Shown piece by piece: positions 1 through 64,000 of a DNA stretch of 64,000 nucleotides. The stretch is taken from assembly GCF_004135285.1 (NCBI RefSeq), contig NZ_CP035494.1, positions 62,001 through 126,000 on the forward strand. The letters are read 5' to 3'. The translations under genes were made by a program, and so were the position numbers. Numbering within the stretch: position 1 is the first letter of the stretch; every line of letters starts with the position of its first letter. This DNA is from Microbacterium protaetiae. Its GTDB lineage: Bacteria; Actinomycetota; Actinomycetes; Actinomycetales; Microbacteriaceae. The notes under the pieces are model-generated. The model worked only from the letters and a program-made list of their open reading frames with translations, made no database searches and had not been told where the DNA came from.

Positions 1-191
1 TCGCTGCCGGAGTCGACGCGTTCGGCGCCGACCGAGCGATGATCGGCAGCGACTGGCCGGTCTCGGCCCGCACCGGCGTGGGCACGACCCTCACCGATTG
101 GGTGACGCGCATCCGCCACGCCACGGGTGCGTCGGATGCCGAGTGGGTTCTGCTGACCGAAGGCACCGCGGCCACTTTCTACGGTGTCTGA
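1..191 (+). CDS. Amidohydrolase family protein, C-terminal end (probable L-fuconolactonase-type)
   Basis: Only the last ~62 residues are in the window. They include an IGSDWPV motif, typical of the last beta-strand region of COG3618 amidohydrolases, where the Asp is a metal/catalytic residue, and end in [11 protein letters not shown]. The family includes L-fuconolactonase, and the next genes encode the other steps of oxidative L-fucose breakdown, so hydrolysis of a sugar lactone is the likely role (inferred). The stop codon lies inside the 3' end of the convergent aldo/keto reductase gene, a 13-bp tail-to-tail overlap. The 5' part lies before the window. Confidence 0.75.
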   Translation, partial: AAGVDAFGADRAMIGSDWPVSARTGVGTTLTDWVTRIRHATGASDAEWVLLTEGTAATFYGV

Positions 192-1141
192 TCCTTCTCT
201 GTCTGCAGGGCGTCCCACAGCGCATCGGGCACCACGGTGGTCATGCGTGCGATGTTCTCGCGAACTTGCTCGGGCCGGGCGGTGCCCACCATGACCGAGA
301 CCACCTGCGGCAGACGCAGCGGAAAGTGCAGCGCGGCGGTGGGCAGGTCGACACCGTGCTGTTCGCACACCGTGGCCAGCTGCTCCACGTGAGCCAGGAG
401 CGCCGCCGAGGCGGGCGCGTAATCGAACAGGGCACCGGGAGCAGGATGCGGCGTTGCCAACAGTCCGGAGTTGAACGGCGAGGCCGCCACGATGCGGGTG
501 CCGCGCTCGATGCACACGGGCACAAGATCATCGAAGCCGTGCGGACGCAGCAGGCTGCACCGACCCGCCACCATGACGACGTCGAGGTCGGCCTCGCGCA
601 CGGCGCGGGCTGCGACCGCCGCGTCGTTGACCCCGACGCCGATCTGGCCGACAAGCCCTTCGGAGCGCAACTGCTCGAGCGCGGGAAGGCCCTCGCCGAG
701 CCCCCGCTCCAGGTCGTACGCGTCGGGGTCGTGCAGGTAGGCGATGTCGATGCGATCCAGACCCATCCGTTCGAGGGAGTCCTCGAGACTGCGGCGAATG
801 CCCGGAAGCGACGGGTCGAAGCGGCGCACCAGGTCGTCGGGCACGTCGAAGCCAGAGGCAAGATCACGCCCTCCGGCGAAGTCGGGGTTGGGCTCGAGCA
901 GCCGGCCGACCTTGGTGGAGAGCACGAACTTGTCCCGCGGCTTCTCGCGCAGAAACGCGCCCAGGCGCCGTTCGCTGAGCCCCAGCCCGTAGTGCGGCGC
1001 CGTGTCGTAGGCGCGGATGCCGCCGGCCCAGGCCGCCTCGAGAGTCTCGCGCGCCTGCGCATCGGAGACGACGCGGGAGAGATTGCCGATCGGGGCCGCT
1101 CCGAAACCCAGTAGGCTCACCTCCTCGCCGCCGGGTGTCAT
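179..1141 (-). CDS. Aldo/keto reductase, probable L-fucose / D-threo-aldose 1-dehydrogenase
   Basis: A 320-residue AKR. It shows YDTAPHYG (catalytic Asp and Tyr), STKVGR (Lys) and YLHDPD (His), the full AKR catalytic tetrad. Family members close to this gene oxidise L-fucose or D-threo-aldoses to the 1,5-lactone with NAD(P). That would feed the neighbouring lactonase and dehydratase. Its ATG overlaps the TGA of the upstream fuconate dehydratase (ATGA), so the two are probably co-translated. The first in-frame ATG after that overlap was taken as the start; a longer open frame upstream is only the shadow of the dehydratase. The exact sugar is inferred from context. Confidence 0.82.
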
Positions 1142-2430
1142 GCCGCCCCCTCGGGATGCCAGGTGAAACCGGCGATCGACGCGGGCCGCATCTCTGCACC
1201 CGAGCCGGGGGCTTCGGGCGCGCGGTAGCGGCCCCGATCGACGGCGGTCGGGGTCACGAAGTGCTCGTGCAGGTGGTCGACGTACTCGATCATGCGGCCG
1301 TCCATCGTGCCTGAGACGGCCACGAAGTCGAACATCGACAGGTGCTGCACCCGCTCGCACAGGCCCACCCCGCCGGCATGCGGGCAGACCGGCACGCCGA
1401 AGTGTGCGGCCAGCAGCAGCTGCGCGATGTTCTCGTTGACTCCCCCGACCCGGGTGGCATCGATCTGCATGACGTCGATCGCGTGCGCCTGCAGCAGCTG
1501 CTTGAAGATCACCCGGTTCTGCGCGTGCTCGCCGGTTGCGACCCGGATCGGCGCCACGCCACGCGCAATCGCCGCGTGCCCGAGCACGTCGTCGGGGCTG
1601 GTGGGCTCTTCGATCCAGGCGGGATCGAACGCGGCGAGCGCGTTCACCCAGGCCACGGCATCCGGAATATCCCAGCGCTGGTTGGCGTCGATGGCGACTG
1701 GAAATCCCGCTCCCACGGTCTCGCGGGCAATGCGCATGCGCCGGATATCGTCTTCGAGGTTCGCTCCGACCTTCAGCTTTATCTGCCCGAAGCCCTCGGC
1801 CAGCGCCTCGCGACACAGTCGAGCCAGCTTCTCATCCGAGTAGCCCAACCAGCCCGGTGAGGTCGTGTACGCGGGGTATCCCTGGGCGCGCAGCTGGGCG
1901 ATGCGCTCGGTACGCCCGGGTTCGGCCGCGCGCAGAATACGCAGCGCGTCGTCGGGGGTCAGCGCATCGGTCAGGTAGCGGAAGTCGACGAGCGAGACGA
2001 TCTCTTCCGGCGACAGGCTCGCCAGGTGCAGCCACAGCGGCTGCCCTGCCCGCTTGGCACGCAGATCCCACAGGGCATCGACGACGGCACCGATCGCCAT
2101 GTGCATGACGCCCTTCTCGGGCCCCAACCAGCGCAGCTGCGAATCGCCGACGAGGCGACGGGATGCTGCCCCCATATCGGCCAACAGCGCGTCGATGTCC
2201 TGACCCAGCAGGTACGACCTCAGCGCACGCAGCGCCGCAGTCTGCACATCGTTGCCCCGGCCGATCGTGAAGACGAAGCTGTGCCCCTCGAGGCCGTCGT
2301 CGGCGTCGGTGCGCAGGATGAGGTAGGCCGCGGAGTAGTCCGGGTCCGGATTCATCGCGTCGGAGCCGTCGAGGCTCAACGACGTGGGGAATCGGATGTC
2401 GAACGTGTCCACAGCGGTGATGACGGCCAT
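1138..2430 (-). CDS. L-fuconate dehydratase (enolase superfamily)
   Basis: A 430-residue mandelate-racemase/enolase-type dehydratase. Near the N-terminus it has DIRFPTS and [17 protein letters not shown], a signature shared by L-fuconate dehydratases. The barrel shows a KLK catalytic motif (QIKLKVGA), DANQRW and EEPTSPDD for Mg2+ binding, and HAGGVGLCE carrying the catalytic His. It should remove water from L-fuconate to give 2-keto-3-deoxy-L-fuconate. The start chosen ([10 protein letters not shown]) has a good GGAAGGGC ribosome site just upstream; the open frame continues 45 codons further without one. First gene of the leftward arm, divergent from the FAH-family gene. Confidence 0.88.
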
Positions 2431-2464
2431 GTCTGCCCTTCCGAGTCGCAGCACCCGCGAATAA

Positions 2465-2475
2465 ACATCTGATGT
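2465..2475. promoter_or_regulatory. Palindromic operator candidate between the divergent fucose arms
   Basis: ACATC-T-GATGT is a perfect 11-bp palindrome in the 133-bp gap between the fuconate dehydratase and FAH-family genes. Half-sites recur at 2496-2500 (GATGT) and 2516-2520 (ACATC). The position suits one GntR- or LacI-type regulator controlling both arms. No regulator gene is visible nearby, so the binding factor is unknown. Confidence 0.5.
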
Positions 2476-2563
2476 CTGCGGACCAAGATACCGCGGATGT
2501 GCAACAATCGTGACCACATCGCCGTATTCACGGTGCAAAGTTCCGACCTTCAGAGAGTTCCTC

Positions 2564-3427
2564 ATGCGTTTCGCCCGACTCGGCCCTCACGGCCACGAGG
2601 TTCCCGTCGTCGTCGACGGCGACCGGTTCCTCGACCTCTCCTCTGTCACCGCCGACATCGACGGCGCTTTTCTGGCCGGCGATGGCATCGCGCGCGCACG
2701 CGCGGCCGTGGCATCCGATTCTCTTCCCGTGCTCGAGGGCGCGGCATCTCTGCGCGTGGGCGCACCGGTCGCGCGGCCCTCGGCCGTGTATTGCATCGGC
2801 ATGAACTATGCCGCGCACGCCGCCGAATCGGGGTCGGCGCCGCCCGAGCACATGGTGATGTTCATGAAGGCGCCCAACACCGTCACCGGCCCCGACGACG
2901 ATGTCGAGATCCCGGTCGGCAGCACGAAGACCGACTGGGAGGTCGAACTGGCCCTCGTCATCGGGCGCCGTGCGCAGCGCCTGGACTCTGTCGACGACGC
3001 GGCCGCGCACATCGCCGGCTACACGATCGGCAACGACCTATCGGAGCGCGACTGGCAGATGGCGGTCTCGGGCGGGCAGTGGTCGAAGGGCAAATCGGCC
3101 CCCGGCTTTCTGCCGCTGGGACCGTGGCTGGTCACTCCCGACGAGGTGGATGCCGCCGACGTGCCGCTGCGCTCGTGGGTGAACGGGCAGCCCCGTCAGC
3201 ACTCGCGCACCTCCGACCTCATCTTCGGTATCGACCACATCGTGTGGGAGCTGAGCCAGTACCTCACCCTCGAGCCCGGCGACGTGATCCTCACCGGCAC
3301 TCCCGAGGGAGTGGCCCTCTCGGGCAGGTTCCCCTATCTGCGCGTCGGCGACATCGTCGAGATGCAGATCGAGGGCCTGGGCCGCCAACGCCAGCAGTAC
3401 ATCGCGGTGCGTGAGGAGAACGACTGA
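2564..3427 (+). CDS. Fumarylacetoacetate hydrolase family protein, probable 2,4-diketo-3-deoxy-L-fuconate hydrolase
   Basis: A 287-residue FAH-fold protein. It has [20 protein letters not shown] with the metal-binding acidic residues, [14 protein letters not shown], and [10 protein letters not shown] near the C-terminus. In oxidative L-fucose/L-rhamnose pathways this family splits the 2,4-diketo sugar acid into pyruvate and lactate. That fits the adjacent SDR, which would make the diketo substrate. The start is the ATG preceded by CAGAGAG; 18 more upstream codons are open but have no ribosome site. The SDR gene follows after one base, so the two form an operon. Confidence 0.82.
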
Positions 3428-3428
3428 G

Positions 3429-4187
3429 ATGGGCGACGAGCTGCAGGGACTTGTCGCCGTGGTCACCGGCGGGGCGTCGGGCCTGGGCGCTGCCATCGCC
3501 GCCCGGTTGCGTGCGGACGGGGCGCGGGTCGCGGTGTTCGATGTGAACCCGGATGCCGCGACCGACGTCGATCTCGCCGTCGCGGTCGATGTCACCGATG
3601 ACGCGACGGTGGTCGCCGGGGTCGCGCGCGTGGTCGCCGAGCTGGGCGGGATCGACATTCTCGTGAACAACGCGGGCATCGGCGCGCAGGGGGATGTCAC
3701 GGCCAACGGCGACGACGAGTGGCATCGGGTGTGGGACATCAACGTGGTCGGCATGGCACGGGTCACACGCGCCGCACTGCCGCACCTGCGCCGATCGCCG
3801 GCCGCGGCCGTGTGCAACACCTCGTCGATCGCGGCGACCGCCGGTCTTCCCGAGCGGGTGCTGTACAGCGCCACCAAGGGCGCGGTGCTGTCGATGACCC
3901 GGGCGATGGCCGCCGATCATCTGGCCGAAGGCATTCGCGTCAACGCCGTCAATCCCGGCACCGCCGATACGCCGTGGATCGGGCGTCTGCTCGACAAGGC
4001 CGACGATCCGGCAGCGGAGCGTGCTGCACTGGAGGCACGGCAGCCGCACGGCCGGCTCGTCTCACCCGACGAGGTGGCCGATGCGGTCGCGTATCTCGTC
4101 GGGCCGCGCGCCCGCTCGACGACCGGCATCGGGCTGGCCGTCGACGGCGGCATGCACGAGTTGCGCCTGCGACCCCCAGGTCGTTGA
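3429..4187 (+). CDS. SDR family oxidoreductase, probable 2-keto-3-deoxy-L-fuconate dehydrogenase
   Basis: A 252-residue classical short-chain dehydrogenase. It has the TGGASGLGAA cofactor-binding loop near the N-terminus, NNAGIG, and the Ser-Tyr-Lys catalytic set in TSSIAATAG and YSATKGA. The C-terminal GLAVDGGM is usual for the family. In a fucose cluster the expected job is NAD-dependent oxidation of 2-keto-3-deoxy-L-fuconate to the 2,4-diketo acid used by the preceding hydrolase. Start: ATG one base after the FAH-gene stop, with that gene's GAGGAGAACG as ribosome site. The substrate is inferred from neighbours; the SDR fold itself is certain. Confidence 0.82.
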   Translation: MGDELQGLVAVVTGGASGLGAAIAARLRADGARVAVFDVNPDAATDVDLAVAVDVTDDATVVAGVARVVAELGGIDILVNNAGIGAQGDVTANGDDEWHRVWDINVVGMARVTRAALPHLRRSPAAAVCNTSSIAATAGLPERVLYSATKGAVLSMTRAMAADHLAEGIRVNAVNPGTADTPWIGRLLDKADDPAAERAALEARQPHGRLVSPDEVADAVAYLVGPRARSTTGIGLAVDGGMHELRLRPPGR

Positions 4188-4194
4188 CGCTGTC

Positions 4195-4227
4195 CGGTCG
4201 TTGAGCGAGGGAGCGCAGCGAGGGAAC
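4195..4227. repeat. REP-like element, GGTCGTTGAGCGAG family
   Basis: CCGGTCGTTGAGCGAG followed by GGAGCGCAGCGAGGGA sits between the convergent stop codons of the SDR gene and rsmI. Related copies lie inside hrpA (14118-14209) and between nrdE and nrdF (55494-55525). GAGCGAG and the GCAGCGAG half can pair imperfectly. Confidence 0.6.
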
Positions 4228-4228
4228 G

Positions 4229-5050
4229 TCAGCCGTTCTTGACCGCGAGGGCGGCCTGATACAGCTCGCGGCGCGAGTGCCCGGTCGCCTCGGCCACGTC
4301 GGCTGCGGCATCCTTCAAGCGCACCCCGGTGCGGGTCAGCTCCAATACCTCTGTCACGGCGTCGGGCAGCGCTATGCGCTGGGGTGCGGCACCGCCGACC
4401 ACGACGACGATCTCTCCGCGCACGCCGTCATCGGCCCATGTCGCCAGTTCACCCAGCGGGCCGCGCACGACCTGCTCATGCAGTTTCGTCAGTTCGCGGC
4501 ACACCGCGGCAGGTCGGGACGCGCCGAACGCATCGGCCATGTCATGCAGCGTCTGCGCGATGCGCGAGGGCGCCTCGAAGAACACCATCGTGCGCGGCTC
4601 GCGCGCCAGAGAGCGCAACGTGCGCTCACGCTCGGCACTCTTGCGCGCCACGAAGCCCTCGAACGTGAACCGGTCGGTGGGAAGCCCCGCGACAGCCAGC
4701 GCGGTGATCACTGCACTGGGCCCGGGAATCACCGTCACCTCGACGCCCTGCGATACCGCTTCGGCGACCACACCGTATCCCGGATCGCTGACCGTGGGCA
4801 TGCCGGCGTCGCTGAGCAGTAGCACGTCGCCGTCACGCCCCAGCGCGACGATCTCAGCGGCGCGGTCCTTCTCGTTGTGGTCGTGCAGAGCCAGAAGTCG
4901 CGGGCGGTTCTGAACGCCCAGAGCCGCCAGCAACCGCTGCGCGGTGCGGGTGTCTTCGGCGGCGATGACCGAGGCGGCATCCAGCGCCTGCACCAGACGT
5001 CGTGAGGCATCCCCCAGGTTGCCGATGGGCGTCGCGGCGAGGATGATCAC
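4229..5050 (-). CDS. rsmI: 16S rRNA (cytidine-1402 2'-O)-methyltransferase RsmI
   Basis: A 273-residue SAM-dependent tetrapyrrole-methylase-fold enzyme. The N-terminal ILAATPIGNLGD is diagnostic for RsmI, as are AAEDTRTA, LLSDAGMPTVSDPG and IPGPSAVI. It 2'-O-methylates C1402 in the decoding centre of 16S rRNA. Start: GTG at 5050, preceded at six bases by TATGCT, so it is probably leaderless. The open frame continues upstream across the divergent pmt gene but has no family similarity. It shares a 22-bp intergenic region with pmt. Confidence 0.95.
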   Translation of the reverse strand: MIILAATPIGNLGDASRRLVQALDAASVIAAEDTRTAQRLLAALGVQNRPRLLALHDHNEKDRAAEIVALGRDGDVLLLSDAGMPTVSDPGYGVVAEAVSQGVEVTVIPGPSAVITALAVAGLPTDRFTFEGFVARKSAERERTLRSLAREPRTMVFFEAPSRIAQTLHDMADAFGASRPAAVCRELTKLHEQVVRGPLGELATWADDGVRGEIVVVVGGAAPQRIALPDAVTEVLELTRTGVRLKDAAADVAEATGHSRRELYQAALAVKNG

Positions 5051-5056
5051 CGCCCC

Positions 5057-5066
5057 AGCATAGGCT
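5057..5066. promoter_or_regulatory. Overlapping divergent -10 elements for rsmI and pmt
   Basis: On the minus strand TATGCT (5062-5057) lies six bases before the rsmI GTG. On the plus strand TAGGCT (5061-5066) lies six bases before the pmt GTG. The two hexamers share the central TA. Both genes would be leaderless from a single 10-bp bidirectional -10 element. Confidence 0.65.
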
Positions 5067-5072
5067 GGAGCG

Positions 5073-6617
5073 GTGACTGCGACGGTCGACTCTCTCGTGC
5101 CCGACGTGCCCGCGTCGTGGCTGGATCGCTGGCAGGCACGCGTGCGCAGGTCGGTGGTGCTGCGCCGCCGCATCGACGTGCTGGCACCCGTTCTGGTCAC
5201 TCTTCTGGCCGCTGTGCTGCGACTGTGGAACCTGGGACATCCGCATGAACTCGTCTTCGACGAAACGTACTACGTGAAGGATGCCTGGAGTCAATGGAAC
5301 CTCGGCTACCCGGCCGACTGGCCCGACGGCGCCGACAAGGACTTCGCCGCCGGGCACACCGATGTGTTCCTGGCCAGCGGGAGCTTTGTCGTGCATCCGC
5401 CACTGGGCAAATGGATCATCGGCCTTTTCATGTGGATCTTCGGCCCCGATTCGTCGTTCGGCTGGCGGTTCGGTGCCGCCCTGTTCGGCACGGCGACCGT
5501 GCTGCTGGTCTACCTGCTGGCCAAGCGCCTGACCTCGTCGACCGTGTTCGCCACGGTGGCCGGCGTGCTGATGGCCATCGACGGGCTGGCTATCGTGCTC
5601 AGCCGCGTCTCGCTGCTTGACATCTTCCTCACGTTCTTCATCGTGCTGGCCATGCTGTTCGCGGTGATCGACCGGCAACGACATCTCGCCCGGCTCGCGC
5701 AGCGCCTGGCCGAGCGCGACCCGGACTCCGGCTGGGGACCGATGCTGTGGGGGCGCCCCTGGCTGTTCGCGGCAGGCGCGGCCGCCGGTGCCGCATGCGC
5801 CGTGAAGTGGTCGGGGCTGTACGTGCTGGCAGCGATCGGCATTTATGCGGTGGTGACCGACGCGCTGGCTCGCCGTCGCGCCGGGGTGCGATATTGGCCG
5901 CAGGATGCCGCACGCCAGGGCGTGGCATCCTTTGTTCTGCTGGTTCCCGTGGCGTTCGTCGTGTACCTCGCCTCGTGGACCGGGTGGCTGGTCACCGATG
6001 GCGGATACGACCGCCAGGCCGCGCAGAACCCGTTCGCGGCGCTGTGGATCTACCACCAGGCCATCTACCAGTTCCACGTGGGCCTGACCACACCGCACAG
6101 CTATGCGAGCCCGGCGTGGCAATGGCCGCTGCTGATCCGGCCCACCTCGATGTACTGGCATCAAGACACCGTCGGGCAGAATGGATGCACCTGGTCGAGC
6201 AACTGCGTGCAGGCCATCTCGTCGATCCCCAATCCGTTCATCTGGTGGGGTGGGATCGCCGCCGCCGTCTTTCTCCTCATCGCGTTCGCCGTGCGTCGCG
6301 ACTGGCGGCACGCGGTGGTGCTCACCGGCATCGCGGCCACCTACCTGCCGTGGCTGATGTTCCCGGAGCGCACGATCTTCCAGTTCTACACGATCGCGAT
6401 GGTGCCGTTCACCGTGCTGGCCCTCACCTTCGCGCTGCGCGAGATCGCCGGATTCCGCTCGCGGGTGAATCACCGGCGGGTCAGCGGGCAGCGCACCGTG
6501 TGGGTCTTCCTCGGCGTGGTGACGGTGCTCTCGGCGTTCTGGTACCCGGTGTGGGTGGGCATGAAGGTGCCGTACGTGTTCTGGCTCGTGCACAACTGGA
6601 TCCCGACGTGGATCTGA
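5073..6617 (+). CDS. Dolichyl-phosphate-mannose--protein mannosyltransferase (GT39)
   Basis: A 514-residue polytopic membrane protein of the PMT/GT39 family, with about ten hydrophobic segments. The first luminal-side loop has VFDETYYVKDAW, with the conserved acidic residues of PMTs, and a later loop holds the Trp/Tyr-rich WQWPLLIRPTSMYW. In actinobacteria this enzyme transfers mannose from polyprenyl-phosphate-mannose to Ser/Thr of exported proteins during Sec translocation. Start: GTG, leaderless, with TAGGCT six bases upstream. The rsmI-pmt head-to-head arrangement is common in actinobacteria. Length is normal for the bacterial family. Confidence 0.93.
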   Translation: MTATVDSLVPDVPASWLDRWQARVRRSVVLRRRIDVLAPVLVTLLAAVLRLWNLGHPHELVFDETYYVKDAWSQWNLGYPADWPDGADKDFAAGHTDVFLASGSFVVHPPLGKWIIGLFMWIFGPDSSFGWRFGAALFGTATVLLVYLLAKRLTSSTVFATVAGVLMAIDGLAIVLSRVSLLDIFLTFFIVLAMLFAVIDRQRHLARLAQRLAERDPDSGWGPMLWGRPWLFAAGAAAGAACAVKWSGLYVLAAIGIYAVVTDALARRRAGVRYWPQDAARQGVASFVLLVPVAFVVYLASWTGWLVTDGGYDRQAAQNPFAALWIYHQAIYQFHVGLTTPHSYASPAWQWPLLIRPTSMYWHQDTVGQNGCTWSSNCVQAISSIPNPFIWWGGIAAAVFLLIAFAVRRDWRHAVVLTGIAATYLPWLMFPERTIFQFYTIAMVPFTVLALTFALREIAGFRSRVNHRRVSGQRTVWVFLGVVTVLSAFWYPVWVGMKVPYVFWLVHNWIPTWI

Positions 6618-6621
6618 GCGC

Positions 6622-6627
6622 TAGTCT
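6622..6627 (+). promoter_or_regulatory. -10 hexamer TAGTCT of a leaderless promoter
   Basis: TAGTCT is followed by exactly six bases and then the GTG of the TrkA-C domain gene. It matches the leaderless pattern seen at many genes here. Confidence 0.55.
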
Positions 6628-6633
6628 CGTGGG

Positions 6634-7128
6634 GTGACTGTCCATATCGAGAAGGTCGATCTCCCCGGCATCGGCGTGCGCCATGACCTGGTGACCGAGA
6701 GCGGCCGGCGCCTCGCCGTCGTGCGATATCGCGATGGAGACCGGGAACTGGGTCTCTACGACGCTGACGACCCCGACAACTGTCGCGAGTCGCTGCACAT
6801 CTCCGACGAAGAGGCCGAAGCCCTCGCCGACCTGTTCAGCGCCTCGCTGGCGGTGAGCCGGCTCACCAAGCTCACCGAAGAGACCGACGGCCTGTACACC
6901 GAGAAGATCACCCTGCCGCCCGACTCGCCGTTCGTCGACCGCACGCTCGGCGACACCAAGACCCGCACACGCACCCACGTGTCCATCGTCGCGATCATTC
7001 GCGACCGGCATGTGATCCCCTCGCCCACTCCGGGCGAGATTCTGCGCGAGGGGGATGTCATCGTCACGGTCGGCACGCGTGCCGGATTGGATGCCGCAGC
7101 CCGACTGTTCTCCAACGGCCCCGAGTGA
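6634..7128 (+). CDS. TrkA-C domain regulatory subunit of a K+/H+ antiporter (KhtT-like)
   Basis: 164 residues. The N-terminal half (~1-75) is a small alpha/beta domain, with ESGRRLAVVRYRDGDREL. The C-terminal half (~80-164) is an RCK_C/TrkA-C ligand-binding domain ending in PTPGEILREGDVIVTVGT. This matches KhtT/YhaT proteins, soluble cytoplasmic subunits that gate a paired CPA2-family antiporter. The antiporter gene starts 16 bases downstream, supporting a two-component KhtTU-type efflux system. GTG start, leaderless. Confidence 0.85.
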   Translation: MTVHIEKVDLPGIGVRHDLVTESGRRLAVVRYRDGDRELGLYDADDPDNCRESLHISDEEAEALADLFSASLAVSRLTKLTEETDGLYTEKITLPPDSPFVDRTLGDTKTRTRTHVSIVAIIRDRHVIPSPTPGEILREGDVIVTVGTRAGLDAAARLFSNGPE

Positions 7129-7144
7129 CTCCCGGGCGCCGCCG

Positions 7145-8323
7145 ATGACAGACACCACGATCGTCCTCGTCGAGGTCGGCGCACTCCTGTTCGGAATGAG
7201 CCTGCTCGGCCGGCTCGCCGATCGCTTCGGCCTCTCTCCCATCCCGCTGTATCTGGTCGCCGGGCTCGCCTTCGGCACCGGCGGAGTGTTGCCCATGGAC
7301 GCCAGCCAAGGCTTCTTCGAAATCGGCTCAGAGATCGGCGTCATTCTGCTGCTGGCTCTGCTCGGGCTCGAGTATTCGGCCGACGAGCTGCTGCGCGGGC
7401 TGCGCCGTTCCAAGTTCGCGGGGCTGCTCGACATGGTGCTCAACGCCCTGCCCGGTGCTGCCTTCGCCCTCATCCTGGGCTGGGGGCCGGCCGCCGCCGT
7501 GGCCGTGGCCGGCATCTGCTGGGTGACCTCGTCGGGGGTGGCCGCCAAGCTGCTGCGCGATCTCGGCCGCATCAGCAACCGCGAGACCCCCGTCATCCTC
7601 TCCATCCTGGTCATCGAAGACCTGGCGATGGCGTTCTACCTGCCGACGGTGTCGGCACTGGTGATCGGCGTGAGCCTGCTGCAAGGGGCCTACCGAGTCG
7701 CCATCGCCGTCGCCGTGGTGCTCGTGATCCTCTTCGTCGCGCTGCGGTTCGGGTCGACGATCTCGCGCCTGTTCACACCGGATCTGGCCGAGCCGCTGCT
7801 GCTGGGCGTCTTGGGGTTGACGATGCTCGTGGCCGGCCTTGCCGAAGAAGTGAGCGTGTCGGCCGCTGTCGGGGCGTTCCTGGTCGGCATCGCCCTGTCG
7901 GGTCGCGTCGCACAGTCGGCCCGCGAAGTGCTCACCCCGCTGCGTGATCTGTTCGCCGCGGTGTTCTTCGTCTTCTTCGGGCTGGCCACCGATGCGTCAC
8001 AACTGCCGCAGATGATCGTGCCGGGCCTGATTCTGGCCGCGATCACGATGCTCACGAAGGTTCTCACCGGTTACATCGCCGCTCGCCGTGCGGGCATCGG
8101 CCGACCCGGCCGCTGGCGTGCCGGCATCGGCCTGACACCGCGTGGCGAGTTCTCCATCGTCATCGCCGGCATCGCGGGCTCCACCGCCCCCATGCTCGCG
8201 CCGCTGGCCGCCGTCTATGTGTTCATCACCGTGATCGGTGCGACCCTGCTGGCGCGGCTGAGCGACACCGCCTGGTTCCGGCGCGTGACGACCGCGAAGA
8301 AGAAGGTCGCCGCCGATCAGTGA
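7145..8323 (+). CDS. Cation:proton antiporter, CPA2 family (KhtU-like)
   Basis: 392 residues and about twelve membrane segments of the Na_H_Exchanger family. Conserved features include the [10 protein letters not shown] stretch, [10 protein letters not shown] (the acidic ion-binding region of CPA2 proteins) and [14 protein letters not shown] near the C-terminus. There is no C-terminal TrkA-N domain; the regulatory domain is supplied by the preceding gene. Expected role: K+ (or Na+) efflux in exchange for protons. The chosen ATG follows the upstream stop by 16 bases; thirty more codons upstream are open but overlap the partner gene. The end overlaps the convergent DUF255 gene by 7 bp. Confidence 0.88.
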
Positions 8324-10164
8324 CCCTGCTCGCTCAACGAGCGAAGGTCGGTCACCGGCAGGCGGCAGGCGAAGTCTCGACAGTCGTAGACCGTGGGCAC
8401 CTCGCCGATCTTGCCCTCGAACAGGGCGAAGCCTGCAGCCGCGAACGCGCGAGCCTGCTGCGGGGTGACCACCGCGGTGAGATCGGTCCGGATGCGCCGC
8501 GCGGCGGCGGTCAGCGCGTCACCAGCGGTCGTGATGACCACCAGCTGATGCGGGGGCACCGCCAGCTGGGCGGCCACACGCAGCAGCGCACCATGCGCGG
8601 TCGGTTCGGCCGGCGCCTGCTCGGCGCGTGCCTCGACCAGCGATGCCGCCGCCTGACGGTAGCGCTCCCCCGCCCCCAGCAGCCAGAGCGCGAACGCGGC
8701 GTCGGCCAGTGCCGACGGCCCCGACGGGCGGTCGCCGTCGCTGGCCGATGCCGCCCCGGGAACGCCGTGGGCGGTCAGCACCGGGTCGCCGCCACCGGGC
8801 GCCGAGGGCGCGCCGTGGCCGCTCAGGCAGGCATCGACGAGTTCGCGGGCGCGCACCGCATAAGCGAGCTCGCCGGTCGCCGCCGCCAGCGCGGCGAGTC
8901 CGCCGGCCAGCAGGCCGTAGTCCTCAAGGGTCGCCGGAGCGGGCGAGACGACCTCGTCGAGCGACGCACGACGCAGCAGAGAGTCGGGGCCGACGTTGGC
9001 CTCGAGCACGGCGTCGGCCGCCCAGCGCGCCGCGTCGATCAGGTGCTCATCATCCAGCCGCAGACCGGCGCGGGCGAGCGCCCCGATCGCCAGGCCGTTC
9101 CACCCCGTCACGATCTTGCCGTCGACGGCCGGCGGTTGCAGCACGGCCCGGCCCGCGGCATCCCGCGCGTAATACCCTCCCTCGTCGCGCTGCCCGTCGA
9201 TCCACGACTCGGAGTCCTGCGCGGCGGCGAACCCTCCACCCGGCTGCTGCAGCACGTCGATCAGGAACCGTGCCACGCCGCGTGCGGTCTCATCGTCACC
9301 GGCGTCGAGCGCGACATCGAGCAGACCGGCGTTGTCGGTGAGCATCCGCTCGTAGTGCGGCACGGTCCAATCCCGCCGGGTGGCGTAGCGGAAGAAGCCT
9401 CCGTCGACCGCGTCGCGCAGCGGTGCAGACGCCATCGCCCGCAGCGCCCGATCGACGGTCGCCGTAGCTTCGGGCACCACGTCGGCCAGCGCCGGCGCCT
9501 GCAGAAAGCGCAGCAGCGGCACGGTGGGAAACTTCGGGGTCGCCATCGTCGCGCCGGCCGGAGCGAAGCCACCGTACTCGCGATCCTCGCGGGCCAGCGC
9601 CGTGCGCGCAGCGGCGGCGAGCGCATCGAGATCGGGCAGTGCAGAAGGGGCGGATGCGGCATCCCGCGCCGTCTGCAGCGCCTCCACGACCGCGTCGGCC
9701 GTCTGCTGCACCTCGTCGCGTCGCTGCGTCCATGCCTCACGCACCGCGGCGAGCACCTGCCGGAACGACGCCATGCCGCCACGCGGCTCAGAAGGGAAGT
9801 ACGTGCCGGCGAAGAACGCCCGGCCCTCGGGCGTGGCGAACACCGTCAGCGGCCAGCCGAGATTACGGGTGAAAGCGGATGCCGCGGCCAGATACGCCTC
9901 GTCGACATCGGGGTGCTCTTCGCGATCGACCTTGATCGCCACGAATCCGTTGTTCAGCTCGCGAGCGGTGTCGGGGTCCTCGAACGATTCGCGTGCCATG
10001 ACGTGACACCAGTGGCACGTGGAGTATCCGATCGAGATGAGAACGGGGACCTCCCGCCGCGCCGCTTCGTCGAACGCCTCGGCACCCCACGGGTACCAGG
10101 CGACCGGGTTGTCGGCGTGCGCCCGCAGATAGGGGCTGGCCGCGGCGGCGAGGCGGGAGGTCAT
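8317..10164 (-). CDS. Thioredoxin domain-containing protein, DUF255/YyaL (SSP411-like)
   Basis: 615 residues. Residues ~1-160 form a thioredoxin fold with the active-site-like pair in TCHWCHVM (C50 and C53). The rest is an alpha/alpha six-hairpin domain resembling N-acylglucosamine 2-epimerases and unsaturated glycosyl hydrolases. N-terminal landmarks are NPVAWYPWG and [13 protein letters not shown]. The family is widespread from bacteria to mammals (SPATA20), and its substrate is not known. The slightly short length fits actinobacterial members. Four bases separate it from the next aldo/keto reductase, suggesting one transcript. Confidence 0.9.
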
Positions 10165-10168
10165 GCCC

Positions 10169-11017
<849 letters not shown>

Positions 11018-11106
11018 AGAGTCGCGTTCGGGCAGCGCCGTGCGCGCCGTCACATTCATCCGGTTCCACACGTGGATCGCGCACGCGGCGAGCCGCGCGA
11101 ACGCGA

Positions 11107-11112
11107 TACGAT
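11107..11112 (+). promoter_or_regulatory. -10 hexamer TACGAT upstream of hrpA
   Basis: TACGAT lies eight bases before the hrpA GTG, with no ribosome-binding site in between, so transcription probably starts at or next to the start codon. Confidence 0.5.
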
Positions 11113-11120
11113 CGAAGGCT

Positions 11121-14100
11121 GTGTCTTCGCCCGAACCCGTCATCGCCTACCCGCCGGAGCTGCCCGTCAGCGCCGCGCGGGACGAGATCGCGCGCGCCGT
11201 CGCCTCTCACCAGGTCGTGATCGTGGCCGGCGCAACCGGCTCGGGCAAGACCACGCAGCTGCCCAAGATCTGCCTCGAGCTCGGCCGCACCCGCATTGCG
11301 CACACTCAGCCGCGCCGCATCGCGGCGCGCAGCATCGCCGAGCGGGTCGCCGAAGAGCTGCAGGTTCCCCTCGGGACCACCGTGGGATACAAGGTGCGCT
11401 TCACCGACAAGGTCTCGGACGACACCCGCATCGCCCTGATGACCGATGGCATCCTGCTCAACGAGATCCACCGCGACCGACGTCTGGCGCGTTACGACAC
11501 GATCATCGTCGACGAGGCGCACGAGCGGTCGTTGAACGTCGACTTTCTCATCGGGTATCTGCGTCGCATCCTGCCCCAGCGGCCGGATCTGAAGGTCATC
11601 GTCACCTCGGCGACCATCGACCCGGTCAGCTTCGCGAAGCACTTCGCCGCGTCCGACGGCACCCCCGCGCCGATCATCGAGGTGTCGGGTCGCACCTACC
11701 CGGTCGAGATCCGCTACCGGCCGGCGGTCGACGAACCGGCGAGCAGCCCGCGCAGCGCGCAACGCGCGAAGCGCGACGATGCGTCCGATGATGTCGACGG
11801 CTTGACCGCGGCCCTGCGCGAACTCGACCGCGAGCCGCCGGGCGATGTGCTGGTGTTCCTGCCCGGCGAAGCCGAGATCCGCGACGCGATGGATGCCGTG
11901 CGCGGCATGTATGCGAAAGACGCCGCGCCCACCGAGGTGTTGCCGCTGTTCGGTCGGCTTTCGGCCGCCGATCAGCACCGGGTGTTCGAGCGCTCGAGAG
12001 TCGCGGGCGTGCGCCGCCGCGTGATCCTGTCGACGAACGTCGCCGAGACGAGCCTGACCGTTCCCGGCATCCGGTATGTGGTGGATGCCGGAACCGCCCG
12101 CATCTCGCGGTACAGCAATCGCAGCAAGATCCAACGGCTGCCGATCGAGCCGATCTCGCAGGCGTCGGCCCAGCAGCGCTCTGGGCGGGCCGGCCGCACC
12201 GCCCCCGGCATCGCGATCCGGCTCTACGCCGAAGACGACTTCGCGAGCCGTCCGGAATTCACCCAGCCCGAGATCCTGCGCACCAGTCTTGCCTCGGTCG
12301 TGCTGCAGATGCTGTCGCTGGGCTTCGGCGACATCGCCGACTTCCCGTTTCTGACCCCGCCCGATTCCCGCGGCGTGAAGGCGGCGTTCGATCTGCTCGT
12401 CGAGCTCGGCGCCGTCACGCACCGACCGTCGAGTGAGCGAAGCGAGCCCAGGCGAGGCCCGGTCCTGACCGACATCGGTCGCGAACTGGCCCGGCTGCCG
12501 ATCGATCCGCGCTTCGCCCGCATGCTCATCGAGGCCCGCCGCACCGGGGTGCTGCCCGAGGTGCGCGCCATCGTGGCGGGCCTGTCCATCCCCGATGTGC
12601 GGGAACGCCCCGAAGAACACCGCGATGAGGCCGACCGCCTGCACGCTCGTTTCACCGACCCGACCAGCGACTTCTTCAGCATGCTGAACCTGTGGAACCA
12701 TCTGCAGCAGTTGCAGCACGACCTGGGTTCGAGCGCGTTCCGGCGCACCTGCCGGGCCGAACACCTCAACTATGTGCGCGTGCGCGAGTGGTTCGACGTG
12801 CACCGTCAGCTCTCCTCGCTGCTGAAGGCCGCGGCCACCGGCCCGGCAGAGGGCGCCGAGCCCGACGCGGTGCACAAGGCCATCCTGTCGGGGCTGCTGT
12901 CGCAGATCGGCGTTCTCGACACCCGGTCGCTGAGCACCCCGGCCGATCGCATCTCTCAGGGCGAGAAACGCCGCAAGCCGCGCGCCGAATACATCGGCGC
13001 GCGCGGCGCGAAGTTCACGATCTTTCCCGGCTCAGCGCTGCGCGGCAAGAACCCGCGGGCGGTCATGGCCGGCGAGCTGGTCGAGACCAGTCGCCTGTTC
13101 GCCCGCACGGTGGCCGTCATCGACCCGGAATGGGCCGAGCCGCTGGCCGGCGATCTCGCCCGGCGCCAGCTGTCCGACCCGCACTGGTCGAAGGATGCCG
13201 GAGCCGCCGTCGCCGCGCAGAAGGTCACCCTGTTCGGCGTGGAGATCATCCCGCGACGCCGGGTGCAGCTGGCGCGGTTCGACCGCCCTTTGGCCCGTGA
13301 GCTGTTCGTGCGGCACGCTCTCGTCGACGGCGACTGGGACGCCTCCGCCCTCGACAAGCGACTGACCGCGTTCGAACGGCGCAACCTCGAACTGCGACGA
13401 CGGCTCGAGAAGGTCGAAGAACGCGAGCGGCGCCGCGACATCCTCGCCGGCGACGAGGCGGTGTTCGCCTTCTACGACACCCGCCTGCCGCGCGACGTCT
13501 TCGACGTGCGCTCGTTCGAGGCGTGGTGGCGCGACGCTCACACCCGCACCCCGCACCTGCTCGACCTGAGCGAGGCCGACTTGGTCGACGATGCTTCGCG
13601 GGCCGACGAACGCGCGTTCCCGACCCGATGGCAGCAGGGCGATCAAGTGCTCTCGCTCGCCTACCGGTTCGAACCTGGCGCGCCCGACGACGGCGTGACC
13701 GTGGTGGTGCCGCTCGCCTTGCTCGCCCAGCTGCAGCCGCGCGGATTCGACTGGCAGGTGCCCGGCATGCGCGACGAGCTGATCACCGCGCTCATCCGCG
13801 CGCTGCCCAAGACCATCCGCCGGCACGTCGTGCCCGCCGCCGACTGGGTGGCACGCTTCGCCGACGAACTCGCCGGGCAGGGACCGGAATCACACGACGG
13901 GATGCCGCCCTCGACGCTTCGCGAAGCGCTGGCCGAGCGCATCCGCCGGGTGGCCAGCCAGCCCGTCACAGCCGCGGACTTCGATATGGAACGGGTTCCC
14001 GGCCACCTGATGGTCTCGTTCCGCGCCGTCGACGCGCGCGGGCGCGCCATCGGGTCGGACCGCGATCTGGCCGCCCTGCAGGCCCGGCTCGCAGAACGGG

Positions 14101-15092
14101 CGCGCAACGCCGTCAGTCGGTCGTTGAGCGAGGAACGCAGCGACGAGTCGAAACGCGGCGGCCCGAAAGGCGATCGCCGTTTCGACTCGCTGCGCACGCT
14201 CAGCGACCGGGCAACGAGCTTCGCCGAGCGCACCGGCATGACCACGTGGGACATCGGCGAACTTCCGGCGGTCGTCGACACGAAGGTCGCCGGTGGCGTC
14301 GTGCGCGGCTACCCCGCCCTGATCGATGACCGCGCGACGGTCTCGGCCCGCATCGAGGCGACACCCGCGCAGGCCGAGGCTGCCACCCGCGCCGGCGTGC
14401 GCCGCCTCGTGCTGCTGTCGACCCCGAGCCCGGCCGACTACGTGCTCGACCATCTCACCGCTGCAGAGAAGCTCGCCCTGGCGGCATCCCCGTATCCTTC
14501 GGCCCGCGCGGCGATCGAGGACTGCCGCGTCGCCGTCGCCGACGCGGTCATCGCCCGCACACACCCCGACGCCGTCGTGCGCACGCGCGCCGACTTCGAC
14601 CGGGTCCGTGATGCGTTCGCCGCCGCCGTCGTCGACGAACTGTTCGCCGCAGTGTCGCTGCTGGCCCGCATCCTCACCGCCGCTCGTGACGTCGAACGCG
14701 CCGTGAAGGGCACGAACGCGCTCACGCTGCTGGCTGCCCTCAACGACGTGAAGGGGCAACTGAGCGGGCTCGTGTACCCCGGCTTCGTCTCGCGCACCGG
14801 CCTCGCGCAGCTCGCGCAGCTCCCGCGCTACCTGCAGGGTGCGCTGCAGCGACTGAGATCGCTGCCGGACAGCCCCGGCCGTGACCGCCAGCGGCAGACC
14901 GAATACGAGCGGGCGGCCGCACTCTACGTCGATGCCGGGGGCGGCATCCCACCCGCGCCAGACGCGCCCGCCCACCTGGTCACCGCGCGCTGGATGCTGG
15001 AGGAATACCGCATCAGCCTGTTCGCGCAAGACCTCGGCACGACCGGTTCCGTCTCACTTCAGCGCATCGCCAAAACGCTGGCCACACACTGA
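11121..15092 (+). CDS. hrpA: ATP-dependent RNA helicase HrpA (DEAH box)
   Basis: A 1323-residue DEAH-box helicase of normal HrpA length. Walker A GATGSGKT is at 37-44, DEAH at 132-135, then TSATID, LSTNVAETSLT and QRSGRAGRT (motif VI). A helicase-associated domain, an OB-fold and the long C-terminal DUF3418 region follow. HrpA processes structured mRNA and helps resolve stalled ribosomes in bacteria. The GTG at 11121 begins right after a -10-like TACGAT; 27 more codons are open upstream but lack a start context. Two stretches are unusual: a REP-like inverted repeat encoded in frame around 14118-14209, and a Ser/Glu/Arg-rich insert near 12431-12465. Confidence 0.95.
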   Translation: MSSPEPVIAYPPELPVSAARDEIARAVASHQVVIVAGATGSGKTTQLPKICLELGRTRIAHTQPRRIAARSIAERVAEELQVPLGTTVGYKVRFTDKVSDDTRIALMTDGILLNEIHRDRRLARYDTIIVDEAHERSLNVDFLIGYLRRILPQRPDLKVIVTSATIDPVSFAKHFAASDGTPAPIIEVSGRTYPVEIRYRPAVDEPASSPRSAQRAKRDDASDDVDGLTAALRELDREPPGDVLVFLPGEAEIRDAMDAVRGMYAKDAAPTEVLPLFGRLSAADQHRVFERSRVAGVRRRVILSTNVAETSLTVPGIRYVVDAGTARISRYSNRSKIQRLPIEPISQASAQQRSGRAGRTAPGIAIRLYAEDDFASRPEFTQPEILRTSLASVVLQMLSLGFGDIADFPFLTPPDSRGVKAAFDLLVELGAVTHRPSSERSEPRRGPVLTDIGRELARLPIDPRFARMLIEARRTGVLPEVRAIVAGLSIPDVRERPEEHRDEADRLHARFTDPTSDFFSMLNLWNHLQQLQHDLGSSAFRRTCRAEHLNYVRVREWFDVHRQLSSLLKAAATGPAEGAEPDAVHKAILSGLLSQIGVLDTRSLSTPADRISQGEKRRKPRAEYIGARGAKFTIFPGSALRGKNPRAVMAGELVETSRLFARTVAVIDPEWAEPLAGDLARRQLSDPHWSKDAGAAVAAQKVTLFGVEIIPRRRVQLARFDRPLARELFVRHALVDGDWDASALDKRLTAFERRNLELRRRLEKVEERERRRDILAGDEAVFAFYDTRLPRDVFDVRSFEAWWRDAHTRTPHLLDLSEADLVDDASRADERAFPTRWQQGDQVLSLAYRFEPGAPDDGVTVVVPLALLAQLQPRGFDWQVPGMRDELITALIRALPKTIRRHVVPAADWVARFADELAGQGPESHDGMPPSTLREALAERIRRVASQPVTAADFDMERVPGHLMVSFRAVDARGRAIGSDRDLAALQARLAERARNAVSRSLSEERSDESKRGGPKGDRRFDSLRTLSDRATSFAERTGMTTWDIGELPAVVDTKVAGGVVRGYPALIDDRATVSARIEATPAQAEAATRAGVRRLVLLSTPSPADYVLDHLTAAEKLALAASPYPSARAAIEDCRVAVADAVIARTHPDAVVRTRADFDRVRDAFAAAVVDELFAAVSLLARILTAARDVERAVKGTNALTLLAALNDVKGQLSGLVYPGFVSRTGLAQLAQLPRYLQGALQRLRSLPDSPGRDRQRQTEYERAAALYVDAGGGIPPAPDAPAHLVTARWMLEEYRISLFAQDLGTTGSVSLQRIAKTLATH
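14118..14209. repeat. REP-like inverted repeat pair inside hrpA
   Basis: The left arm CGGTCGTTGAGCGAGGAACG continues to 14155 and reads toward a right arm at 14178-14209 with CGTTTCGACTCGCTGCGCAC and CAGCGACCG. The arms are largely reverse complements. It stays in frame and encodes about 31 polar residues (SLSEERSDESKR, then DRRFDSLRTLSDR) in the C-terminal third of the helicase. Same family as 4195-4227 and 55494-55525. Confidence 0.7.
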
Positions 15093-15232
15093 TCGCGACG
15101 TGAGATTTTCGCCACGATCGGCGTCCACTTCGCGCGTCCGCTTGACGTGATGCCCTCAGCCGGAGAAAAGTATCTTCCCGGGTTGCTCTCAGGTAACCCG
15201 CACCGAAAACTGAATCCCCGGAAGGACCGACG
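15093..15232 (+). promoter_or_regulatory. Upstream region of the mctP operon
   Basis: A 140-bp gap after hrpA. It holds TTGACG at 15142-15147, AT-richer GAAAAGTATCTT at 15165-15176, and an inverted repeat GGGTT-10 bp-AACCC at 15180-15199 just before the ribosome site GGAAGGA. The inverted repeat could be an operator. The promoter assignment is tentative because the -35/-10 spacing is not ideal. Confidence 0.35.
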
Positions 15233-15502
15233 ATGACGTCACACGAAACCCCGACGCGCGGACCGGCGAGACCCGGCCCGTACATCATCGCGGGCATCCT
15301 CATCACGATCGCCATTGTGATGCCGCTGCTCGTGCCGATGTATGCGCGGTGGGACCCGACCCTCTGGAACATCCCGTTCTTCTACTGGTACCAGATGCTG
15401 TGGGTGTTCCTCGCCGCCGGCCTGCTGGCGATCGCCTACCTGATCATGCGCAAGGAAGACCGCCGCCGCCGCGCAGAGGTTCGCGAAGGGAAGGCCTCCT
15501 GA
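15233..15502 (+). CDS. DUF3311 small membrane protein, MctP partner
   Basis: 89 residues with two membrane segments (~18-36 and ~52-74) separated by the family motif region WNIPFFYWYQMLWV, and a basic cytoplasmic tail (KEDRRRRAEVREGK). DUF3311 proteins are almost always encoded directly before an SSS-family monocarboxylate permease and are thought to be its small accessory subunit. Here the TGA shares its last base with the ATG of that permease. The ribosome site GGAAGGA supports the start. Confidence 0.85.
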   Translation: MTSHETPTRGPARPGPYIIAGILITIAIVMPLLVPMYARWDPTLWNIPFFYWYQMLWVFLAAGLLAIAYLIMRKEDRRRRAEVREGKAS

Positions 15503-17196
15503 TGCTCATTCACACCGCAGACGTCGCTCCGCACCGCGCCATCGAGTGGGTGCCGCTGATCATCGTCGTCATCCTGTTCGTCGTCGTGGCGATCATCGGA
15601 TTCTGGGCGTCGCGCTGGCGCACCGCTCCCGCCGACCGCGGCATGAAGTCCCTCGACGAGTGGGGCCTGGGTGGGCGCGGGTTCGGCACCTGGGTCACGT
15701 GGTTCCTGCTCGGCGGCGACCTGTACACCGCCTACACCTTCGTCGCCGTCCCGGCCGCGATGTGGGCGGCGGGCGCGGTCAGCGGCTTCTTCGCCGTGCC
15801 CTACACGATCGTGCTGTACCCGATCGTGTTCCTGTTGATGTCACGACTGTGGTCGGTCTCGCACCGGCACGGCTACGTCACCCCCGCCGATTTCGTCGGC
15901 GGGCGCTACGGCAGCCGCACACTGTCGCTCGCGGTGGCCCTCACCGGCATCATCGCGACGATGCCGTACATCGCTCTGCAGCTGGTGGGCATCAAGTCGG
16001 TGCTGACGGTGCTGGGTCTGGGCTCGAACACGAACTGGTTCATGGCCGACCTGCCGCTGATCATCGCGTTCGTCGTTTTGGCCGCGTACACCTACACGGC
16101 GGGGCTCCGCGCCCCCGCGCTGATCGCGGTGGTCAAGGACATCCTGATCTACGCCGCCATCATCGTGGCGATCATCTACCTGCCCAGCAAGGTCGGTGGC
16201 TGGGAGAGCATCTTCTCGGCGGCCGATGACAAGCTGAGTGCGACCAACCCCGCCACGGGCAATCCGTTCGGGGCGGTCATCCCCGGTGCCGGCTCGTTCA
16301 ACGCCTACTGGACGCTCGCTCTGGGTTCGGCGATGGCGCTGTTCATGTACCCGCACTCCATCACCGGCGTGCTGGCCACCAAGAGCCGCAACACCATCCG
16401 GCGCAACGCGATGATCCTTCCGCTCTACTCGCTGATGCTCGGCGGCCTGGCGCTGCTCGGCTATGTGGCGATCAAGGCGGGCACACAGCCCATCGACGTC
16501 GACGGAGCAGTCAATGCGCAGCTGGTGATTCCGCAGCTGTTCACCGACCTGTTCCCGAAGTGGTTCGCCGGTGTCGCGCTGGCGGCGATCGCGATCGGCG
16601 CCCTGGTGCCGGCGGCGATCATGTCGATTGCTGCGTCGAACCTTTTCACCCGCAACATCTACAAGGACTATTTCAAGAAGGATGCCACGCCGCAGCAAGA
16701 GGCGAAGGTCTCCAAGCTCGTCTCGCTGATCGTGAAGCTGGGTGCCCTCGTGTTCGTGCTCGGGATGGACACCTCGGCGGCGATCAACCTGCAGCTGCTG
16801 GGCGGCATCTGGATCTTGCAGACGTTCCCGGCGATCGTCGCGGGCCTGTACACCCGGTGGTTCAACAAGTGGGCGCTGTTCATCGGCTGGGCCGCCGGCA
16901 TTCTGTACGGCACCGTCTCGGCGTACAACGTCGTGAACCCGGCCACCGGCAAGCACTTCGGCGGATCGATCGCGGAGTTCCCGTTCACCCACATCACGGT
17001 GTACATCGGCGTGTCGGCGTTCGTGGTCAACGCGGTGGTGGCCGTGGTGATCACCCTCATCCTGCGTGCCTTCAAGGTGCAGGACACGACGGACTCGACG
17101 CGCCGCAGCGACTACGGTGCCGACGAGAACGACCCGAAGGTGAAGGAGATCGAGGCGGCCGCCGCGAAAGAGGGGGCCAACCCGCTCGCTCCGTGA
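15502..17196 (+). CDS. Sodium:solute symporter family monocarboxylate permease (MctP-like)
   Basis: A 564-residue SSS (SLC5-like) transporter with about 13 membrane helices. LDEWGLGGRGFGTWVTWFLLGGD and HRHGYVTPADFVGGRYGSR are the conserved early loops of MctP-type permeases. Relatives take up lactate, pyruvate, acetate and other short monocarboxylates. Together with the translationally coupled DUF3311 gene it forms the usual two-gene unit. The start overlaps the upstream stop. Substrate range is inferred from family; a Na+-coupled mechanism was not tested. Confidence 0.87.
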   Translation: MLIHTADVAPHRAIEWVPLIIVVILFVVVAIIGFWASRWRTAPADRGMKSLDEWGLGGRGFGTWVTWFLLGGDLYTAYTFVAVPAAMWAAGAVSGFFAVPYTIVLYPIVFLLMSRLWSVSHRHGYVTPADFVGGRYGSRTLSLAVALTGIIATMPYIALQLVGIKSVLTVLGLGSNTNWFMADLPLIIAFVVLAAYTYTAGLRAPALIAVVKDILIYAAIIVAIIYLPSKVGGWESIFSAADDKLSATNPATGNPFGAVIPGAGSFNAYWTLALGSAMALFMYPHSITGVLATKSRNTIRRNAMILPLYSLMLGGLALLGYVAIKAGTQPIDVDGAVNAQLVIPQLFTDLFPKWFAGVALAAIAIGALVPAAIMSIAASNLFTRNIYKDYFKKDATPQQEAKVSKLVSLIVKLGALVFVLGMDTSAAINLQLLGGIWILQTFPAIVAGLYTRWFNKWALFIGWAAGILYGTVSAYNVVNPATGKHFGGSIAEFPFTHITVYIGVSAFVVNAVVAVVITLILRAFKVQDTTDSTRRSDYGADENDPKVKEIEAAAAKEGANPLAP

Positions 17197-17208
17197 CAAG
17201 CTGGACGC

Positions 17209-18150
17209 ATGGCACAGGCTATCGAGTACGTCGAATTCGGCGAACCAGAGGTCCTGACGCTGCATGAAGTGACCTCCTCGGCCCCCGCGGCCGGGGAGGT
17301 CACTGTGCGTCTGGCCGCGGTGGGGGTCAATCCGCTGGAGGCGAAGATCCGCTCTGGTCGGCGCCCGAGTGGCGAGATCACCACCCCGCGCCGGCTCGGC
17401 GCCGACGCCGCCGGCACGATCAGCGCCGTGGGCGACGACGTGGAGGGATTCCGCGTGGGCGACCCGGTCATCGTCTTCGGGGCATCCGGAGCCTATGCGA
17501 CCGAGTTGACCGTGCCGTTCGCGAACGTGCAGCCCCGGCCCGTGCACGTCTCGGCGGCCGAGGGCGCGGCGCTGGGCATTCCCGCCGGCACCGCCTACCA
17601 GACGCTGCGCTCGCTCGACGTGCGGCCCGGCGACACGCTGCTCGTGCACGGCGGATCGGGCGCGGTCGGACAAGCCGTCGCGCAGTTCGCGGCTCTGTGG
17701 GGCATCCCGGTCGTCGCCACCGCCTCGCCGCGCCGGCACGAGCGGCTGCGCGCGCTCGGGGCGATCCCGGTCGCGTACGGCGCCGGGCTCGAAGACCGGG
17801 TGCGCGCCGCGGCTCCGCAGGGCATCACCGCCGTCATCGACATCGCCGGCACCGATGAAGCTATCGACGTCTCGCTGCACCTGCTCGGCGACCGCAGCCG
17901 TATCGTCACTCTGGTGCGGGGGAAGGATGCCGCGGGCCTGGGCATCCGCGCATTCCTGGGCGGCTCGCCCGAGCCGCTCACGGCCCGGCAGCAGCAGCTG
18001 CGCGCCGAGGCGATGCCGGTCGTGCTGAACCTCATGGCCGCGGGCCGGTTCAGCGTGGAACTCGGCCCGTCGTTCGCGCTGGCCGACGCCGCCGAGGCTC
18101 ACCGAGTGCTCGAGGCGGGCGTCGACGGCAAGATCACACTGACGCTGTAA
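17209..18150 (+). CDS. NADPH:quinone reductase / zinc-independent MDR alcohol dehydrogenase family
   Basis: 313 residues. The N-terminal GroES-like fold has GVNPLEAKIRSG and GADAAGTISAVG. The Rossmann half has the cofactor loop VHGGSGAVGQAVAQ. The Cys/His zinc ligands of classical alcohol dehydrogenases are absent, so this is the quinone-oxidoreductase branch. It probably reduces quinones or reactive carbonyls with NADPH. The ATG is 12 bases after mctP and has CAAGCT six bases upstream, so it may have its own leaderless start as well as read-through. Confidence 0.87.
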   Translation: MAQAIEYVEFGEPEVLTLHEVTSSAPAAGEVTVRLAAVGVNPLEAKIRSGRRPSGEITTPRRLGADAAGTISAVGDDVEGFRVGDPVIVFGASGAYATELTVPFANVQPRPVHVSAAEGAALGIPAGTAYQTLRSLDVRPGDTLLVHGGSGAVGQAVAQFAALWGIPVVATASPRRHERLRALGAIPVAYGAGLEDRVRAAAPQGITAVIDIAGTDEAIDVSLHLLGDRSRIVTLVRGKDAAGLGIRAFLGGSPEPLTARQQQLRAEAMPVVLNLMAAGRFSVELGPSFALADAAEAHRVLEAGVDGKITLTL

Positions 18151-18170
18151 CCACGTCGGTCTCCCGGACA

Positions 18171-18196
18171 CCGCCCAGGCGAGACGGCCCGGGCGG
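18171..18196 (+). terminator. Hairpin after the quinone reductase gene
   Basis: CCGCCCAGG and CCCGGGCGG form a 9-bp stem with one mismatch around an 8-base loop, 20 bases downstream of the stop codon. No clear U-run follows, so it is only a possible terminator. Confidence 0.35.
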
Positions 18197-18270
18197 GCCA
18201 GCGCTTCGCGCCTCGCAACAGTTCGACACACGGCATCCATCGCCGTGCATGCCCCCGCGAGAATGGACGC

Positions 18271-19593
18271 ATGTCCGAGAACGCCGACTGTCCCCCGCCG
18301 TCCTTCGCCACTGCACAGGTGCAGGCGGGGTATGCGGCACCGGCCGCACCGACATCGGCGGTGCCCCCCATCTACCAGTCGAACGCCTTCGCGCTGAAGT
18401 CGCTGACCCACGCGCGCGACCTCTTCGCGCATCGCGCCGACGGCGACGTGTACGCGCGCACCGGCAACCCGACCGCGACGATCTTCGAGCAGCGCATCAC
18501 CGCCCTCGAAGACGGAGTGGCCGCCGCGGGAATCGCCTCGGGCCAGGCCGCCGTCGCCCTCACGATCCTCGCCCTGACCGGTCGGGGCGGGCACGTCGTC
18601 GCGGCCAACCAGCTCTACGGCGGCACCGTCGATCTGCTCGTGGAAACCCTGCCCGATTGGGGCATCGAGACCACCTTCGTCGATCAGGACGACATCGACG
18701 CATGGCACGCGGCTGTCAGGCCCTCCACTCGGCTGTTCTTCGCCGAGACCGTCGCGAATCCCATCGCCCAGGTACTCGACGTGCGGGCGGTGGCCGATGC
18801 CGCGCACGCGGCCGGGGTTCCTCTGGTGGTCGACAACACCGTGGCCACGCCGTATCTGCAGCGTCCGAAGCGGTTCGGCGCCGACATCAGCGTGCACTCG
18901 GCGACGAAGTTCATCGGCGGTCACGGCACCGTGATCGGCGGGGCGATCGTCGACCTCGGCACCTTCGACTTCTCCGCCGAGCCCGAGAAGTGGCCTGCGC
19001 TGACCGAGCCGAGCCGCCGCATCCCGAGCGGCGAGAGCCTGCTCGAGCACTACCGCGACACCTCGCCGTTCATCGCGCTGATAAAGGCCAAGCACATGCA
19101 TGATCTGGGCCCGACGCTGTCCGCCACCACGGCGTTCGCGTTGCTGCAGGGGCTGGAGACCCTCGACATCCGCATGCAGCGGCATGCGGCATCCGCTCAG
19201 CGCATCGCCGAGCACCTCGCCACCCACCCGGCCGTTGCGCGCGTGCACCACCCCGGGCTGGCCGGGAATCCGTGGCACGACGCGGCGCAGACCTACCTCG
19301 AGCGCGGAGTGCCGTCGGTGTTCTCGATCGACCTGCACTCCACGGGTGACGACGAGGCTGACTTCGTGCGCGCCGAGACGTTCATCGCGGGGCTGAAGGT
19401 GCTGCACCTGCTGGCGAACATCGGCGACGCGCGCAGCATCGTCACCCACCCGGCATCCATGACGCACAGCCACCTGTCGCCGCAGCAGCTGGCCGACGGC
19501 GGCATCTCGTGGGCCACCGTGCGCCTGTCAATCGGGCTCGAAGACGCCGATGACCTGATCGCCGACCTGGACCGGGCGCTCGCGCTGCTCTGA
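18271..19593 (+). CDS. metY: O-acetylhomoserine sulfhydrylase (Cys/Met metabolism PLP enzyme)
   Basis: A 440-residue fold-type I PLP enzyme. Features are [10 protein letters not shown] near the N-terminus, [23 protein letters not shown], the internal aldimine Lys in [10 protein letters not shown], and [20 protein letters not shown] ending ([13 protein letters not shown]). Length and the long C-terminal part fit MetY rather than cystathionine gamma-synthase (~380 aa). It converts O-acetylhomoserine and sulfide to homocysteine in direct-sulfhydrylation methionine synthesis. The ATG has GAGAAT six bases upstream. There is no methionine-type riboswitch visible in the 120-bp leader region. Confidence 0.9.
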
Positions 19594-19605
19594 TGCGGCC
19601 CGGGG

Positions 19606-19683
19606 CGGGGACAACCCGGGCAACCCGAGGACAACTCGGGCAACCCGGGGACAACTCGGGGAACGTGGGGACAACTCGGGGAT
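19606..19683. repeat. Short tandem repeats, GGGGACAACTCGGGGAAC type
   Basis: Four diverged copies of an 18-bp unit (variants GGGGACAACCCGGGCAAC, CGAGGACAACTCGGGCAA, GGGGACAACTCGGGGAAC) fill the gap between metY and the following oxidoreductase. They stop just before its -10 hexamer. Confidence 0.75.
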
Positions 19684-19686
19684 CGG

Positions 19687-19692
19687 TAGGGT
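19687..19692 (+). promoter_or_regulatory. -10 hexamer TAGGGT of a leaderless promoter
   Basis: TAGGGT, six bases (GAAAGC), then the ATG of the Gfo/Idh/MocA gene. The tandem repeats at 19606-19683 sit where the -35 region would be. Confidence 0.55.
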
Positions 19693-19698
19693 GAAAGC

Positions 19699-20688
19699 AT
19701 GACCGGACTTCGCTGGGGCATCCTTGCTACGGGCGGCATTGCGCACGCCTTCACCTCCGACCTGCGTACCGCCGGGCTCGACGTTCAGGCCGTCGGCTCC
19801 CGCCGTCCCGAGGCCGCGGCCGCCTTCGCCCAGCAGTTCGAGATCCCGCGCGCGCACGGCTCGTACGAACAGCTGGCCACCGACCCCGACATCGACATCG
19901 TCTACGTCGCGACCCCGCATCCGATGCACGCCGAAGACGCGCTGCTGTGCCTCGAGCACGGCAAGCACGTGCTCGTCGAGAAGTCGTTCACGGTGAACGA
20001 GCGCGAAGCGCAGGCTGTGCGAGATGCCGCCGCCGCGCGCGGCCTGCTGGCGATGGAGGCCATGTGGACCCGCTACCTGCCACACATGCGCCGCATCCGC
20101 GAGCTCATCTCCCACGGCACGCTGGGCGAGGTGCGCACGGTGTTCGCCGACCACACGCAGAAGATCACCGCCGACCCGGCGCATCGGCTGAACGCCCTCG
20201 AACTCGGCGGCGGGGCACTGCTCGACCTCGGCATCTACCCTGTCTCGTTCGTCTGGGACATCCTGGGCGCGCCCACACAGATCTCAGCACAGGCGCGGCT
20301 GGGCGAGACCGGCGCCGACACCGAGGTCGCCACGCTCTTCACGCACGCCGCCGGTGCCGTCTCCACGAGCATTTCGTCGTCGCGGGCGGCGGGACCCAAC
20401 ACCGCCCACATCGTGGGTACCGAGGCCCGCATCGACATCGACCGGGTCTGGTACACGGCGACCGACTTCCGCGTGACGGCCCCCGACGGCCGCGTCATCG
20501 AGGAGTACACCTCCCAGATCGAGGGCCGCGGCATGCAGTATCAGGCGCTCGAGGCCGAACGCATCATCGCCGACGCTCGGCGCGACAGCGACATCCTGCC
20601 CATCGACGAGACGGTGGCGATCATGGGTACCCTCGACGAGATCCGCCGGCAGATCGGCGTGCGCTACTCGGCGGACTCGGCGGACTGA
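19699..20688 (+). CDS. Gfo/Idh/MocA family NAD(P)-dependent oxidoreductase
   Basis: 329 residues. The N-terminal Rossmann domain starts LRWGILATGGIAHAF. Typical family motifs include DIDIVYVATPHPMHAEDALLCLEHGKHVLVEKSF, with the EK(S/P) lysine, and MEAMWTRYLPH at the start of the C-terminal alpha/beta domain. Resembles trans-1,2-dihydrobenzene-1,2-diol dehydrogenase-like members; the sugar or inositol substrate cannot be assigned. Leaderless ATG. The last 25 bp overlap the end of the convergent PLDc_N gene. Confidence 0.88.
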   Translation: MTGLRWGILATGGIAHAFTSDLRTAGLDVQAVGSRRPEAAAAFAQQFEIPRAHGSYEQLATDPDIDIVYVATPHPMHAEDALLCLEHGKHVLVEKSFTVNEREAQAVRDAAAARGLLAMEAMWTRYLPHMRRIRELISHGTLGEVRTVFADHTQKITADPAHRLNALELGGGALLDLGIYPVSFVWDILGAPTQISAQARLGETGADTEVATLFTHAAGAVSTSISSSRAAGPNTAHIVGTEARIDIDRVWYTATDFRVTAPDGRVIEEYTSQIEGRGMQYQALEAERIIADARRDSDILPIDETVAIMGTLDEIRRQIGVRYSADSAD

Positions 20689-21056
20689 TCGCCCTGCTGC
20701 CGGCGCCGCAGCTCGGCGCGCCGCCGGTCCTCTTCGATCTCGCGTTCGAGATCGGCGAGCTGCTGCTCGGTGGTGCGGGTGTCGCGGGGTCGTGACGGCA
20801 TCATCGGTGCGGGCAGGGATGCCGGCGGCCGGGCCGAACGCGGGCGCCGTTGCAGCCGTGGCATCCGCGGCGCGCCGTCGGCGTACTCCCGCCCGATCGT
20901 GAACCAGAGGATCACGCCGATCAGCGGCAGCAGGATCACCAGCAGCAGCCAGAGCGCCTTGGGCATGTGCTTGATCTGTCCCTCATCGCGCACGATGATG
21001 TCGACGACGGCGAACACCGTCGCCGCCACCACCAGGAGCGTGAACACGATCGACAT
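20664..21056 (-). CDS. PLDc_N domain small membrane protein
   Basis: 130 residues. Two membrane helices (~3-22 and ~33-53) match the phospholipase D N-terminal (PLDc_N) domain: LPLIGVILWFTIGRE. A basic, Pro/Arg-rich cytoplasmic tail with a predicted coiled stretch (TEQQLADLEREIEEDRRRAELRRR) follows. No PLD catalytic HKD motif is present; this stand-alone domain is common in actinobacteria and its function is unknown. Leaderless: TATGCT lies six bases upstream of the ATG on the minus strand. Confidence 0.85.
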   Translation of the reverse strand: MSIVFTLLVVAATVFAVVDIIVRDEGQIKHMPKALWLLLVILLPLIGVILWFTIGREYADGAPRMPRLQRRPRSARPPASLPAPMMPSRPRDTRTTEQQLADLEREIEEDRRRAELRRRQQGDQSAESAE

Positions 21057-21062
21057 GACACG

Positions 21063-21068
21063 AGCATA
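21063..21068 (-). promoter_or_regulatory. -10 hexamer TATGCT of a leaderless promoter
   Basis: Minus-strand TATGCT, six bases, then the ATG of the PLDc_N gene. The divergent NYN gene has its own CACACT hexamer at 21080-21085, also six bases before its ATG. Confidence 0.55.
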
Positions 21069-21091
21069 AGGTCACCTGTCACACTGGACGC

Positions 21092-21976
21092 ATGCCGAAC
21101 ACACTCGATGCCCGCGTGGCCGTCTACCTCGACTTCGACAACATCGTGATGTCGTGGTACGACCGGGTGCACGGCCGCAACGCGTATTCGCGCGACCGGC
21201 AGCGCATCATGGCCGACACCACCGATCCCGAGATCGCCGGACGGTTGGCCGATGCCCGTGTCGATGTGGGCGCGATCATCGACTATGCGGCATCCTTCGG
21301 CACCCTGGTGCTCACCCGCGGGTACGCCGACTGGTCGAACCCGGTCAACGCCGAATACCGCAATCAGCTCGTGGCACGTGCCGTCGACCTGGTGCAGCTG
21401 TTCCCGGCCGCGGCGTACGCCAAGAACGGCGCCGACATTCGCCTGGCCGTCGACACCGTCGAGGACATGTTCCGCCTGCCCGATCTCACGCACGTGGTCA
21501 TCGTCGCCGGCGACAGCGACTACGTACCGCTCGCGCAACGCTGCAAGCGACTGGGCCGGTTCGTGGTCGGTGTGGGCGTCGCGGGCTCCACGGCGAAGTC
21601 GCTGGCCGCCGCCTGCGACCAGTTCGACAACTATGACGAGCTGCCCGGCATCACCCGCCCCGAACCCGCCGTGAAGACGACGACGAAGGATGCCGCCCCG
21701 CCGCGCACCCGCAAGAAGAAGGAACCCGAGCCCGAGCCCGACCCTGCCGGCGAGCTGCTCGAGCGGGCGCTGAAGCTCGAGCATGTGCGCACCGACGAGG
21801 AGTGGATGCACCTGTCGGCAGTGAAGAACCTGCTCAAGCGCATGGACCCGTCCTTCAGCGAGAAGGTGCTCGGGCACAAGTCGTTCTCGGACTTCGTCAA
21901 GGCACACCCCGAGGTCGCCGAGATCGATGAGTCGACGAACATCGTCACGGTGCGCCTGCAGCCATCGCGTACCTGA
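21092..21976 (+). CDS. NYN domain nuclease-like protein with C-terminal LOTUS/OST-HTH domain
   Basis: 294 residues. The N-terminal ~185 residues are an NYN (LabA/DUF88) PIN-like domain: YLDFDNIV with the first acidic pair, NGADIRLAVD and VAGDSDYVPL with later acidic residues that bind metal. A linker rich in Lys/Glu/Pro (~195-215) leads to an OST-HTH/LOTUS domain (~220-290; LLERALKLEHVRTDEEW, LKRMDPSFSEKVLGHKSF). The family is predicted to cut or bind RNA; LOTUS domains in other systems bind G-rich RNA. Its biological role in actinobacteria is not established. Leaderless ATG start. Confidence 0.88.
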   Translation: MPNTLDARVAVYLDFDNIVMSWYDRVHGRNAYSRDRQRIMADTTDPEIAGRLADARVDVGAIIDYAASFGTLVLTRGYADWSNPVNAEYRNQLVARAVDLVQLFPAAAYAKNGADIRLAVDTVEDMFRLPDLTHVVIVAGDSDYVPLAQRCKRLGRFVVGVGVAGSTAKSLAAACDQFDNYDELPGITRPEPAVKTTTKDAAPPRTRKKKEPEPEPDPAGELLERALKLEHVRTDEEWMHLSAVKNLLKRMDPSFSEKVLGHKSFSDFVKAHPEVAEIDESTNIVTVRLQPSRT

Positions 21977-22021
21977 CCGATATATCACTGCAATGTCCCC
22001 GCGCGGCGGTGCTCCGCGCGA

Positions 22022-22027
22022 TACCGT
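22022..22027 (+). promoter_or_regulatory. -10 hexamer TACCGT of a leaderless promoter
   Basis: TACCGT, six bases (GGGCCC), then the glutaminase GTG. Confidence 0.5.
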
Positions 22028-22033
22028 GGGCCC

Positions 22034-23056
22034 GTGCGCGACGACGAACTCGACATCACCGACATCGGCCAGCGCGCACACCCCGGCCCGGTTCCCGGTG
22101 ACGCCCTCATCGACACCGCCGTGCACGATGCCTATCGCCGCGCACTGACGCATCGCGAAGGCGTGGTCGCCGACTACATCCCGATTCTGGGCGCTGCCGA
22201 CCCCGAGGCGTTCGGGCTGTGCGTGGCCGATGTCGACGGCGGCCTGCACGAGGCGGGCCAGACCCGCACGGCCTTCTCGATCCAGTCGATCTCGAAGGCG
22301 TTCGTGTACGCGCTGCTGTGCGAGGGGGTTGGTCACCACGAGGTGCGTGAGCTGGTCGGCGTCGACAACACGGGCCTGGCGTTCAACTCGGTGGTGGCCA
22401 TCGAGCAGGCCGGCGGCCATCCCCGCAATCCGATGGTCAATGCCGGCGCGCTGGCTACGACAGCCCTCATCCCGGGAGCGACGGCCGAGCGCAAGTGGCA
22501 GTTCATCCTCGACGGGCTGTCCCGCTTCGCCGGCCGCGAGCTCGAGATCGACGACGAGGTCTACCGGTCAGAGAGCGAGACCAACCACCGCAACCGGGCC
22601 ATCGCGCAGCTGCTGCACAGCTATGGGCGAATGCGCTTCGACCCCGCCGAGACCGTGGACGTGTACACCCGACAGTGCTCGGTGCGCGTCGACGCCCGCA
22701 ACCTCGCCGTGATGGGCGCCACCCTCGCCGACGGCGGGGTGAACCCGGTGACGAGAGACCAGGTGGTCTCGGCCGATGTCTGCCGCGACACCCTGGCCGT
22801 TCTCGCCGCGAGCGGACTGTATGAGCGCAGCGGCGAATGGCTGTTCGAGATCGGGCTGCCCGGCAAGTCGGGCGTGGCAGGAGGGCTGGTCACCATCGCC
22901 CCGGGCAAGGCCGGCATCGGCACCTACGCTCCGCCGCTCGACGCGGCCGGCAACAGCGTGCGCGGACAGATCGCCACGGCCAACCTCTCCCGCACGCTGG
23001 GACTGAACGTCTTCGCCTCCTCCCCCGCCCCTCACCGTCAGGAACACCATGGCTGA
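22034..23056 (+). CDS. glsA: Glutaminase A
   Basis: 340 residues, with a serine-beta-lactamase-like glutaminase fold. The catalytic Ser-x-x-Lys is in FSIQSISKAFVY. Other landmarks are NPMVNAGAL, NRAIAQLL, VYTRQCSV and KSGVAGGLV. It hydrolyses L-glutamine to glutamate and ammonia in the cytoplasm. Slightly longer than the usual ~310 residues because of N- and C-terminal extensions. The end overlaps the start of the following MFS gene by 8 bp, so they are probably co-translated. Confidence 0.93.
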   Translation: MRDDELDITDIGQRAHPGPVPGDALIDTAVHDAYRRALTHREGVVADYIPILGAADPEAFGLCVADVDGGLHEAGQTRTAFSIQSISKAFVYALLCEGVGHHEVRELVGVDNTGLAFNSVVAIEQAGGHPRNPMVNAGALATTALIPGATAERKWQFILDGLSRFAGRELEIDDEVYRSESETNHRNRAIAQLLHSYGRMRFDPAETVDVYTRQCSVRVDARNLAVMGATLADGGVNPVTRDQVVSADVCRDTLAVLAASGLYERSGEWLFEIGLPGKSGVAGGLVTIAPGKAGIGTYAPPLDAAGNSVRGQIATANLSRTLGLNVFASSPAPHRQEHHG

Positions 23057-24716
23057 CTCGTCCACCACCGCGCGCGCCTCCTGGGCACCGATGATCGCGC
23101 TGTTCCTCGCGCAGATTCTCATGTCGTACAACGTCTCGGCACTGCCGGTGACCCTCGGCGGCATGGTCGACGAGTTCGGCGTCCCACCCACCGACGTGTC
23201 GACGGCCATCGTCATCTACGGGCTCGCCGTGGCGGCACTGGTCATGGTCGGCGCGAAGGTCGGCCAGCGCGTGGGCTGGGTGCTGATCTTCCGTATCGTG
23301 ATAGCGCTGTTCGCGGCATCCGGTCTTCTCATGATCTTCGCGCCCGTCGTCGGCTGGGTGATCGCCGCGCAGGCCATCGCCGGAGCCTCGGCGGCGATCA
23401 TCGTGCCGTCGCTGGTGGCCCTGATCGCCGAGAACTATCAGGGACGCCAGCAAGAGACGGCCATCGGTTCGCTCGGCTCGGCACGGGCGTTGGCGGGTGT
23501 GACCGCTTTCCTGCTCGGCGGCACGCTGGCGACGTTCGTGGGCTGGCGACCGGTCTTCGCCGTCGTCGTGCTGGTCGCGGTCGCCGTCTTCATCCTCAGC
23601 TTCAAGTTCGTCTCGGTCAAAGGCAACCCCGCCATCCACATCGACGTGGTCGCCGCCGTCATCATCGGCCTGGGCATCATCGCGCTGACCCTCGGCGTCA
23701 ACAACCTCAACGCCTGGGGCATTCTGCAGGCGCGCGACAGTGCACCGTTCGACATCTTCGGCCTGTCGCCGGCGCTGCTGCTGATCATCGTGGGTGTCGT
23801 GCTCGTGCAGCTGTTCTTCCTGTGGACACGCCGGCGCACCCGCCAGGGCAAGGTGCCGCTGGTGAGCCTGTCGGTGTTCGGCTCGTCACGCGAGCGTGCC
23901 GCCGTCTACGCGATGTTCATCGTCGTCGCCCTCGAGGCGGCGCTGAACTTCACCGTGCCGCTGTACATCCAGATCGTGCAGGGACGCACCCCCGTCGACA
24001 CGTCGCTGGCGATGCTCCCGTTCAACCTCACGGTGTTCGTCACCGCCATCATCGTGGTGCGCTTCTACCGCCGCTTCTCGCCGCGCGTCATCGGCACGTT
24101 CAGCTTCGGGCTGACCACCATCGCGCTGATCTGGCTGTCGTTCGTGGTGACGAACAACTGGGAGACCCTGCCCACCATCCTCGGCCTGTTCGTCTTCGGC
24201 GTCGGGCAGGGAGCCCTGGTCACTCTCGTGTTCAACGTGCTGGTCACCGCCTCGCCGAAAGAGCTCGCCGGTGACGTCGGCTCGGTGCGCGGCACCACGC
24301 AGAACCTGGCGTCGGCAGTGGGCACCGCCGTTGCCGGCGCGCTGTTGGTGGGACTGCTGGCCGGAAACATCACCGCGGCTCTGGCAGCACACCCCGAGCT
24401 GCCCGACGAGGCCGTGGCCCAGGTTCCGCTGGACAGCGTGAACTTCGTCAGCAATGACCGTCTGCGCGACGTACTGGCCGGCACCGACCTCGACCAGACG
24501 CAGGTGGATGCCGCGGTCGAGGTGAACGAGCAGTCCCGCCTTTCTGCGCTCCGCCTCGGCCTGCTGATTCTCGCCGGCGTCAGTGCGATAGCCATCGTGC
24601 CCGCCAGTCGACTGCCGAAGTTCAAGCCCGGAGAGGTGCCCGAGTCGGTGGCGACCGGCGACCTGCCCGACGAGATCGCTGCGGCGGAGAAATCGCTCGC
24701 CGCAGACGAGTCGTGA
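23049..24716 (+). CDS. MFS transporter, EmrB/QacA-like drug efflux type
   Basis: 555 residues with about 14 membrane helices, so DHA2-like. Motif-rich segments include IVIYGLAVAALVMVGAKVGQRVGW (motif A region) and GSLGSARALAGVTAFLLGG. Coupled to glsA upstream by an 8-bp overlap and to the DUF4921 gene downstream by GTGA. The substrate is not predictable; a link to glutamine/glutamate metabolism is suggested only by the operon. Confidence 0.85.
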   Translation: MADSSTTARASWAPMIALFLAQILMSYNVSALPVTLGGMVDEFGVPPTDVSTAIVIYGLAVAALVMVGAKVGQRVGWVLIFRIVIALFAASGLLMIFAPVVGWVIAAQAIAGASAAIIVPSLVALIAENYQGRQQETAIGSLGSARALAGVTAFLLGGTLATFVGWRPVFAVVVLVAVAVFILSFKFVSVKGNPAIHIDVVAAVIIGLGIIALTLGVNNLNAWGILQARDSAPFDIFGLSPALLLIIVGVVLVQLFFLWTRRRTRQGKVPLVSLSVFGSSRERAAVYAMFIVVALEAALNFTVPLYIQIVQGRTPVDTSLAMLPFNLTVFVTAIIVVRFYRRFSPRVIGTFSFGLTTIALIWLSFVVTNNWETLPTILGLFVFGVGQGALVTLVFNVLVTASPKELAGDVGSVRGTTQNLASAVGTAVAGALLVGLLAGNITAALAAHPELPDEAVAQVPLDSVNFVSNDRLRDVLAGTDLDQTQVDAAVEVNEQSRLSALRLGLLILAGVSAIAIVPASRLPKFKPGEVPESVATGDLPDEIAAAEKSLAADES

Positions 24717-25990
24717 GCCTGCCCGCTCTGCGCCGACTTGCCGACGGCACCGTCAAGCAGGTCGGGCCGCTCACCGGCACGCGGGTGTGGACGGTGCCCG
24801 GGCGCGCCAACCGGCCGCTGGCCGCCGCGCGCGGCGAACCACGCCTGCTCGAACCGGGCGACCACACGCAGCTGTGCGCGTTCTGCGAGAACAGGTACCT
24901 GGAGACCACTCCCGAGAAGGCACGGCTGGTCGGCCCGTCGTTCGAGCGCATCGACCGGGTCCCCGCCGACGCGCTGCATGACTCGGTGGCGGAGTTCCGT
25001 CGGTTCGGCAACCTCTTCGAAATCGTCTCGGCGGCCTACTGGCGCACCAACCACGACTTCCATCACAGCGCCGACGTCGTCGCGTGGGCCGAGCGCTACC
25101 TCGCCCACCCGGCAGGGCACGCGCACATCGAGAAGCTCGCCGCGATCCGTGCGGCCTCGTCGGGTACGGCCCACGACCTGCACACGGCCGCCGTCGACCT
25201 GGTCGGCGGCTCGCACGATGTCATCGTGGCCCGCCGACACGTGCGCGATGGCGCCACCCGCGACGACGAACTGGTTTCGAGCGGGGTGCTGACCCCCGAC
25301 GAGCACGCCGCCTATCTGGCTTTCACCGTCGCATCGATGCGCGAGATCGCCGACGCCCAGCCATACGCCGCGTATGTGGCCGTGTTCCAGAACTGGCTGC
25401 GCCCCGCCGGGGCATCGTTCGAGCATCTGCACAAGCAACTCGTCGCAATCGACGAGTACGGGCCGCAGACCGAGCGCGAGCTGACCCTGCTCGAAGCCGA
25501 CCCGCGGCTGTACCAGCATGCTGTCGCCGATCTGTCGGTGCGAGAAGGTCTGCTGGTGGCCGCCACCGACGGCGCCGTCGCCTTCGCGGGTATCGGGCAC
25601 CGCTACCCTGCCTTCGAGGTGTACTCGACGGCCGACGCCCATCATCCGGCCGATCACACGCCGGCCCAGGTGCGCGCGATGAGTGACCTGGTGCACGCAC
25701 TTCACGCGGCCACGGGAGTGCTGGTGCCCACCAACGAGGAATGGCACTATCGGCCGGCACCGGCGGCCGCACCGATGCCGTGGCGCATCGTGCTGAAGTG
25801 GCGGGTGTCGAACCCGGCCGGCTTCGAGGGCGACACGAGAGTCTACGTGAACACCCTCGACCCGTGGACGTTGCGTCAGCGGGCCGTCGACGAGCTCGAG
25901 CGCCTGCGCGCCGAGGGTGCCATCGCCAGCGGCATCCGTATCGGCGACGAGTGCGCACCCGGTGACGCCCGCCTGCATTACGCCGACTGA
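24713..25990 (+). CDS. DUF4921 family protein (GalT/HIT-like fold)
   Basis: 425 residues. CAFCENRYLETTP near residue 58 is a CxxC zinc-site-like motif, and FEHLHKQLV holds an HxH pair like that of HIT/GalT nucleotidyltransferases. NEEWHYRPAPAA lies further on. The family is described as related to galactose-1-phosphate uridylyltransferase, but no reaction has been shown that I know of. Start: GTG overlapping the previous stop. The 3' end overlaps the convergent DNA ligase gene by 13 bp. Confidence 0.82.
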   Translation: MSLPALRRLADGTVKQVGPLTGTRVWTVPGRANRPLAAARGEPRLLEPGDHTQLCAFCENRYLETTPEKARLVGPSFERIDRVPADALHDSVAEFRRFGNLFEIVSAAYWRTNHDFHHSADVVAWAERYLAHPAGHAHIEKLAAIRAASSGTAHDLHTAAVDLVGGSHDVIVARRHVRDGATRDDELVSSGVLTPDEHAAYLAFTVASMREIADAQPYAAYVAVFQNWLRPAGASFEHLHKQLVAIDEYGPQTERELTLLEADPRLYQHAVADLSVREGLLVAATDGAVAFAGIGHRYPAFEVYSTADAHHPADHTPAQVRAMSDLVHALHAATGVLVPTNEEWHYRPAPAAAPMPWRIVLKWRVSNPAGFEGDTRVYVNTLDPWTLRQRAVDELERLRAEGAIASGIRIGDECAPGDARLHYAD

Positions 25991-27519
25991 TCAGGCACGT
26001 CGGCGGCCGCACGCAGCGCCTGCAGCGTCTGGATCGTGTCGGCCTCGGCGGCGGATTTGTCGGGCCGGTACCCCTTGACGCGGGCGAAGCGCAACGCGAT
26101 CCCGGCCGGGTAGCGCGGCGAGCGCTGCACGCCGTCGATGGCGATCTCGACGACGGTGATCGGCGCGACGAACACAGTGCCGGCCGTGCGTCGGGTCTCG
26201 ATCTGCTCGAAACGCGTCGTCTGCCAGCGCAGCACCTCGTCGGTGAGCCCCTTGAACGTCTTGCCGACCATGACGAACCCGCCGGGCTCGCCGTAGCGGC
26301 CGTCGGGATCCCGCGCGCCCAGATGCAGATTCGACAGCCACCCGCGACGCCGCCCTGAGCCCCATTCACAGGCGAGCACGACCAGGTCGTAACTCAGCAC
26401 GGGCTTCACCTTTATCCAGGCCTTGCCACGGCGGCCCGCCGCATATCCAGCGTCGATCGCTTTGACGACCACCCCCTCATGGCCGGCGGCCAGCGCCTGC
26501 GCAGACAGCTGCTGCGCGGCATCCGCATCGCCGGTCACGATGCCCGGAACGCGCCACGCACCGGCCACGCGCTCGAGCTCACGCAGCCGCACGCGCAGCG
26601 GCTCGTCGATCAGGTCTCGGCCGTCGACGTGCAGCACGTCGAAGAACCACGGTCGCAGGGCGATGTGGCGTGCCCGGTCGGCCCCGAAGCGTGCCATCGT
26701 GTCTTGAAACGGGCGCGGAGTGCCGTCTTCGCCCAGCGACAAGGTCTCGCCGTCGAGGATCACATCGTGCACCGGCAGCTCGCGCACGGCGGCGACGATC
26801 TCGGGCACGCGGTGCGTGATGTCGGCGAGGCTGCGCGTGTACACGCGCACGTCGTCGCCGTGCCGGTGCACCTGGATGCGCGCGCCGTCGAGCTTGTACT
26901 CCACGGATGCCTCACCCGTGATCGCCACGGCCTCGGCGACGCTGGTGGCTGAGGCGGCCAGCATCGGCTGCACCGGGCGGCCCACCTGCAGCCCGACGCG
27001 GGTCAGATCGGCGCCCGCGAGGGCGAGGGCGGCCGTCTCGCCGAGATCGCCCGAGAGCATCGCGGCGCGCCGCACGAGGGCGGCGTCGGCGTGCACGTCC
27101 TGTGCGATGGCATCCAGCAGCACGCCCTGCAGAGCGCCGGTGCGCAGCTCGCCGAGAATCGCGCGCGTGATGAACCCCCATTCCTCGGTGGTGGCCCGCC
27201 CGGCGATCTCACGCAGCAGTCCCTCGCGCACCCCTGCCGATCCGGGGCCGGATGCCGCGGCCAGGCCGCCGAGCGCACTGTCGAGGTCGGCGATCGTCAG
27301 GCTCGCGGCATCCGCATGCGGCACCTGCAGCGTCGCGATGCCGCGCCACCCGACCCCGAGCCGCCCCTGCCGTGGGCTGCCGATCAGCAGGCCAATCGCC
27401 GGCAGCACGTCATCGGGGCCGAGTCGGTCGAGAAGGCCCGCCAGCGCCTCGGTCTTCTGCCGGCGCGATCGTGTCGCCGCAACGGTGGCGGTGACGTCGA
27501 CGAGTTCGGCAAGCAGCAT
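25978..27519 (-). CDS. ATP-dependent DNA ligase (LigB-like)
   Basis: 513 residues, the size of mycobacterial LigB. The N-terminal ~200 residues are the DNA-binding domain; the adenylation motif EYKLDGARIQVHR carries the nucleotidyl Lys around residue 212. LDGETL, VDGRDL, GHEGVVVKA, WIKVKP and an OB-fold with RFARVKGYRPDK follow. It joins nicked DNA with ATP and probably serves repair, alongside the usual NAD-dependent LigA located elsewhere. The ATG has AAGAAT six bases upstream, a weak leaderless promoter. Confidence 0.93.
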   Translation of the reverse strand: MLLAELVDVTATVAATRSRRQKTEALAGLLDRLGPDDVLPAIGLLIGSPRQGRLGVGWRGIATLQVPHADAASLTIADLDSALGGLAAASGPGSAGVREGLLREIAGRATTEEWGFITRAILGELRTGALQGVLLDAIAQDVHADAALVRRAAMLSGDLGETAALALAGADLTRVGLQVGRPVQPMLAASATSVAEAVAITGEASVEYKLDGARIQVHRHGDDVRVYTRSLADITHRVPEIVAAVRELPVHDVILDGETLSLGEDGTPRPFQDTMARFGADRARHIALRPWFFDVLHVDGRDLIDEPLRVRLRELERVAGAWRVPGIVTGDADAAQQLSAQALAAGHEGVVVKAIDAGYAAGRRGKAWIKVKPVLSYDLVVLACEWGSGRRRGWLSNLHLGARDPDGRYGEPGGFVMVGKTFKGLTDEVLRWQTTRFEQIETRRTAGTVFVAPITVVEIAIDGVQRSPRYPAGIALRFARVKGYRPDKSAAEADTIQTLQALRAAADVPDQSA

Positions 27520-27587
27520 GCTCGGATTCTTGCACTGGGTGCCGACATCAGGAATGCGCTGCCGCGTCGACGTGGTTTGCTGTTCCT

Positions 27588-28997
27588 ATGGCGAATCAGG
27601 TCGGACTGCGGTCAGAGCGCGGACCGATCTTGCTCTCGCTTATGCTGGCGTCGTTCCTCATCGCCATCGACTCGACGATCCTCGCGACGGCCGTTCCGAC
27701 GATCGTGGGCGATCTGGGCGGTTTCGCACAGTTCCCCTGGCTGTTCTCGGTCTATCTGCTCGCCCAGGCCGCGTCGGTGCCGGTCTACGCGAAGCTCTGC
27801 GACACGTTCGGACGCAAGCCGATCATGATCGTGGGCATCGGGCTCTTTCTGATCGGCTCGGTGGCTGCGGCACTGGCGGGGACCATGCCGGCACTCATCG
27901 TGTTCCGGGCCGTGCAGGGGCTGGGTGCGGGAGCCATCACCCCCACCAGCATGACCATCGCCGGCGACATCTACACGATCCGCGAGCGTGCCACCGCCCA
28001 GGCGTACCTGGCCAGTGTGTGGGCCATCTCGTCGGTGGCTGGGCCGAGCCTGGGCGGCCTGTTCGCGCAGTTTCTGTCGTGGCGCTGGATCTTCTGGGTG
28101 AACGTGCCGCTGAGTCTTCTGGCTTTGTTCATGCTGCTGCGCAGCTATCACGAGAAGTTCGAACGCCACCGGCAACGGATCGACGTGACCGGCTCGGCGC
28201 TGCTCACCGCCGCGCTCGTGCTGCTCGTGCTCGGCGTGCTCGAGGGCGGCCAGGGCTGGGCGTGGAACAGTTGGCAGAGCCTGGGATGCTTCGCCGGCGG
28301 CGCCGTGCTGCTGGTGGTCTTCACCCTCGTCGAACGGCGGGCTGCCGACCCTGTGCTGGCGCCATGGGTGTTCTCCAGCCGCATCGTGGTCACCGCGTCG
28401 CTGGCGGCGCTGGGCGTGGGCGCGGTGCTCATCGGCCTGACCTCGTTCGTGCCGACGTTCCTCGAATCCACCGCTGACGCCGCCCCGCTGCTGGCCGGGC
28501 TCGCGGTGGCCGCCCTCAGCCTCGGGTGGCCGATCAGCGGGGCGCTGGCCGGCCGTTTCTACCTGCGCATCGGGTTTCGGTCCACGGCGGTGATCGGCAG
28601 CATCCTGGCGGTGGTCGGCGCGATACTTCTGACCCTGTTCGCCGCGACGCCCTCGCTGGTGTTGACCGCCGTCGCCTGCTTCGTCGTCGGACTCGGACTC
28701 GGTCTTGTCGCCAACCCCTCCCTCATCGCCGCGCAGTCCTCCGTCGATCTGCGCCGCCGGGGCGTCGTGTCGGGGACGAGCATGCTGGCCCGATCCGTCG
28801 GCAGCTCGGTGGGCGTGGCCGTCTACGGCGCAATCGCGAACGCCGTCATCAGCACGAACGGCGGGCCGCGGCATCCCGCTGCCGTCCAGGCCGGATCGAC
28901 CGCGGTCTTCATCGGAGTCGCCGTCTCGGCGGTGCTGCTTGTCGTGTGCACGCTGCTGATTCCGCACGTGCCGATCAGCGAGGAAGACAGGGCGTAG
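27588..28997 (+). CDS. MFS multidrug efflux transporter, DHA2 family
   Basis: 469 residues, about 14 membrane segments. DSTILATAVPTIVGDLGG is the DHA2 family's motif D1-like start; YAKLCDTFGRKPIMIVGI is motif A and VWAISSVAGPSLGGLFAQFLSWRWIFWVNVP is motif C. Likely proton-coupled efflux of drugs or metabolites; the substrate is unknown. Divergent from the DNA ligase gene across a 68-bp gap. Its stop codon opens onto the hairpin repeat array at 29036-29690. Confidence 0.9.
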   Translation: MANQVGLRSERGPILLSLMLASFLIAIDSTILATAVPTIVGDLGGFAQFPWLFSVYLLAQAASVPVYAKLCDTFGRKPIMIVGIGLFLIGSVAAALAGTMPALIVFRAVQGLGAGAITPTSMTIAGDIYTIRERATAQAYLASVWAISSVAGPSLGGLFAQFLSWRWIFWVNVPLSLLALFMLLRSYHEKFERHRQRIDVTGSALLTAALVLLVLGVLEGGQGWAWNSWQSLGCFAGGAVLLVVFTLVERRAADPVLAPWVFSSRIVVTASLAALGVGAVLIGLTSFVPTFLESTADAAPLLAGLAVAALSLGWPISGALAGRFYLRIGFRSTAVIGSILAVVGAILLTLFAATPSLVLTAVACFVVGLGLGLVANPSLIAAQSSVDLRRRGVVSGTSMLARSVGSSVGVAVYGAIANAVISTNGGPRHPAAVQAGSTAVFIGVAVSAVLLVVCTLLIPHVPISEEDRA

Positions 28998-29035
28998 GCA
29001 GCGGCGGGCGCGCTCGCCTCCGCTCGGCCCTTCCG

Positions 29036-29690
29036 AACGCCGTCCCGTGTGGTCGCTTGCTTCTCCGCCAGCCGAAACGCCGTCCCGTGTGGTCGCTTGC
29101 TCCGCGCGAAGCGACCAGATCGGACGGCGCACCTCACGCGCCCCCGCACACGCCGTCCCAAGTGGTCGCTTGCCCTCCGCCAGCCGACACGCCGTCCCAA
29201 GTGGTCGCATGCTCGGCGCGAAGCGACCAGAACGGACGGCGCACCTCACGCGCTCCCGCACACGCCGTCCCGTGTGGTCGCTTGCTCCTCCGCCAGCCGA
29301 AACGCCGTCCCAAGTGGTCGCTTGCTCCGCGCGAAGCGACCAGAACGGACGGCGCACCTCACGCGCTCCCGCACACGCCGTCCCGTGTGGTCGCTTGCTC
29401 CTCCGCCAGCCAAAACGCCGTCCCAAGTGGTCGCTTGCTCCGCGCGAAGCGACCAGAACGGACGGCGCACCTCACGCGCCCCCGCAAACGCCGTCCCAAG
29501 TGGTCGCTTGCTCCGCGCGAAGCGACCAGAACGGACGGCGCACCTCACGCGCCCCCGCACACGCCGTCCCAAGTGGTCGCATGCTCCTCCGCCAGCCGAA
29601 ACGCCGTCCCGTGTGGTCGCTTGCTCCGCGCGAAGCGACCAGATCGGACGGCGCACCTCACGCGCTCCCGCACACGCCGTCCCACCTCGT
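29036..29690. repeat. Array of six 52-bp hairpins in a 113-bp period
   Basis: Non-coding block between two convergent genes. Every unit starts CGCCGTCCC, then (GTG or AAG)TGGTCGC. Six copies fold as hairpins: outer arms CGCCGTCC/GGACGGCG, a small internal loop, inner arms TGGTCGCTT/AAGCGACCA (one mismatch in copy 2) and loop GCTCCGCGCG. Hairpin positions: 29078-29129, 29190-29241, 29303-29354, 29416-29467, 29489-29540, 29602-29653. Starts are 112, 113, 113, 73 and 113 bp apart, because a 40-bp half-unit (ending CTCCGCCAGCCGAAA) precedes all but the fifth copy. Several frames stay open by composition only. Confidence 0.92.
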
Positions 29691-29817
29691 CGGATGCGAC
29701 ACGCCAAGCGACCATTCGCGACGGTGGTCGATGCCGCAAGCTGGCCGCGCCTCCCCCACGCCATCGACGACTCGTGCGTTGCATCGAGGGGATGCCGCGC
29801 ACCGCGCGAAGAGCGCG

Positions 29818-30795
29818 TCAGCGTCGCATGGTGCGCCACACGTCGGCGACCGCTTCGTCGAGATCGGGGTGGCCGAACGTGAAGCCCGCCGCCTGCAGCC
29901 GAGCGGGAACGACCCACCGACTCTTGAGCACCAGCTCGGGTTCGGTGCGCAGCGCCCACATCGCCGGCTCGAGCACGAAACGCGGTGCCGCAAGCCCCAG
30001 TGGCATCCCGACTGCGCGACGCAGCGTCTGCATGAGTGTGCGGTTGTCGACGGGATTCGGCGAGGCCAGATTCACCGCCCCGGCGATGTCGGGATGATCA
30101 CGGATGAAGCGCACGGCCCCGACAGCGTCATCGAGGTGGATCCAGCTGAATCGCTGGCGTCCGCGCGAACGATGCCACGGCGCGGGCCCGCCCGTGGGGT
30201 GCGGGCCGATGCCGCGATATCGGCGATGCGCGAACCACCGGCCGTCATACTGCGGGCCGCCCAAACCCCACCGCGCGAGGCGGAACAGCATCCCGGTCGC
30301 CGGCCCGTCTCCGAGCACTATCGCCATGCGCAGCGCGACGCGCCGGGTCGCCGGCAGCGAGCCTTCGAACAGCTCGCTCTCCCACGCTCGGGCGACATCG
30401 ACCGAGAACCCCTCGCCGAGTTCGCCGCCGTCTTCGGTCTGCGGGTGGTCGAGCGCGTACCGATAGATCGTGGCGGTGCTCGCGTTCAGCCACAGCGCCG
30501 GGGGGCGGGATGCCGCAGCCACGGCATCGCGCAGCATTCCGGTGGTCGCGATGCGAGAGTGCAGAATCTCGTCGCGGTTGCGCTCGGTGTACCGGCAGTC
30601 GACGGATTTTCCCGCCAGATTGACGAGGATGTCGCTGCCCTCGACAGCGCGCCTCACACTGTCGAGGTCATCCCAGCGGGCGTCGGGACCCGCTCGGCCG
30701 ATGAACCGCACGGCGTATCCGTCGCTGCGCAGCGCCTCGACGATCGCGCGGCCCACGAAACCAGAACCGCCGGCGACGGTGGCGACCGGACTCAT
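29818..30795 (-). CDS. TIGR01777 / SDR39U1-type NAD(P)-binding epimerase
   Basis: 325 residues of the extended SDR group. It has VAGGSGFVGRAIVEAL (cofactor loop), ILVNLAGKSVDCRYTERNRDEI (family signature), ASTATIY, and a C-terminal DUF1731-like part with PLGLAAPRFVLEPAMWALRTEPELVLKSRWVVP. Homologues (YfcH) have no proven substrate. ATG overlaps the TGA of the LLM oxidoreductase upstream (ATGA), so both are one transcript. Confidence 0.88.
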   Translation of the reverse strand: MSPVATVAGGSGFVGRAIVEALRSDGYAVRFIGRAGPDARWDDLDSVRRAVEGSDILVNLAGKSVDCRYTERNRDEILHSRIATTGMLRDAVAAASRPPALWLNASTATIYRYALDHPQTEDGGELGEGFSVDVARAWESELFEGSLPATRRVALRMAIVLGDGPATGMLFRLARWGLGGPQYDGRWFAHRRYRGIGPHPTGGPAPWHRSRGRQRFSWIHLDDAVGAVRFIRDHPDIAGAVNLASPNPVDNRTLMQTLRRAVGMPLGLAAPRFVLEPAMWALRTEPELVLKSRWVVPARLQAAGFTFGHPDLDEAVADVWRTMRR

Positions 30796-31652
30796 GAGCG
30801 GCTGCCGACCAGGCGCCCCACCTCGGCCGCATCGGCATAGTACGCGGCCAGCGGCGCATCGTTGGGCGGCATGAGCACGACGTGGTCGACGCCGGCCGCG
30901 GCGAAACGGAGCACCCCGGCTGCGACCTCGGCGACCGATCCGGCCAGTACGCGATCGGCGGCATCATCCGGGGCATCGTCGCCGTAGACGGCGATCGCGC
31001 GGGCTGCGGCATCCTCTCCGAACGCGGCCACGACATACGCGACCACGTGCCGTGTTGCGTTCGATGCCCGCACCGCCTGAACGGCTGTCGCGACCTCATC
31101 GACGGTGTGCCGCATGTCGAGCACGACGCCGTCGGCGACCTCCCCGGCCGCCACCAGCGTCTTCGGACCTTCCGCGGCCGCGTACACGCGCGGCGGCGCC
31201 GCCGGCGGCCAGGCGAGTCGCACCTGGTCGAGGGTCACGTATCGGCCGGCGACGGTGACGTTCTCGCCGGCCAGCAGCGCGCGCAGCGCGGGTACATACT
31301 CCCGCATCAGCGTCAGCGGCGACGCGACTCGCGCGCCGACCTGGCCCATCCACGCCAGCACGCCGTGCCCAACACCCGGCATCAGCCGGCCCGGGAACAT
31401 CCGCTCGATCGTCGCGATCTCCATCGCGTTGGCGGCGACATTGCGCAGCGGCATGGGTGCGATGCCGATGCCGATGCGCAGGTGCTCGGTCCAGGCCAGC
31501 GCCGCGGATGCCGCGGCGAAAGCAGAGCTGCGAAAGCAGTCCTCCCAGACCCACAGCGTGTCGAGCCCCGCATCTTCAGCGGCCAGCACGGCCTCGTGAA
31601 AGGCCTCCGGCGGGTTGGGGTAGGGGCTGAAGATCGCACCGACGCTGGTCAT
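30792..31652 (-). CDS. LLM class flavin-dependent oxidoreductase (first)
   Basis: 286 residues of the luciferase-like monooxygenase family, with a TIM-barrel and F420 or FMN use. GIGIAPMPLRNVAANAMEIATIERMFPGRL is the family's typical early segment; RLMPGVGHG and a VASPLTLMREYVPALRALL helix follow. The start at 31652 is the ATG beginning MTSVGAIF, with CAGGAT six bases upstream on the minus strand. The open frame runs 138 codons further, but only through repeat DNA. Co-translated with the TIGR01777 gene. Cofactor and substrate are not resolvable from sequence. Confidence 0.87.
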   Translation of the reverse strand: MTSVGAIFSPYPNPPEAFHEAVLAAEDAGLDTLWVWEDCFRSSAFAAASAALAWTEHLRIGIGIAPMPLRNVAANAMEIATIERMFPGRLMPGVGHGVLAWMGQVGARVASPLTLMREYVPALRALLAGENVTVAGRYVTLDQVRLAWPPAAPPRVYAAAEGPKTLVAAGEVADGVVLDMRHTVDEVATAVQAVRASNATRHVVAYVVAAFGEDAAARAIAVYGDDAPDDAADRVLAGSVAEVAAGVLRFAAAGVDHVVLMPPNDAPLAAYYADAAEVGRLVGSRS

Positions 31653-32990
31653 GCGATCATCCTGCCCGCACGTCTGGGTGAGGGGCAAACCCCGCAGGCG
31701 GCGAGCACGCCCGTGACCGGGTCGGCATGCGCCGCGGCGCGGCGCGGGGTACGCCGCGGCGCGGGCTGCGGCCCGGGCTGCGGCGCCGGCTGCGGTCTGC
31801 GGTGCGGTCTGCGGTGCGGTCTGCGGCGCCGAACCGCCGAGACAAGGGATTTCCACCGAAACCGGGGGCGTCGCCCTGGGTCTCGGCGGGAATCCCCTGT
31901 TTCGCTGAGGCCGAGGCCGGGGGCCGGGGGCGGGTGCAGGGGGGCGGGTGCCGGGGCGGACAGGCGGCCGCGGCGCGGAGGCGAGGGCGGGCAGAGGCGG
32001 GGCGGGCACACGGCGCGGGACGCGAGGCCGACGCCGAGACGCCGAGAGGCCGAGACGCCGCGTCACCGAGTCGCCGAGTCGCCGAGTCGCCGAGACAAGG
32101 GATTTCCACCGAAACCGGGGGCGTCACCCTGGATCTCGGCGGAAATCCCCTGTTTCGCCGAGGCAGACGGCGACGCAGGCGCGCGGCCGGGCGACGCGGG
32201 TGCCGACGCGAGCGGCGGCGCGGGACGCGAGGCCGACGCCGAGACGCCGAGTCGCCGAGACAAGGGATTTCCACCGAAACCGGGGGCGTCGCCCTGGGTC
32301 TCGTCAGGAATCCCCTGTTTCGCCGAGGTCGGGGGCCGGGGCGGGGCGGACAGGCGGTCGGCGGCGCGGAAGCGAGGGCGGGCAGAGGCGGAGCGAGCAT
32401 ACAGCGCAGACGCGAGGCCGACGCCGAGACGCCGAGACGCCGAACCGTCGAACCGTCGAACCGTCGAACCGCCGAACCGTCGAACCGCCGAACCGCCGAA
32501 CCGCCGAGACAAGGGATTTCCACCGAACCGGGGGCGTCGCCCTGGGTCTCGGCGGAAATCCCCTGTTTCGCCGAGGCCGAGGCCGGGGCCGAGGCCTGGG
32601 GCCGGGGGCGGGTGCAGGGGGCCGGGGGCCGGGGGCCGGGGGCGGGTGCCGGGGCGGACAGGCGGCCGCGGCGCGGAAGCGAGGGCGGGCAGAGGCGGGG
32701 CGGGCACACGGCGCGGGACGCGAGGCCGACGCCGAGACGCCGAGACGCCGAGACGCCGAGACGCCGAGACAAGGGATTTCCACCGAAACCGGGGGCGTCG
32801 CCCTGGGTCTCGGCGGAATTCCCCTGTTTCGCCGAGGCGGACGGCGACGCGGGCCCGCGCGGCCGGGCGACGCGGGCCCGCGCGGCCGGGCGACGCGGGC
32901 GCGAGGCCGGCGCGGGGCCGCGGCGGGGCGCAAGGCCCGGGCCGCTGCGCGGGGCCGACGCGCGCGCAGCCGCGGCCCGCCGCGGCCCCG
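31653..32990. repeat. 1.3-kb block of five ~250-bp modules, each with a 64-bp palindrome
   Basis: No gene. Palindromes start at 31841, 32094, 32259, 32508 and 32768, each about 64 bp. The arms GGGATTTCCACCGA and TCGGCGGAAATCCC pair around an inner stem that closes on GGGCGTCGCCC. Copy 2 has GTCACCC and copy 3 has a damaged right arm (TCGTCAGGAATCCC). Before the palindromes lie 8-bp tandem units: CCG(T/C)CGAA eight times at 32445-32508, CGCCGAGA or CGCCGAGT elsewhere. GC-only spacers repeat GCGGACAGGCGG and GGGACGCGAGGCCGACG. Reading frames are open through it, but the peptides only mirror the repeats. Confidence 0.9.
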
Positions 32991-33755
32991 TCACGCAGCG
33001 ACGAGTCCCGCCGCCCGCTCGATGAAGGCCCGGTACGACGCGACATCGTCGTCGGCCGTCATCGCGCGCAGCACGACCTCATCCACGGCAGCGCGATAGG
33101 CCGGCAGCCCTGCACCATCGGGCGCGAGCACGGTGTCGTCAGCGGAGACGCCCAGACGGGCGAAGTTGGCCGCGTACTTCGGAAAGCGGGCGTACCGCGC
33201 CGCCTCGGCGCGCAGCCGCGGCATCCCTTCTTCGTCCAGAGCCGTGCGCACATACAGAGCCACATGCGCGCCCGGCGCAACGACGTGAGCGTCGGCCGAC
33301 TGCGCGGCGGCGACGGGCGGGGTCAGCCAGTTCAGCAGCATCCCATCGGAATGTTCCACGGCCAGCGCGCGCATCTTGGGTCCGAGCGCGCCGATGACGA
33401 TCCCGGCGCTCGTGCCGGCGCGCAGCGCGTCGACCGCGTTGCCGACGGCGGCCAGCACAGGACCGGATGCCTGGCCCGAACCGATTCCGAGCATCAAGCG
33501 GTCTTCGGGCAGTCCGTCGGCCTTCAGCAGGATCTCATCGGGTGTGTAGCGATCCAGCGGGACGACACCTGTGCCCAGCACGAGGCGCTCAGTGACCTTG
33601 GCCGCCTCGTGCAGCCCTGCCAGCGCGTCGCCGCTCGGCGTGTCGTTGACCCAGAGGGCGTACAGCCCCGCGGCCTCGGCGGCGGCCGCTATCTGCGCAA
33701 TCAGCGCAGTGCCAAGAGTGCCGGCCACTCCGATCGAGACAGGTGCGTCGTTCAT
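32991..33755 (-). CDS. LLM class flavin-dependent oxidoreductase (second)
   Basis: 254 residues, smaller than the first LLM gene. SIGVAGTLGTALIAQIAAAAEAAGLYALWVND and LVLGTGVVPLDRYTPDEI are family-typical, followed by LMLGIGSGQASG (flavin/F420 binding region) and GALGPKMRALAVEHSDGMLLNWL. Function unknown beyond the family. It is not clearly a recent duplicate of the first copy: outside the general fold the two sequences differ. The start MNDAPVSIG is supported by CACACT seven bases upstream. The stop abuts the repeat block. Confidence 0.85.
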   Translation of the reverse strand: MNDAPVSIGVAGTLGTALIAQIAAAAEAAGLYALWVNDTPSGDALAGLHEAAKVTERLVLGTGVVPLDRYTPDEILLKADGLPEDRLMLGIGSGQASGPVLAAVGNAVDALRAGTSAGIVIGALGPKMRALAVEHSDGMLLNWLTPPVAAAQSADAHVVAPGAHVALYVRTALDEEGMPRLRAEAARYARFPKYAANFARLGVSADDTVLAPDGAGLPAYRAAVDEVVLRAMTADDDVASYRAFIERAAGLVAA

Positions 33756-33763
33756 GTTTCCGA

Positions 33764-33826
33764 GTGTGCCACGCGGCGGCGCCCCCGTGCACGAGTGTGC
33801 CACGCGGCAGCGCCCCCGGTGCACGG
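33764..33826. repeat. Tandem duplication of a ~31-bp segment
   Basis: GAGTGTGCCACGCGGC(G/A)GCG followed by CCCCCGTGCAC occurs twice head-to-tail upstream of the second LLM gene. The first copy contains that gene's probable -10 (CACACT on the minus strand). Confidence 0.75.
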
Positions 33827-33933
33827 ACCGGGATGTCGCAGCCGGGATCCCGCAGCAGGGATGCCGCAGTCCGCGGCGCTGCCCACGCATCGCTACGCTC
33901 AGAGAGCAGCCAGACCACCGGAAAGGGGCAGCG

Positions 33934-35745
33934 ATGACCGGCGACCTCGCTCTCGTGCTCGTGCTGCTCGTGGCCGCGATAGCGATGTTCGCGTTCGGCC
34001 GCCCACGGATGGACGTGGTGGCGGTCGTCATGATCGTCGCGCTGCCGGTGACGGGCATCCTGACCGTTCCCGAGACCCTCGCTGGGTTCGCCGATCCGAA
34101 CGTGGTGCTCATCGCTGCGCTGTTCGTCGTCGGCGAAGGCCTCTCACGCACCGGCGTCACCTACCGGCTGGGCGACTGGCTGGCCCGCACTGCGGGGGCC
34201 AGCGCGACCCGGCTGATCGTGCTGCTCATGCTCTCGGTGGCGCTGCTGGGCGCGATCATGAGTTCCACCGGCGTTGTGGCCATCTTCATTCCGGTGGCCC
34301 TCAGCATCGCCGCGCGCACGGGCATGTCACCGCGCCAATTGATGATGCCGCTGAGCTTCGCGGGCCTTGCCAGCGGCATGCTCACTCTCATCGCAACCAC
34401 CCCGAACCTCATCGTCGACGCCGAGCTGAAGCGCGCAGGGCACAGCGGCTTCGGCTTCTTCACCATCACCCCGTTCGGGCTGGTGATCCTCGCACTCGGC
34501 ATCGGCTACATGCTTTTCGCCCGCCGCTTTCTCGGCGGCGAGACCACCGGCGGCGGCGCGAGCAGTCGAACGTTCAGCAGCCTCATCGCCGACTATCGCG
34601 TCGACGCGCGCACACACCGCTACCGGGTCGGGTCCGGTTCACCGCTCATCGGCACGAGCTTGGCCGAACTCGACCTGCTCGACCAGCGGCGCGCCGGCGT
34701 GCTGATGATCGAACGGACACGCCTGCTGCGCCGCACGGTGCGCCACACCTCCGACCAGACCGTCGTCGCCAAGGGCGACGTGCTTTTCGTGGATGCCGCG
34801 TTCTCGAGCGAGGAGCGCGCGCGGTTCCGGCTCGAGCGACTCGCGATGACCGACGGATTCTTCGACGCCTACGCACGTCAGGTCGGCATGGCCGAGGTGC
34901 TGATCGGGCCGGATTCGGCGGCGATCGGCAAGAGCGTACGGATGCTGCAGTTCAGCAACGCGCACGGCGTGCAGGTCGCCGGCGTGCGGCACGGCGGACG
35001 AACCGTTGACGAAGGATTCGTCGACCTGCGTCTCGCCGCCGGCGACACACTGCTGGTGACTGGCGGGTGGCAGCAGATCCAGCGTCTGGGAGCCGCGCGG
35101 CGCGACTACATCCTGCTCGATCTGCCCGCCGAAGCCGCCGAGATAGCGCCGGCGGCCAATCAGGCGCCGTTCGCGATAGCGAGCGTGGTGGTCATGGTCG
35201 TGCTCATGGTGACCGGGATCGTGCCCAACGTCATCGCCGCGCTCATCGCCTGTCTGCTGATGGGCATCTTCCGCTGTGTCGATATGGTCAGCGCCTATCG
35301 ATCCATCCACTGGCCCACGCTGCTGCTCATCGTGGGGATGCTGCCGTTCGCCCTCGCTCTGCAGCGCACGGGCGGCGTCGATCTCGTCGTCGACGGCCTG
35401 ATGGCCGCTCTCGGCGGGGCCGGGCCGACGGTGCTGCTGGGCGGCATCTTCGTGCTGACCGCGGTCATCGGCCTGTTCGTCTCCAACACCGCGACGGCGG
35501 TGCTCATGGCTCCGATCGCGATCTCGACAGCCATGCACCTGGGTGTGTCGCCGTATCCGTTCGCGATGATGGTGGCCCTCGCGGCATCCGCGGCCTTCAT
35601 GACGCCGGTCTCGTCGCCGGTGAACACCCTCGTCGTCGAGCCGGGACGCTACCGGTTCATCGATTTCGTGAAGATCGGCACTCCGTTCACCCTGATCACG
35701 CTCGTGGTCAGCGTGCTCCTGGTGCCGCTGCTTCTCCCGCTGTAG
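33934..35745 (+). CDS. SLC13/DASS family permease with two central RCK_C domains
   Basis: 603 residues. About five N-terminal helices (PRMDVVAVVMIVALPVTGILTVPETLAGFADPNVVLIAALFVVGEGL), two cytoplasmic TrkA-C/RCK_C domains around residues 220-400 (GSPLIGTSLAELDLLDQRRAGVLMIERT and PDSAAIGKSVRMLQFSNAHGVQVAGVRH), then about six C-terminal helices ending in SSPVNTLVVEPGRYRFIDFVKIG. This is the layout of YfbS/SdcS-like anion symporters with RCK gates. The substrate (sulfate, dicarboxylate or other) is not determinable. ATG has a GAAAGGGG ribosome site. The open frame continues 121 codons upstream over the second LLM gene. Confidence 0.88.
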   Translation: MTGDLALVLVLLVAAIAMFAFGRPRMDVVAVVMIVALPVTGILTVPETLAGFADPNVVLIAALFVVGEGLSRTGVTYRLGDWLARTAGASATRLIVLLMLSVALLGAIMSSTGVVAIFIPVALSIAARTGMSPRQLMMPLSFAGLASGMLTLIATTPNLIVDAELKRAGHSGFGFFTITPFGLVILALGIGYMLFARRFLGGETTGGGASSRTFSSLIADYRVDARTHRYRVGSGSPLIGTSLAELDLLDQRRAGVLMIERTRLLRRTVRHTSDQTVVAKGDVLFVDAAFSSEERARFRLERLAMTDGFFDAYARQVGMAEVLIGPDSAAIGKSVRMLQFSNAHGVQVAGVRHGGRTVDEGFVDLRLAAGDTLLVTGGWQQIQRLGAARRDYILLDLPAEAAEIAPAANQAPFAIASVVVMVVLMVTGIVPNVIAALIACLLMGIFRCVDMVSAYRSIHWPTLLLIVGMLPFALALQRTGGVDLVVDGLMAALGGAGPTVLLGGIFVLTAVIGLFVSNTATAVLMAPIAISTAMHLGVSPYPFAMMVALAASAAFMTPVSSPVNTLVVEPGRYRFIDFVKIGTPFTLITLVVSVLLVPLLLPL

Positions 35746-36155
35746 CCCGGCGCCCGCCGCGCGTGCCCGCGCCCGCGCCCGCCGCCCGGCCCGCCCGCGC
35801 CCCCGCGCCCTCCGCGCGCCCGTGCCCGCCCGCCATATCAGTCGCCGAAACAAGGGATTCCCGTCGAAACCTGGGGCGACGCCCTGGGTTTCGACGGGAA
35901 TCCCCTGTCTGGACGCGGGCGTGCCGCGCGGGGAGCGCCACCCGGAGCGGCATGCGCTACCCAGCCGGGCGCGGCGCGCCGCCCGCCCGCCGCCCGGGCC
36001 GCCCGCGCCCCCGCGCGCCCGTGCCCGCCCGCCATCATCAGTCGCCGAAACAGGGGATTCCCGTCGAGACCTAGGGCGACGCCCTGGGTTTCGACGGAAA
36101 TCCCCTGTCTGGGCGCGGGGGGCGCCACGCGGCGCGCCACCCCGCCCAGGGCGCG
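35746..36155. repeat. Two further 64-bp palindromes between convergent genes
   Basis: A 410-bp gap with no gene. Palindromes at 35847-35910 and 36047-36110 have arms GGGATTCCCGTCGA and TCGACGG(G/A)AATCCC around an inner GGCGACGCC. They are variants of the 31.8-32.8 kb family. Each is preceded by a GC-only direct repeat ending GTGCCCGCCCGCCAT. The second copy is close to perfect, CAGGGGATT pairing with AATCCCCTG. Placed between the 3' ends of the permease and clpC genes, they could act as a two-way terminator. Confidence 0.85.
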
Positions 36156-38714
<2,559 letters not shown>

Positions 38715-38729
38715 TCAAAGCTCCTCAAA

Positions 38730-38750
38730 GTTGAGTCTTAGTGCATCAAG
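38730..38750 (-). promoter_or_regulatory. HspR-type HAIR operator upstream of the clpC-like gene
   Basis: On the minus strand CTTGATG-7 bp-ACTCAAC matches the HspR inverted repeat CTTGAGT-7-ACTCAAG at 11 of 14 positions. It ends just before the ribosome site. A weaker match, CTTGAGC-7-TATCAAC on the plus strand, lies at 38759-38779. HspR represses clpB and dnaK operons in actinobacteria. Confidence 0.72.
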
Positions 38751-38861
38751 TCTACGAACTTGAGCACTCCGATATCAACTTCAACACGTGTGCTCGGGAA
38801 GTATTCCGCGATGTCGGAACCCGCGCGTAGCGTCATGACCAGACGATCAAAGGAGAACACC

Positions 38862-39248
38862 ATGGAATGGCGCATCGAGCTCATTTTCGTACCCGTGACC
38901 GACGTCGACCGGGCGAAGGAGTTCTACGAACGTGTCGGCTTCCACCTCGATTACGACCAGGTTCCGTATGAGGGACTGCGGTTCGTGCAGATGACTCCGC
39001 CCGGGTCGGCGTGCTCGATCGCGTTCGGCGTGGGTCTCAGCATCGATCTCGAGCCCGGTCGGCAGAACACGATTCAGGTGGTCGTGCCCGACGCCGATGA
39101 GGCCCTGGCGCATCTGCGCGAGGTCGGCGTCGAAGCCGAGGGCGTCGACGAGCAGGCATGGGGTCGGTTCGTCACGTTCCGCGACCCCGACGGAAACCGG
39201 TGGACGCTGCAGCAGATCCCGGCCCGAACCGGATCAGGCGAGCAGTGA
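38862..39248 (+). CDS. VOC family protein (glyoxalase/bleomycin-resistance fold)
   Basis: 128 residues with the paired beta-alpha-beta-beta-beta modules of the VOC superfamily. It begins with FVPVTDVDRAKEFYERVGFHLDYD and ends in FRDPDGNRWTLQQIP, where the Glu/Gln metal position is altered. Function unassigned; such stand-alone VOC proteins include antibiotic-binding and dioxygenase-like members. ATG has a strong AAAGGAGA ribosome site. Divergent from the clpC-like gene, so the HAIR element could also affect it. 15-bp tail overlap with the convergent membrane protein gene. Confidence 0.87.
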   Translation: MEWRIELIFVPVTDVDRAKEFYERVGFHLDYDQVPYEGLRFVQMTPPGSACSIAFGVGLSIDLEPGRQNTIQVVVPDADEALAHLREVGVEAEGVDEQAWGRFVTFRDPDGNRWTLQQIPARTGSGEQ

Positions 39249-40070
39249 CGGGTCGACCTCGTTCCACTTCTGCGCCGTCTGGGCGATCCAGAACGCGGCG
39301 AAGAACGCGATGAGTCCGACCTCGCCCACCAATATCCACGGCTGCCCCGCCAGATCGGCGCCAGCCAGCCGCGCGATGCCCACGGCCGCGAGGAACAGGA
39401 GGGATGCCGCCATCCCGATGGCGACGACGAGGTAGATCACGCGCCACCGACCCACCGATGCGACTGCCGAAACCACGGCCACCGCCGACATCAGGCCGAA
39501 GAACCCCGCCGTCACGACGAGGTGGCCCGTCTGCAGCAGGGCCGCGGGCCAGACAAGCAGCCAGACCAGCATCGCGAGTGCGACGACGACCGCGGCCGCA
39601 ACGGCGATGACCACGCCCCGCGACATCGTGCGCTGCCCGCGCCCAAGCACGAGTGCACAGCCCGCCCCCACGATCACCACCACGACGAAGGTGATCACGC
39701 CGTTGTGCACGCCGGCGGTGTACTCCGCAGGCACGCACGGCGTCTGCCCCGGGCATTCGACACCTGGTGCGTCTCCCACGCCGAGCGGGGTCGGAATCAC
39801 CGCAATCAGCGGGGCGAACAGGGCCGCGACATCCAGCAGCACCTGCTCGACGCTGTGCCCCGACAGCGCGAGCAACGCGAGGGCCACCGCGAACAGCACG
39901 CCGGTGAACACGGTGCGGCCCGGAGTGTAGAACAGCGCGCTGAGCGAGGTGACAGGGCCGTCGGCGGCCACCACGATGATGAGCGAGACCGCGAGGGCAA
40001 ACACCGCGCCGAGGATCGTCAGGCGAACGTAGCGGTACGTGCGCTGGGTGGAGGTGCTGGCGAGCTGCAT
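39234..40070 (-). CDS. Hypothetical eight-helix membrane protein
   Basis: 278 residues with eight hydrophobic segments spread evenly. The largest outside loop, between helices 3 and 4, has a Cys pair (VECPGQTPCVP) that could form a disulfide. No enzymatic motif was recognised. The start MQLASTS is preferred over an ATG ten codons upstream because AGGA lies eight bases before it. Could be a small-molecule permease or a purely structural protein; I do not recognise the family. Confidence 0.7.
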   Translation of the reverse strand: MQLASTSTQRTYRYVRLTILGAVFALAVSLIIVVAADGPVTSLSALFYTPGRTVFTGVLFAVALALLALSGHSVEQVLLDVAALFAPLIAVIPTPLGVGDAPGVECPGQTPCVPAEYTAGVHNGVITFVVVVIVGAGCALVLGRGQRTMSRGVVIAVAAAVVVALAMLVWLLVWPAALLQTGHLVVTAGFFGLMSAVAVVSAVASVGRWRVIYLVVAIGMAASLLFLAAVGIARLAGADLAGQPWILVGEVGLIAFFAAFWIAQTAQKWNEVDPSLLA

Positions 40071-40110
40071 ATTCACGATCCTGCACCCCACGACCGACAC
40101 GGGCGACCGC

Positions 40111-40116
40111 TAGCCT
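40111..40116 (+). promoter_or_regulatory. -10 hexamer TAGCCT of a leaderless promoter
   Basis: TAGCCT, six bases (GAAGCC), then the GTG of the TDT transporter gene. Confidence 0.55.
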
Positions 40117-40122
40117 GAAGCC

Positions 40123-41196
40123 GTGACCACGCCGCTGACTCTGCAGGCCCGCGCCGACGCCGGCGTGGCCGCCCTCACCCCCGGCTATTTCGCGCTGGTC
40201 ATGGCCACCGGCATCGTCTCGATCGGCATGCGCACCAACGAGTGGTTCACCGTCTCGTTGGTGCTTCTCGTGATCGCCGCCGTCTCATACATCGTGCTCG
40301 TGGCGCTGAACATCGTCCGTATCCTGCGTCACCCGGCGCAGATGGCCGAAGACTTCGCCGACCCCGGCCGCGCATTCGGGTTCTTCACGTTCGTGGCCGC
40401 GACCGACGTGCTCGGCAGCAGGCTCAGTCAAGAAAGCGGCTACCACGGCGTCGCCGTCGCCCTGTTGTTGGTGGCATCCATCGCCTGGATCATCCTCGGC
40501 TACACGGTGCCCTGGACCGCGGTGCTCGGCGACCGCAAACAGCCGCCGATCACCACGGCGAACGGCACCTGGTTCATCTGGGCGGTGGCCAGCCAGTCGA
40601 TCGCCGTGCTGGCGGCGACCCTCGAGCTCGAGTTCGAGGCCTGGCGGCCCGGCCTGGCACTGCTCGCGGTGTTCTCGTGGTCGGTCGGAATCTTTCTGTA
40701 CTGCGCAGTGGGCGTGTTCGTCGCGGTGCGCATGCTGACCGTTCCGTTCCGCCCCGAAGACCTCACTCCCCCGTACTGGGTTGCCATGGGCGCCACCGCC
40801 ATCACGGTGGTCGCCGGCGCGCGCATCGTCATGATGGCCGACGCGCCGATGGTGGATGCCACGCGCGGCCTCATCGCGGGCGCGTCGGTGTTCTTCTGGG
40901 CGTTCGGCACGTGGCTGATCCCGCCGTTGGTGATCGCCGGGTGGTGGCGGCACGGGCGCCACCGCATCCCGTTCCGCTACGAGGCGACGCTGTGGAGCAT
41001 CATCTTCCCGCTGGGCATGTATGGGGTCGGTGCGCAGTTCCTCGGCGACGTCGACAGCCTGCCGATCGTCCACACCATCGGCTATGTGGAGAGCTGGATC
41101 GCCATGGCCGCGTGGACCGGCACGTTCGTATGGATGCTGGTGAACCTGTGGCGCACGGTGCTGCGGCCGCCGCGCGCGCCGCTCGTCGTCAGTTGA
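40123..41196 (+). CDS. TDT family transporter (tellurite-resistance/dicarboxylate, SLAC1 fold)
   Basis: 357 residues with ten hydrophobic helices in the voltage-dependent anion channel-like (TehA/SLAC1/Mae1) pattern. It begins LTPGYFALVMATGIVSIGM; FGFFTFVAATDVLG and GTWFIWAVASQSIAV are typical. Members carry C4-dicarboxylates, sulfite or act as anion channels; the substrate is not predictable here. Leaderless GTG start. The 3' end overlaps the convergent MarR gene by 8 bp. Confidence 0.85.
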   Translation: MTTPLTLQARADAGVAALTPGYFALVMATGIVSIGMRTNEWFTVSLVLLVIAAVSYIVLVALNIVRILRHPAQMAEDFADPGRAFGFFTFVAATDVLGSRLSQESGYHGVAVALLLVASIAWIILGYTVPWTAVLGDRKQPPITTANGTWFIWAVASQSIAVLAATLELEFEAWRPGLALLAVFSWSVGIFLYCAVGVFVAVRMLTVPFRPEDLTPPYWVAMGATAITVVAGARIVMMADAPMVDATRGLIAGASVFFWAFGTWLIPPLVIAGWWRHGRHRIPFRYEATLWSIIFPLGMYGVGAQFLGDVDSLPIVHTIGYVESWIAMAAWTGTFVWMLVNLWRTVLRPPRAPLVVS

Positions 41197-41614
41197 GGTG
41201 CTCGCCGAACGGCTCTTCGTGAAGCCCCTTCAGCGCCGCCGTCAACTGTGCACCCGATGACGCGAACACCGCGTCGAGGTGCGCGAGCCGGGCGTCGGCC
41301 TCTTTGAGAGCCGCCATGCCCTTGTCTGTGACGCGGAGGGTGGATGCCGCGCCCGCATGGGCCGTGGCATCCGCCGCCAGCCCGTCATCGACCAAAGCGT
41401 GCACCGCCGTATGCGCGGTCTGCACGGTGATCTGCGATCGCCGCGCGAGCTCGGAGAACGAGATGCCCGGCGTCGCGCGGATGTGTGCGAGCAGTCCGTA
41501 CTTGCGAGTCGTCAGCCCGAGGCCCTTGAGTTGCTTGTTGAGCTGGCCATCCCAGATGGTTCCCAGCGTCAGCAGGGAGAGCACCGGGCTGAACCGGCGT
41601 GGCTGCGGGGGCAT
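41189..41614 (-). CDS. MarR family transcriptional regulator
   Basis: 141 residues, a winged helix-turn-helix protein: LTTRKYGLLAHIRATPGISFSELARRSQITVQTAHTAVHALVDDGL, the beta-wing around AGAASTLRVTDKGMAAL, and a C-terminal dimerisation helix. Such regulators usually control an adjacent transporter or detoxification gene; the tail-to-tail TDT gene is the obvious but unproven candidate. The start is set at the ATG beginning MPPQPRRF, which has TACGAT six bases upstream (41626-41621). It is the last clearly core-type gene before the accessory region. Confidence 0.85.
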   Translation of the reverse strand: MPPQPRRFSPVLSLLTLGTIWDGQLNKQLKGLGLTTRKYGLLAHIRATPGISFSELARRSQITVQTAHTAVHALVDDGLAADATAHAGAASTLRVTDKGMAALKEADARLAHLDAVFASSGAQLTAALKGLHEEPFGEHLN

Positions 41615-41620
41615 GCTTCC

Positions 41621-41626
41621 ATCGTA
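41621..41626 (-). promoter_or_regulatory. -10 hexamer TACGAT of a leaderless promoter
   Basis: Minus-strand TACGAT, six bases (GGAAGC), then the ATG of the marR-type gene. Confidence 0.5.
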
Positions 41627-41710
41627 GTCGCGGCGTTCGGTGAGCCTCAGAGGCGCGGGCCGGAGCAAATCGTGAGCGCGGTGTTCGTGTGCGCGCGTAC
41701 GACGCCTGCC

Positions 41711-41842
41711 TCAGGCGCCGGTCCGACGAATCCGCATGACGCGCGCCGACTCCCCAGCACCGGCCAGGCTGACCGAGAGGACTCCCGATGTCGCGTTTAG
41801 CTCCACCTGTGTCGCGTCGGCATCCCGGTTCCAGATGAAGAC
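41711..41842 (-). pseudogene. Orphan C-terminal coding remnant at the edge of the accessory region
   Basis: A 43-residue open stretch without a start codon that reads like the end of a real protein: FIWNRDADATQVELNATSG, then VLSVSLAGAGESARVMRI, then stop. An in-frame TAG closes it a few codons upstream. The codon style (GGATGCC-type Asp-Ala) is that of the core genome. The 5' part of the gene is missing, and the sequence upstream differs in style, as if the gene had been cut by an insertion or deletion. The parent family was not recognised. Confidence 0.5.
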
Positions 41843-41866
41843 GTCACAAAGATGAGGCGCTGCCGT

Positions 41867-42109
41867 CTATCGCGGCGAGGCGGAACTTGCCACTCTTTTT
41901 CGAGCAACGAACCCCAACGAGAGCAGCACAACACCACCGACAAGGACACCCACGGAAGCCCCGACGCCTACTTGCTGGATCCACGTGTCAATGATCGGCG
42001 AGTCCTGGCTCGTCCCAACGGTCAGTCCAAGCGCAACGATGGCGCCCAGGACAACAAGAACCGCAGCCCACACGAACAATGGTGTTGGTCGCAATGCGCG
42101 TCTGCTCAT
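41867..42109 (-). CDS. Small two-helix membrane protein
   Basis: 80 residues: a basic N-terminus (MSRRALRP), helix ~11-31 (LFVWAAVLVVLGAIVALGL), a short outside loop and helix ~45-67 (GVGASVGVLVGGVVLLSLGF), then a basic tail. GAGGAG lies ten bases before the ATG. Function unknown. Codon use is less GC-biased than in the core genes around it. Confidence 0.6.
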   Translation of the reverse strand: MSRRALRPTPLFVWAAVLVVLGAIVALGLTVGTSQDSPIIDTWIQQVGVGASVGVLVGGVVLLSLGFVARKRVASSASPR

Positions 42110-42335
42110 CAGATTCGAACTCCTCGCTATGAACTTCAGTTCACGGTCGAATTATGATACCGCTCACTACGAACCCCCCGCACGGATATAGCCGATATCG
42201 CACAGCCCCACCTCGTCGCCGGGTTTGCTGCACTGCCATGCCCCTTCGGGCCGCTCTGAAACAGGCTCCGCTTCTGCTGCCTCGCGGCTGCGTGTGGCGG
42301 AACCGATGAGCGTGAAGGCGAAGACCACGGGGCCA

Positions 42336-42929
42336 TCAGCTGCGCGCCGGAGTGAGCCTTTCCTGAGCAGTTGCGGCGCGCTTCGCCGCTCTGCGTGCTT
42401 TCACTGGTGCGGACGTGAAGTACAGCAGCACCGCGATTGCGGTCGTCCCTAGATATCCCGCGACGAAGACGAAGTCGAACCAGATGAGAGCGAGCAGTAG
42501 GCATCCCGGTATCACGGCCGTTGACCAGATCTTCACTCTGCGGCTCCAGAGCGCGGAGGTCCACATCATGATCAAACCCAGGGCCCAGCCGATGAAGTAC
42601 AGGCTCGACCCGACCGCTATCAGCAGGCAGACGGCCCAGACATAGGAAATCGGCTCCCAGCGCGCGAAGAGAGTGATGCGTGATGGCTTGCTGTTCTTCC
42701 CGGAGGTCGTCGGAACTTCCGCAGCGACAGCGAGGGGATCGCCGATCTCGGCGATGATGTCGTGAATGGTGATCGGTTCGCCTCGCTGTTCCGCGTCCGA
42801 TCTGCACTCTACGATGTGGGCCGCGATCTCCGCACGGATGTGCGACGCCGCGTCCGGATCGCGCACGGAGACGGCGCGCTCAACCTCATCAAGGTACGCG
42901 CCTTCAACTGCACTGTCATCGACATCCAT
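42336..42929 (-). CDS. HAAS/DUF1700-like membrane protein paired with PadR regulator
   Basis: 197 residues. The N-terminal ~70 residues are soluble and resemble a HAAS domain: YLDEVERAV, IRAEIAAHIVECRSDAEQRGEP, IIAEIGDPLAVAAEV. Three or four membrane helices follow, and a basic tail. Proteins of this type are usually encoded right after a PadR repressor that may regulate or be held by them. Here the PadR stop is one base before this ATG, so the pair is one operon. Function beyond signalling or envelope stress is unknown. Confidence 0.72.
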   Translation of the reverse strand: MDVDDSAVEGAYLDEVERAVSVRDPDAASHIRAEIAAHIVECRSDAEQRGEPITIHDIIAEIGDPLAVAAEVPTTSGKNSKPSRITLFARWEPISYVWAVCLLIAVGSSLYFIGWALGLIMMWTSALWSRRVKIWSTAVIPGCLLLALIWFDFVFVAGYLGTTAIAVLLYFTSAPVKARRAAKRAATAQERLTPARS

Positions 42930-42930
42930 G

Positions 42931-43302
42931 TCACCGCGACCTTCCCTCTCCTGTTGTCGTCGAGTCGACTTGGGCGCACGGGGAGAAGACTGAAGCGACG
43001 CCGTTCGAGATCATCCTCCAGCCGAGCGTAAAGTCGTCAAGCGCCTCCTGCCCGCGGGTGGTCAGACGGTAATACCGACGCGGTGGGCCCTTCATGGACT
43101 GCTCCCACGTCGTTTCGACCTTGCCGGACTCTCGCAGCCTGCCGAGCACCGGGTACATTGTCCCTGCGCTCGAGATCAGGCCCAGCTCCACGAGCGTCGA
43201 GGCGAGATCGCGGCCATAGACCTCACGGTCCCGCATCAGCGCGAGCGTCACGCCTTCAACCACTCCCTTGCGGAGGCTGTTCAGCGTGCGGTCATCAACC
43301 AT
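42931..43302 (-). CDS. PadR family transcriptional regulator
   Basis: 123 residues: winged HTH of the PadR type with VEGVTLALMRDREVYGRDLASTL, ISSAGTMYPVLGRLRESGKVETTWE and RRYYRLTTRGQEALDDF. Usually a repressor of neighbouring genes and of itself. Two ATGs compete: 43311 and 43302. The second is preferred because TAGCAT lies seven bases upstream and the protein then begins MVDDRTLNS; with the first, AAGG could act as ribosome site. Transcribed with the HAAS-like gene. Confidence 0.85.
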   Translation of the reverse strand: MVDDRTLNSLRKGVVEGVTLALMRDREVYGRDLASTLVELGLISSAGTMYPVLGRLRESGKVETTWEQSMKGPPRRYYRLTTRGQEALDDFTLGWRMISNGVASVFSPCAQVDSTTTGEGRSR

Positions 43303-43480
43303 GTATTGCATGCTACCTTGTAATGGGCTCTACCGCAGTAGCCTCCGATGCTGCTTATTGGGCTTCTCGGGGAGCATTTGGGTGGTTGCCTGGCGAGTTC
43401 ATCGATTACGCTCCTGACCGACCCCGCATCGAGATGCAGTACATGGCTTGTGACGCCACATCCTGCATCTCGACGGCGCA

Positions 43481-43867
43481 TCAACCACCCGAATGGTTGT
43501 CCCCGTAGCTGTTACCCCCGACCCAGAGGCCGACCCACTCAGTCTTCGTGCCGATCAATGGACCAGTGAACGTTCCTGTGTAGCGTGCCCACGCGGCCCC
43601 GTTGCTGTTCTCGGTGGCCTGGCCGATGGCGAGTGTATGAGACGTTTGCGACACGGGACCTCCCCATGACCATGCCCAGTCTCTGACGGCGTTGATCGTG
43701 TCCGGTGCGCTTGTCTTGATCGTGAAATCCGCGTGGAACGACATCGACCAGGCGCCAACCCACGTGCAGATCTTGCAATTGGTGTACTTCATCCCGCCGG
43801 TTACGGCCTTCTTGGTGCAGCTTTCTACGGAGGCCGGGCTAATGACGCCATCTGCGGTCTGAACCAT
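43481..43867 (-). CDS. Hypothetical protein, probably an exported protein that has lost its signal peptide
   Basis: 128 residues from MVQTADGVISPAS: four Cys (ESCTKK, TNCKICTW), many Trp, Ser/Thr and Gly, e.g. SFHADFTIKTS, DWAWSWGGPVSQTSHT, GTFTGPLIGTKTEWVGLWVGGNS. The composition is that of a secreted beta-rich protein, yet the residues ahead of the first Met (VRSLEYPAI) are no signal peptide and lie next to an IS481-type fragment. So the start may have been replaced. No family recognised. Could be expressed as a cytosolic fragment or be a pseudogene. Confidence 0.5.
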   Translation of the reverse strand: MVQTADGVISPASVESCTKKAVTGGMKYTNCKICTWVGAWSMSFHADFTIKTSAPDTINAVRDWAWSWGGPVSQTSHTLAIGQATENSNGAAWARYTGTFTGPLIGTKTEWVGLWVGGNSYGDNHSGG

Positions 43868-43991
43868 GATGGCCGGATACTCGAGACTTCTCACGCCCGG
43901 AGACGGTACCTTGCGAACGTTTGAGCTAGGCGAGGACCTCCTCGGCAGGATATGGGTCACCAGACTCACATGCGTCACCACGGAGGTCCTC

Positions 43992-44072
43992 GTGTCCCAC
44001 GCTGACGCTCCCGTCACCGAGGACGGGCGTCGACGTCTCGCTGCGCTTATCGTCGATCAGGGCTGGTCGAGT
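43992..44072 (+). pseudogene. IS481-type transposase, N-terminal remnant
   Basis: From a GTG the frame reads VSHADAPVTEDGRRRLAALI then VDQGWS. This resembles the first helices of IS481-family transposases, which commonly begin MSHANA.LT..GR.RLA..IV..GW. The similarity ends where the frame runs into the 3' end of the DsbA-like gene. The helix-turn-helix continuation and DDE domain are missing. Just upstream, GAGGACCTCC (43931-43940) and GGAGGTCCTC (43982-43991) form an inverted repeat. Confidence 0.5.
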
Positions 44073-44785
44073 GCGACGTCGACCGCCGCCTGCAACCGGT
44101 CGGCGTTCGTGTCCTGAATGTCGAACACAGTGCCGTCGACGACCAGAACGGGCACTCCCTGCACGACTTGGGCGGTACCGTCGATGGTCGTGCCGAGCCA
44201 GTGGTCGTTGGAGGCCTGCACCCAGTCGCCGAACCTCTGAGTCTCGACGGCGTCGCGGATGTCGGCGGTCACGCCCGCATGCGCTGCCAGGGCGATGATG
44301 TCGTCATCGCCGAGTGCGCCCGCATCTGTGGGCTGGTTCTTCTGCAGCAACGCGTAGAACGCAGGGATGGCCGCGCCCTCCCCCGCATCAGCCACCGCCG
44401 CAATGGCACCTGCGGCACGCGTCGACCAATCAGTGGCGTCGCCGTGCTTCTCGCTCACGAAGTTGAGCGGGTGGATCGTCAGCGTGACATCACCGCTCGC
44501 GACCCACGAGGCGATGAGGTCGCCGGTCTCGGCCTCAAGCATCGCGCAGTACGGGCACGACAGGTCGGTCCACAGTGCAATCTCGACGGGCCCGTCGCCC
44601 GCGGTGATCACGTGGTCGCCGAGGGATGCCGGCACTGCGGTGCCCGCCCCCTGCGCACTGGGTGCGGGAGCCGAGTCGCTGGGTGCCGACGCCGGGGAGT
44701 CTGTCACTGCGGAACAGCCGGTCAGAGCGAGGGCGCCGGCGATGATCGGTGCGAGCAGGAGTGCGGGAACGCGGGTCTTGGACAT
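44057..44785 (-). CDS. DsbA-family thioredoxin-fold lipoprotein
   Basis: 242 residues. Lipobox LALTGC near residue 22-27, a Ser/Ala/Pro linker, then a thioredoxin-4 (DsbA/DsbG-like) domain with the active site in TDLSCPYCAMLE (CPYC) and the cis-Pro loop QGVPVLVV near the C-terminus. Expected to be membrane-anchored outside the cell and to form or isomerise disulfides in exported proteins. The second ATG (MSKTRVP) is chosen because AAGGA precedes it at about six bases. A TGGTCAGACCA-type palindrome lies just upstream. Disulfide-rich products nearby would be plausible clients. Confidence 0.88.
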   Translation of the reverse strand: MSKTRVPALLLAPIIAGALALTGCSAVTDSPASAPSDSAPAPSAQGAGTAVPASLGDHVITAGDGPVEIALWTDLSCPYCAMLEAETGDLIASWVASGDVTLTIHPLNFVSEKHGDATDWSTRAAGAIAAVADAGEGAAIPAFYALLQKNQPTDAGALGDDDIIALAAHAGVTADIRDAVETQRFGDWVQASNDHWLGTTIDGTAQVVQGVPVLVVDGTVFDIQDTNADRLQAAVDVALDQP

Positions 44786-44796
44786 GGCCATCCTTA

Positions 44797-44809
44797 GTGG
44801 TCTGACCAC
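44797..44809. promoter_or_regulatory. GTGGTC-T-GACCAC palindrome, FCD-type GntR operator candidate
   Basis: A perfect 13-bp palindrome directly upstream of the DsbA-like gene. TGGTCnGACCA is the core bound by several FCD-family GntR regulators (FadR, LldR types). No such regulator gene is in this window. Confidence 0.55.
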
Positions 44810-44963
44810 AAATCTACGCGGGACGGTTGCGAAGGCTCTCCGAAACCACCGTGACAAAGCAGAGAGTCGCCCCAACCAGTCCGGAACAACGTACGTGCCA
44901 CCAACCCGATCAGTAGCTGGCCACGAGGATGGCGGCGGCGAGCGCGAATGAACCGGTGACGAT

Positions 44964-45139
44964 CTCCAAGCGGACAATTTCGGGCACCAGTATCTGGTCG
45001 TGCAGCGTCCTGGCGGACGGGGCGCGGGTCTTGCTGGTCCGGTCCCCGCGGTGAGGAACCCACTGTCTATCGCACTGATCGTGCGGCAGATGGCCTCGAC
45101 CCCGAAACGATCCCGGAACATGTCAACGAACCGGATCAT
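44964..45139 (-). pseudogene. IS3-family transposase (OrfB) N-terminal remnant, frameshifted
   Basis: ATG then MIRFVDMFRDRFGVEAICRT matches the usual start of IS3-family OrfB (MIRFIDEHRDRFGVEPICR). After about 35 residues the similarity continues in another frame as TSKTRAPSARTLHDQILVPE followed by IVRLE, the region before the Y(S/G)VYG(A/V)RK motif, which is absent. So the gene is both frameshifted and truncated, with no DDE catalytic domain. Shows past transposition into this region. Confidence 0.75.
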
Positions 45140-45541
45140 CTCGTCGAAGGAAATTCTCCTAATACCGAGCGTTACGAATGGACACCAAGATTCTGGCTCG
45201 ACGGCAGATGGTCTAAGGCCCGTCTGCCGTTGAGCGCAGCGCCACCCGCATACCTTTCGCCGTCGCCGAGCGGCTCGAGTTGACGGTGGACCCCGCGAAG
45301 CTCAACGCGGAATACACCGGACTTGCCGGTTGAACCGACGAGGCGGGCGAGCCTTGGGCTTCGTTGGCCAGACCAATACGCTGCAACCGTGGCATCACCG
45401 TCGAGACTTCTCTCCAGATCCGCTGTCGTGTTTCACGCCTTGGCTACACCCGGCGGGAGAACGTTCCTGAGTAAGGCTCACGCAAGTATCACTCGTCCGC
45501 AGCTCACGGCTAGTCCCCCTGGCAGCAAGCCCAGGTCGACC
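45140..45541. other. No gene recognised; degraded sequence upstream of the LysM-like lipoprotein
   Basis: 402 bp next to the IS3 remnant. A short plus-strand stretch around 45236-45334 (RIPFAVAERLELTVDPAKL) reads like coding sequence but has no start context. No clear promoter or terminator. Confidence 0.4.
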
Positions 45542-45994
45542 ATGCGGACTACGTGGATGGCTGGCGCAGCATTCGCCGCGACCGCACTAGCCACAATTGC
45601 TCTCGGCGGCTGCACGGCGACACCAAGCGCGCAGGACGTCACACCCCCGGGAGCGACGTCTCCCGGGTCTTCTCAGGCCGCCCCAGCTAGTCAGGCGAGC
45701 CCAGCGGAGACCGAAACGACATGTGCGTCCAAGACTGGCGTCTTGGACCGTGGTCCGCGTGCGCACGCAGAAGGCAAAGTCACCGTTGATGAGAGTGGAA
45801 ACCCTATCGCCTACACGGTGGCAGCGGGGGATGCATGGGAGGCAATCAATTACCGGTTCTGCTCGAACTTCATCCAGGGCCTGAATAGTGACTGGCTCTA
45901 CTGCGGTGGGCGCACACATGTGATTCAGCCCGGAGACAAGCTCACGCTTGACCCGACCGAGTATCCAGAACCTAAGTGCAAGCGTGGGAGCTAA
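45542..45994 (+). CDS. LysM-like lipoprotein
   Basis: 150 residues. Type II signal peptide with lipobox ALGGC (Cys ~24), a Pro/Ser/Ala-rich linker, then a domain with YTVAAGDAWEAINYRFC and HVIQPGDKLTLDP. These are the beginning and end of a LysM-type carbohydrate-binding repeat, with extra Cys residues. Probably a cell-surface lipoprotein that touches peptidoglycan. There is no strong ribosome site (only AGG in CCCAGGTCGACC), and earlier in-frame ATGs lack signal-peptide features. Confidence 0.68.
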   Translation: MRTTWMAGAAFAATALATIALGGCTATPSAQDVTPPGATSPGSSQAAPASQASPAETETTCASKTGVLDRGPRAHAEGKVTVDESGNPIAYTVAAGDAWEAINYRFCSNFIQGLNSDWLYCGGRTHVIQPGDKLTLDPTEYPEPKCKRGS

Positions 45995-46395
45995 CGACGC
46001 GCTACCGCTACCCGGAACGCGAGGAGCCGGACTGCTCTTTGGGGCACCAACGAAGGAGTCTGCCGCGATGGCATGGACCACAGTACACTCTTCCGCGATA
46101 TCGCAACAGGACACTGCCAGCCGCCAACCGCCGCACGCTCGACTACCTGACAATCTGGGCAACGCGGCACTGCGGCTATGCCCCTCCGTCATCCTGCACG
46201 AAAGCCAGCGTAGATGATCGAACGGACGCTCAGGCCCAGGCTAACGGTGACGCGCGCGCACGATCTATCCCCTCCGGCGACCGCGTGCCAAGTCCGACGC
46301 GACCAGCTATCCGCGGACGCGACCCCGTGGACCACCACCGGTCGCAAGACGCCACCGGAGGGGCAAGGACACGCACGTTCGCGTACGCTCCCCCT
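45995..46395. other. No gene recognised; leader region of the histidine kinase gene
   Basis: 401 bp. Several frames are open for short stretches, but none has a start context or a familiar sequence. At its end TACGCT (46384-46389) lies six bases before the histidine kinase ATG, a leaderless promoter. Confidence 0.45.
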
Positions 46396-47754
46396 ATGTA
46401 TCGTCGTGAAGATAGTGCGTCGGAGGTGAATACGGCTGACCAGATACGGGCGTCTGAAGCCGCCGCCCGCCTCACTCCTTCTCATACCCTCGAGACTGGA
46501 GTGGAAGCACTGCAAGCCTTTCCTTCGGCATTCTTGCGCTCGCGTAAGGCGGCGCTGCTGTTCGCTCTCACCGTCTTCGTTGCGACCCTTCTCCAGGTCC
46601 TCGCCGTCCCCGTCACCGCGCTCGTGGAAGGAAATCGAGAGTGGGGACTGATCTTCCCGGAGCCGGTGGTGATTCTGCTGCTCGTCGTGGGATGCATGCT
46701 GCAGTCGGCCCCCCTCATGCTGGCAGACCGCGCGCCGCGGTGGACCGTGGTCCTCGCGACGTTGACATACCTGGCTCTTGGGGTCGGGCTCGCGGTCCCT
46801 TCGTGGCTGACCGGCATGTATCTCGTCATCGCACTGGCCCTCTTCCTCCTCGGCACGCGTCTCAACCCCACCATTTCGATGGTCTGGGCGCTCTGCGTCA
46901 TTGCGGTGACGATGGCAGTCATCTTTGTTTGGCTCTTACTCATCGGCACGAGCTACAGCACAGCGACGGGATTCGTATTGGGCGAGAGCGCTCGATTCGC
47001 TGCGCCCGCGGCGGGGGCGACGGCACTGGGCATCTGGTGGGGCGCGCAGACCCGTCGCGTGACACGAGCACATGAAGAAGCCGCGCTGGCGAAAGAAGAG
47101 CACGCCCAAAGAGTGCGCGACGCTCAGCATGAGGAAAGAGCGAGAATCGCACGCGAACTCCACGACGTGGCTGGCCAGCATCTTGCGGGCTTGATCACTC
47201 TTGCGGACGCAGCACTCACCGTCGCGGCAGACAGTCCCGATACCGCACTTGAACTTGTCGGCGAGGTTCGGAGTGAGGGCCGGTTCGCGGCCGCCAGTCT
47301 CGCAGGGGCATTGGCAGATCTACAGGACGCCGGGGCGAGAAAGACGGACGCCACCGCAACCGATATCCGCCGCGCGCCAGAACTCGCAGCGTACTGGCGA
47401 AGAATCGGAATGAATGTCGAGATGTCAATCGACGGAGAACTACAAGAGCTCCCAGCAGTGGTATCGAGCACAGCGTATCGAGCGCTCCAGGAAGCGCTCA
47501 CGAACGTCGCAAAGCACTCCCCCGGCTCGTCGGCGCATGTGAAGATACTTGCCAACCGCGAACGACTCGACGTCGTCATCACGAACAACCTGCCAGCCAC
47601 CACGGTCAAGGAAATACCGGGCATCAGCTTGGGATGGGGACTCGCCGGGATGCGCGAGCGCGTGGAACTGCTTCAAGGCACCCTCACGGCAGGAGCGAAC
47701 GCATCTCGCCAATGGCAACTCGCCATATCGATCCCGATGTCCACCCTCCTCTAA
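46396..47754 (+). CDS. Sensor histidine kinase, NarL/DesK type
   Basis: 452 residues. A soluble N-terminus of ~50 residues and about six membrane helices (~55-215) without a large outside domain, then a HisKA_3 dimerisation helix with the phosphorylated His in ARELHDVAGQHL, and an HATPase domain with EALTNVAKHS and GWGLAGMRERVELLQG. Intramembrane sensing kinases of this design often respond to membrane-active compounds. The partner regulator follows after 14 bases. Start: ATG (MYRRED) at six bases from TACGCT; the frame continues 140 codons upstream through DNA with no protein-like features. Confidence 0.9.
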   Translation: MYRREDSASEVNTADQIRASEAAARLTPSHTLETGVEALQAFPSAFLRSRKAALLFALTVFVATLLQVLAVPVTALVEGNREWGLIFPEPVVILLLVVGCMLQSAPLMLADRAPRWTVVLATLTYLALGVGLAVPSWLTGMYLVIALALFLLGTRLNPTISMVWALCVIAVTMAVIFVWLLLIGTSYSTATGFVLGESARFAAPAAGATALGIWWGAQTRRVTRAHEEAALAKEEHAQRVRDAQHEERARIARELHDVAGQHLAGLITLADAALTVAADSPDTALELVGEVRSEGRFAAASLAGALADLQDAGARKTDATATDIRRAPELAAYWRRIGMNVEMSIDGELQELPAVVSSTAYRALQEALTNVAKHSPGSSAHVKILANRERLDVVITNNLPATTVKEIPGISLGWGLAGMRERVELLQGTLTAGANASRQWQLAISIPMSTLL

Positions 47755-47768
47755 CGAGAAAGACCGCT

Positions 47769-48437
47769 GTGAACACGAAGAGAATCCGCGTCTTAATCGC
47801 TGACGACAACCGCGTCGTGCGCCGCGGTCTCCGCCTGCAACTGGAGGCGGTGCCGGATATCGTCGTCATCGGCGAGGTGGGCAACGGAGCCGACGCTGTC
47901 ACCGTGGCCCGAAACGAAAAGGCAGACGTGGTCCTTATGGATCTCCAAATGCCCGGAATGAGCGGCATCGAGGCCACACGCCAGCTGGCCGCAGACTCAA
48001 CACGTCATTCTGCGGTGATCGTCATGACAAGCTTCGCGTTCGATGAGTATGTGCGTGATGCGCTCGATGCGGGAGCCGTCGGGTATCTCCTTAAGAGCCA
48101 CGACTCGGCACATCTCCTCGACGCAATCTACGCCGCGTCGCAGCGGCAAGGGGTGGTGTCCACGCGAGTCACAGCGCCCATGTTGAGGGAGTTCGTTCGA
48201 CGTCGTCGAGTACCGGTCTCGGAAGCGGCCGAACTTCTGACAGCAGCAGAGCGAAGGGTCGTGGCTGTCCTCTCCAGCGGCACGACGAGCAACGAAGACA
48301 TCGCGGCGTTCCTAAACGTGTCCGTACACACGGTGAGGTCCCAGCTCCAGTCGGCACTCAAGAAGGTCGGGCTCGCCGACCGGACCCAGCTCGCCCTCTG
48401 GGCTGTACGGAACAACGTTGACGACACCGCAACATAA
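47769..48437 (+). CDS. Response regulator, NarL/FixJ family (LuxR-type HTH)
   Basis: 222 residues. Receiver domain (RIRVLIADDNRVVRRGL; phospho-Asp in DVVLMDLQMPGMSG; switch Thr/Ser and Lys in YLLKSHDS) followed by a GerE/LuxR HTH (LTAAERRVVAVLSSGTTSNEDIAAFLNVSVHTVRSQLQSALKKVGL). GTG start with GAGAAAGA upstream. It should act with the preceding kinase. The likely first target is the broken small-peptide gene and membrane protein immediately downstream (inferred from position only). Confidence 0.9.
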   Translation: MNTKRIRVLIADDNRVVRRGLRLQLEAVPDIVVIGEVGNGADAVTVARNEKADVVLMDLQMPGMSGIEATRQLAADSTRHSAVIVMTSFAFDEYVRDALDAGAVGYLLKSHDSAHLLDAIYAASQRQGVVSTRVTAPMLREFVRRRRVPVSEAAELLTAAERRVVAVLSSGTTSNEDIAAFLNVSVHTVRSQLQSALKKVGLADRTQLALWAVRNNVDDTAT

Positions 48438-48442
48438 TTCAA

Positions 48443-48648
48443 ATGATTGAAACCACCAGCCTTATTTTTGGGCATCCTGCAGCGCCCTCGGTGGCCCCAT
48501 AGCCGGCGTTGCCTGTGGCGTCAGCTCCGCCTACGCGATTGACTATGCGAACACCGCTCTCAACAATGGGAAGTGTGTGGGTGTCCGAGCGCTCATCTAC
48601 GACCCGCTGCCCACCACCCATCTGGTTCAGGAGAAATGCAGGAAGTGA
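48443..48648 (+). pseudogene. Small secreted-peptide gene broken by a one-base frameshift
   Basis: ATG at 48443 reads MIETTSLIF and is then closed by a TAG. One extra T in the run at 48465-48469 would join it to the other frame. That gives a 68-residue product: a hydrophobic leader (TTSLIFWASCSALGG, then PIAGVACGVSSAYA), then IDYANTALNNGKCVGVRALI and YDPLPTTHLVQEKCRK. The restored product has an exported-peptide layout with an AxA-like site and four Cys. It lies between a two-component system and a membrane protein. No Shine-Dalgarno is seen at the ATG. Sequencing error is possible. Confidence 0.55.
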
Positions 48649-48652
48649 TCCC

Positions 48653-49072
48653 ATGCAAGGAGTGAGTGCACTTTCAGAAACCGGGCCGCTTCTTCCCCGT
48701 GTGGGTGCGCCGCTTGTTGCGACCACGGCTCTCATGTTTGGAATCACGTCCTCCGCAGCAATCTGGGGAAGCAGTGGGATACCAACGGCGCTTTTTGTCA
48801 TCTGGATAGGCCTCATCGTCACGTTGTTCATGGCGATGCCGGCGTGGAACAAGCGCAAGAAGAGTGCTACCGACCGTACTGAGAAGCGCTGGTCGACAAC
48901 GGTGACGCTTGTGAGCATCCTCGCTCCGTTAGTGCTGGTGGTGCTTGCACTCACGCTCACAGAGGCCAGTCGATGGCTCTATCTGGCGGCGGCGAGCGCG
49001 AGCTTGGTCATGTTCGCCGTTGCACTTGTCCTTGCCCGACGTGCAACACATCAGAGTGGGGCCCCGAACTGA
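48653..49072 (+). CDS. Four-helix membrane protein (possible immunity partner of the upstream peptide)
   Basis: 139 residues with four hydrophobic helices (~18-38, ~44-62, ~83-102, ~106-126) and a basic loop (WNKRKKSATDRTEKRW). The ribosome site AGGAAG is inside the last codons of the peptide remnant, so the two are transcribed together. A strong terminator follows 16 bases after the stop. No family recognised. Immunity or sensing is only a guess from size and position. Confidence 0.65.
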   Translation: MQGVSALSETGPLLPRVGAPLVATTALMFGITSSAAIWGSSGIPTALFVIWIGLIVTLFMAMPAWNKRKKSATDRTEKRWSTTVTLVSILAPLVLVVLALTLTEASRWLYLAAASASLVMFAVALVLARRATHQSGAPN

Positions 49073-49088
49073 TCTCGGCCAGAAGGTG

Positions 49089-49124
49089 AACGGCCCGCTC
49101 CCGTTGTAACGGGAGCGGGCCGTT
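49089..49124 (+). terminator. Strong terminator-like hairpin
   Basis: AACGGCCCGCTCCCG and CGGGAGCGGGCCGTT form a perfect 15-bp stem with a 6-base loop (TTGTAA), just after the four-helix membrane protein gene. No long U-run follows. Confidence 0.85.
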
Positions 49125-49294
49125 GGCGGTTGTCATGAGAGATCGACGAGTTCTCGGCCGCAACCGACCAAGGAACCGCCTTCGAGCGCCCTCTGCCGTC
49201 TGGCGACGAATTGATGTAGCCGGGTTCATTGAAGCAGTCGTCCCGCCACGTATCCGCAGTACGCAGGAGGTCAGGCAAGGACACGGTCGCACCG

Positions 49295-49650
49295 TCATGC
49301 GCACATCGCTTCGTTGACGTCGCCACCGTCGACAAAGGACCGGAAATCGGCGACCACGCAGAGCCCACGGTAGGCATGCCCACACCGGAGCTCATCGTTC
49401 GTGAATCGACCTGTCCACGCCGTTCAGACAGGTAGCCGCCTTCGATTCCGTGATGGCGGCCGCGCCAGCCGCCACCACCTCCAGCAGGAGGTCGCCGAGT
49501 ACGTCGGAACGACCGGGTGCGAGCAGCTCAAGAAGCTCTATCGCGGTCCAGCCGCCGTCGGGTGTCGGGCTCGTGGAGGTCCGGGAACACGACACAACTG
49601 AGGATCATCTCCGTTGTCACGGCCACAAGTTCTTCCGAAGTCAGTTCCAT
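49295..49650 (-). pseudogene. Decayed minus-strand coding region, frames shifted
   Basis: Protein-like stretches lie in three frames. MELTSEELVAVTTEMILSCV begins at 49650; a second frame at about 49392-49560 reads DGGWTAIELLELLAPGRSDV then LGDLLLEVVAAGAAAITESK; a third at 49295-49423 reads FTNDELRCGHAYRGLCVVAD then FRSFVDGG before a stop. Joined, they look like one or two former genes interrupted by frameshifts. Family not recognised. The middle part could still be a small separate ORF. Confidence 0.35.
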
Positions 49651-49758
49651 GCGAACCCCATGCGCGGTCGCCAGTCGCCGGCCGGACCAGACTCGGAGAG
49701 TGCGGACTGCCGCCATCGCCTTTCCTGCCTGTATCGAACGAATCGGTGACGCGAAGGC

Positions 49759-50178
49759 TCAGGTACTTTCAGACTCCCATGCCATCAACCGCAGGCTGTG
49801 GGTCCGCACAATCTGCAGATCCTGGTCGCCGTCGAGATATCCGGTGGCGACATCCGGCTCGTCCAGGGACCCCTGTACGGTTTGTGGCGCGAGGAAATCG
49901 ACGAGGATTGCCGGGGCACCGTACGCAGGGAACTCAGCATTACGTAGGAAGGTCTTCCACTGTACGAGGTCCGCGATGTGTAGGTTTGGGACGCCTTGGA
50001 ACGACTTCAACGCGGTCGTCAGATGCTTCGCATAGTTGCCGTTGGCAACGTAGACCTGATACCTCTGGAGTCGCTTGTCGCGCTCACGCTGAAACATCGA
50101 ATAGAAGTCATCCAGGCCGCCGGTGCTCAATGTCTGGTCGCCCTCGACCGCGCCCTCGTCGTCATCACGGTCAGTCAC
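49759..50178 (-). CDS. Hypothetical protein
   Basis: 139 residues, acidic start (MTDRDDDEGAVEGD), then a soluble alpha/beta-looking body: LDDFYSMFQRERDKRLQRYQ, VYVANGNYAKHLTTALKSF, QWKTFLRNAEFPAYGAPAIL. No signal peptide or membrane segment. GTG start overlaps the stop of a 37-codon ORF upstream. Not recognised. Codon use is less GC-rich than in core genes. Confidence 0.55.
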   Translation of the reverse strand: MTDRDDDEGAVEGDQTLSTGGLDDFYSMFQRERDKRLQRYQVYVANGNYAKHLTTALKSFQGVPNLHIADLVQWKTFLRNAEFPAYGAPAILVDFLAPQTVQGSLDEPDVATGYLDGDQDLQIVRTHSLRLMAWESEST

Positions 50179-50288
50179 GCTCGCTCACTCTCCATCGCGT
50201 GGATCGCCGCCTCCAACGCCTGCAACCAACCGCGATTGCCGTCACGGCGTTCCATCGACCATGGCTCCCGTCGGTCGAGTCCCGTCAT
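50175..50288 (-). CDS. Very short ORF coupled to the following hypothetical gene
   Basis: 37 residues: MTGLDRREPWSMERRDGNRG then WLQALEAAIHAMESERA. Its TGA overlaps the GTG of the 139-residue gene (GTGA). The C-terminal half is a good amphipathic helix. It may be a leader peptide for translational coupling, a small antitoxin-like protein, or chance. No ribosome site was seen. Confidence 0.35.
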   Translation of the reverse strand: MTGLDRREPWSMERRDGNRGWLQALEAAIHAMESERA

Positions 50289-50697
50289 CTAAATGAGTGA
50301 ACTGTCGTCGATTCGTATTGCGTGATCGTCGTTCACGCGCTTGCGTCGGCGGCCCAATCGCTCGACGACACCATATATGGGCGGTCGATGCCAGAAGTGG
50401 CCGTCCTGCACCCTAGGGCCCGCTCGAACGATCCGTTGCAGAACCGCACAGAATCAGGACCGCAGCATGCGTCGCCTGCGGCGTCATCGAAGTCATTTTC
50501 CGCTATCGCAGCCGACACCGGAACCGTAGAAGTCGTGAACCGGACCGCCGCCACCAGGCACTCCAGTCGCGCAAAAACGCGGAAGTTCATGTCTGACGCC
50601 GCGCATCACGTCGTTGACCTCCAGGCGTGCACGTGGAATGTTTCGGGCTAGGTCGAGACCATCGGCCTAGGTTCAACGCACGTCCAGAGGGGTCAAG
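50289..50697. other. No gene recognised; upstream region of the five-gene export operon
   Basis: 409 bp with only weak open frames on both strands. TAGGTT at 50668-50673 could be the -10 of the operon promoter, and GAGGGG at about 50687-50692 is the ribosome site of the first gene. Confidence 0.4.
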
Positions 50698-51036
50698 ATG
50701 ACGTCCAAAGCTGCAAAGAAGAGCACGGTTTTCGGAGCAACTGCTGCGCTTGCAATGACATTGCTCGCAAGCTTCGCGGTGGTGACACCTGCACATGCTG
50801 TGTGCTCGGGTGCGTACTTTTCCGTCAACACGTCCGCACAGGCAACTGTGAAGGTTTCCTCGCTCTGCACGGGAAGCTCGAAGGTGCGAGCACGCAAGGA
50901 CTGGTACTACACCGACAGCACCAACTCCAGTGTTGGGACAAGCGTGGGCCCCTGGATCGGTGATCCTGGGCTGGCCTCGATCGTGTATCTTCCGAGTGGA
51001 CGATTCCACAAGGTGAACATCATCGAGTCGAACTGA
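50698..51036 (+). CDS. Small secreted protein, first gene of the export cassette
   Basis: 112 residues. Clear Sec signal peptide: basic start (MTSKAAKKS), hydrophobic core (AALAMTLLASFAVV) and TPAHA cleavage site around residue 34. The mature ~78 residues hold two Cys (VCSGAYFSV and SLCTGSS) and are rich in Ser, Thr, Val, Tyr and Trp (KDWYYTDSTNSSVGTSVGPW). It resembles small secreted bacteriocin-like or envelope proteins, but not lactococcin 972 on inspection. GAGGGG ribosome site five bases upstream. Four genes with overlapping or close starts follow, so it is the probable substrate or client of the ABC complex. Confidence 0.75.
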   Translation: MTSKAAKKSTVFGATAALAMTLLASFAVVTPAHAVCSGAYFSVNTSAQATVKVSSLCTGSSKVRARKDWYYTDSTNSSVGTSVGPWIGDPGLASIVYLPSGRFHKVNIIESN

Positions 51037-51053
51037 CGTTGCGCGGAGATGAA

Positions 51054-51665
51054 GTGCTAAGGCGGCAGATTCTGACGGCTGGCGGCATACTGTCACTGGC
51101 GATTGGGCTAGCGGCATGCTCCTCGAACGAAGCGTCCGCGGCGGGTCCCTACGCCCCCGAGTTTGAGCAGGCCCGCCAACAGGCTGTGACCGACCTGCAG
51201 CGTGGGGTGTTGAGCGATGGCAAGATCACCGACGCAGAGTTTCGTGAAGTACGTCAGCGCTACATCGACTGCCTCACCGACGCTGGCATCCACGCCACAG
51301 CTCGTCCAGACGGCGGTTACGACTTCGATACTCAACTTGTCGGAGCGCAAGCCGATGCCGAACGGCAATGCGCCGAGGAGACAACGTATGTGATCGAACC
51401 CCTCTACTACGCGATCAGAACGAACCCGCAGAAGGAGGATTTCAGTGCCCTCGTCGCAGAGTGCCTGCGTACGGAAGAGGTTGTCGACAGCACGTTCACG
51501 AAAGACGATTGGGACCAGTTCGTGAACGCGTTCTCAGCTGCACAGGCTGGCGAGTCGAACGGCAATGACATACCACTCGCGTCGGAGCTACCGAAGCTTC
51601 CCGGCGGCGTCGCAATGGATGATCCGAGAGTGCAAGAGTGCAGCACCAACCCGCTGGGTCGGTGA
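51054..51665 (+). CDS. Lipoprotein with Cys-rich extracellular domain
   Basis: 203 residues. Signal peptide II: MLRRQILTAGGILSLAIGLA then AACSS, with lipobox LAAC. The mature domain has four more Cys (YIDCLTDAGI, ERQCAEE, AECLRTEE, VQECSTNP) that could make two disulfides. A TTG five codons earlier is also possible; GTG was chosen because GGAG lies five bases before it. The stop overlaps the next gene's GTG. I have no family name; proteins with a CLTDAGI-type motif accompany similar ABC cassettes in actinobacteria (from general memory, not checked). Confidence 0.75.
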   Translation: MLRRQILTAGGILSLAIGLAACSSNEASAAGPYAPEFEQARQQAVTDLQRGVLSDGKITDAEFREVRQRYIDCLTDAGIHATARPDGGYDFDTQLVGAQADAERQCAEETTYVIEPLYYAIRTNPQKEDFSALVAECLRTEEVVDSTFTKDDWDQFVNAFSAAQAGESNGNDIPLASELPKLPGGVAMDDPRVQECSTNPLGR

Positions 51666-52681
51666 GACCCTGGTTACGATGGGCCGTGTCGGTCGGCGCC
51701 CTGGTGCTCACCGGCGGTGTGTTGCTCGGCGCCTTGGTGCTACCGCCACTGGTGCCGCCATCGGTACGCGCCGTGGACGTGCCACGTACTGTCCCGGTGA
51801 CAGCGAGGTCGTTCACCGACGCGCATACTATCTACGCTGTGCCGACACTCTCAGACAAGGTAACAGTCGGCCTCACGGGTGGAAATGGCATGGTGACCGC
51901 TTCTCAGTGCAAGCCCGGCACGGAGATCCGCACCGGCGACCACATTCTGAGTGTTGACGGGATAGGCCGCATCGCACTTGTCACTGGCGTACCGCTGTGG
52001 CGCGATCTCTCCTCCGGCAGCACAGGAGCGGACGTCAAGGGTCTGCAGAAGGCTCTGATCAAAGCGGGATACGAGCTGGGGGTCACCCGGAATTACGATG
52101 CTGACACGATCGCCGCGGTCGAGGCTATGCAGAGACGAGCGTCGGTCGCGGCCGACGGGCGCATCACACTTGATCGCGTCCAATGGATACCGAGCGGAAT
52201 GGCTCCGGTCACCTCCTGCGAGGCGCCTGTGGGCACCGAGATAACGCACGGTCAGCCGTTGCTTGTCGCGGGCGAGACCCTTACCGGGTTGACGTTTCCC
52301 GATATAGCTACGGACCTCGCTCACCACCGATACGTTGCGGTGTCGGGAGCTGCGGTGGTCCACATTCCTGAGGGGCGTAAGGTCACCGACGCCACGTTTC
52401 TGAGCGCGGTGGCATCGTCTGACGCCTTTGCGCAGTGGAAGAAGGATCCCACTCGCGGCATTGCGCTCGGAGTGAAGCTTGAAGAGCCGATCTCGGCCAT
52501 CGGGGTCCCCCCGTCCGCCGTGCTGGTCACCGGCTCGACACGCGGATGCGTGATATCTGCCCACAAGGCGGTGCCCGTGCAGATCCTCGCGAGCGAGTTG
52601 GGCACCGTCTTTGTCGTACCTCAGCAGTCCGTCGAAGCAGTCATCATTCCTGCTGCTAACGCGAGCACGTCATGCGAATAA
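51662..52681 (+). CDS. Membrane-anchored adaptor with peptidoglycan-binding domain (MacA/HlyD-like role)
   Basis: 339 residues. One N-terminal membrane helix (WAVSVGALVLTGGVLLGALV), then an exported region. A PG_binding_1 domain (~residues 112-170: SGSTGADVKGLQKALIKAGY, then YDADTIAAVEAMQRRASVAADG) sits between two halves of a beta-rich adaptor-like body, with G(T/D)HILSVDG and GQPLLVAGE lipoyl-like hairpins. It probably links the ABC permease to the cell wall. GTG start overlaps the upstream TGA. Ends in ASTSCE. Confidence 0.82.
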   Translation: MRPWLRWAVSVGALVLTGGVLLGALVLPPLVPPSVRAVDVPRTVPVTARSFTDAHTIYAVPTLSDKVTVGLTGGNGMVTASQCKPGTEIRTGDHILSVDGIGRIALVTGVPLWRDLSSGSTGADVKGLQKALIKAGYELGVTRNYDADTIAAVEAMQRRASVAADGRITLDRVQWIPSGMAPVTSCEAPVGTEITHGQPLLVAGETLTGLTFPDIATDLAHHRYVAVSGAAVVHIPEGRKVTDATFLSAVASSDAFAQWKKDPTRGIALGVKLEEPISAIGVPPSAVLVTGSTRGCVISAHKAVPVQILASELGTVFVVPQQSVEAVIIPAANASTSCE

Positions 52682-53301
52682 GAGTCGATGACATCTCCTT
52701 CGCGCACCCTGGAGGACCCACCCTCTACACGGGGCTCAGTTTCACAGCCCACGAAGGATCGCTCGTCGCACTCACAGGCCCATCCGGCTCGGGGAAATCG
52801 ACCTTGCTCTCCCTTCTGGGCGGCTGGCTCAGGCCGACTCACGGCACCATCGAACGAACTGCCATTCACGACGTGGCGCTCGTTCCGCAGAACCCGCATG
52901 GCGTGTCGGAGCGGACCGCCCTTGATCATGTATGCCTCCCACTCGTGGCGCGCGGGGCGGGGCGGGGCGATGCAACCGTCGTCGCCCGGCGTCAGCTGAT
53001 GCGGCTCAACCTCGAAGAGGTTGCGGCACGCCCATACCGGATGCTGTCGGGCGGGGAGCGTCAAAGGATGCTACTGGCTCGCGCTCTCGCCACAGAACCC
53101 GACATGCTACTCATAGACGAGCCGACTGCTCAATTGGATCCCAGGGCGGCCGCCGATGTGTGTGAGGCCCTGCGGTCACTTCAGGAGGCCGCGGCCATCG
53201 TTTTCGTCGCCACTCATGACCCTCGTGTTATCGCCGCGTGCTCGACAACGATCGATTTGCTCACCGTGCAACCTCCCGCCGACGATCATGGTGACTCTTG
53301 A
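52672..53301 (+). CDS. ABC transporter ATP-binding protein (MacB/LolD type)
   Basis: 209 residues. Walker A GPSGSGKST at 36-44, Q-loop region LVPQNPHG, signature LSGGERQRMLLARAL, Walker B MLLIDEPTAQLD and the His switch in VATHDPR. Size and motifs fit the MacB/LolD/FtsE group of ATPases that power exporters or mechanotransmission complexes without moving substrate through the membrane. Overlaps the adaptor gene by 10 bp and the permease gene by 4 bp. Confidence 0.92.
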   Translation: MRIRVDDISFAHPGGPTLYTGLSFTAHEGSLVALTGPSGSGKSTLLSLLGGWLRPTHGTIERTAIHDVALVPQNPHGVSERTALDHVCLPLVARGAGRGDATVVARRQLMRLNLEEVAARPYRMLSGGERQRMLLARALATEPDMLLIDEPTAQLDPRAAADVCEALRSLQEAAAIVFVATHDPRVIAACSTTIDLLTVQPPADDHGDS

Positions 53302-54368
53302 AGATCAGAGAAGTGTGGCGTGAGGCAGCTCGCAACTTCGGTGCCGGGGCAAGCTATGGGGTCATCTCTCTCGTCACATTCCTCGCCATCGCCCTATGCC
53401 TGGGGATCGTCGCCACACGAGGGGTTGTGGGTGTGGTCACGGAGGCCAGCGCATTTCGTGAGTCAGGGGCATCCGTGTTCCGTCTCGACTCTCCTGGCAA
53501 CGTCGATGGAAACGCCTGCGACGCACTCGCTCGCGTCGACGGCGTGGACGCCGCGGGAGCGACGCGCGCCGGCGACACTCTCCGGTTTGCCCTGCTCCCC
53601 GACCGCCCCACACCGTACTTCGATGCATCACTCGGCATGGCGCACCTTCTCGACGTCGATCCAGCCTCTCCGAACGCGGGTCTGATCGTAGATTCCACCC
53701 TGGCCGCCTCGCTCGGACTCAGCCACATCCCCGGAACTACGTTTCTGATCGACGGGAGTCGGCCGAGCGCCGTTGCAGGGACGTATGACCACCCCGACGA
53801 CGGTCGCGATTCGACGCTCAGTGGTGCGGCGATCGGGCTGGCTGTCGGCAGTGAGCCCTTCGATTCATGTTGGGTGCGGTTCTGGCCGCCCTCGGACAAC
53901 CCGCTGGAGCTGCTGGGAACTGTCACCATAGACGTCGGCGGTTCAAACGGAGCGACACAATGGAACCCAACTCTGGGACGTACTCTCGACCCCAACGCTG
54001 TCTTCCATTCGCTGCCGCTCGTTGTCCTCACTAGCCTGGCTGCTATTGCGGCCGCCGCACTCGCGTTTGTCGGGCTGCGCCTCCGTCGTTTGGAACTCGC
54101 ATCGGCCCTCCACGTCGGAGTGAGCCACTCCGCCTTGGCCGGCATCTCGCTGGCCGAGTGTGCGATCTGGCTCATCCCCGCATCACTGTTCGCCGCGACA
54201 ACACTTGCCTTCTGTGCCGCCTGGCACAACCCCGATCCTCCGCTGGCCGCATGGTTGGCCGGGGCGCGAGTTGTGGCCGCAGCCATGAGCGCCTGGATAC
54301 TCACGATCGGGCTCACTGCTGCAATGACGAATGAGGCTCATCTCGTCAGATACTTTCAGCAGCGATGA
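53298..54368 (+). CDS. ABC transporter permease, MacB/FtsX-like topology
   Basis: 356 residues. One N-terminal helix (YGVISLVTFLAIALCLGIVA), an outside domain of ~190 residues with two Cys (NACDALARV, DSCWVRFW) and three C-terminal helices (LPLVVLTSLAAIAAAALAFV, CAIWLIPASLFAATTLAF, VVAAAMSAWILTIGL). This 1+3 topology is that of MacB/FtsX type VII ABC proteins. The TTG start overlaps the ATPase stop (TTGA). Last gene of the cassette; a hairpin terminator follows. Confidence 0.82.
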   Translation: MKIREVWREAARNFGAGASYGVISLVTFLAIALCLGIVATRGVVGVVTEASAFRESGASVFRLDSPGNVDGNACDALARVDGVDAAGATRAGDTLRFALLPDRPTPYFDASLGMAHLLDVDPASPNAGLIVDSTLAASLGLSHIPGTTFLIDGSRPSAVAGTYDHPDDGRDSTLSGAAIGLAVGSEPFDSCWVRFWPPSDNPLELLGTVTIDVGGSNGATQWNPTLGRTLDPNAVFHSLPLVVLTSLAAIAAAALAFVGLRLRRLELASALHVGVSHSALAGISLAECAIWLIPASLFAATTLAFCAAWHNPDPPLAAWLAGARVVAAAMSAWILTIGLTAAMTNEAHLVRYFQQR

Positions 54369-54406
54369 GGACACCGCGCCGACGAACGGACGCCCGCATG
54401 TTGAGA

Positions 54407-54440
54407 GGCCCGGAACTGCAAAGTCTCGCCGTTCCGGGCC
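54407..54440 (+). terminator. Terminator-like hairpin after the export cassette
   Basis: GGCCCGGAAC and GTTCCGGGCC make a perfect 10-bp stem with a 14-base loop, 38 bases after the permease stop. It also separates the cassette from the convergent nrdF gene. Confidence 0.75.
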
Positions 54441-54479
54441 CCGCGTCTGACCCCTTCGAGGTGAAATCAACCCAATTTC

Positions 54480-57672
<3,193 letters not shown>

Positions 57673-57691
<19 letters not shown>

Positions 57692-58116
57692 CGTTCCAAT
57701 CCGTCGCTCACGCGGGCGACGTCCTCGGGCGTGCCGAACAATTCGAGCCGATACAAGTGCGGCACGTTGCACTTGCGGCTGATGATCTCTCCGGCCAGGC
57801 AGTACGCCTGACCGAAGTTCGTGTTTCCGGCGGAGATGACTCCGCGGATCCACTTGCGGTTGTCCTCGTCGTTGAGGAACTTGATGACTTGCTTGGGAAC
57901 AGAGCCCTTCTCGACTCCGCGTCCCTGTCCGCCGCCGTAGGTCGGGGTGACGAGCACGAACGGCTCGTCGACCTTCAAGGGCTCTTCGGTGCTGTGCGGC
58001 CCCATGTGCAACGGAATGCGCCGGGCAGGCATCCCCAGCTTCTCAACGAAACGCGCCGTGTTTCCCGAGATGCTGGAGAAGTAGACGAGAAGCGGCGCAG
58101 CGACCGCGGTGGGCAT
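57673..58116 (-). CDS. nrdI: Flavodoxin-like NrdI, ribonucleotide reductase activator
   Basis: 147 residues. The FMN-binding loop [17 protein letters not shown], then [17 protein letters not shown] and C..G motifs of NrdI. It supplies the oxidant for assembling the NrdF Mn-tyrosyl radical. The start MPTAVAAP is one base after the nrdH stop; 22 upstream codons are open but inside nrdH. Confidence 0.96.
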
Positions 58117-58117
58117 A

Positions 58118-58351
58118 TCAGGCCAGGCGAGCGGCGAGTTCGTCGATCTTGTCGGGGCGGAAGCCCGACCAGTGCCCCTCATCGGTGACGACGACGGGTG
58201 CCTGCAGGTAGCCGAGAGCCTTCACCTGCTCGAGCGCCGTCGGGTCCTCGGTGAGGTCGTGCACTTCGTAGTCGATGCCCTTCGCATCCAGCGCGCGGTA
58301 GGTCGCGTTGCACTGCACGCAAGAAGGCTTCGTGTAGACCGTGATCGCCAT
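58118..58351 (-). CDS. nrdH: Glutaredoxin-like NrdH redoxin
   Basis: 77 residues: [20 protein letters not shown] with the CVQC redox pair, then YLQAPVVV (cis-Pro) and [10 protein letters not shown], the NrdH C-terminal signature. It reduces NrdE after each turnover using thioredoxin reductase. First gene of nrdHIEF. Confidence 0.97.
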
Positions 58352-58412
58352 TTCGACCGTGTCTCCCCTCGTCATTCGATCCGTTTTCCCGGTGGTCCCC
58401 CGCCGGTCCCCC

Positions 58413-58476
58413 AATACTACATATGGGTACCGACACTGGGAAGCACCACAAGGGATAGTAGTTACATCTGTGTAGT
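58413..58476. promoter_or_regulatory. Candidate NrdR boxes in the nrdHIEF promoter
   Basis: AATACTACATATGGG (58413-58427) and, inverted, ACTACACAGATGTAA (58476-58462) share ACTACAnA..., similar to actinobacterial NrdR boxes. They flank about 34 bp of promoter DNA. NrdR represses nrd genes when dATP is high. Box spacing is larger than in E. coli, so the assignment is moderate. Confidence 0.55.
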
Positions 58477-58507
58477 TTTCCACCGCCCTCCCCATGTACA
58501 ACACAGG

Positions 58508-58651
58508 TTGTCCACCGTTTCATCCACAGCCGACGAGGTTCTCACGAACCTGGAAAAGGCCTGGATTCCGCCGCTTTCACGAGACCGGCACGCGCTCCTC
58601 CACAGCCCTGACGCTACGGCCGGGTTCCGACATCCGATTTCCTGTGGACAA
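58508..58651. promoter_or_regulatory. DnaA-box cluster upstream of nrdHIEF
   Basis: A perfect TTGTCCACA on the minus strand at 58643-58651, plus near matches TTGTCCACC (58508-58516) and TCATCCACA (58520-58528). Two lie in the intergenic region and one in the end of the adjacent membrane gene. DnaA is known to bind nrd promoters in E. coli. Confidence 0.5.
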
Positions 58652-59318
58652 GCGTCGTCGGCGTGTCGCGGCGTGTCGCCCGTTCGACCGATGGCGTGTG
58701 CTCGCGCAGCACCACGATCACGAGCGAGCCCCACACCGCGATCAGCGCGACAAGCTGAACGACACCGGCGATCGGTCCGCCGAACAGGTTGGCTCCCGCG
58801 GTGATGACCGCGGCCAGCGGCACCCACACCCCGACCGTCCGAGCCATCCGCAGGCCCACTGTGAGGATGATGGGTCCGAGCGAATAGCCGATGAGGAAGA
58901 CGAGCAGCAGGATGTTTCCGATCGGCTCGGCCTCTGCCGCCGCGTTCATGGCCGCGGTGGCGTCATCGCCCAGGTGGGCAGCGACAATCGCACCGTACTG
59001 GGCGAAGAAGGCCGCCAGGTGACCGATGCCTGCCGCCAACCCGATCCCGGTGACCAATGCCCCGATCCGGGTGGTCAGCGACCCACGGCCCGTCGGGGTC
59101 GCCGTTGCCGGCAGGCCCATCAGCCACACCAACGGCCCGCATACCGCCAGCAGACCGATGGTCAGCCACGCGGCCGGAAACTGCGCGGCGACGTCGGCGG
59201 CGGTGGGATGGACTCCGCTGGGCTGCAGCATCCACTGCCAGACGGTCGTGACGATCAGGCTCAGCGGTCCCACGACGAGGGCCGTGACGGCCACGACCTT
59301 TTCAAAGATGACGGACAT
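58614..59318 (-). CDS. Hypothetical six-helix membrane protein
   Basis: 234 residues with about six hydrophobic helices (first: VVAVTALVVGPLSLIVTTVW) and a basic C-terminal tail (REHTPSVERATRRDTP). Not recognised beyond DUF-type membrane proteins. The ATG has GGAGAGAGA upstream. It is head-to-head with a two-component system 163 bp away, a common layout for a regulated membrane protein. Confidence 0.7.
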   Translation of the reverse strand: MSVIFEKVVAVTALVVGPLSLIVTTVWQWMLQPSGVHPTAADVAAQFPAAWLTIGLLAVCGPLVWLMGLPATATPTGRGSLTTRIGALVTGIGLAAGIGHLAAFFAQYGAIVAAHLGDDATAAMNAAAEAEPIGNILLLVFLIGYSLGPIILTVGLRMARTVGVWVPLAAVITAGANLFGGPIAGVVQLVALIAVWGSLVIVVLREHTPSVERATRRDTPTTLVHRKSDVGTRP

Positions 59319-59469
59319 CGTTCTCTCTCCTTTCGGGCGCTGTCTGCGCCACAGCCGAATGATCTCGCCGCTCGCCGGTGCGCCGCGTCGGCGCCCGGGA
59401 TGATCGGTGTGGCCCACAGGGAGGAGCGACGTCGCCCGCACGGGCGACACGCCGAAGCCGACGGGTGAA

Positions 59470-59475
59470 TAGAGT
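59470..59475 (+). promoter_or_regulatory. -10 hexamer TAGAGT of a leaderless promoter
   Basis: TAGAGT, six bases (GACCTC), then the ATG of the second histidine kinase. Confidence 0.55.
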
Positions 59476-59481
59476 GACCTC

Positions 59482-60630
59482 ATGCGCCGGGCCTTCTCGC
59501 GATGGCGGCGTCGCACCGTGTGGGGCCTTCCCACACCCGACGTCGTGCTGGCGGTCGTCCTGCTGCTGATCGCGGTGGGCAGTGTGGTCACCGGAAACCC
59601 GAACGAGGGCCCCCTGGCGGTGACTGTTCCGGTGGCCATCGTCTCCACGCTTGCCCTGGCGTGGCGACGACGTCACCCGCTCCTGATGATCGCGCTTGTC
59701 ACAGCGGCGGGCATGGGTCAGACCCTGATGTCGACATCGCCCGGCTCGCTGTGGTCGCTGGTGGTGGAGGCCGTGGCCCTGTATTCGGCGGCCGCTTATC
59801 TGTCTGAGGCGGTCGCCGCCGTTGCCGGGACCGTGTTCGTCGTGGTGCTGCTGCTCGAGGAGCGCATCGACAACGGTGTCGACTACGTGTTCATCCTGCT
59901 ACTGTTCGGCGGCGTCTGGCTGCTCGGCCGTGCCAGTGCGCAGTGGCGCGGCCGCGTCACCGCGGCCGAGCGACGTCAGCGCGAGGCAGCACGGCTGGCG
60001 GTGGCAGAAGAGCGCGTGCGGATCGCCCGTGACCTGCACGACGTCGTCGCGCACAGCCTCAGCGTGATCGCGGTGCAGTCCGATGCCGCCGAGGCCGCGC
60101 TCGAGATCGCCCCGGAACGCGCGCTCACGCCGGTGCGAGCCATCCGCACCACGGCACGCGAGGCTCTCACCGATATCCGCGGCATGTTGGATGTGCTGCG
60201 CACCGACGACGATGAGCTGCCCGGTGTCGAGTCCCCCGGCGTGTCGGCGATCACCGGACTTGCCGATGCCGCGCGGTCGGCGGGCACTCCGGTGGCCCTC
60301 GAGGTTCGGCTCACGAGGGCGCCGGTCACACCAGGGGTCGACCTGGCCGCGTACCGCATCGTCCAGGAGTGCCTGACGAATGCGCGCCGGCACGCCCCCG
60401 GCGCCGCGACCACCGTGACGATCGTGCAGGGCGACGACGCGTTGCGGGTCTCGGTCGTGACCGCGGCGCCCGCAGCACCCGAGCCCTCGGCCGAGGGCTC
60501 GGGCTATGGCATCAGCGGCATGCGCGAGCGCGCCGCCGCACTCGGTGGCCGCCTGCAGGCGCAGCCGACCGCCGACGGCGGTTTCGAGGTCGAGGCTGTT
60601 CTGCCGCTTGGGCGACGGGAGACGACGTGA
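59482..60630 (+). CDS. Sensor histidine kinase, NarL/DesK type
   Basis: 382 residues. About five membrane helices (~20-150, including PDVVLAVVLLLIAVGSVVTG), a HisKA_3 helix with ARDLHDVVAHSLSVI carrying the phosphorylated His, then HATPase with VQECLTNARRHAPGA and GYGISGMRERAAALGGRL. Intramembrane-sensing kinase with no large outside domain. Overlaps its response regulator by GTGA. Divergent from the six-helix membrane protein, its probable target. Confidence 0.92.
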   Translation: MRRAFSRWRRRTVWGLPTPDVVLAVVLLLIAVGSVVTGNPNEGPLAVTVPVAIVSTLALAWRRRHPLLMIALVTAAGMGQTLMSTSPGSLWSLVVEAVALYSAAAYLSEAVAAVAGTVFVVVLLLEERIDNGVDYVFILLLFGGVWLLGRASAQWRGRVTAAERRQREAARLAVAEERVRIARDLHDVVAHSLSVIAVQSDAAEAALEIAPERALTPVRAIRTTAREALTDIRGMLDVLRTDDDELPGVESPGVSAITGLADAARSAGTPVALEVRLTRAPVTPGVDLAAYRIVQECLTNARRHAPGAATTVTIVQGDDALRVSVVTAAPAAPEPSAEGSGYGISGMRERAAALGGRLQAQPTADGGFEVEAVLPLGRRETT

Positions 60631-61283
60631 CCCGCGTGTTGATCGCCGACGACCAGGAACTCGTGCGCACCGGGTTTCGCCTGATCCTCGACCTGGAGCC
60701 CGACATGGAAGTGGTGGGCGAGGCCGCAGACGGTGCCGCCTGCGTGCGCGCGGTCGCACGCGAAGACCCCGACGTGGTGCTGATGGACGTGCGGATGCCG
60801 CAGCTCGACGGCATCCAGGCGACGCGGGCTCTCACCGCGGCCGGCAGCCGCGCGCGCGTGCTCGTGCTGACCACGTTCGACCTCGACGAGTACGTGTACG
60901 AGGCACTGCGTGCCGGAGCCGTCGGGTTCCTGCTCAAGGACGCCCCGCGCGAGCAGTTGGTCTCGGCGATCCGCCAGGCGGCGGTCGGCGAGGCGCTGCT
61001 GGCACCATCGGTGACGCGCCGGCTCATCGAGCGGTTCGTGGACGGGGCACCGACAGACACGGTGCTGCGCGGCCGGATCGAGGCGCTGAGCGCGCGCGAA
61101 CGCGAGGTACTCACCTTGGTCGCGCAGGGCATGTCGAACGCCGAGATCGCCCGCACGCTTTTCATCGGCGACGCGACGGTCAAGACGCACATCGCCCGGA
61201 TGCTCGCCAAGCTCGGGGCGCGCGACCGGGTGCAGGCGATAGTGATGGCCTACGAGAGCCGGTTCGTGACGCCACGCGCGTGA
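60627..61283 (+). CDS. Response regulator, NarL/FixJ family
   Basis: 218 residues. Receiver: VLIADDQELVRTGFRLIL, phospho-Asp in DVVLMDVRMPQLDG, LVLTTFDLDEYVYEALRAGAVGFLLKDAP. LuxR-type HTH: LSAREREVLTLVAQGMSNAEIARTLFIGDATVKTHIARMLAKLG. GTG start overlapping the kinase stop. Pairs with the preceding kinase. Confidence 0.94.
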   Translation: MTRVLIADDQELVRTGFRLILDLEPDMEVVGEAADGAACVRAVAREDPDVVLMDVRMPQLDGIQATRALTAAGSRARVLVLTTFDLDEYVYEALRAGAVGFLLKDAPREQLVSAIRQAAVGEALLAPSVTRRLIERFVDGAPTDTVLRGRIEALSAREREVLTLVAQGMSNAEIARTLFIGDATVKTHIARMLAKLGARDRVQAIVMAYESRFVTPRA

Positions 61284-61293
61284 GCGAGCCGGG

Positions 61294-61299
61294 TACCGT
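61294..61299 (+). promoter_or_regulatory. -10 hexamer TACCGT of a leaderless promoter
   Basis: TACCGT, six bases (TGAGGG), then the GTG of the MFS gene. Confidence 0.5.
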
Positions 61300-61305
61300 T
61301 GAGGG

Positions 61306-62514
61306 GTGGCCGGATACCGGGATCTGCTGCGCACCCCAGGGGTCGGGCGCATCATCGCCGCGCAGCTGACGGCGCGGTTCCCCTCGGGGATGACGAGTCT
61401 GGCGATCCTGTTGCACGTCGAGCACATCACCGGCTCGTACGGGGCTGCGGGTCTGGTGCTGGCCGCCGCCTCGATCGGTCAGGCGATCGCCGGCCCCATC
61501 ACCAGCCGCTGGATGGGGCTGTGGGGAATGCGGCGCGTGCTGACGCTGACCACGGTCGTGTGCGCGGCATCCATCACCGGCATCGCACTGTTCGAGCTTC
61601 CGGTGCCCGCCTTCATGGTGCTCGGGATGCTGGCCGGGCTGTCGACGCCCCCGGTGCAGCCGGCGGTACGCACCATCTACCCGAAGATGGTGAATTCGCG
61701 GCAGCTGACGCCGCTGTTCTCGCTCGACGCCTCGCTGCAGGAGATCATCTGGATCCTCGCCCCGGTGGTGGTCACGTTCGTGTCCACCCAGATCAGCACC
61801 GTGGTGGGGTTGCTTGCCATCGTGGTGATCCTGCTGGGCGGGGCCGCCTGGTTCATTTCCTCGCCCGAACTCGGTCAAGTGCGCATTCCGCGCAGCAAGC
61901 GCCGGTTCGGCAAGGTCCTCAGCCGCCCGGCCGTGCTGCTGGGTACGTTCGTGGGGTTCCTGCTGGTGGGTGCGTGCGCGGCAGTGGAGGCCGGGGTCGT
62001 GGCGACCTTCGGCGAGGGCGGTGTCGAGGCGGGCCTGGTGCTGGCGGTGTTCTCGGTGGGAAGCCTGGTGGGCGGGCTGGCCTCGGGCAGCATTCCGATG
62101 GGGCGCTGGGCGACCGCTCGGCGCATGGCCATCGTCACGGTGGGCCTTGTCATCACGACGATCTCGCTGAACGTCTGGTGGGTCGGCGGTTCGCTGCTGA
62201 TCGCCGGCATCGGCGTCGCGCCCGTGTTCGCGGCGATCTCGGCGATGACCACCTCGAGCGTGAAGTTCAGCGACACCGCCGAAGCGTTCGGCTGGATCAC
62301 CACCGGGCAGCTCATCGGGGCTGCCGCCGGTTCTGCCGTCGCAGGCTTTCTCATCGACGGCGTGGGCCCGGTGGGCGCCTATTGGACCGGCGCGGTGTTC
62401 GCGGCCGTGGGCCTGGCCGTGGCCGTGGTCTTCCATCGGGGCTTCCCCGACCTGCGCCACGCCGATCCGAGCCCACTGCCCGACACCACGACGATTCCCA
62501 TTCAGACGGTGTGA
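61306..62514 (+). CDS. MFS transporter, 12-helix
   Basis: 402 residues, twelve predicted helices. It starts MAGYRDLLRTPGVGRIIAAQ; SRWMGLWGMRRVLTLTTVV is motif A-like; GLSTPPVQPAVRTIYPKMV and FAWITTGQ-like (FGWITTGQLIGAAAGSAVAG) are typical of actinobacterial MFS efflux or sugar transporters. The substrate is unknown. The stop is four bases from the convergent small gene. Confidence 0.88.
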   Translation: MAGYRDLLRTPGVGRIIAAQLTARFPSGMTSLAILLHVEHITGSYGAAGLVLAAASIGQAIAGPITSRWMGLWGMRRVLTLTTVVCAASITGIALFELPVPAFMVLGMLAGLSTPPVQPAVRTIYPKMVNSRQLTPLFSLDASLQEIIWILAPVVVTFVSTQISTVVGLLAIVVILLGGAAWFISSPELGQVRIPRSKRRFGKVLSRPAVLLGTFVGFLLVGACAAVEAGVVATFGEGGVEAGLVLAVFSVGSLVGGLASGSIPMGRWATARRMAIVTVGLVITTISLNVWWVGGSLLIAGIGVAPVFAAISAMTTSSVKFSDTAEAFGWITTGQLIGAAAGSAVAGFLIDGVGPVGAYWTGAVFAAVGLAVAVVFHRGFPDLRHADPSPLPDTTTIPIQTV

Positions 62515-62518
62515 CAGC

Positions 62519-62926
62519 TCAGTCGGTGACGCGGTGCAGCAACTCGAGCAGGGCGAGAGCGTACGCGTCGGAGGGCTCGGGGTGCGCGTACACCCGGCGC
62601 TCCCCCGCGATCTCGACCTCGACCTCATAGGTGTCGGGCAGGCGCCGTAGTGCACGAAAGGTGCCGCGCAGCAGTTCGCGCAACTGCTCTTCGCTGGGCA
62701 GCCACAGCGCGTCCTCCTGCGCGACCGAGTCGAGCGCCCACTCGGTCGTGCCGTTGAAGGCGAGGATGCCGCCGGTCGAGAAGTTCCGTGCCTCGATCGT
62801 CATGTCGCTGACGGTGAACACGTCGGCCTCGAACTCGGGCTCGTCAAGCTGAAAGCGGTCGCCCGACTGCGGATGCCAGACCAGCCCGATATCGCGCAAT
62901 TCGCGGGCGCGTTCGGTGGAGATCAT
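62519..62926 (-). CDS. Conserved hypothetical protein of actinobacteria
   Basis: 135 residues, soluble and acidic: TERARELRDIGLVWHPQSGD, FQLDEPEFEADVFTVSDMTI, FNGTTEWALDSVAQEDALWL. Homologues in Microbacteriaceae are, as far as I recall, sometimes labelled pilus assembly protein CpaE, but nothing of the CpaE ATPase is here, so that label should not be used. ATG overlaps the TGA of the metalloregulator gene (ATGA), so the two are co-translated. Confidence 0.75.
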   Translation of the reverse strand: MISTERARELRDIGLVWHPQSGDRFQLDEPEFEADVFTVSDMTIEARNFSTGGILAFNGTTEWALDSVAQEDALWLPSEEQLRELLRGTFRALRRLPDTYEVEVEIAGERRVYAHPEPSDAYALALLELLHRVTD

Positions 62927-63198
62927 CCGCGGTTACCCACGTCATAGGCCTTCAGAAGCTCGGCGACGGCCTGCTCTCTCTCCTGACCGCCCTGCTCGAA
63001 CATGTGTGTGACGTGCGTGCGCAGGTGGTTTTCCAGCAGCAGCTTGTCGAGGGATTCGAGCGCCTTCTGGATCGCGCGGGACTGACCGATGATGTCCATG
63101 CAGTAGTCCTCGTTCTCGATCATCTTCGAAAGCCCCCGCAGCTGGCCCTCAAGGATCGCCGTGCGATGCAGCGCGCGCTTCTTGATGTCTTCGATCAC
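62923..63198 (-). CDS. CsoR/RcnR/FrmR-family metal- or formaldehyde-sensing repressor
   Basis: 91 residues of the DUF156 all-helical family (LEGQLRGLSKMIENEDYCMDIIGQSRAIQKALESLDKLLLENHLRTHV). The sensor positions are Cys33, His58 and His62. CsoR copper sensors have Cys-His-Cys, while RcnR-type Ni/Co sensors have Cys-His-His; no His at position 3 is present. So copper sensing is unlikely, and nickel/cobalt or formaldehyde sensing is possible. GTG start, leaderless with TAGCCT six bases upstream (63210-63205). Confidence 0.88.
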   Translation of the reverse strand: MIEDIKKRALHRTAILEGQLRGLSKMIENEDYCMDIIGQSRAIQKALESLDKLLLENHLRTHVTHMFEQGGQEREQAVAELLKAYDVGNRG

Positions 63199-63204
63199 GC
63201 CGCC

Positions 63205-63210
63205 AGGCTA
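63205..63210 (-). promoter_or_regulatory. -10 hexamer TAGCCT of a leaderless promoter
   Basis: Minus-strand TAGCCT, six bases (GGCGGC), then the GTG of the CsoR-family gene. The divergent DUF445 gene has CAGGAT at 63236-63241, also six bases before its ATG. Confidence 0.5.
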
Positions 63211-63247
63211 CCGGCCGCATCCGAGAACGACGTGGCAGGATGACGCC

Positions 63248-64000
63248 ATGGCGCACACCCCCACAGCTCTGCTCAGTCCCGCCGACCGGGTCAGGCGTGG
63301 CGCGCTGCGCCGGATGAAAGCCATAGCGCTGGGTGCGCTGATCTTTCTCGCGATCGTTTTCGCCGTCTCTTTCGCCCTCGAAGAGCGCCTGCCCGCACTC
63401 GCCTACGTGCGGGCGGCGGCCGAGGGCGGCATGGTGGGCGCGCTCGCCGACTGGTTCGCGGTGACCGCTTTGTTCCGGCATCCCCTCGGCCTGCCGATTC
63501 CGCACACCGCGATCATCCCCACCCGCAAAGACGAGATCGGACACACCCTCGGCGAGTTCATCGAGACGAACTTCTTGTCAGGACCGGTCGTGCGCGCCAA
63601 GCTCGAATCGACCTCGATCGCCCGTCGACTGGGTGGCTGGCTGGCCGAGCCGGCGCACGCCGAGCGGGTCGCCGCCGAGGCATCGGGCGTGGCCGCGGCG
63701 GTGCTGACGGCGCTCAGCGACGCCGATGTGCAGGACGTGCTCGAAGACCTCGCCCGGGAACACCTCGTCGCCCCTGAATGGGGGCCGCCCGCGGGTGCGT
63801 GGCTGGCGCGGGTGACCGATGCCGGAGCCCATCATGGCGCCGTCGACCTGGCCGTGGACAGCATAGCGTCATGGCTCGAGGCCAATCGCCCCTCCTTTGA
63901 GGGCCTGGTCTCGCGCCGGCTTCCAGGTTGGGTCCCCAAGCTCGCCCACCGGTTCGTCGACGACACCGTGTACCACGAGGCGGTCAAGTTCGTGGCGGCG
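63248..64000 (+). CDS. DUF445 family protein, N-terminal part (runs off the window)
   Basis: The first 251 residues are visible. A membrane helix (~27-46: AIALGALIFLAIVFAVSFAL) is followed by the family-typical YVRAAAEGGMVGALADWFAVTALFRHPLGLPIPHTAIIPTRKDEIG, then a long helical region (FIETNFLSGPVVRAKLES, IARRLGGWLAEP). DUF445 (YjiN/YheB-like) proteins are membrane-anchored and of unknown function. ATG is leaderless: CAGGAT lies six bases before it. The 3' end is outside the window. Confidence 0.9.
   Translation, partial: MAHTPTALLSPADRVRRGALRRMKAIALGALIFLAIVFAVSFALEERLPALAYVRAAAEGGMVGALADWFAVTALFRHPLGLPIPHTAIIPTRKDEIGHTLGEFIETNFLSGPVVRAKLESTSIARRLGGWLAEPAHAERVAAEASGVAAAVLTALSDADVQDVLEDLAREHLVAPEWGPPAGAWLARVTDAGAHHGAVDLAVDSIASWLEANRPSFEGLVSRRLPGWVPKLAHRFVDDTVYHEAVKFVAA

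Follow-up and report, generated by a model that had tools for sequence, protein, structure and literature searches.

A five-gene cassette of Microbacterium protaetiae with a wall-binding adaptor as a candidate bacteriocin-and-immunity operon

Introduction

Lactococcin 972 (Lcn972) acts at lipid II, and it is well established that MacB-type pumps (MacAB/LolCDE) work from the outer face of the membrane on extracytoplasmic substrates. Loci of the lactococcin 972 type (lcn972-orf2-orf3, scbABC, mediterrocin) encode a Sec-type precursor of ~110 aa with ABC genes downstream, these specifying a TIGR03608 ATPase and a seven-helix DUF1430 protein, the latter noted in excerpts of PMC12345188. According to the respective papers, the Lcn972 ABC genes are termed immunity genes (PMC4055356), the functions of B and C in loci of this kind lack experimental verification (PMC11796350), and the lactococcin 972-like streptococcin B is secreted both with and without ComAB, consistently with Sec export (PMC11796350). 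In nisin immunity, a lipoprotein and an ABC transporter act together on the extracellular bacteriocin, as stated in the available text of PMC8538875. Clusters outlined in Brevibacterium (PMC5719810) and Curtobacterium (PMC10456417) combine a gene for a lactococcin 972-like peptide with others that encode ABC components and membrane or hypothetical proteins; the accessible parts of these descriptions name no lipoprotein, peptidoglycan (PG)-binding adaptor or other cargo families. Our term-based searches of the open-licence literature retrieved no description of a PG-binding adaptor or a lipoprotein with lcn972-like loci.

Results

Organization of the cassette

We analyzed a window of 64,000 nt from Microbacterium protaetiae (NZ_CP035494.1, 62,001 to 126,000, forward strand), in whose positions all coordinates are given. 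As evidenced by ORF positions and translations, each of the five ORFs of a first-pass annotation was found where it had been placed:

50698..51036, plus strand: gene 1, small Sec-type secreted protein of 112 aa (mature ~78 aa, two Cys); proposed bacteriocin ("cargo")
50698..50799, plus strand: gene 1 signal peptide, covering residues 1-34 and cut between AHA and VC (inspection and simple hydropathy rules)
51054..51665, plus strand: gene 2, lipoprotein of 203 aa (lipobox LAAC; four further Cys, all invariant), proposed to act as an immunity or receptor protein specific to the cargo
51662..52681, plus strand: gene 3, membrane-anchored adaptor of the MacA/MexA/CusB type
52022..52168, plus strand: PG_binding_1 domain interrupting the adaptor's lipoyl domain (PF01471, E 3.1e-9, and predicted-model alignments)
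52672..53301, plus strand: gene 4, ABC ATPase (PF00005, E 5.2e-27)
53298..54368, plus strand: gene 5, permease that belongs to no named family and is probably of the MacB/FtsX type (type VII), with Cys74/Cys191 invariant between helices 1 and 2
54407..54440, plus strand: hairpin 3' of the operon, perfect 10-bp stem without T run

Genes 1 and 2 are 17 bp apart, and the last four genes do overlap as reported, at 51662-51665 (4 bp), 52672-52681 (10 bp) and 53298-53301 (4 bp). Gene 2 starts with GTG, an alternative TTG at 51039 being possible; the start of gene 3 was taken as the GTG at 51662 (GTGA overlap with gene 2), with 51638 also open. The hairpin annotated as a terminator is present, but it is not followed by a T run and is located between convergent genes.

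Only ~110 bp separate the operon from the 3' end of nrdF, and according to PMC5719810 a Brevibacterium element integrates at this kind of site. For a mobile element ending at nrdF in the window, exact plus-strand matches of 54440-54600 provided no convincing attachment repeat: they measured 12 bp at 17967 and 21727, 12-15 bp within nrd genes (55282, 56832) and only 11 bp from 30 kb to the operon (37493, 44099), lengths that were compared with one another only. A repeat-family search of the window added nothing clearer among the 20 of 42 families listed, and the permease had no match in the plasmid collection. An anti-phage system was likewise discarded, as PADLOC matches at E <= 1e-3 came from gene 4 only and involved ATPase-type models (25 of 34 matches listed). 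Nor was the DsbA-like lipoprotein 6 kb away retained as a partner: among the window, L031-L052 and L111-L198, a homologue (E <= 1e-4) occurs in the window only.

The small secreted protein and the lipoprotein

Inspection of gene 1 indicated a Sec-exported protein with a K-rich start, a hydrophobic core and two Cys in the mature part, which by rule combines a Sec signal peptide with a mature length in the ~60-90 residue range of the Lcn972 type. Homologues were identified as P0002, P0003, L151, L051, L152, L163 and L164. Searches of Pfam and NCBIfam yielded no match to PF09683 or TIGR01653 (profile-profile probability 0.1%), and Hisat_C and flagellin matches were taken as chance. The AF2 model (pLDDT 92.3) is all-beta, with six strands predicted in the mature protein, and its best PDB alignment is to 2LGN, lactococcin 972; Foldseek with gene 1 alone gave no clear match. 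The previous statement that the peptide does not look like lactococcin 972 thus stands for the sequence but is doubtful for the fold.

Gene 2 had no family match in Pfam or NCBIfam, and the search for solved relatives in the PDB returned chance matches only. Its four further Cys, already pointed out in the first-pass annotation, are conserved in every one of the 14 sequences aligned.

A predicted MacA-like adaptor without hairpin

The PG_binding_1 domain recognized in gene 3 scores above its cut-off. In the predicted model of the adaptor, biotinyl/lipoyl alignments cover residues 72-211 (64-70 residues aligned) and PG-binding folds align to residues ~115-190. Among the features of the MacA/MexA/CusB superfamily, we found the N-terminal anchor, a lipoyl domain split by an insert and further beta domains. 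The coiled-coil alpha-hairpin that serves the outer-membrane channel is absent, and both Pfam and the predicted model place the PG_binding_1 fold at that position. BesA, which to our knowledge also lacks the hairpin, was among the structural matches. C303 and C345 (numbering from 51641) are present in 57 of 57 sequences. A weak MtrD match (E 0.0038, below cut-off) was regarded as chance.

Gene 4 is an ABC_tran protein; in NCBIfam AztA ranked best, followed by FtsE, LolD, TIGR03608, MacB and others, none of which reached its cut-off (TIGR03608, 105.7 bits against 254.85 bits). The permease of gene 5 has the 1+3 topology described, that is, four hydrophobic helices in a simple hydropathy scan, the first set apart from the other three by ~200 residues, in agreement with the large extracellular domain that follows helix 1 in MacB/FtsX permeases. 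Pfam gave no match for it up to E 1, and NCBIfam a single chance match below cut-off. Cys74/Cys191 are kept in 36 of 36 sequences. A permease profile searched against the PDB up to E 10 retrieved four weak matches, namely MacB twice, at E 0.058 and E 0.74, a putative ABC integral membrane protein at E 0.16 and FtsX at E 7.6, and the relative P0048 carries PF12704 in precomputed annotation, which we take to be MacB_PCD. Gene 5 is therefore probably a MacB/FtsX-type (type VII) permease. The adaptor model supports the earlier idea that a MacB-type ABC system is paired here with an adaptor whose wall-binding domain would stand in for the outer-membrane link.

Recurrence of the module with different cargos

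The gene set recurs in dozens of genomes and the complete five-gene order is also found in another genus (L151; permeases 67% identical), which indicates that the cassette is more than a chance assembly. We scored 73 permease places, that is, 82 minus nine with <3.5 kb upstream, after dropping permease matches <140 bits. Counts rely on six-frame ORFs; the window-trained gene caller missed genes elsewhere. A module devoid of conserved neighbors, the case that the first-pass annotation had set against its own reading, was not what emerged: a lipoprotein-family member lies <=6 kb from the permease in 71/73 places and a small secreted ORF adjoins in 38/73, the latter figure not being blind, since known cargos had served to tune the rule; the control was scored under the same rule. 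No such ORF is near the remaining 35/73 places, so gene 1 is less tightly tied to the module than gene 2.

We hand-picked 44 small proteins, including P0002, P0003 and those of the lipoprotein-only loci L140, L147 and L163; the remaining ORFs near the module were judged spurious by eye and passed over. Different cargo families adjoin one type of module. The window-type and "C" families are weakly related in sequence (32%), and no sequence relation of the cargo families to lcn972 was found. Eleven of the collected proteins are PF09683 members, which occupy in other genomes the same slot preceding the same module; the likeness to lactococcin 972 loci is thereby stronger than first held.

Cargo class follows the lipoprotein tree. 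In a 29-row comparison, from which rows missing any of the three proteins were excluded, it is clustered on the permease (7 changes) and adaptor (8 changes) trees too, as compared with ~17 changes upon shuffling. With unmatched rows, the lipoprotein (34 rows), adaptor (29 rows) and permease (29 rows) trees gave 6, 8 and 7 changes. L134, with two cargos and one module, was excluded from the adaptor and permease trees.

Discussion

Relation to described systems

Like lactococcin 972 loci, the cassette has a small Sec-type precursor ahead of ABC genes, and its mature product is predicted to be all-beta. The seven-helix DUF1430 protein is not in the cassette, which instead encodes the four-helix permease, the PG-binding adaptor and the lipoprotein. 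The Brevibacterium and Curtobacterium clusters are probably the same module, as judged from their descriptions. By gene content, NisI with NisFEG (SpaI/SpaFEG) shares the lipoprotein and ABC transporter directed against a bacteriocin outside the cell; we know of no NisFEG counterpart of the wall-anchored adaptor. With MacAB-TolC and related tripartite pumps the cassette shares a weakly MacB/FtsX-like permease and an adaptor composed of a lipoyl domain and additional beta domains. It differs from them in having PG_binding_1 at the position of the alpha-hairpin and separate ATPase and permease genes, and no outer-membrane channel is expected in this Gram-positive group.

Proposed function

We consider it reasonably likely that the cassette is a self-contained bacteriocin-and-immunity operon; its antibacterial activity and target are inferred, as are its immunity role and the direction in which transport runs. 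Upon Sec export, the gene 1 protein would adopt an extracellular fold of the lactococcin 972 type, a small beta-sandwich pinned by a disulfide. At the surface of related bacteria it would block growth, perhaps by acting on lipid II like Lcn972. Much as NisI does with nisin, the lipoprotein would retain its cognate small protein on the outside of the membrane. ATPase and permease would form a type VII (MacB-like) machine that, rather than carrying the small protein across the membrane, drives it off the membrane or the target and through the wall to the exterior. This machine would be tied to peptidoglycan by the adaptor, whose PG-binding domain sits where the hairpin of Gram-negative adaptors meets the outer-membrane channel.

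The small secreted protein keeps its assignment as cargo of the module, whereas its export by the complex, as also suggested early on, is disfavored by the Sec signal of gene 1 itself and, in the portions of PMC11796350 and PMC4055356 cited above, by ComAB-independent secretion and the naming of the Lcn972 ABC genes. Second in rank, though unlikely, comes an export or maturation machine that frees the Sec-exported protein from the membrane through the wall, with the lipoprotein as a chaperone or disulfide helper rather than an immunity protein. The outer-face action of MacB-type pumps, the clustering of cargo class on permease and adaptor trees and the Cys conserved across cargo, lipoprotein, adaptor and permease are all compatible with it. 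However, many places have no small secreted ORF nearby, and of the 36 collected cargos that do not belong to the gene 1 family, 17 lack Cys in the mature part, so disulfide help is not generally needed. Moreover, an OmpR-type two-component pair adjoins 9/73 places, seven of these nine without adjacent cargo, which is better explained by resistance.

These pairs lend some weight to a slightly less likely alternative, an envelope-stress or antibiotic-resistance module (BceAB-like or other MacB-type) that senses or removes wall-active compounds generally, the small proteins being signals or decoys and not toxins. The frequent lack of cargo fits as well, and so do L033 and L150, where a gene for a small secreted protein lies beyond the kinase, but the bacteriocin family matched by the PF09683 members and the specificity implied by cargo class tracking the lipoprotein tree argue against it. 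Decoration of the cell surface, with the module loading a structural or adhesive beta protein onto peptidoglycan, is improbable: cargos are indeed small, secreted and, in the one modeled, all-beta, and the adaptor is PG-binding, but gene 1 shows no LPxTG-like end on inspection, PF09683 members hold the same slot, and many cargo families tracking the lipoprotein are more readily explained by conflict than by structure.

Beyond the bacteriocin-and-immunity operon itself, we tentatively propose, at somewhat less than even odds, that one exchangeable wall-anchored immunity machine (lipoprotein, hairpin-less PG-binding MacA-like adaptor and type VII ABC pump) is common to at least five families of small Sec-exported bacteriocins that are unrelated in sequence but have the lactococcin 972 fold. 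Lcn972 would then be one branch of a large, mostly unseen actinobacterial class, with the lipoprotein setting which cargo is tolerated. If so, the module would be a simple genomic handle on Sec-exported bacteriocin families unnamed by Pfam/NCBIfam models, self-protection of lactococcin 972-type producers would become testable with a defined four-gene set, and the attachment point of a MacA-type adaptor in a cell without outer membrane would be the wall.

A cassette of five co-directional genes and its relatives

Positions 50698–54368 of the window hold five genes, all in one direction:

Gene 1, protein of 112 aa (Sec-type signal peptide; two Cys in the mature part)
Gene 2, lipoprotein with lipobox LAAC and four additional Cys
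Gene 3, membrane-anchored peptidoglycan (PG)-binding adaptor (PF01471, E 3.1e-9)
Gene 4, ABC ATPase (PF00005, E 5.2e-27)
Gene 5, permease with four helices

With GTG at 51662 taken as the start of gene 3, genes 2 to 5 overlap successively by 4, 10, and 4 bp, in agreement with the overlapping arrangement described in the first-pass annotation, and 17 bp separate genes 1 and 2. The terminator hairpin proposed downstream is only partly borne out: a perfect 10-bp hairpin is present but the T run is absent. Searches of Pfam and NCBIfam returned no match above chance for genes 1, 2, and 5.

Querying 5.8 billion clustered proteins with gene 1 recovered two relatives besides itself (P0002 and P0003), an undercount because this search depends on shared words and missed the gene 1 relatives at loci L151 and L051. 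P0002 and P0003 lie on contigs of 6037 and 7775 bases, as do relatives of the lipoprotein (P0011 and P0009) and of the permease (P0035 and P0031); these are presumably the same contigs. The complete five-gene order was also evident in L151, from another genus of the same family, and in L051 (Micrococcales bacterium 72-143), there with two lipoproteins. Identity to the permease of the cassette was 67% in L151 and 54% in L051 vs at most 38% in the other 33 rows of the alignment, own-genus rows among them, and additional metagenomic relatives are more than 50% identical. The cassette has probably been transferred between genera.

Surroundings of the cassette

The neighboring features of the window are:

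44057–44785, DsbA/Thioredoxin_4-like lipoprotein
46396–48437, genes of a NarL-type two-component pair, histidine kinase plus response regulator (HisKA_3, GerE), ~2.3 kb upstream of gene 1
54368–58351, stretch from the cassette end through nrd genes on the opposite strand, with the nrdF 3′ end ~110 bp away

The DsbA-like lipoprotein had been suggested as a partner of the cassette, a role that comparison disfavors, as no homologue was found beside other modules in the examined stretches. The NarL-type pair differs from the OmpR-type pairs found at other modules. In L126 (552–6482; another family), a related module and two-component genes, named by eye, lie just past nrdHIEF. For a conjugative element of Brevibacterium, the reported integration site is the 3′ end of a gene of this kind (PMC5719810); exact-match searches of the window, and the 20 of its 42 repeat families that were listed, revealed no convincing attachment repeat. 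In 500-base steps, G+C is mostly 59–66% across 42000–58500 (66–67% at 44–45 kb), a stretch that includes the nrd genes; it averages 69% at 30–44 kb and is 68–73% from 59 kb onward.

Linkage of lipoprotein, adaptor, and permease

We next consider the distribution of the module, with the window's own genome counted in every tally. In the order, the lipoprotein profile (E ≤ 1e-3) matched 49 of 396 genomes, and in the genus, 31 of 295; the permease profile, at a line (E ≤ 1e-10) looser than the 140-bit cut-off used for permease places, matched 57 of 396, 24 of 247, and, phylum-wide, 4 of 396. At ≥140 bits, 82 distinct permease places were found, 73 of them (59 genomes) with at least 3.5 kb upstream, and neighborhoods were annotated from six-frame ORFs with iterated profiles. 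The adaptor was present at 73/73 places and a family lipoprotein within 6 kb of the permease at 71 (exceptions, L031 and L197), many places having been initially located via the lipoprotein. This gene was upstream on the same strand at 60 places, on the opposite strand at 8, and elsewhere at 3. A cargo-like ORF, that is, one encoding a small secreted protein, occurred within 700 bp of the lipoprotein or adaptor at 38/73 places, and the same rule yielded none in 308,942 bp of control flanks more than 2.5 kb from module genes. Among the 19 full-length loci found permease-first (L171–L174, L176–L178, L182, L183, L186, L188, and L190–L197), the lipoprotein is present in 18 and a cargo-like ORF in 7; for the 11 without a prior lipoprotein match at the place, two of which belong to genomes outside the lipoprotein-profile search, these figures are 10 and 4.

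Small secreted genes with a lipoprotein, and with adaptor, ATPase, and permease absent from the examined stretch, occur in L163 (1477–1794; short contig), L140 (7275–7649), and L147 (6596–6940).

The permease profile matched solely MacB, a putative ABC integral membrane protein, and FtsX in the PDB, each individually non-significant; one permease relative carries PF12704 and another is named FtsX-like. Cys74 and Cys191 of the permease are kept in 36/36 aligned sequences, four Cys of the lipoprotein in 14/14, and two of the adaptor in 57/57, with two further in 43/57.

Small secreted proteins include lactococcin 972 relatives

Within the 44 small proteins that we collected, PF09683 (Lactococcin_972) and TIGR01653 each matched 11 (E ≤ 0.01), and ten PF09683 members run individually all scored above the Pfam gathering score (30.8–54.7 vs 22 bits). 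Their mature parts clustered into lactococcin 972-type (11), window-type (8), C (8), D (5), E (4), one pair, and six singletons. Profile comparison revealed no link between window-type and lactococcin 972-type, and a weak one between window-type and C. Conversely, PF09683 detected seven genes in 198 genus genomes, all within loci already in our set, each adjacent to a lipoprotein and six to the whole module (L134, L135, L137 twice, L139, and L144; not L140). The mature part is devoid of Cys in 17 of the 36 collected cargos from outside the window's family. The peptide had been judged unlike lactococcin 972, and we likewise keep gene 1 outside that family because its sequence fell outside when tested; its product is predicted to work like a lactococcin 972-type bacteriocin.

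Actinobacterial lactococcin 972-like clusters with ABC and membrane or hypothetical genes are reported in Brevibacterium (PMC5719810) and Curtobacterium (PMC10456417); in the available portions of the literature on such loci, a PG-binding adaptor, a lipoprotein, or other cargo families were not found described alongside.

A putative immunity function

Gene 1 encodes its own signal peptide, and the secretion pattern of a pneumococcal lactococcin 972-like protein supports Sec; the same report terms genes B and C at loci of this type experimentally unverified (PMC11796350). Other reports describe orf2–orf3 of L. lactis as immunity genes (PMC4055356), and nisin as bound by the lipoprotein NisI and expelled by NisFEG (PMC8538875), a plan that the lipoprotein and ABC set here would fit.

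The lack of adjacent cargo at 35/73 places counts against the proposed function. An OmpR-type two-component pair adjoins nine places, seven of them without adjacent cargo, which suits a resistance role. Two of these places, L033 (2156–2446; P0018) and L150 (4818–5105; P0019), carry a gene for a small secreted protein beyond the kinase; like the L127 cargo, this protein has a GTQG-SxAxHG stretch, and it may represent a further cargo family or a kinase ligand.

When trees were compared over one shared set of 29 loci, cargo class required five changes for the lipoprotein, seven for the permease, and eight for the adaptor (minimum possible, 4; shuffled mean, ~17). The lipoprotein thus tracks cargo class at least as well as permease and adaptor do. 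Some lipoproteins have no module in the examined stretch (e.g., L132 and L141), as would be expected of orphan immunity genes. Two or more lipoproteins occur at 20/73 places; L035, L115, L119, L125, L152, and L182 have two to five lipoprotein-family ORFs per module, and one genome (G506) has seven matches. Such multiplicity per module or genome suggests stacks of immunity specificities.
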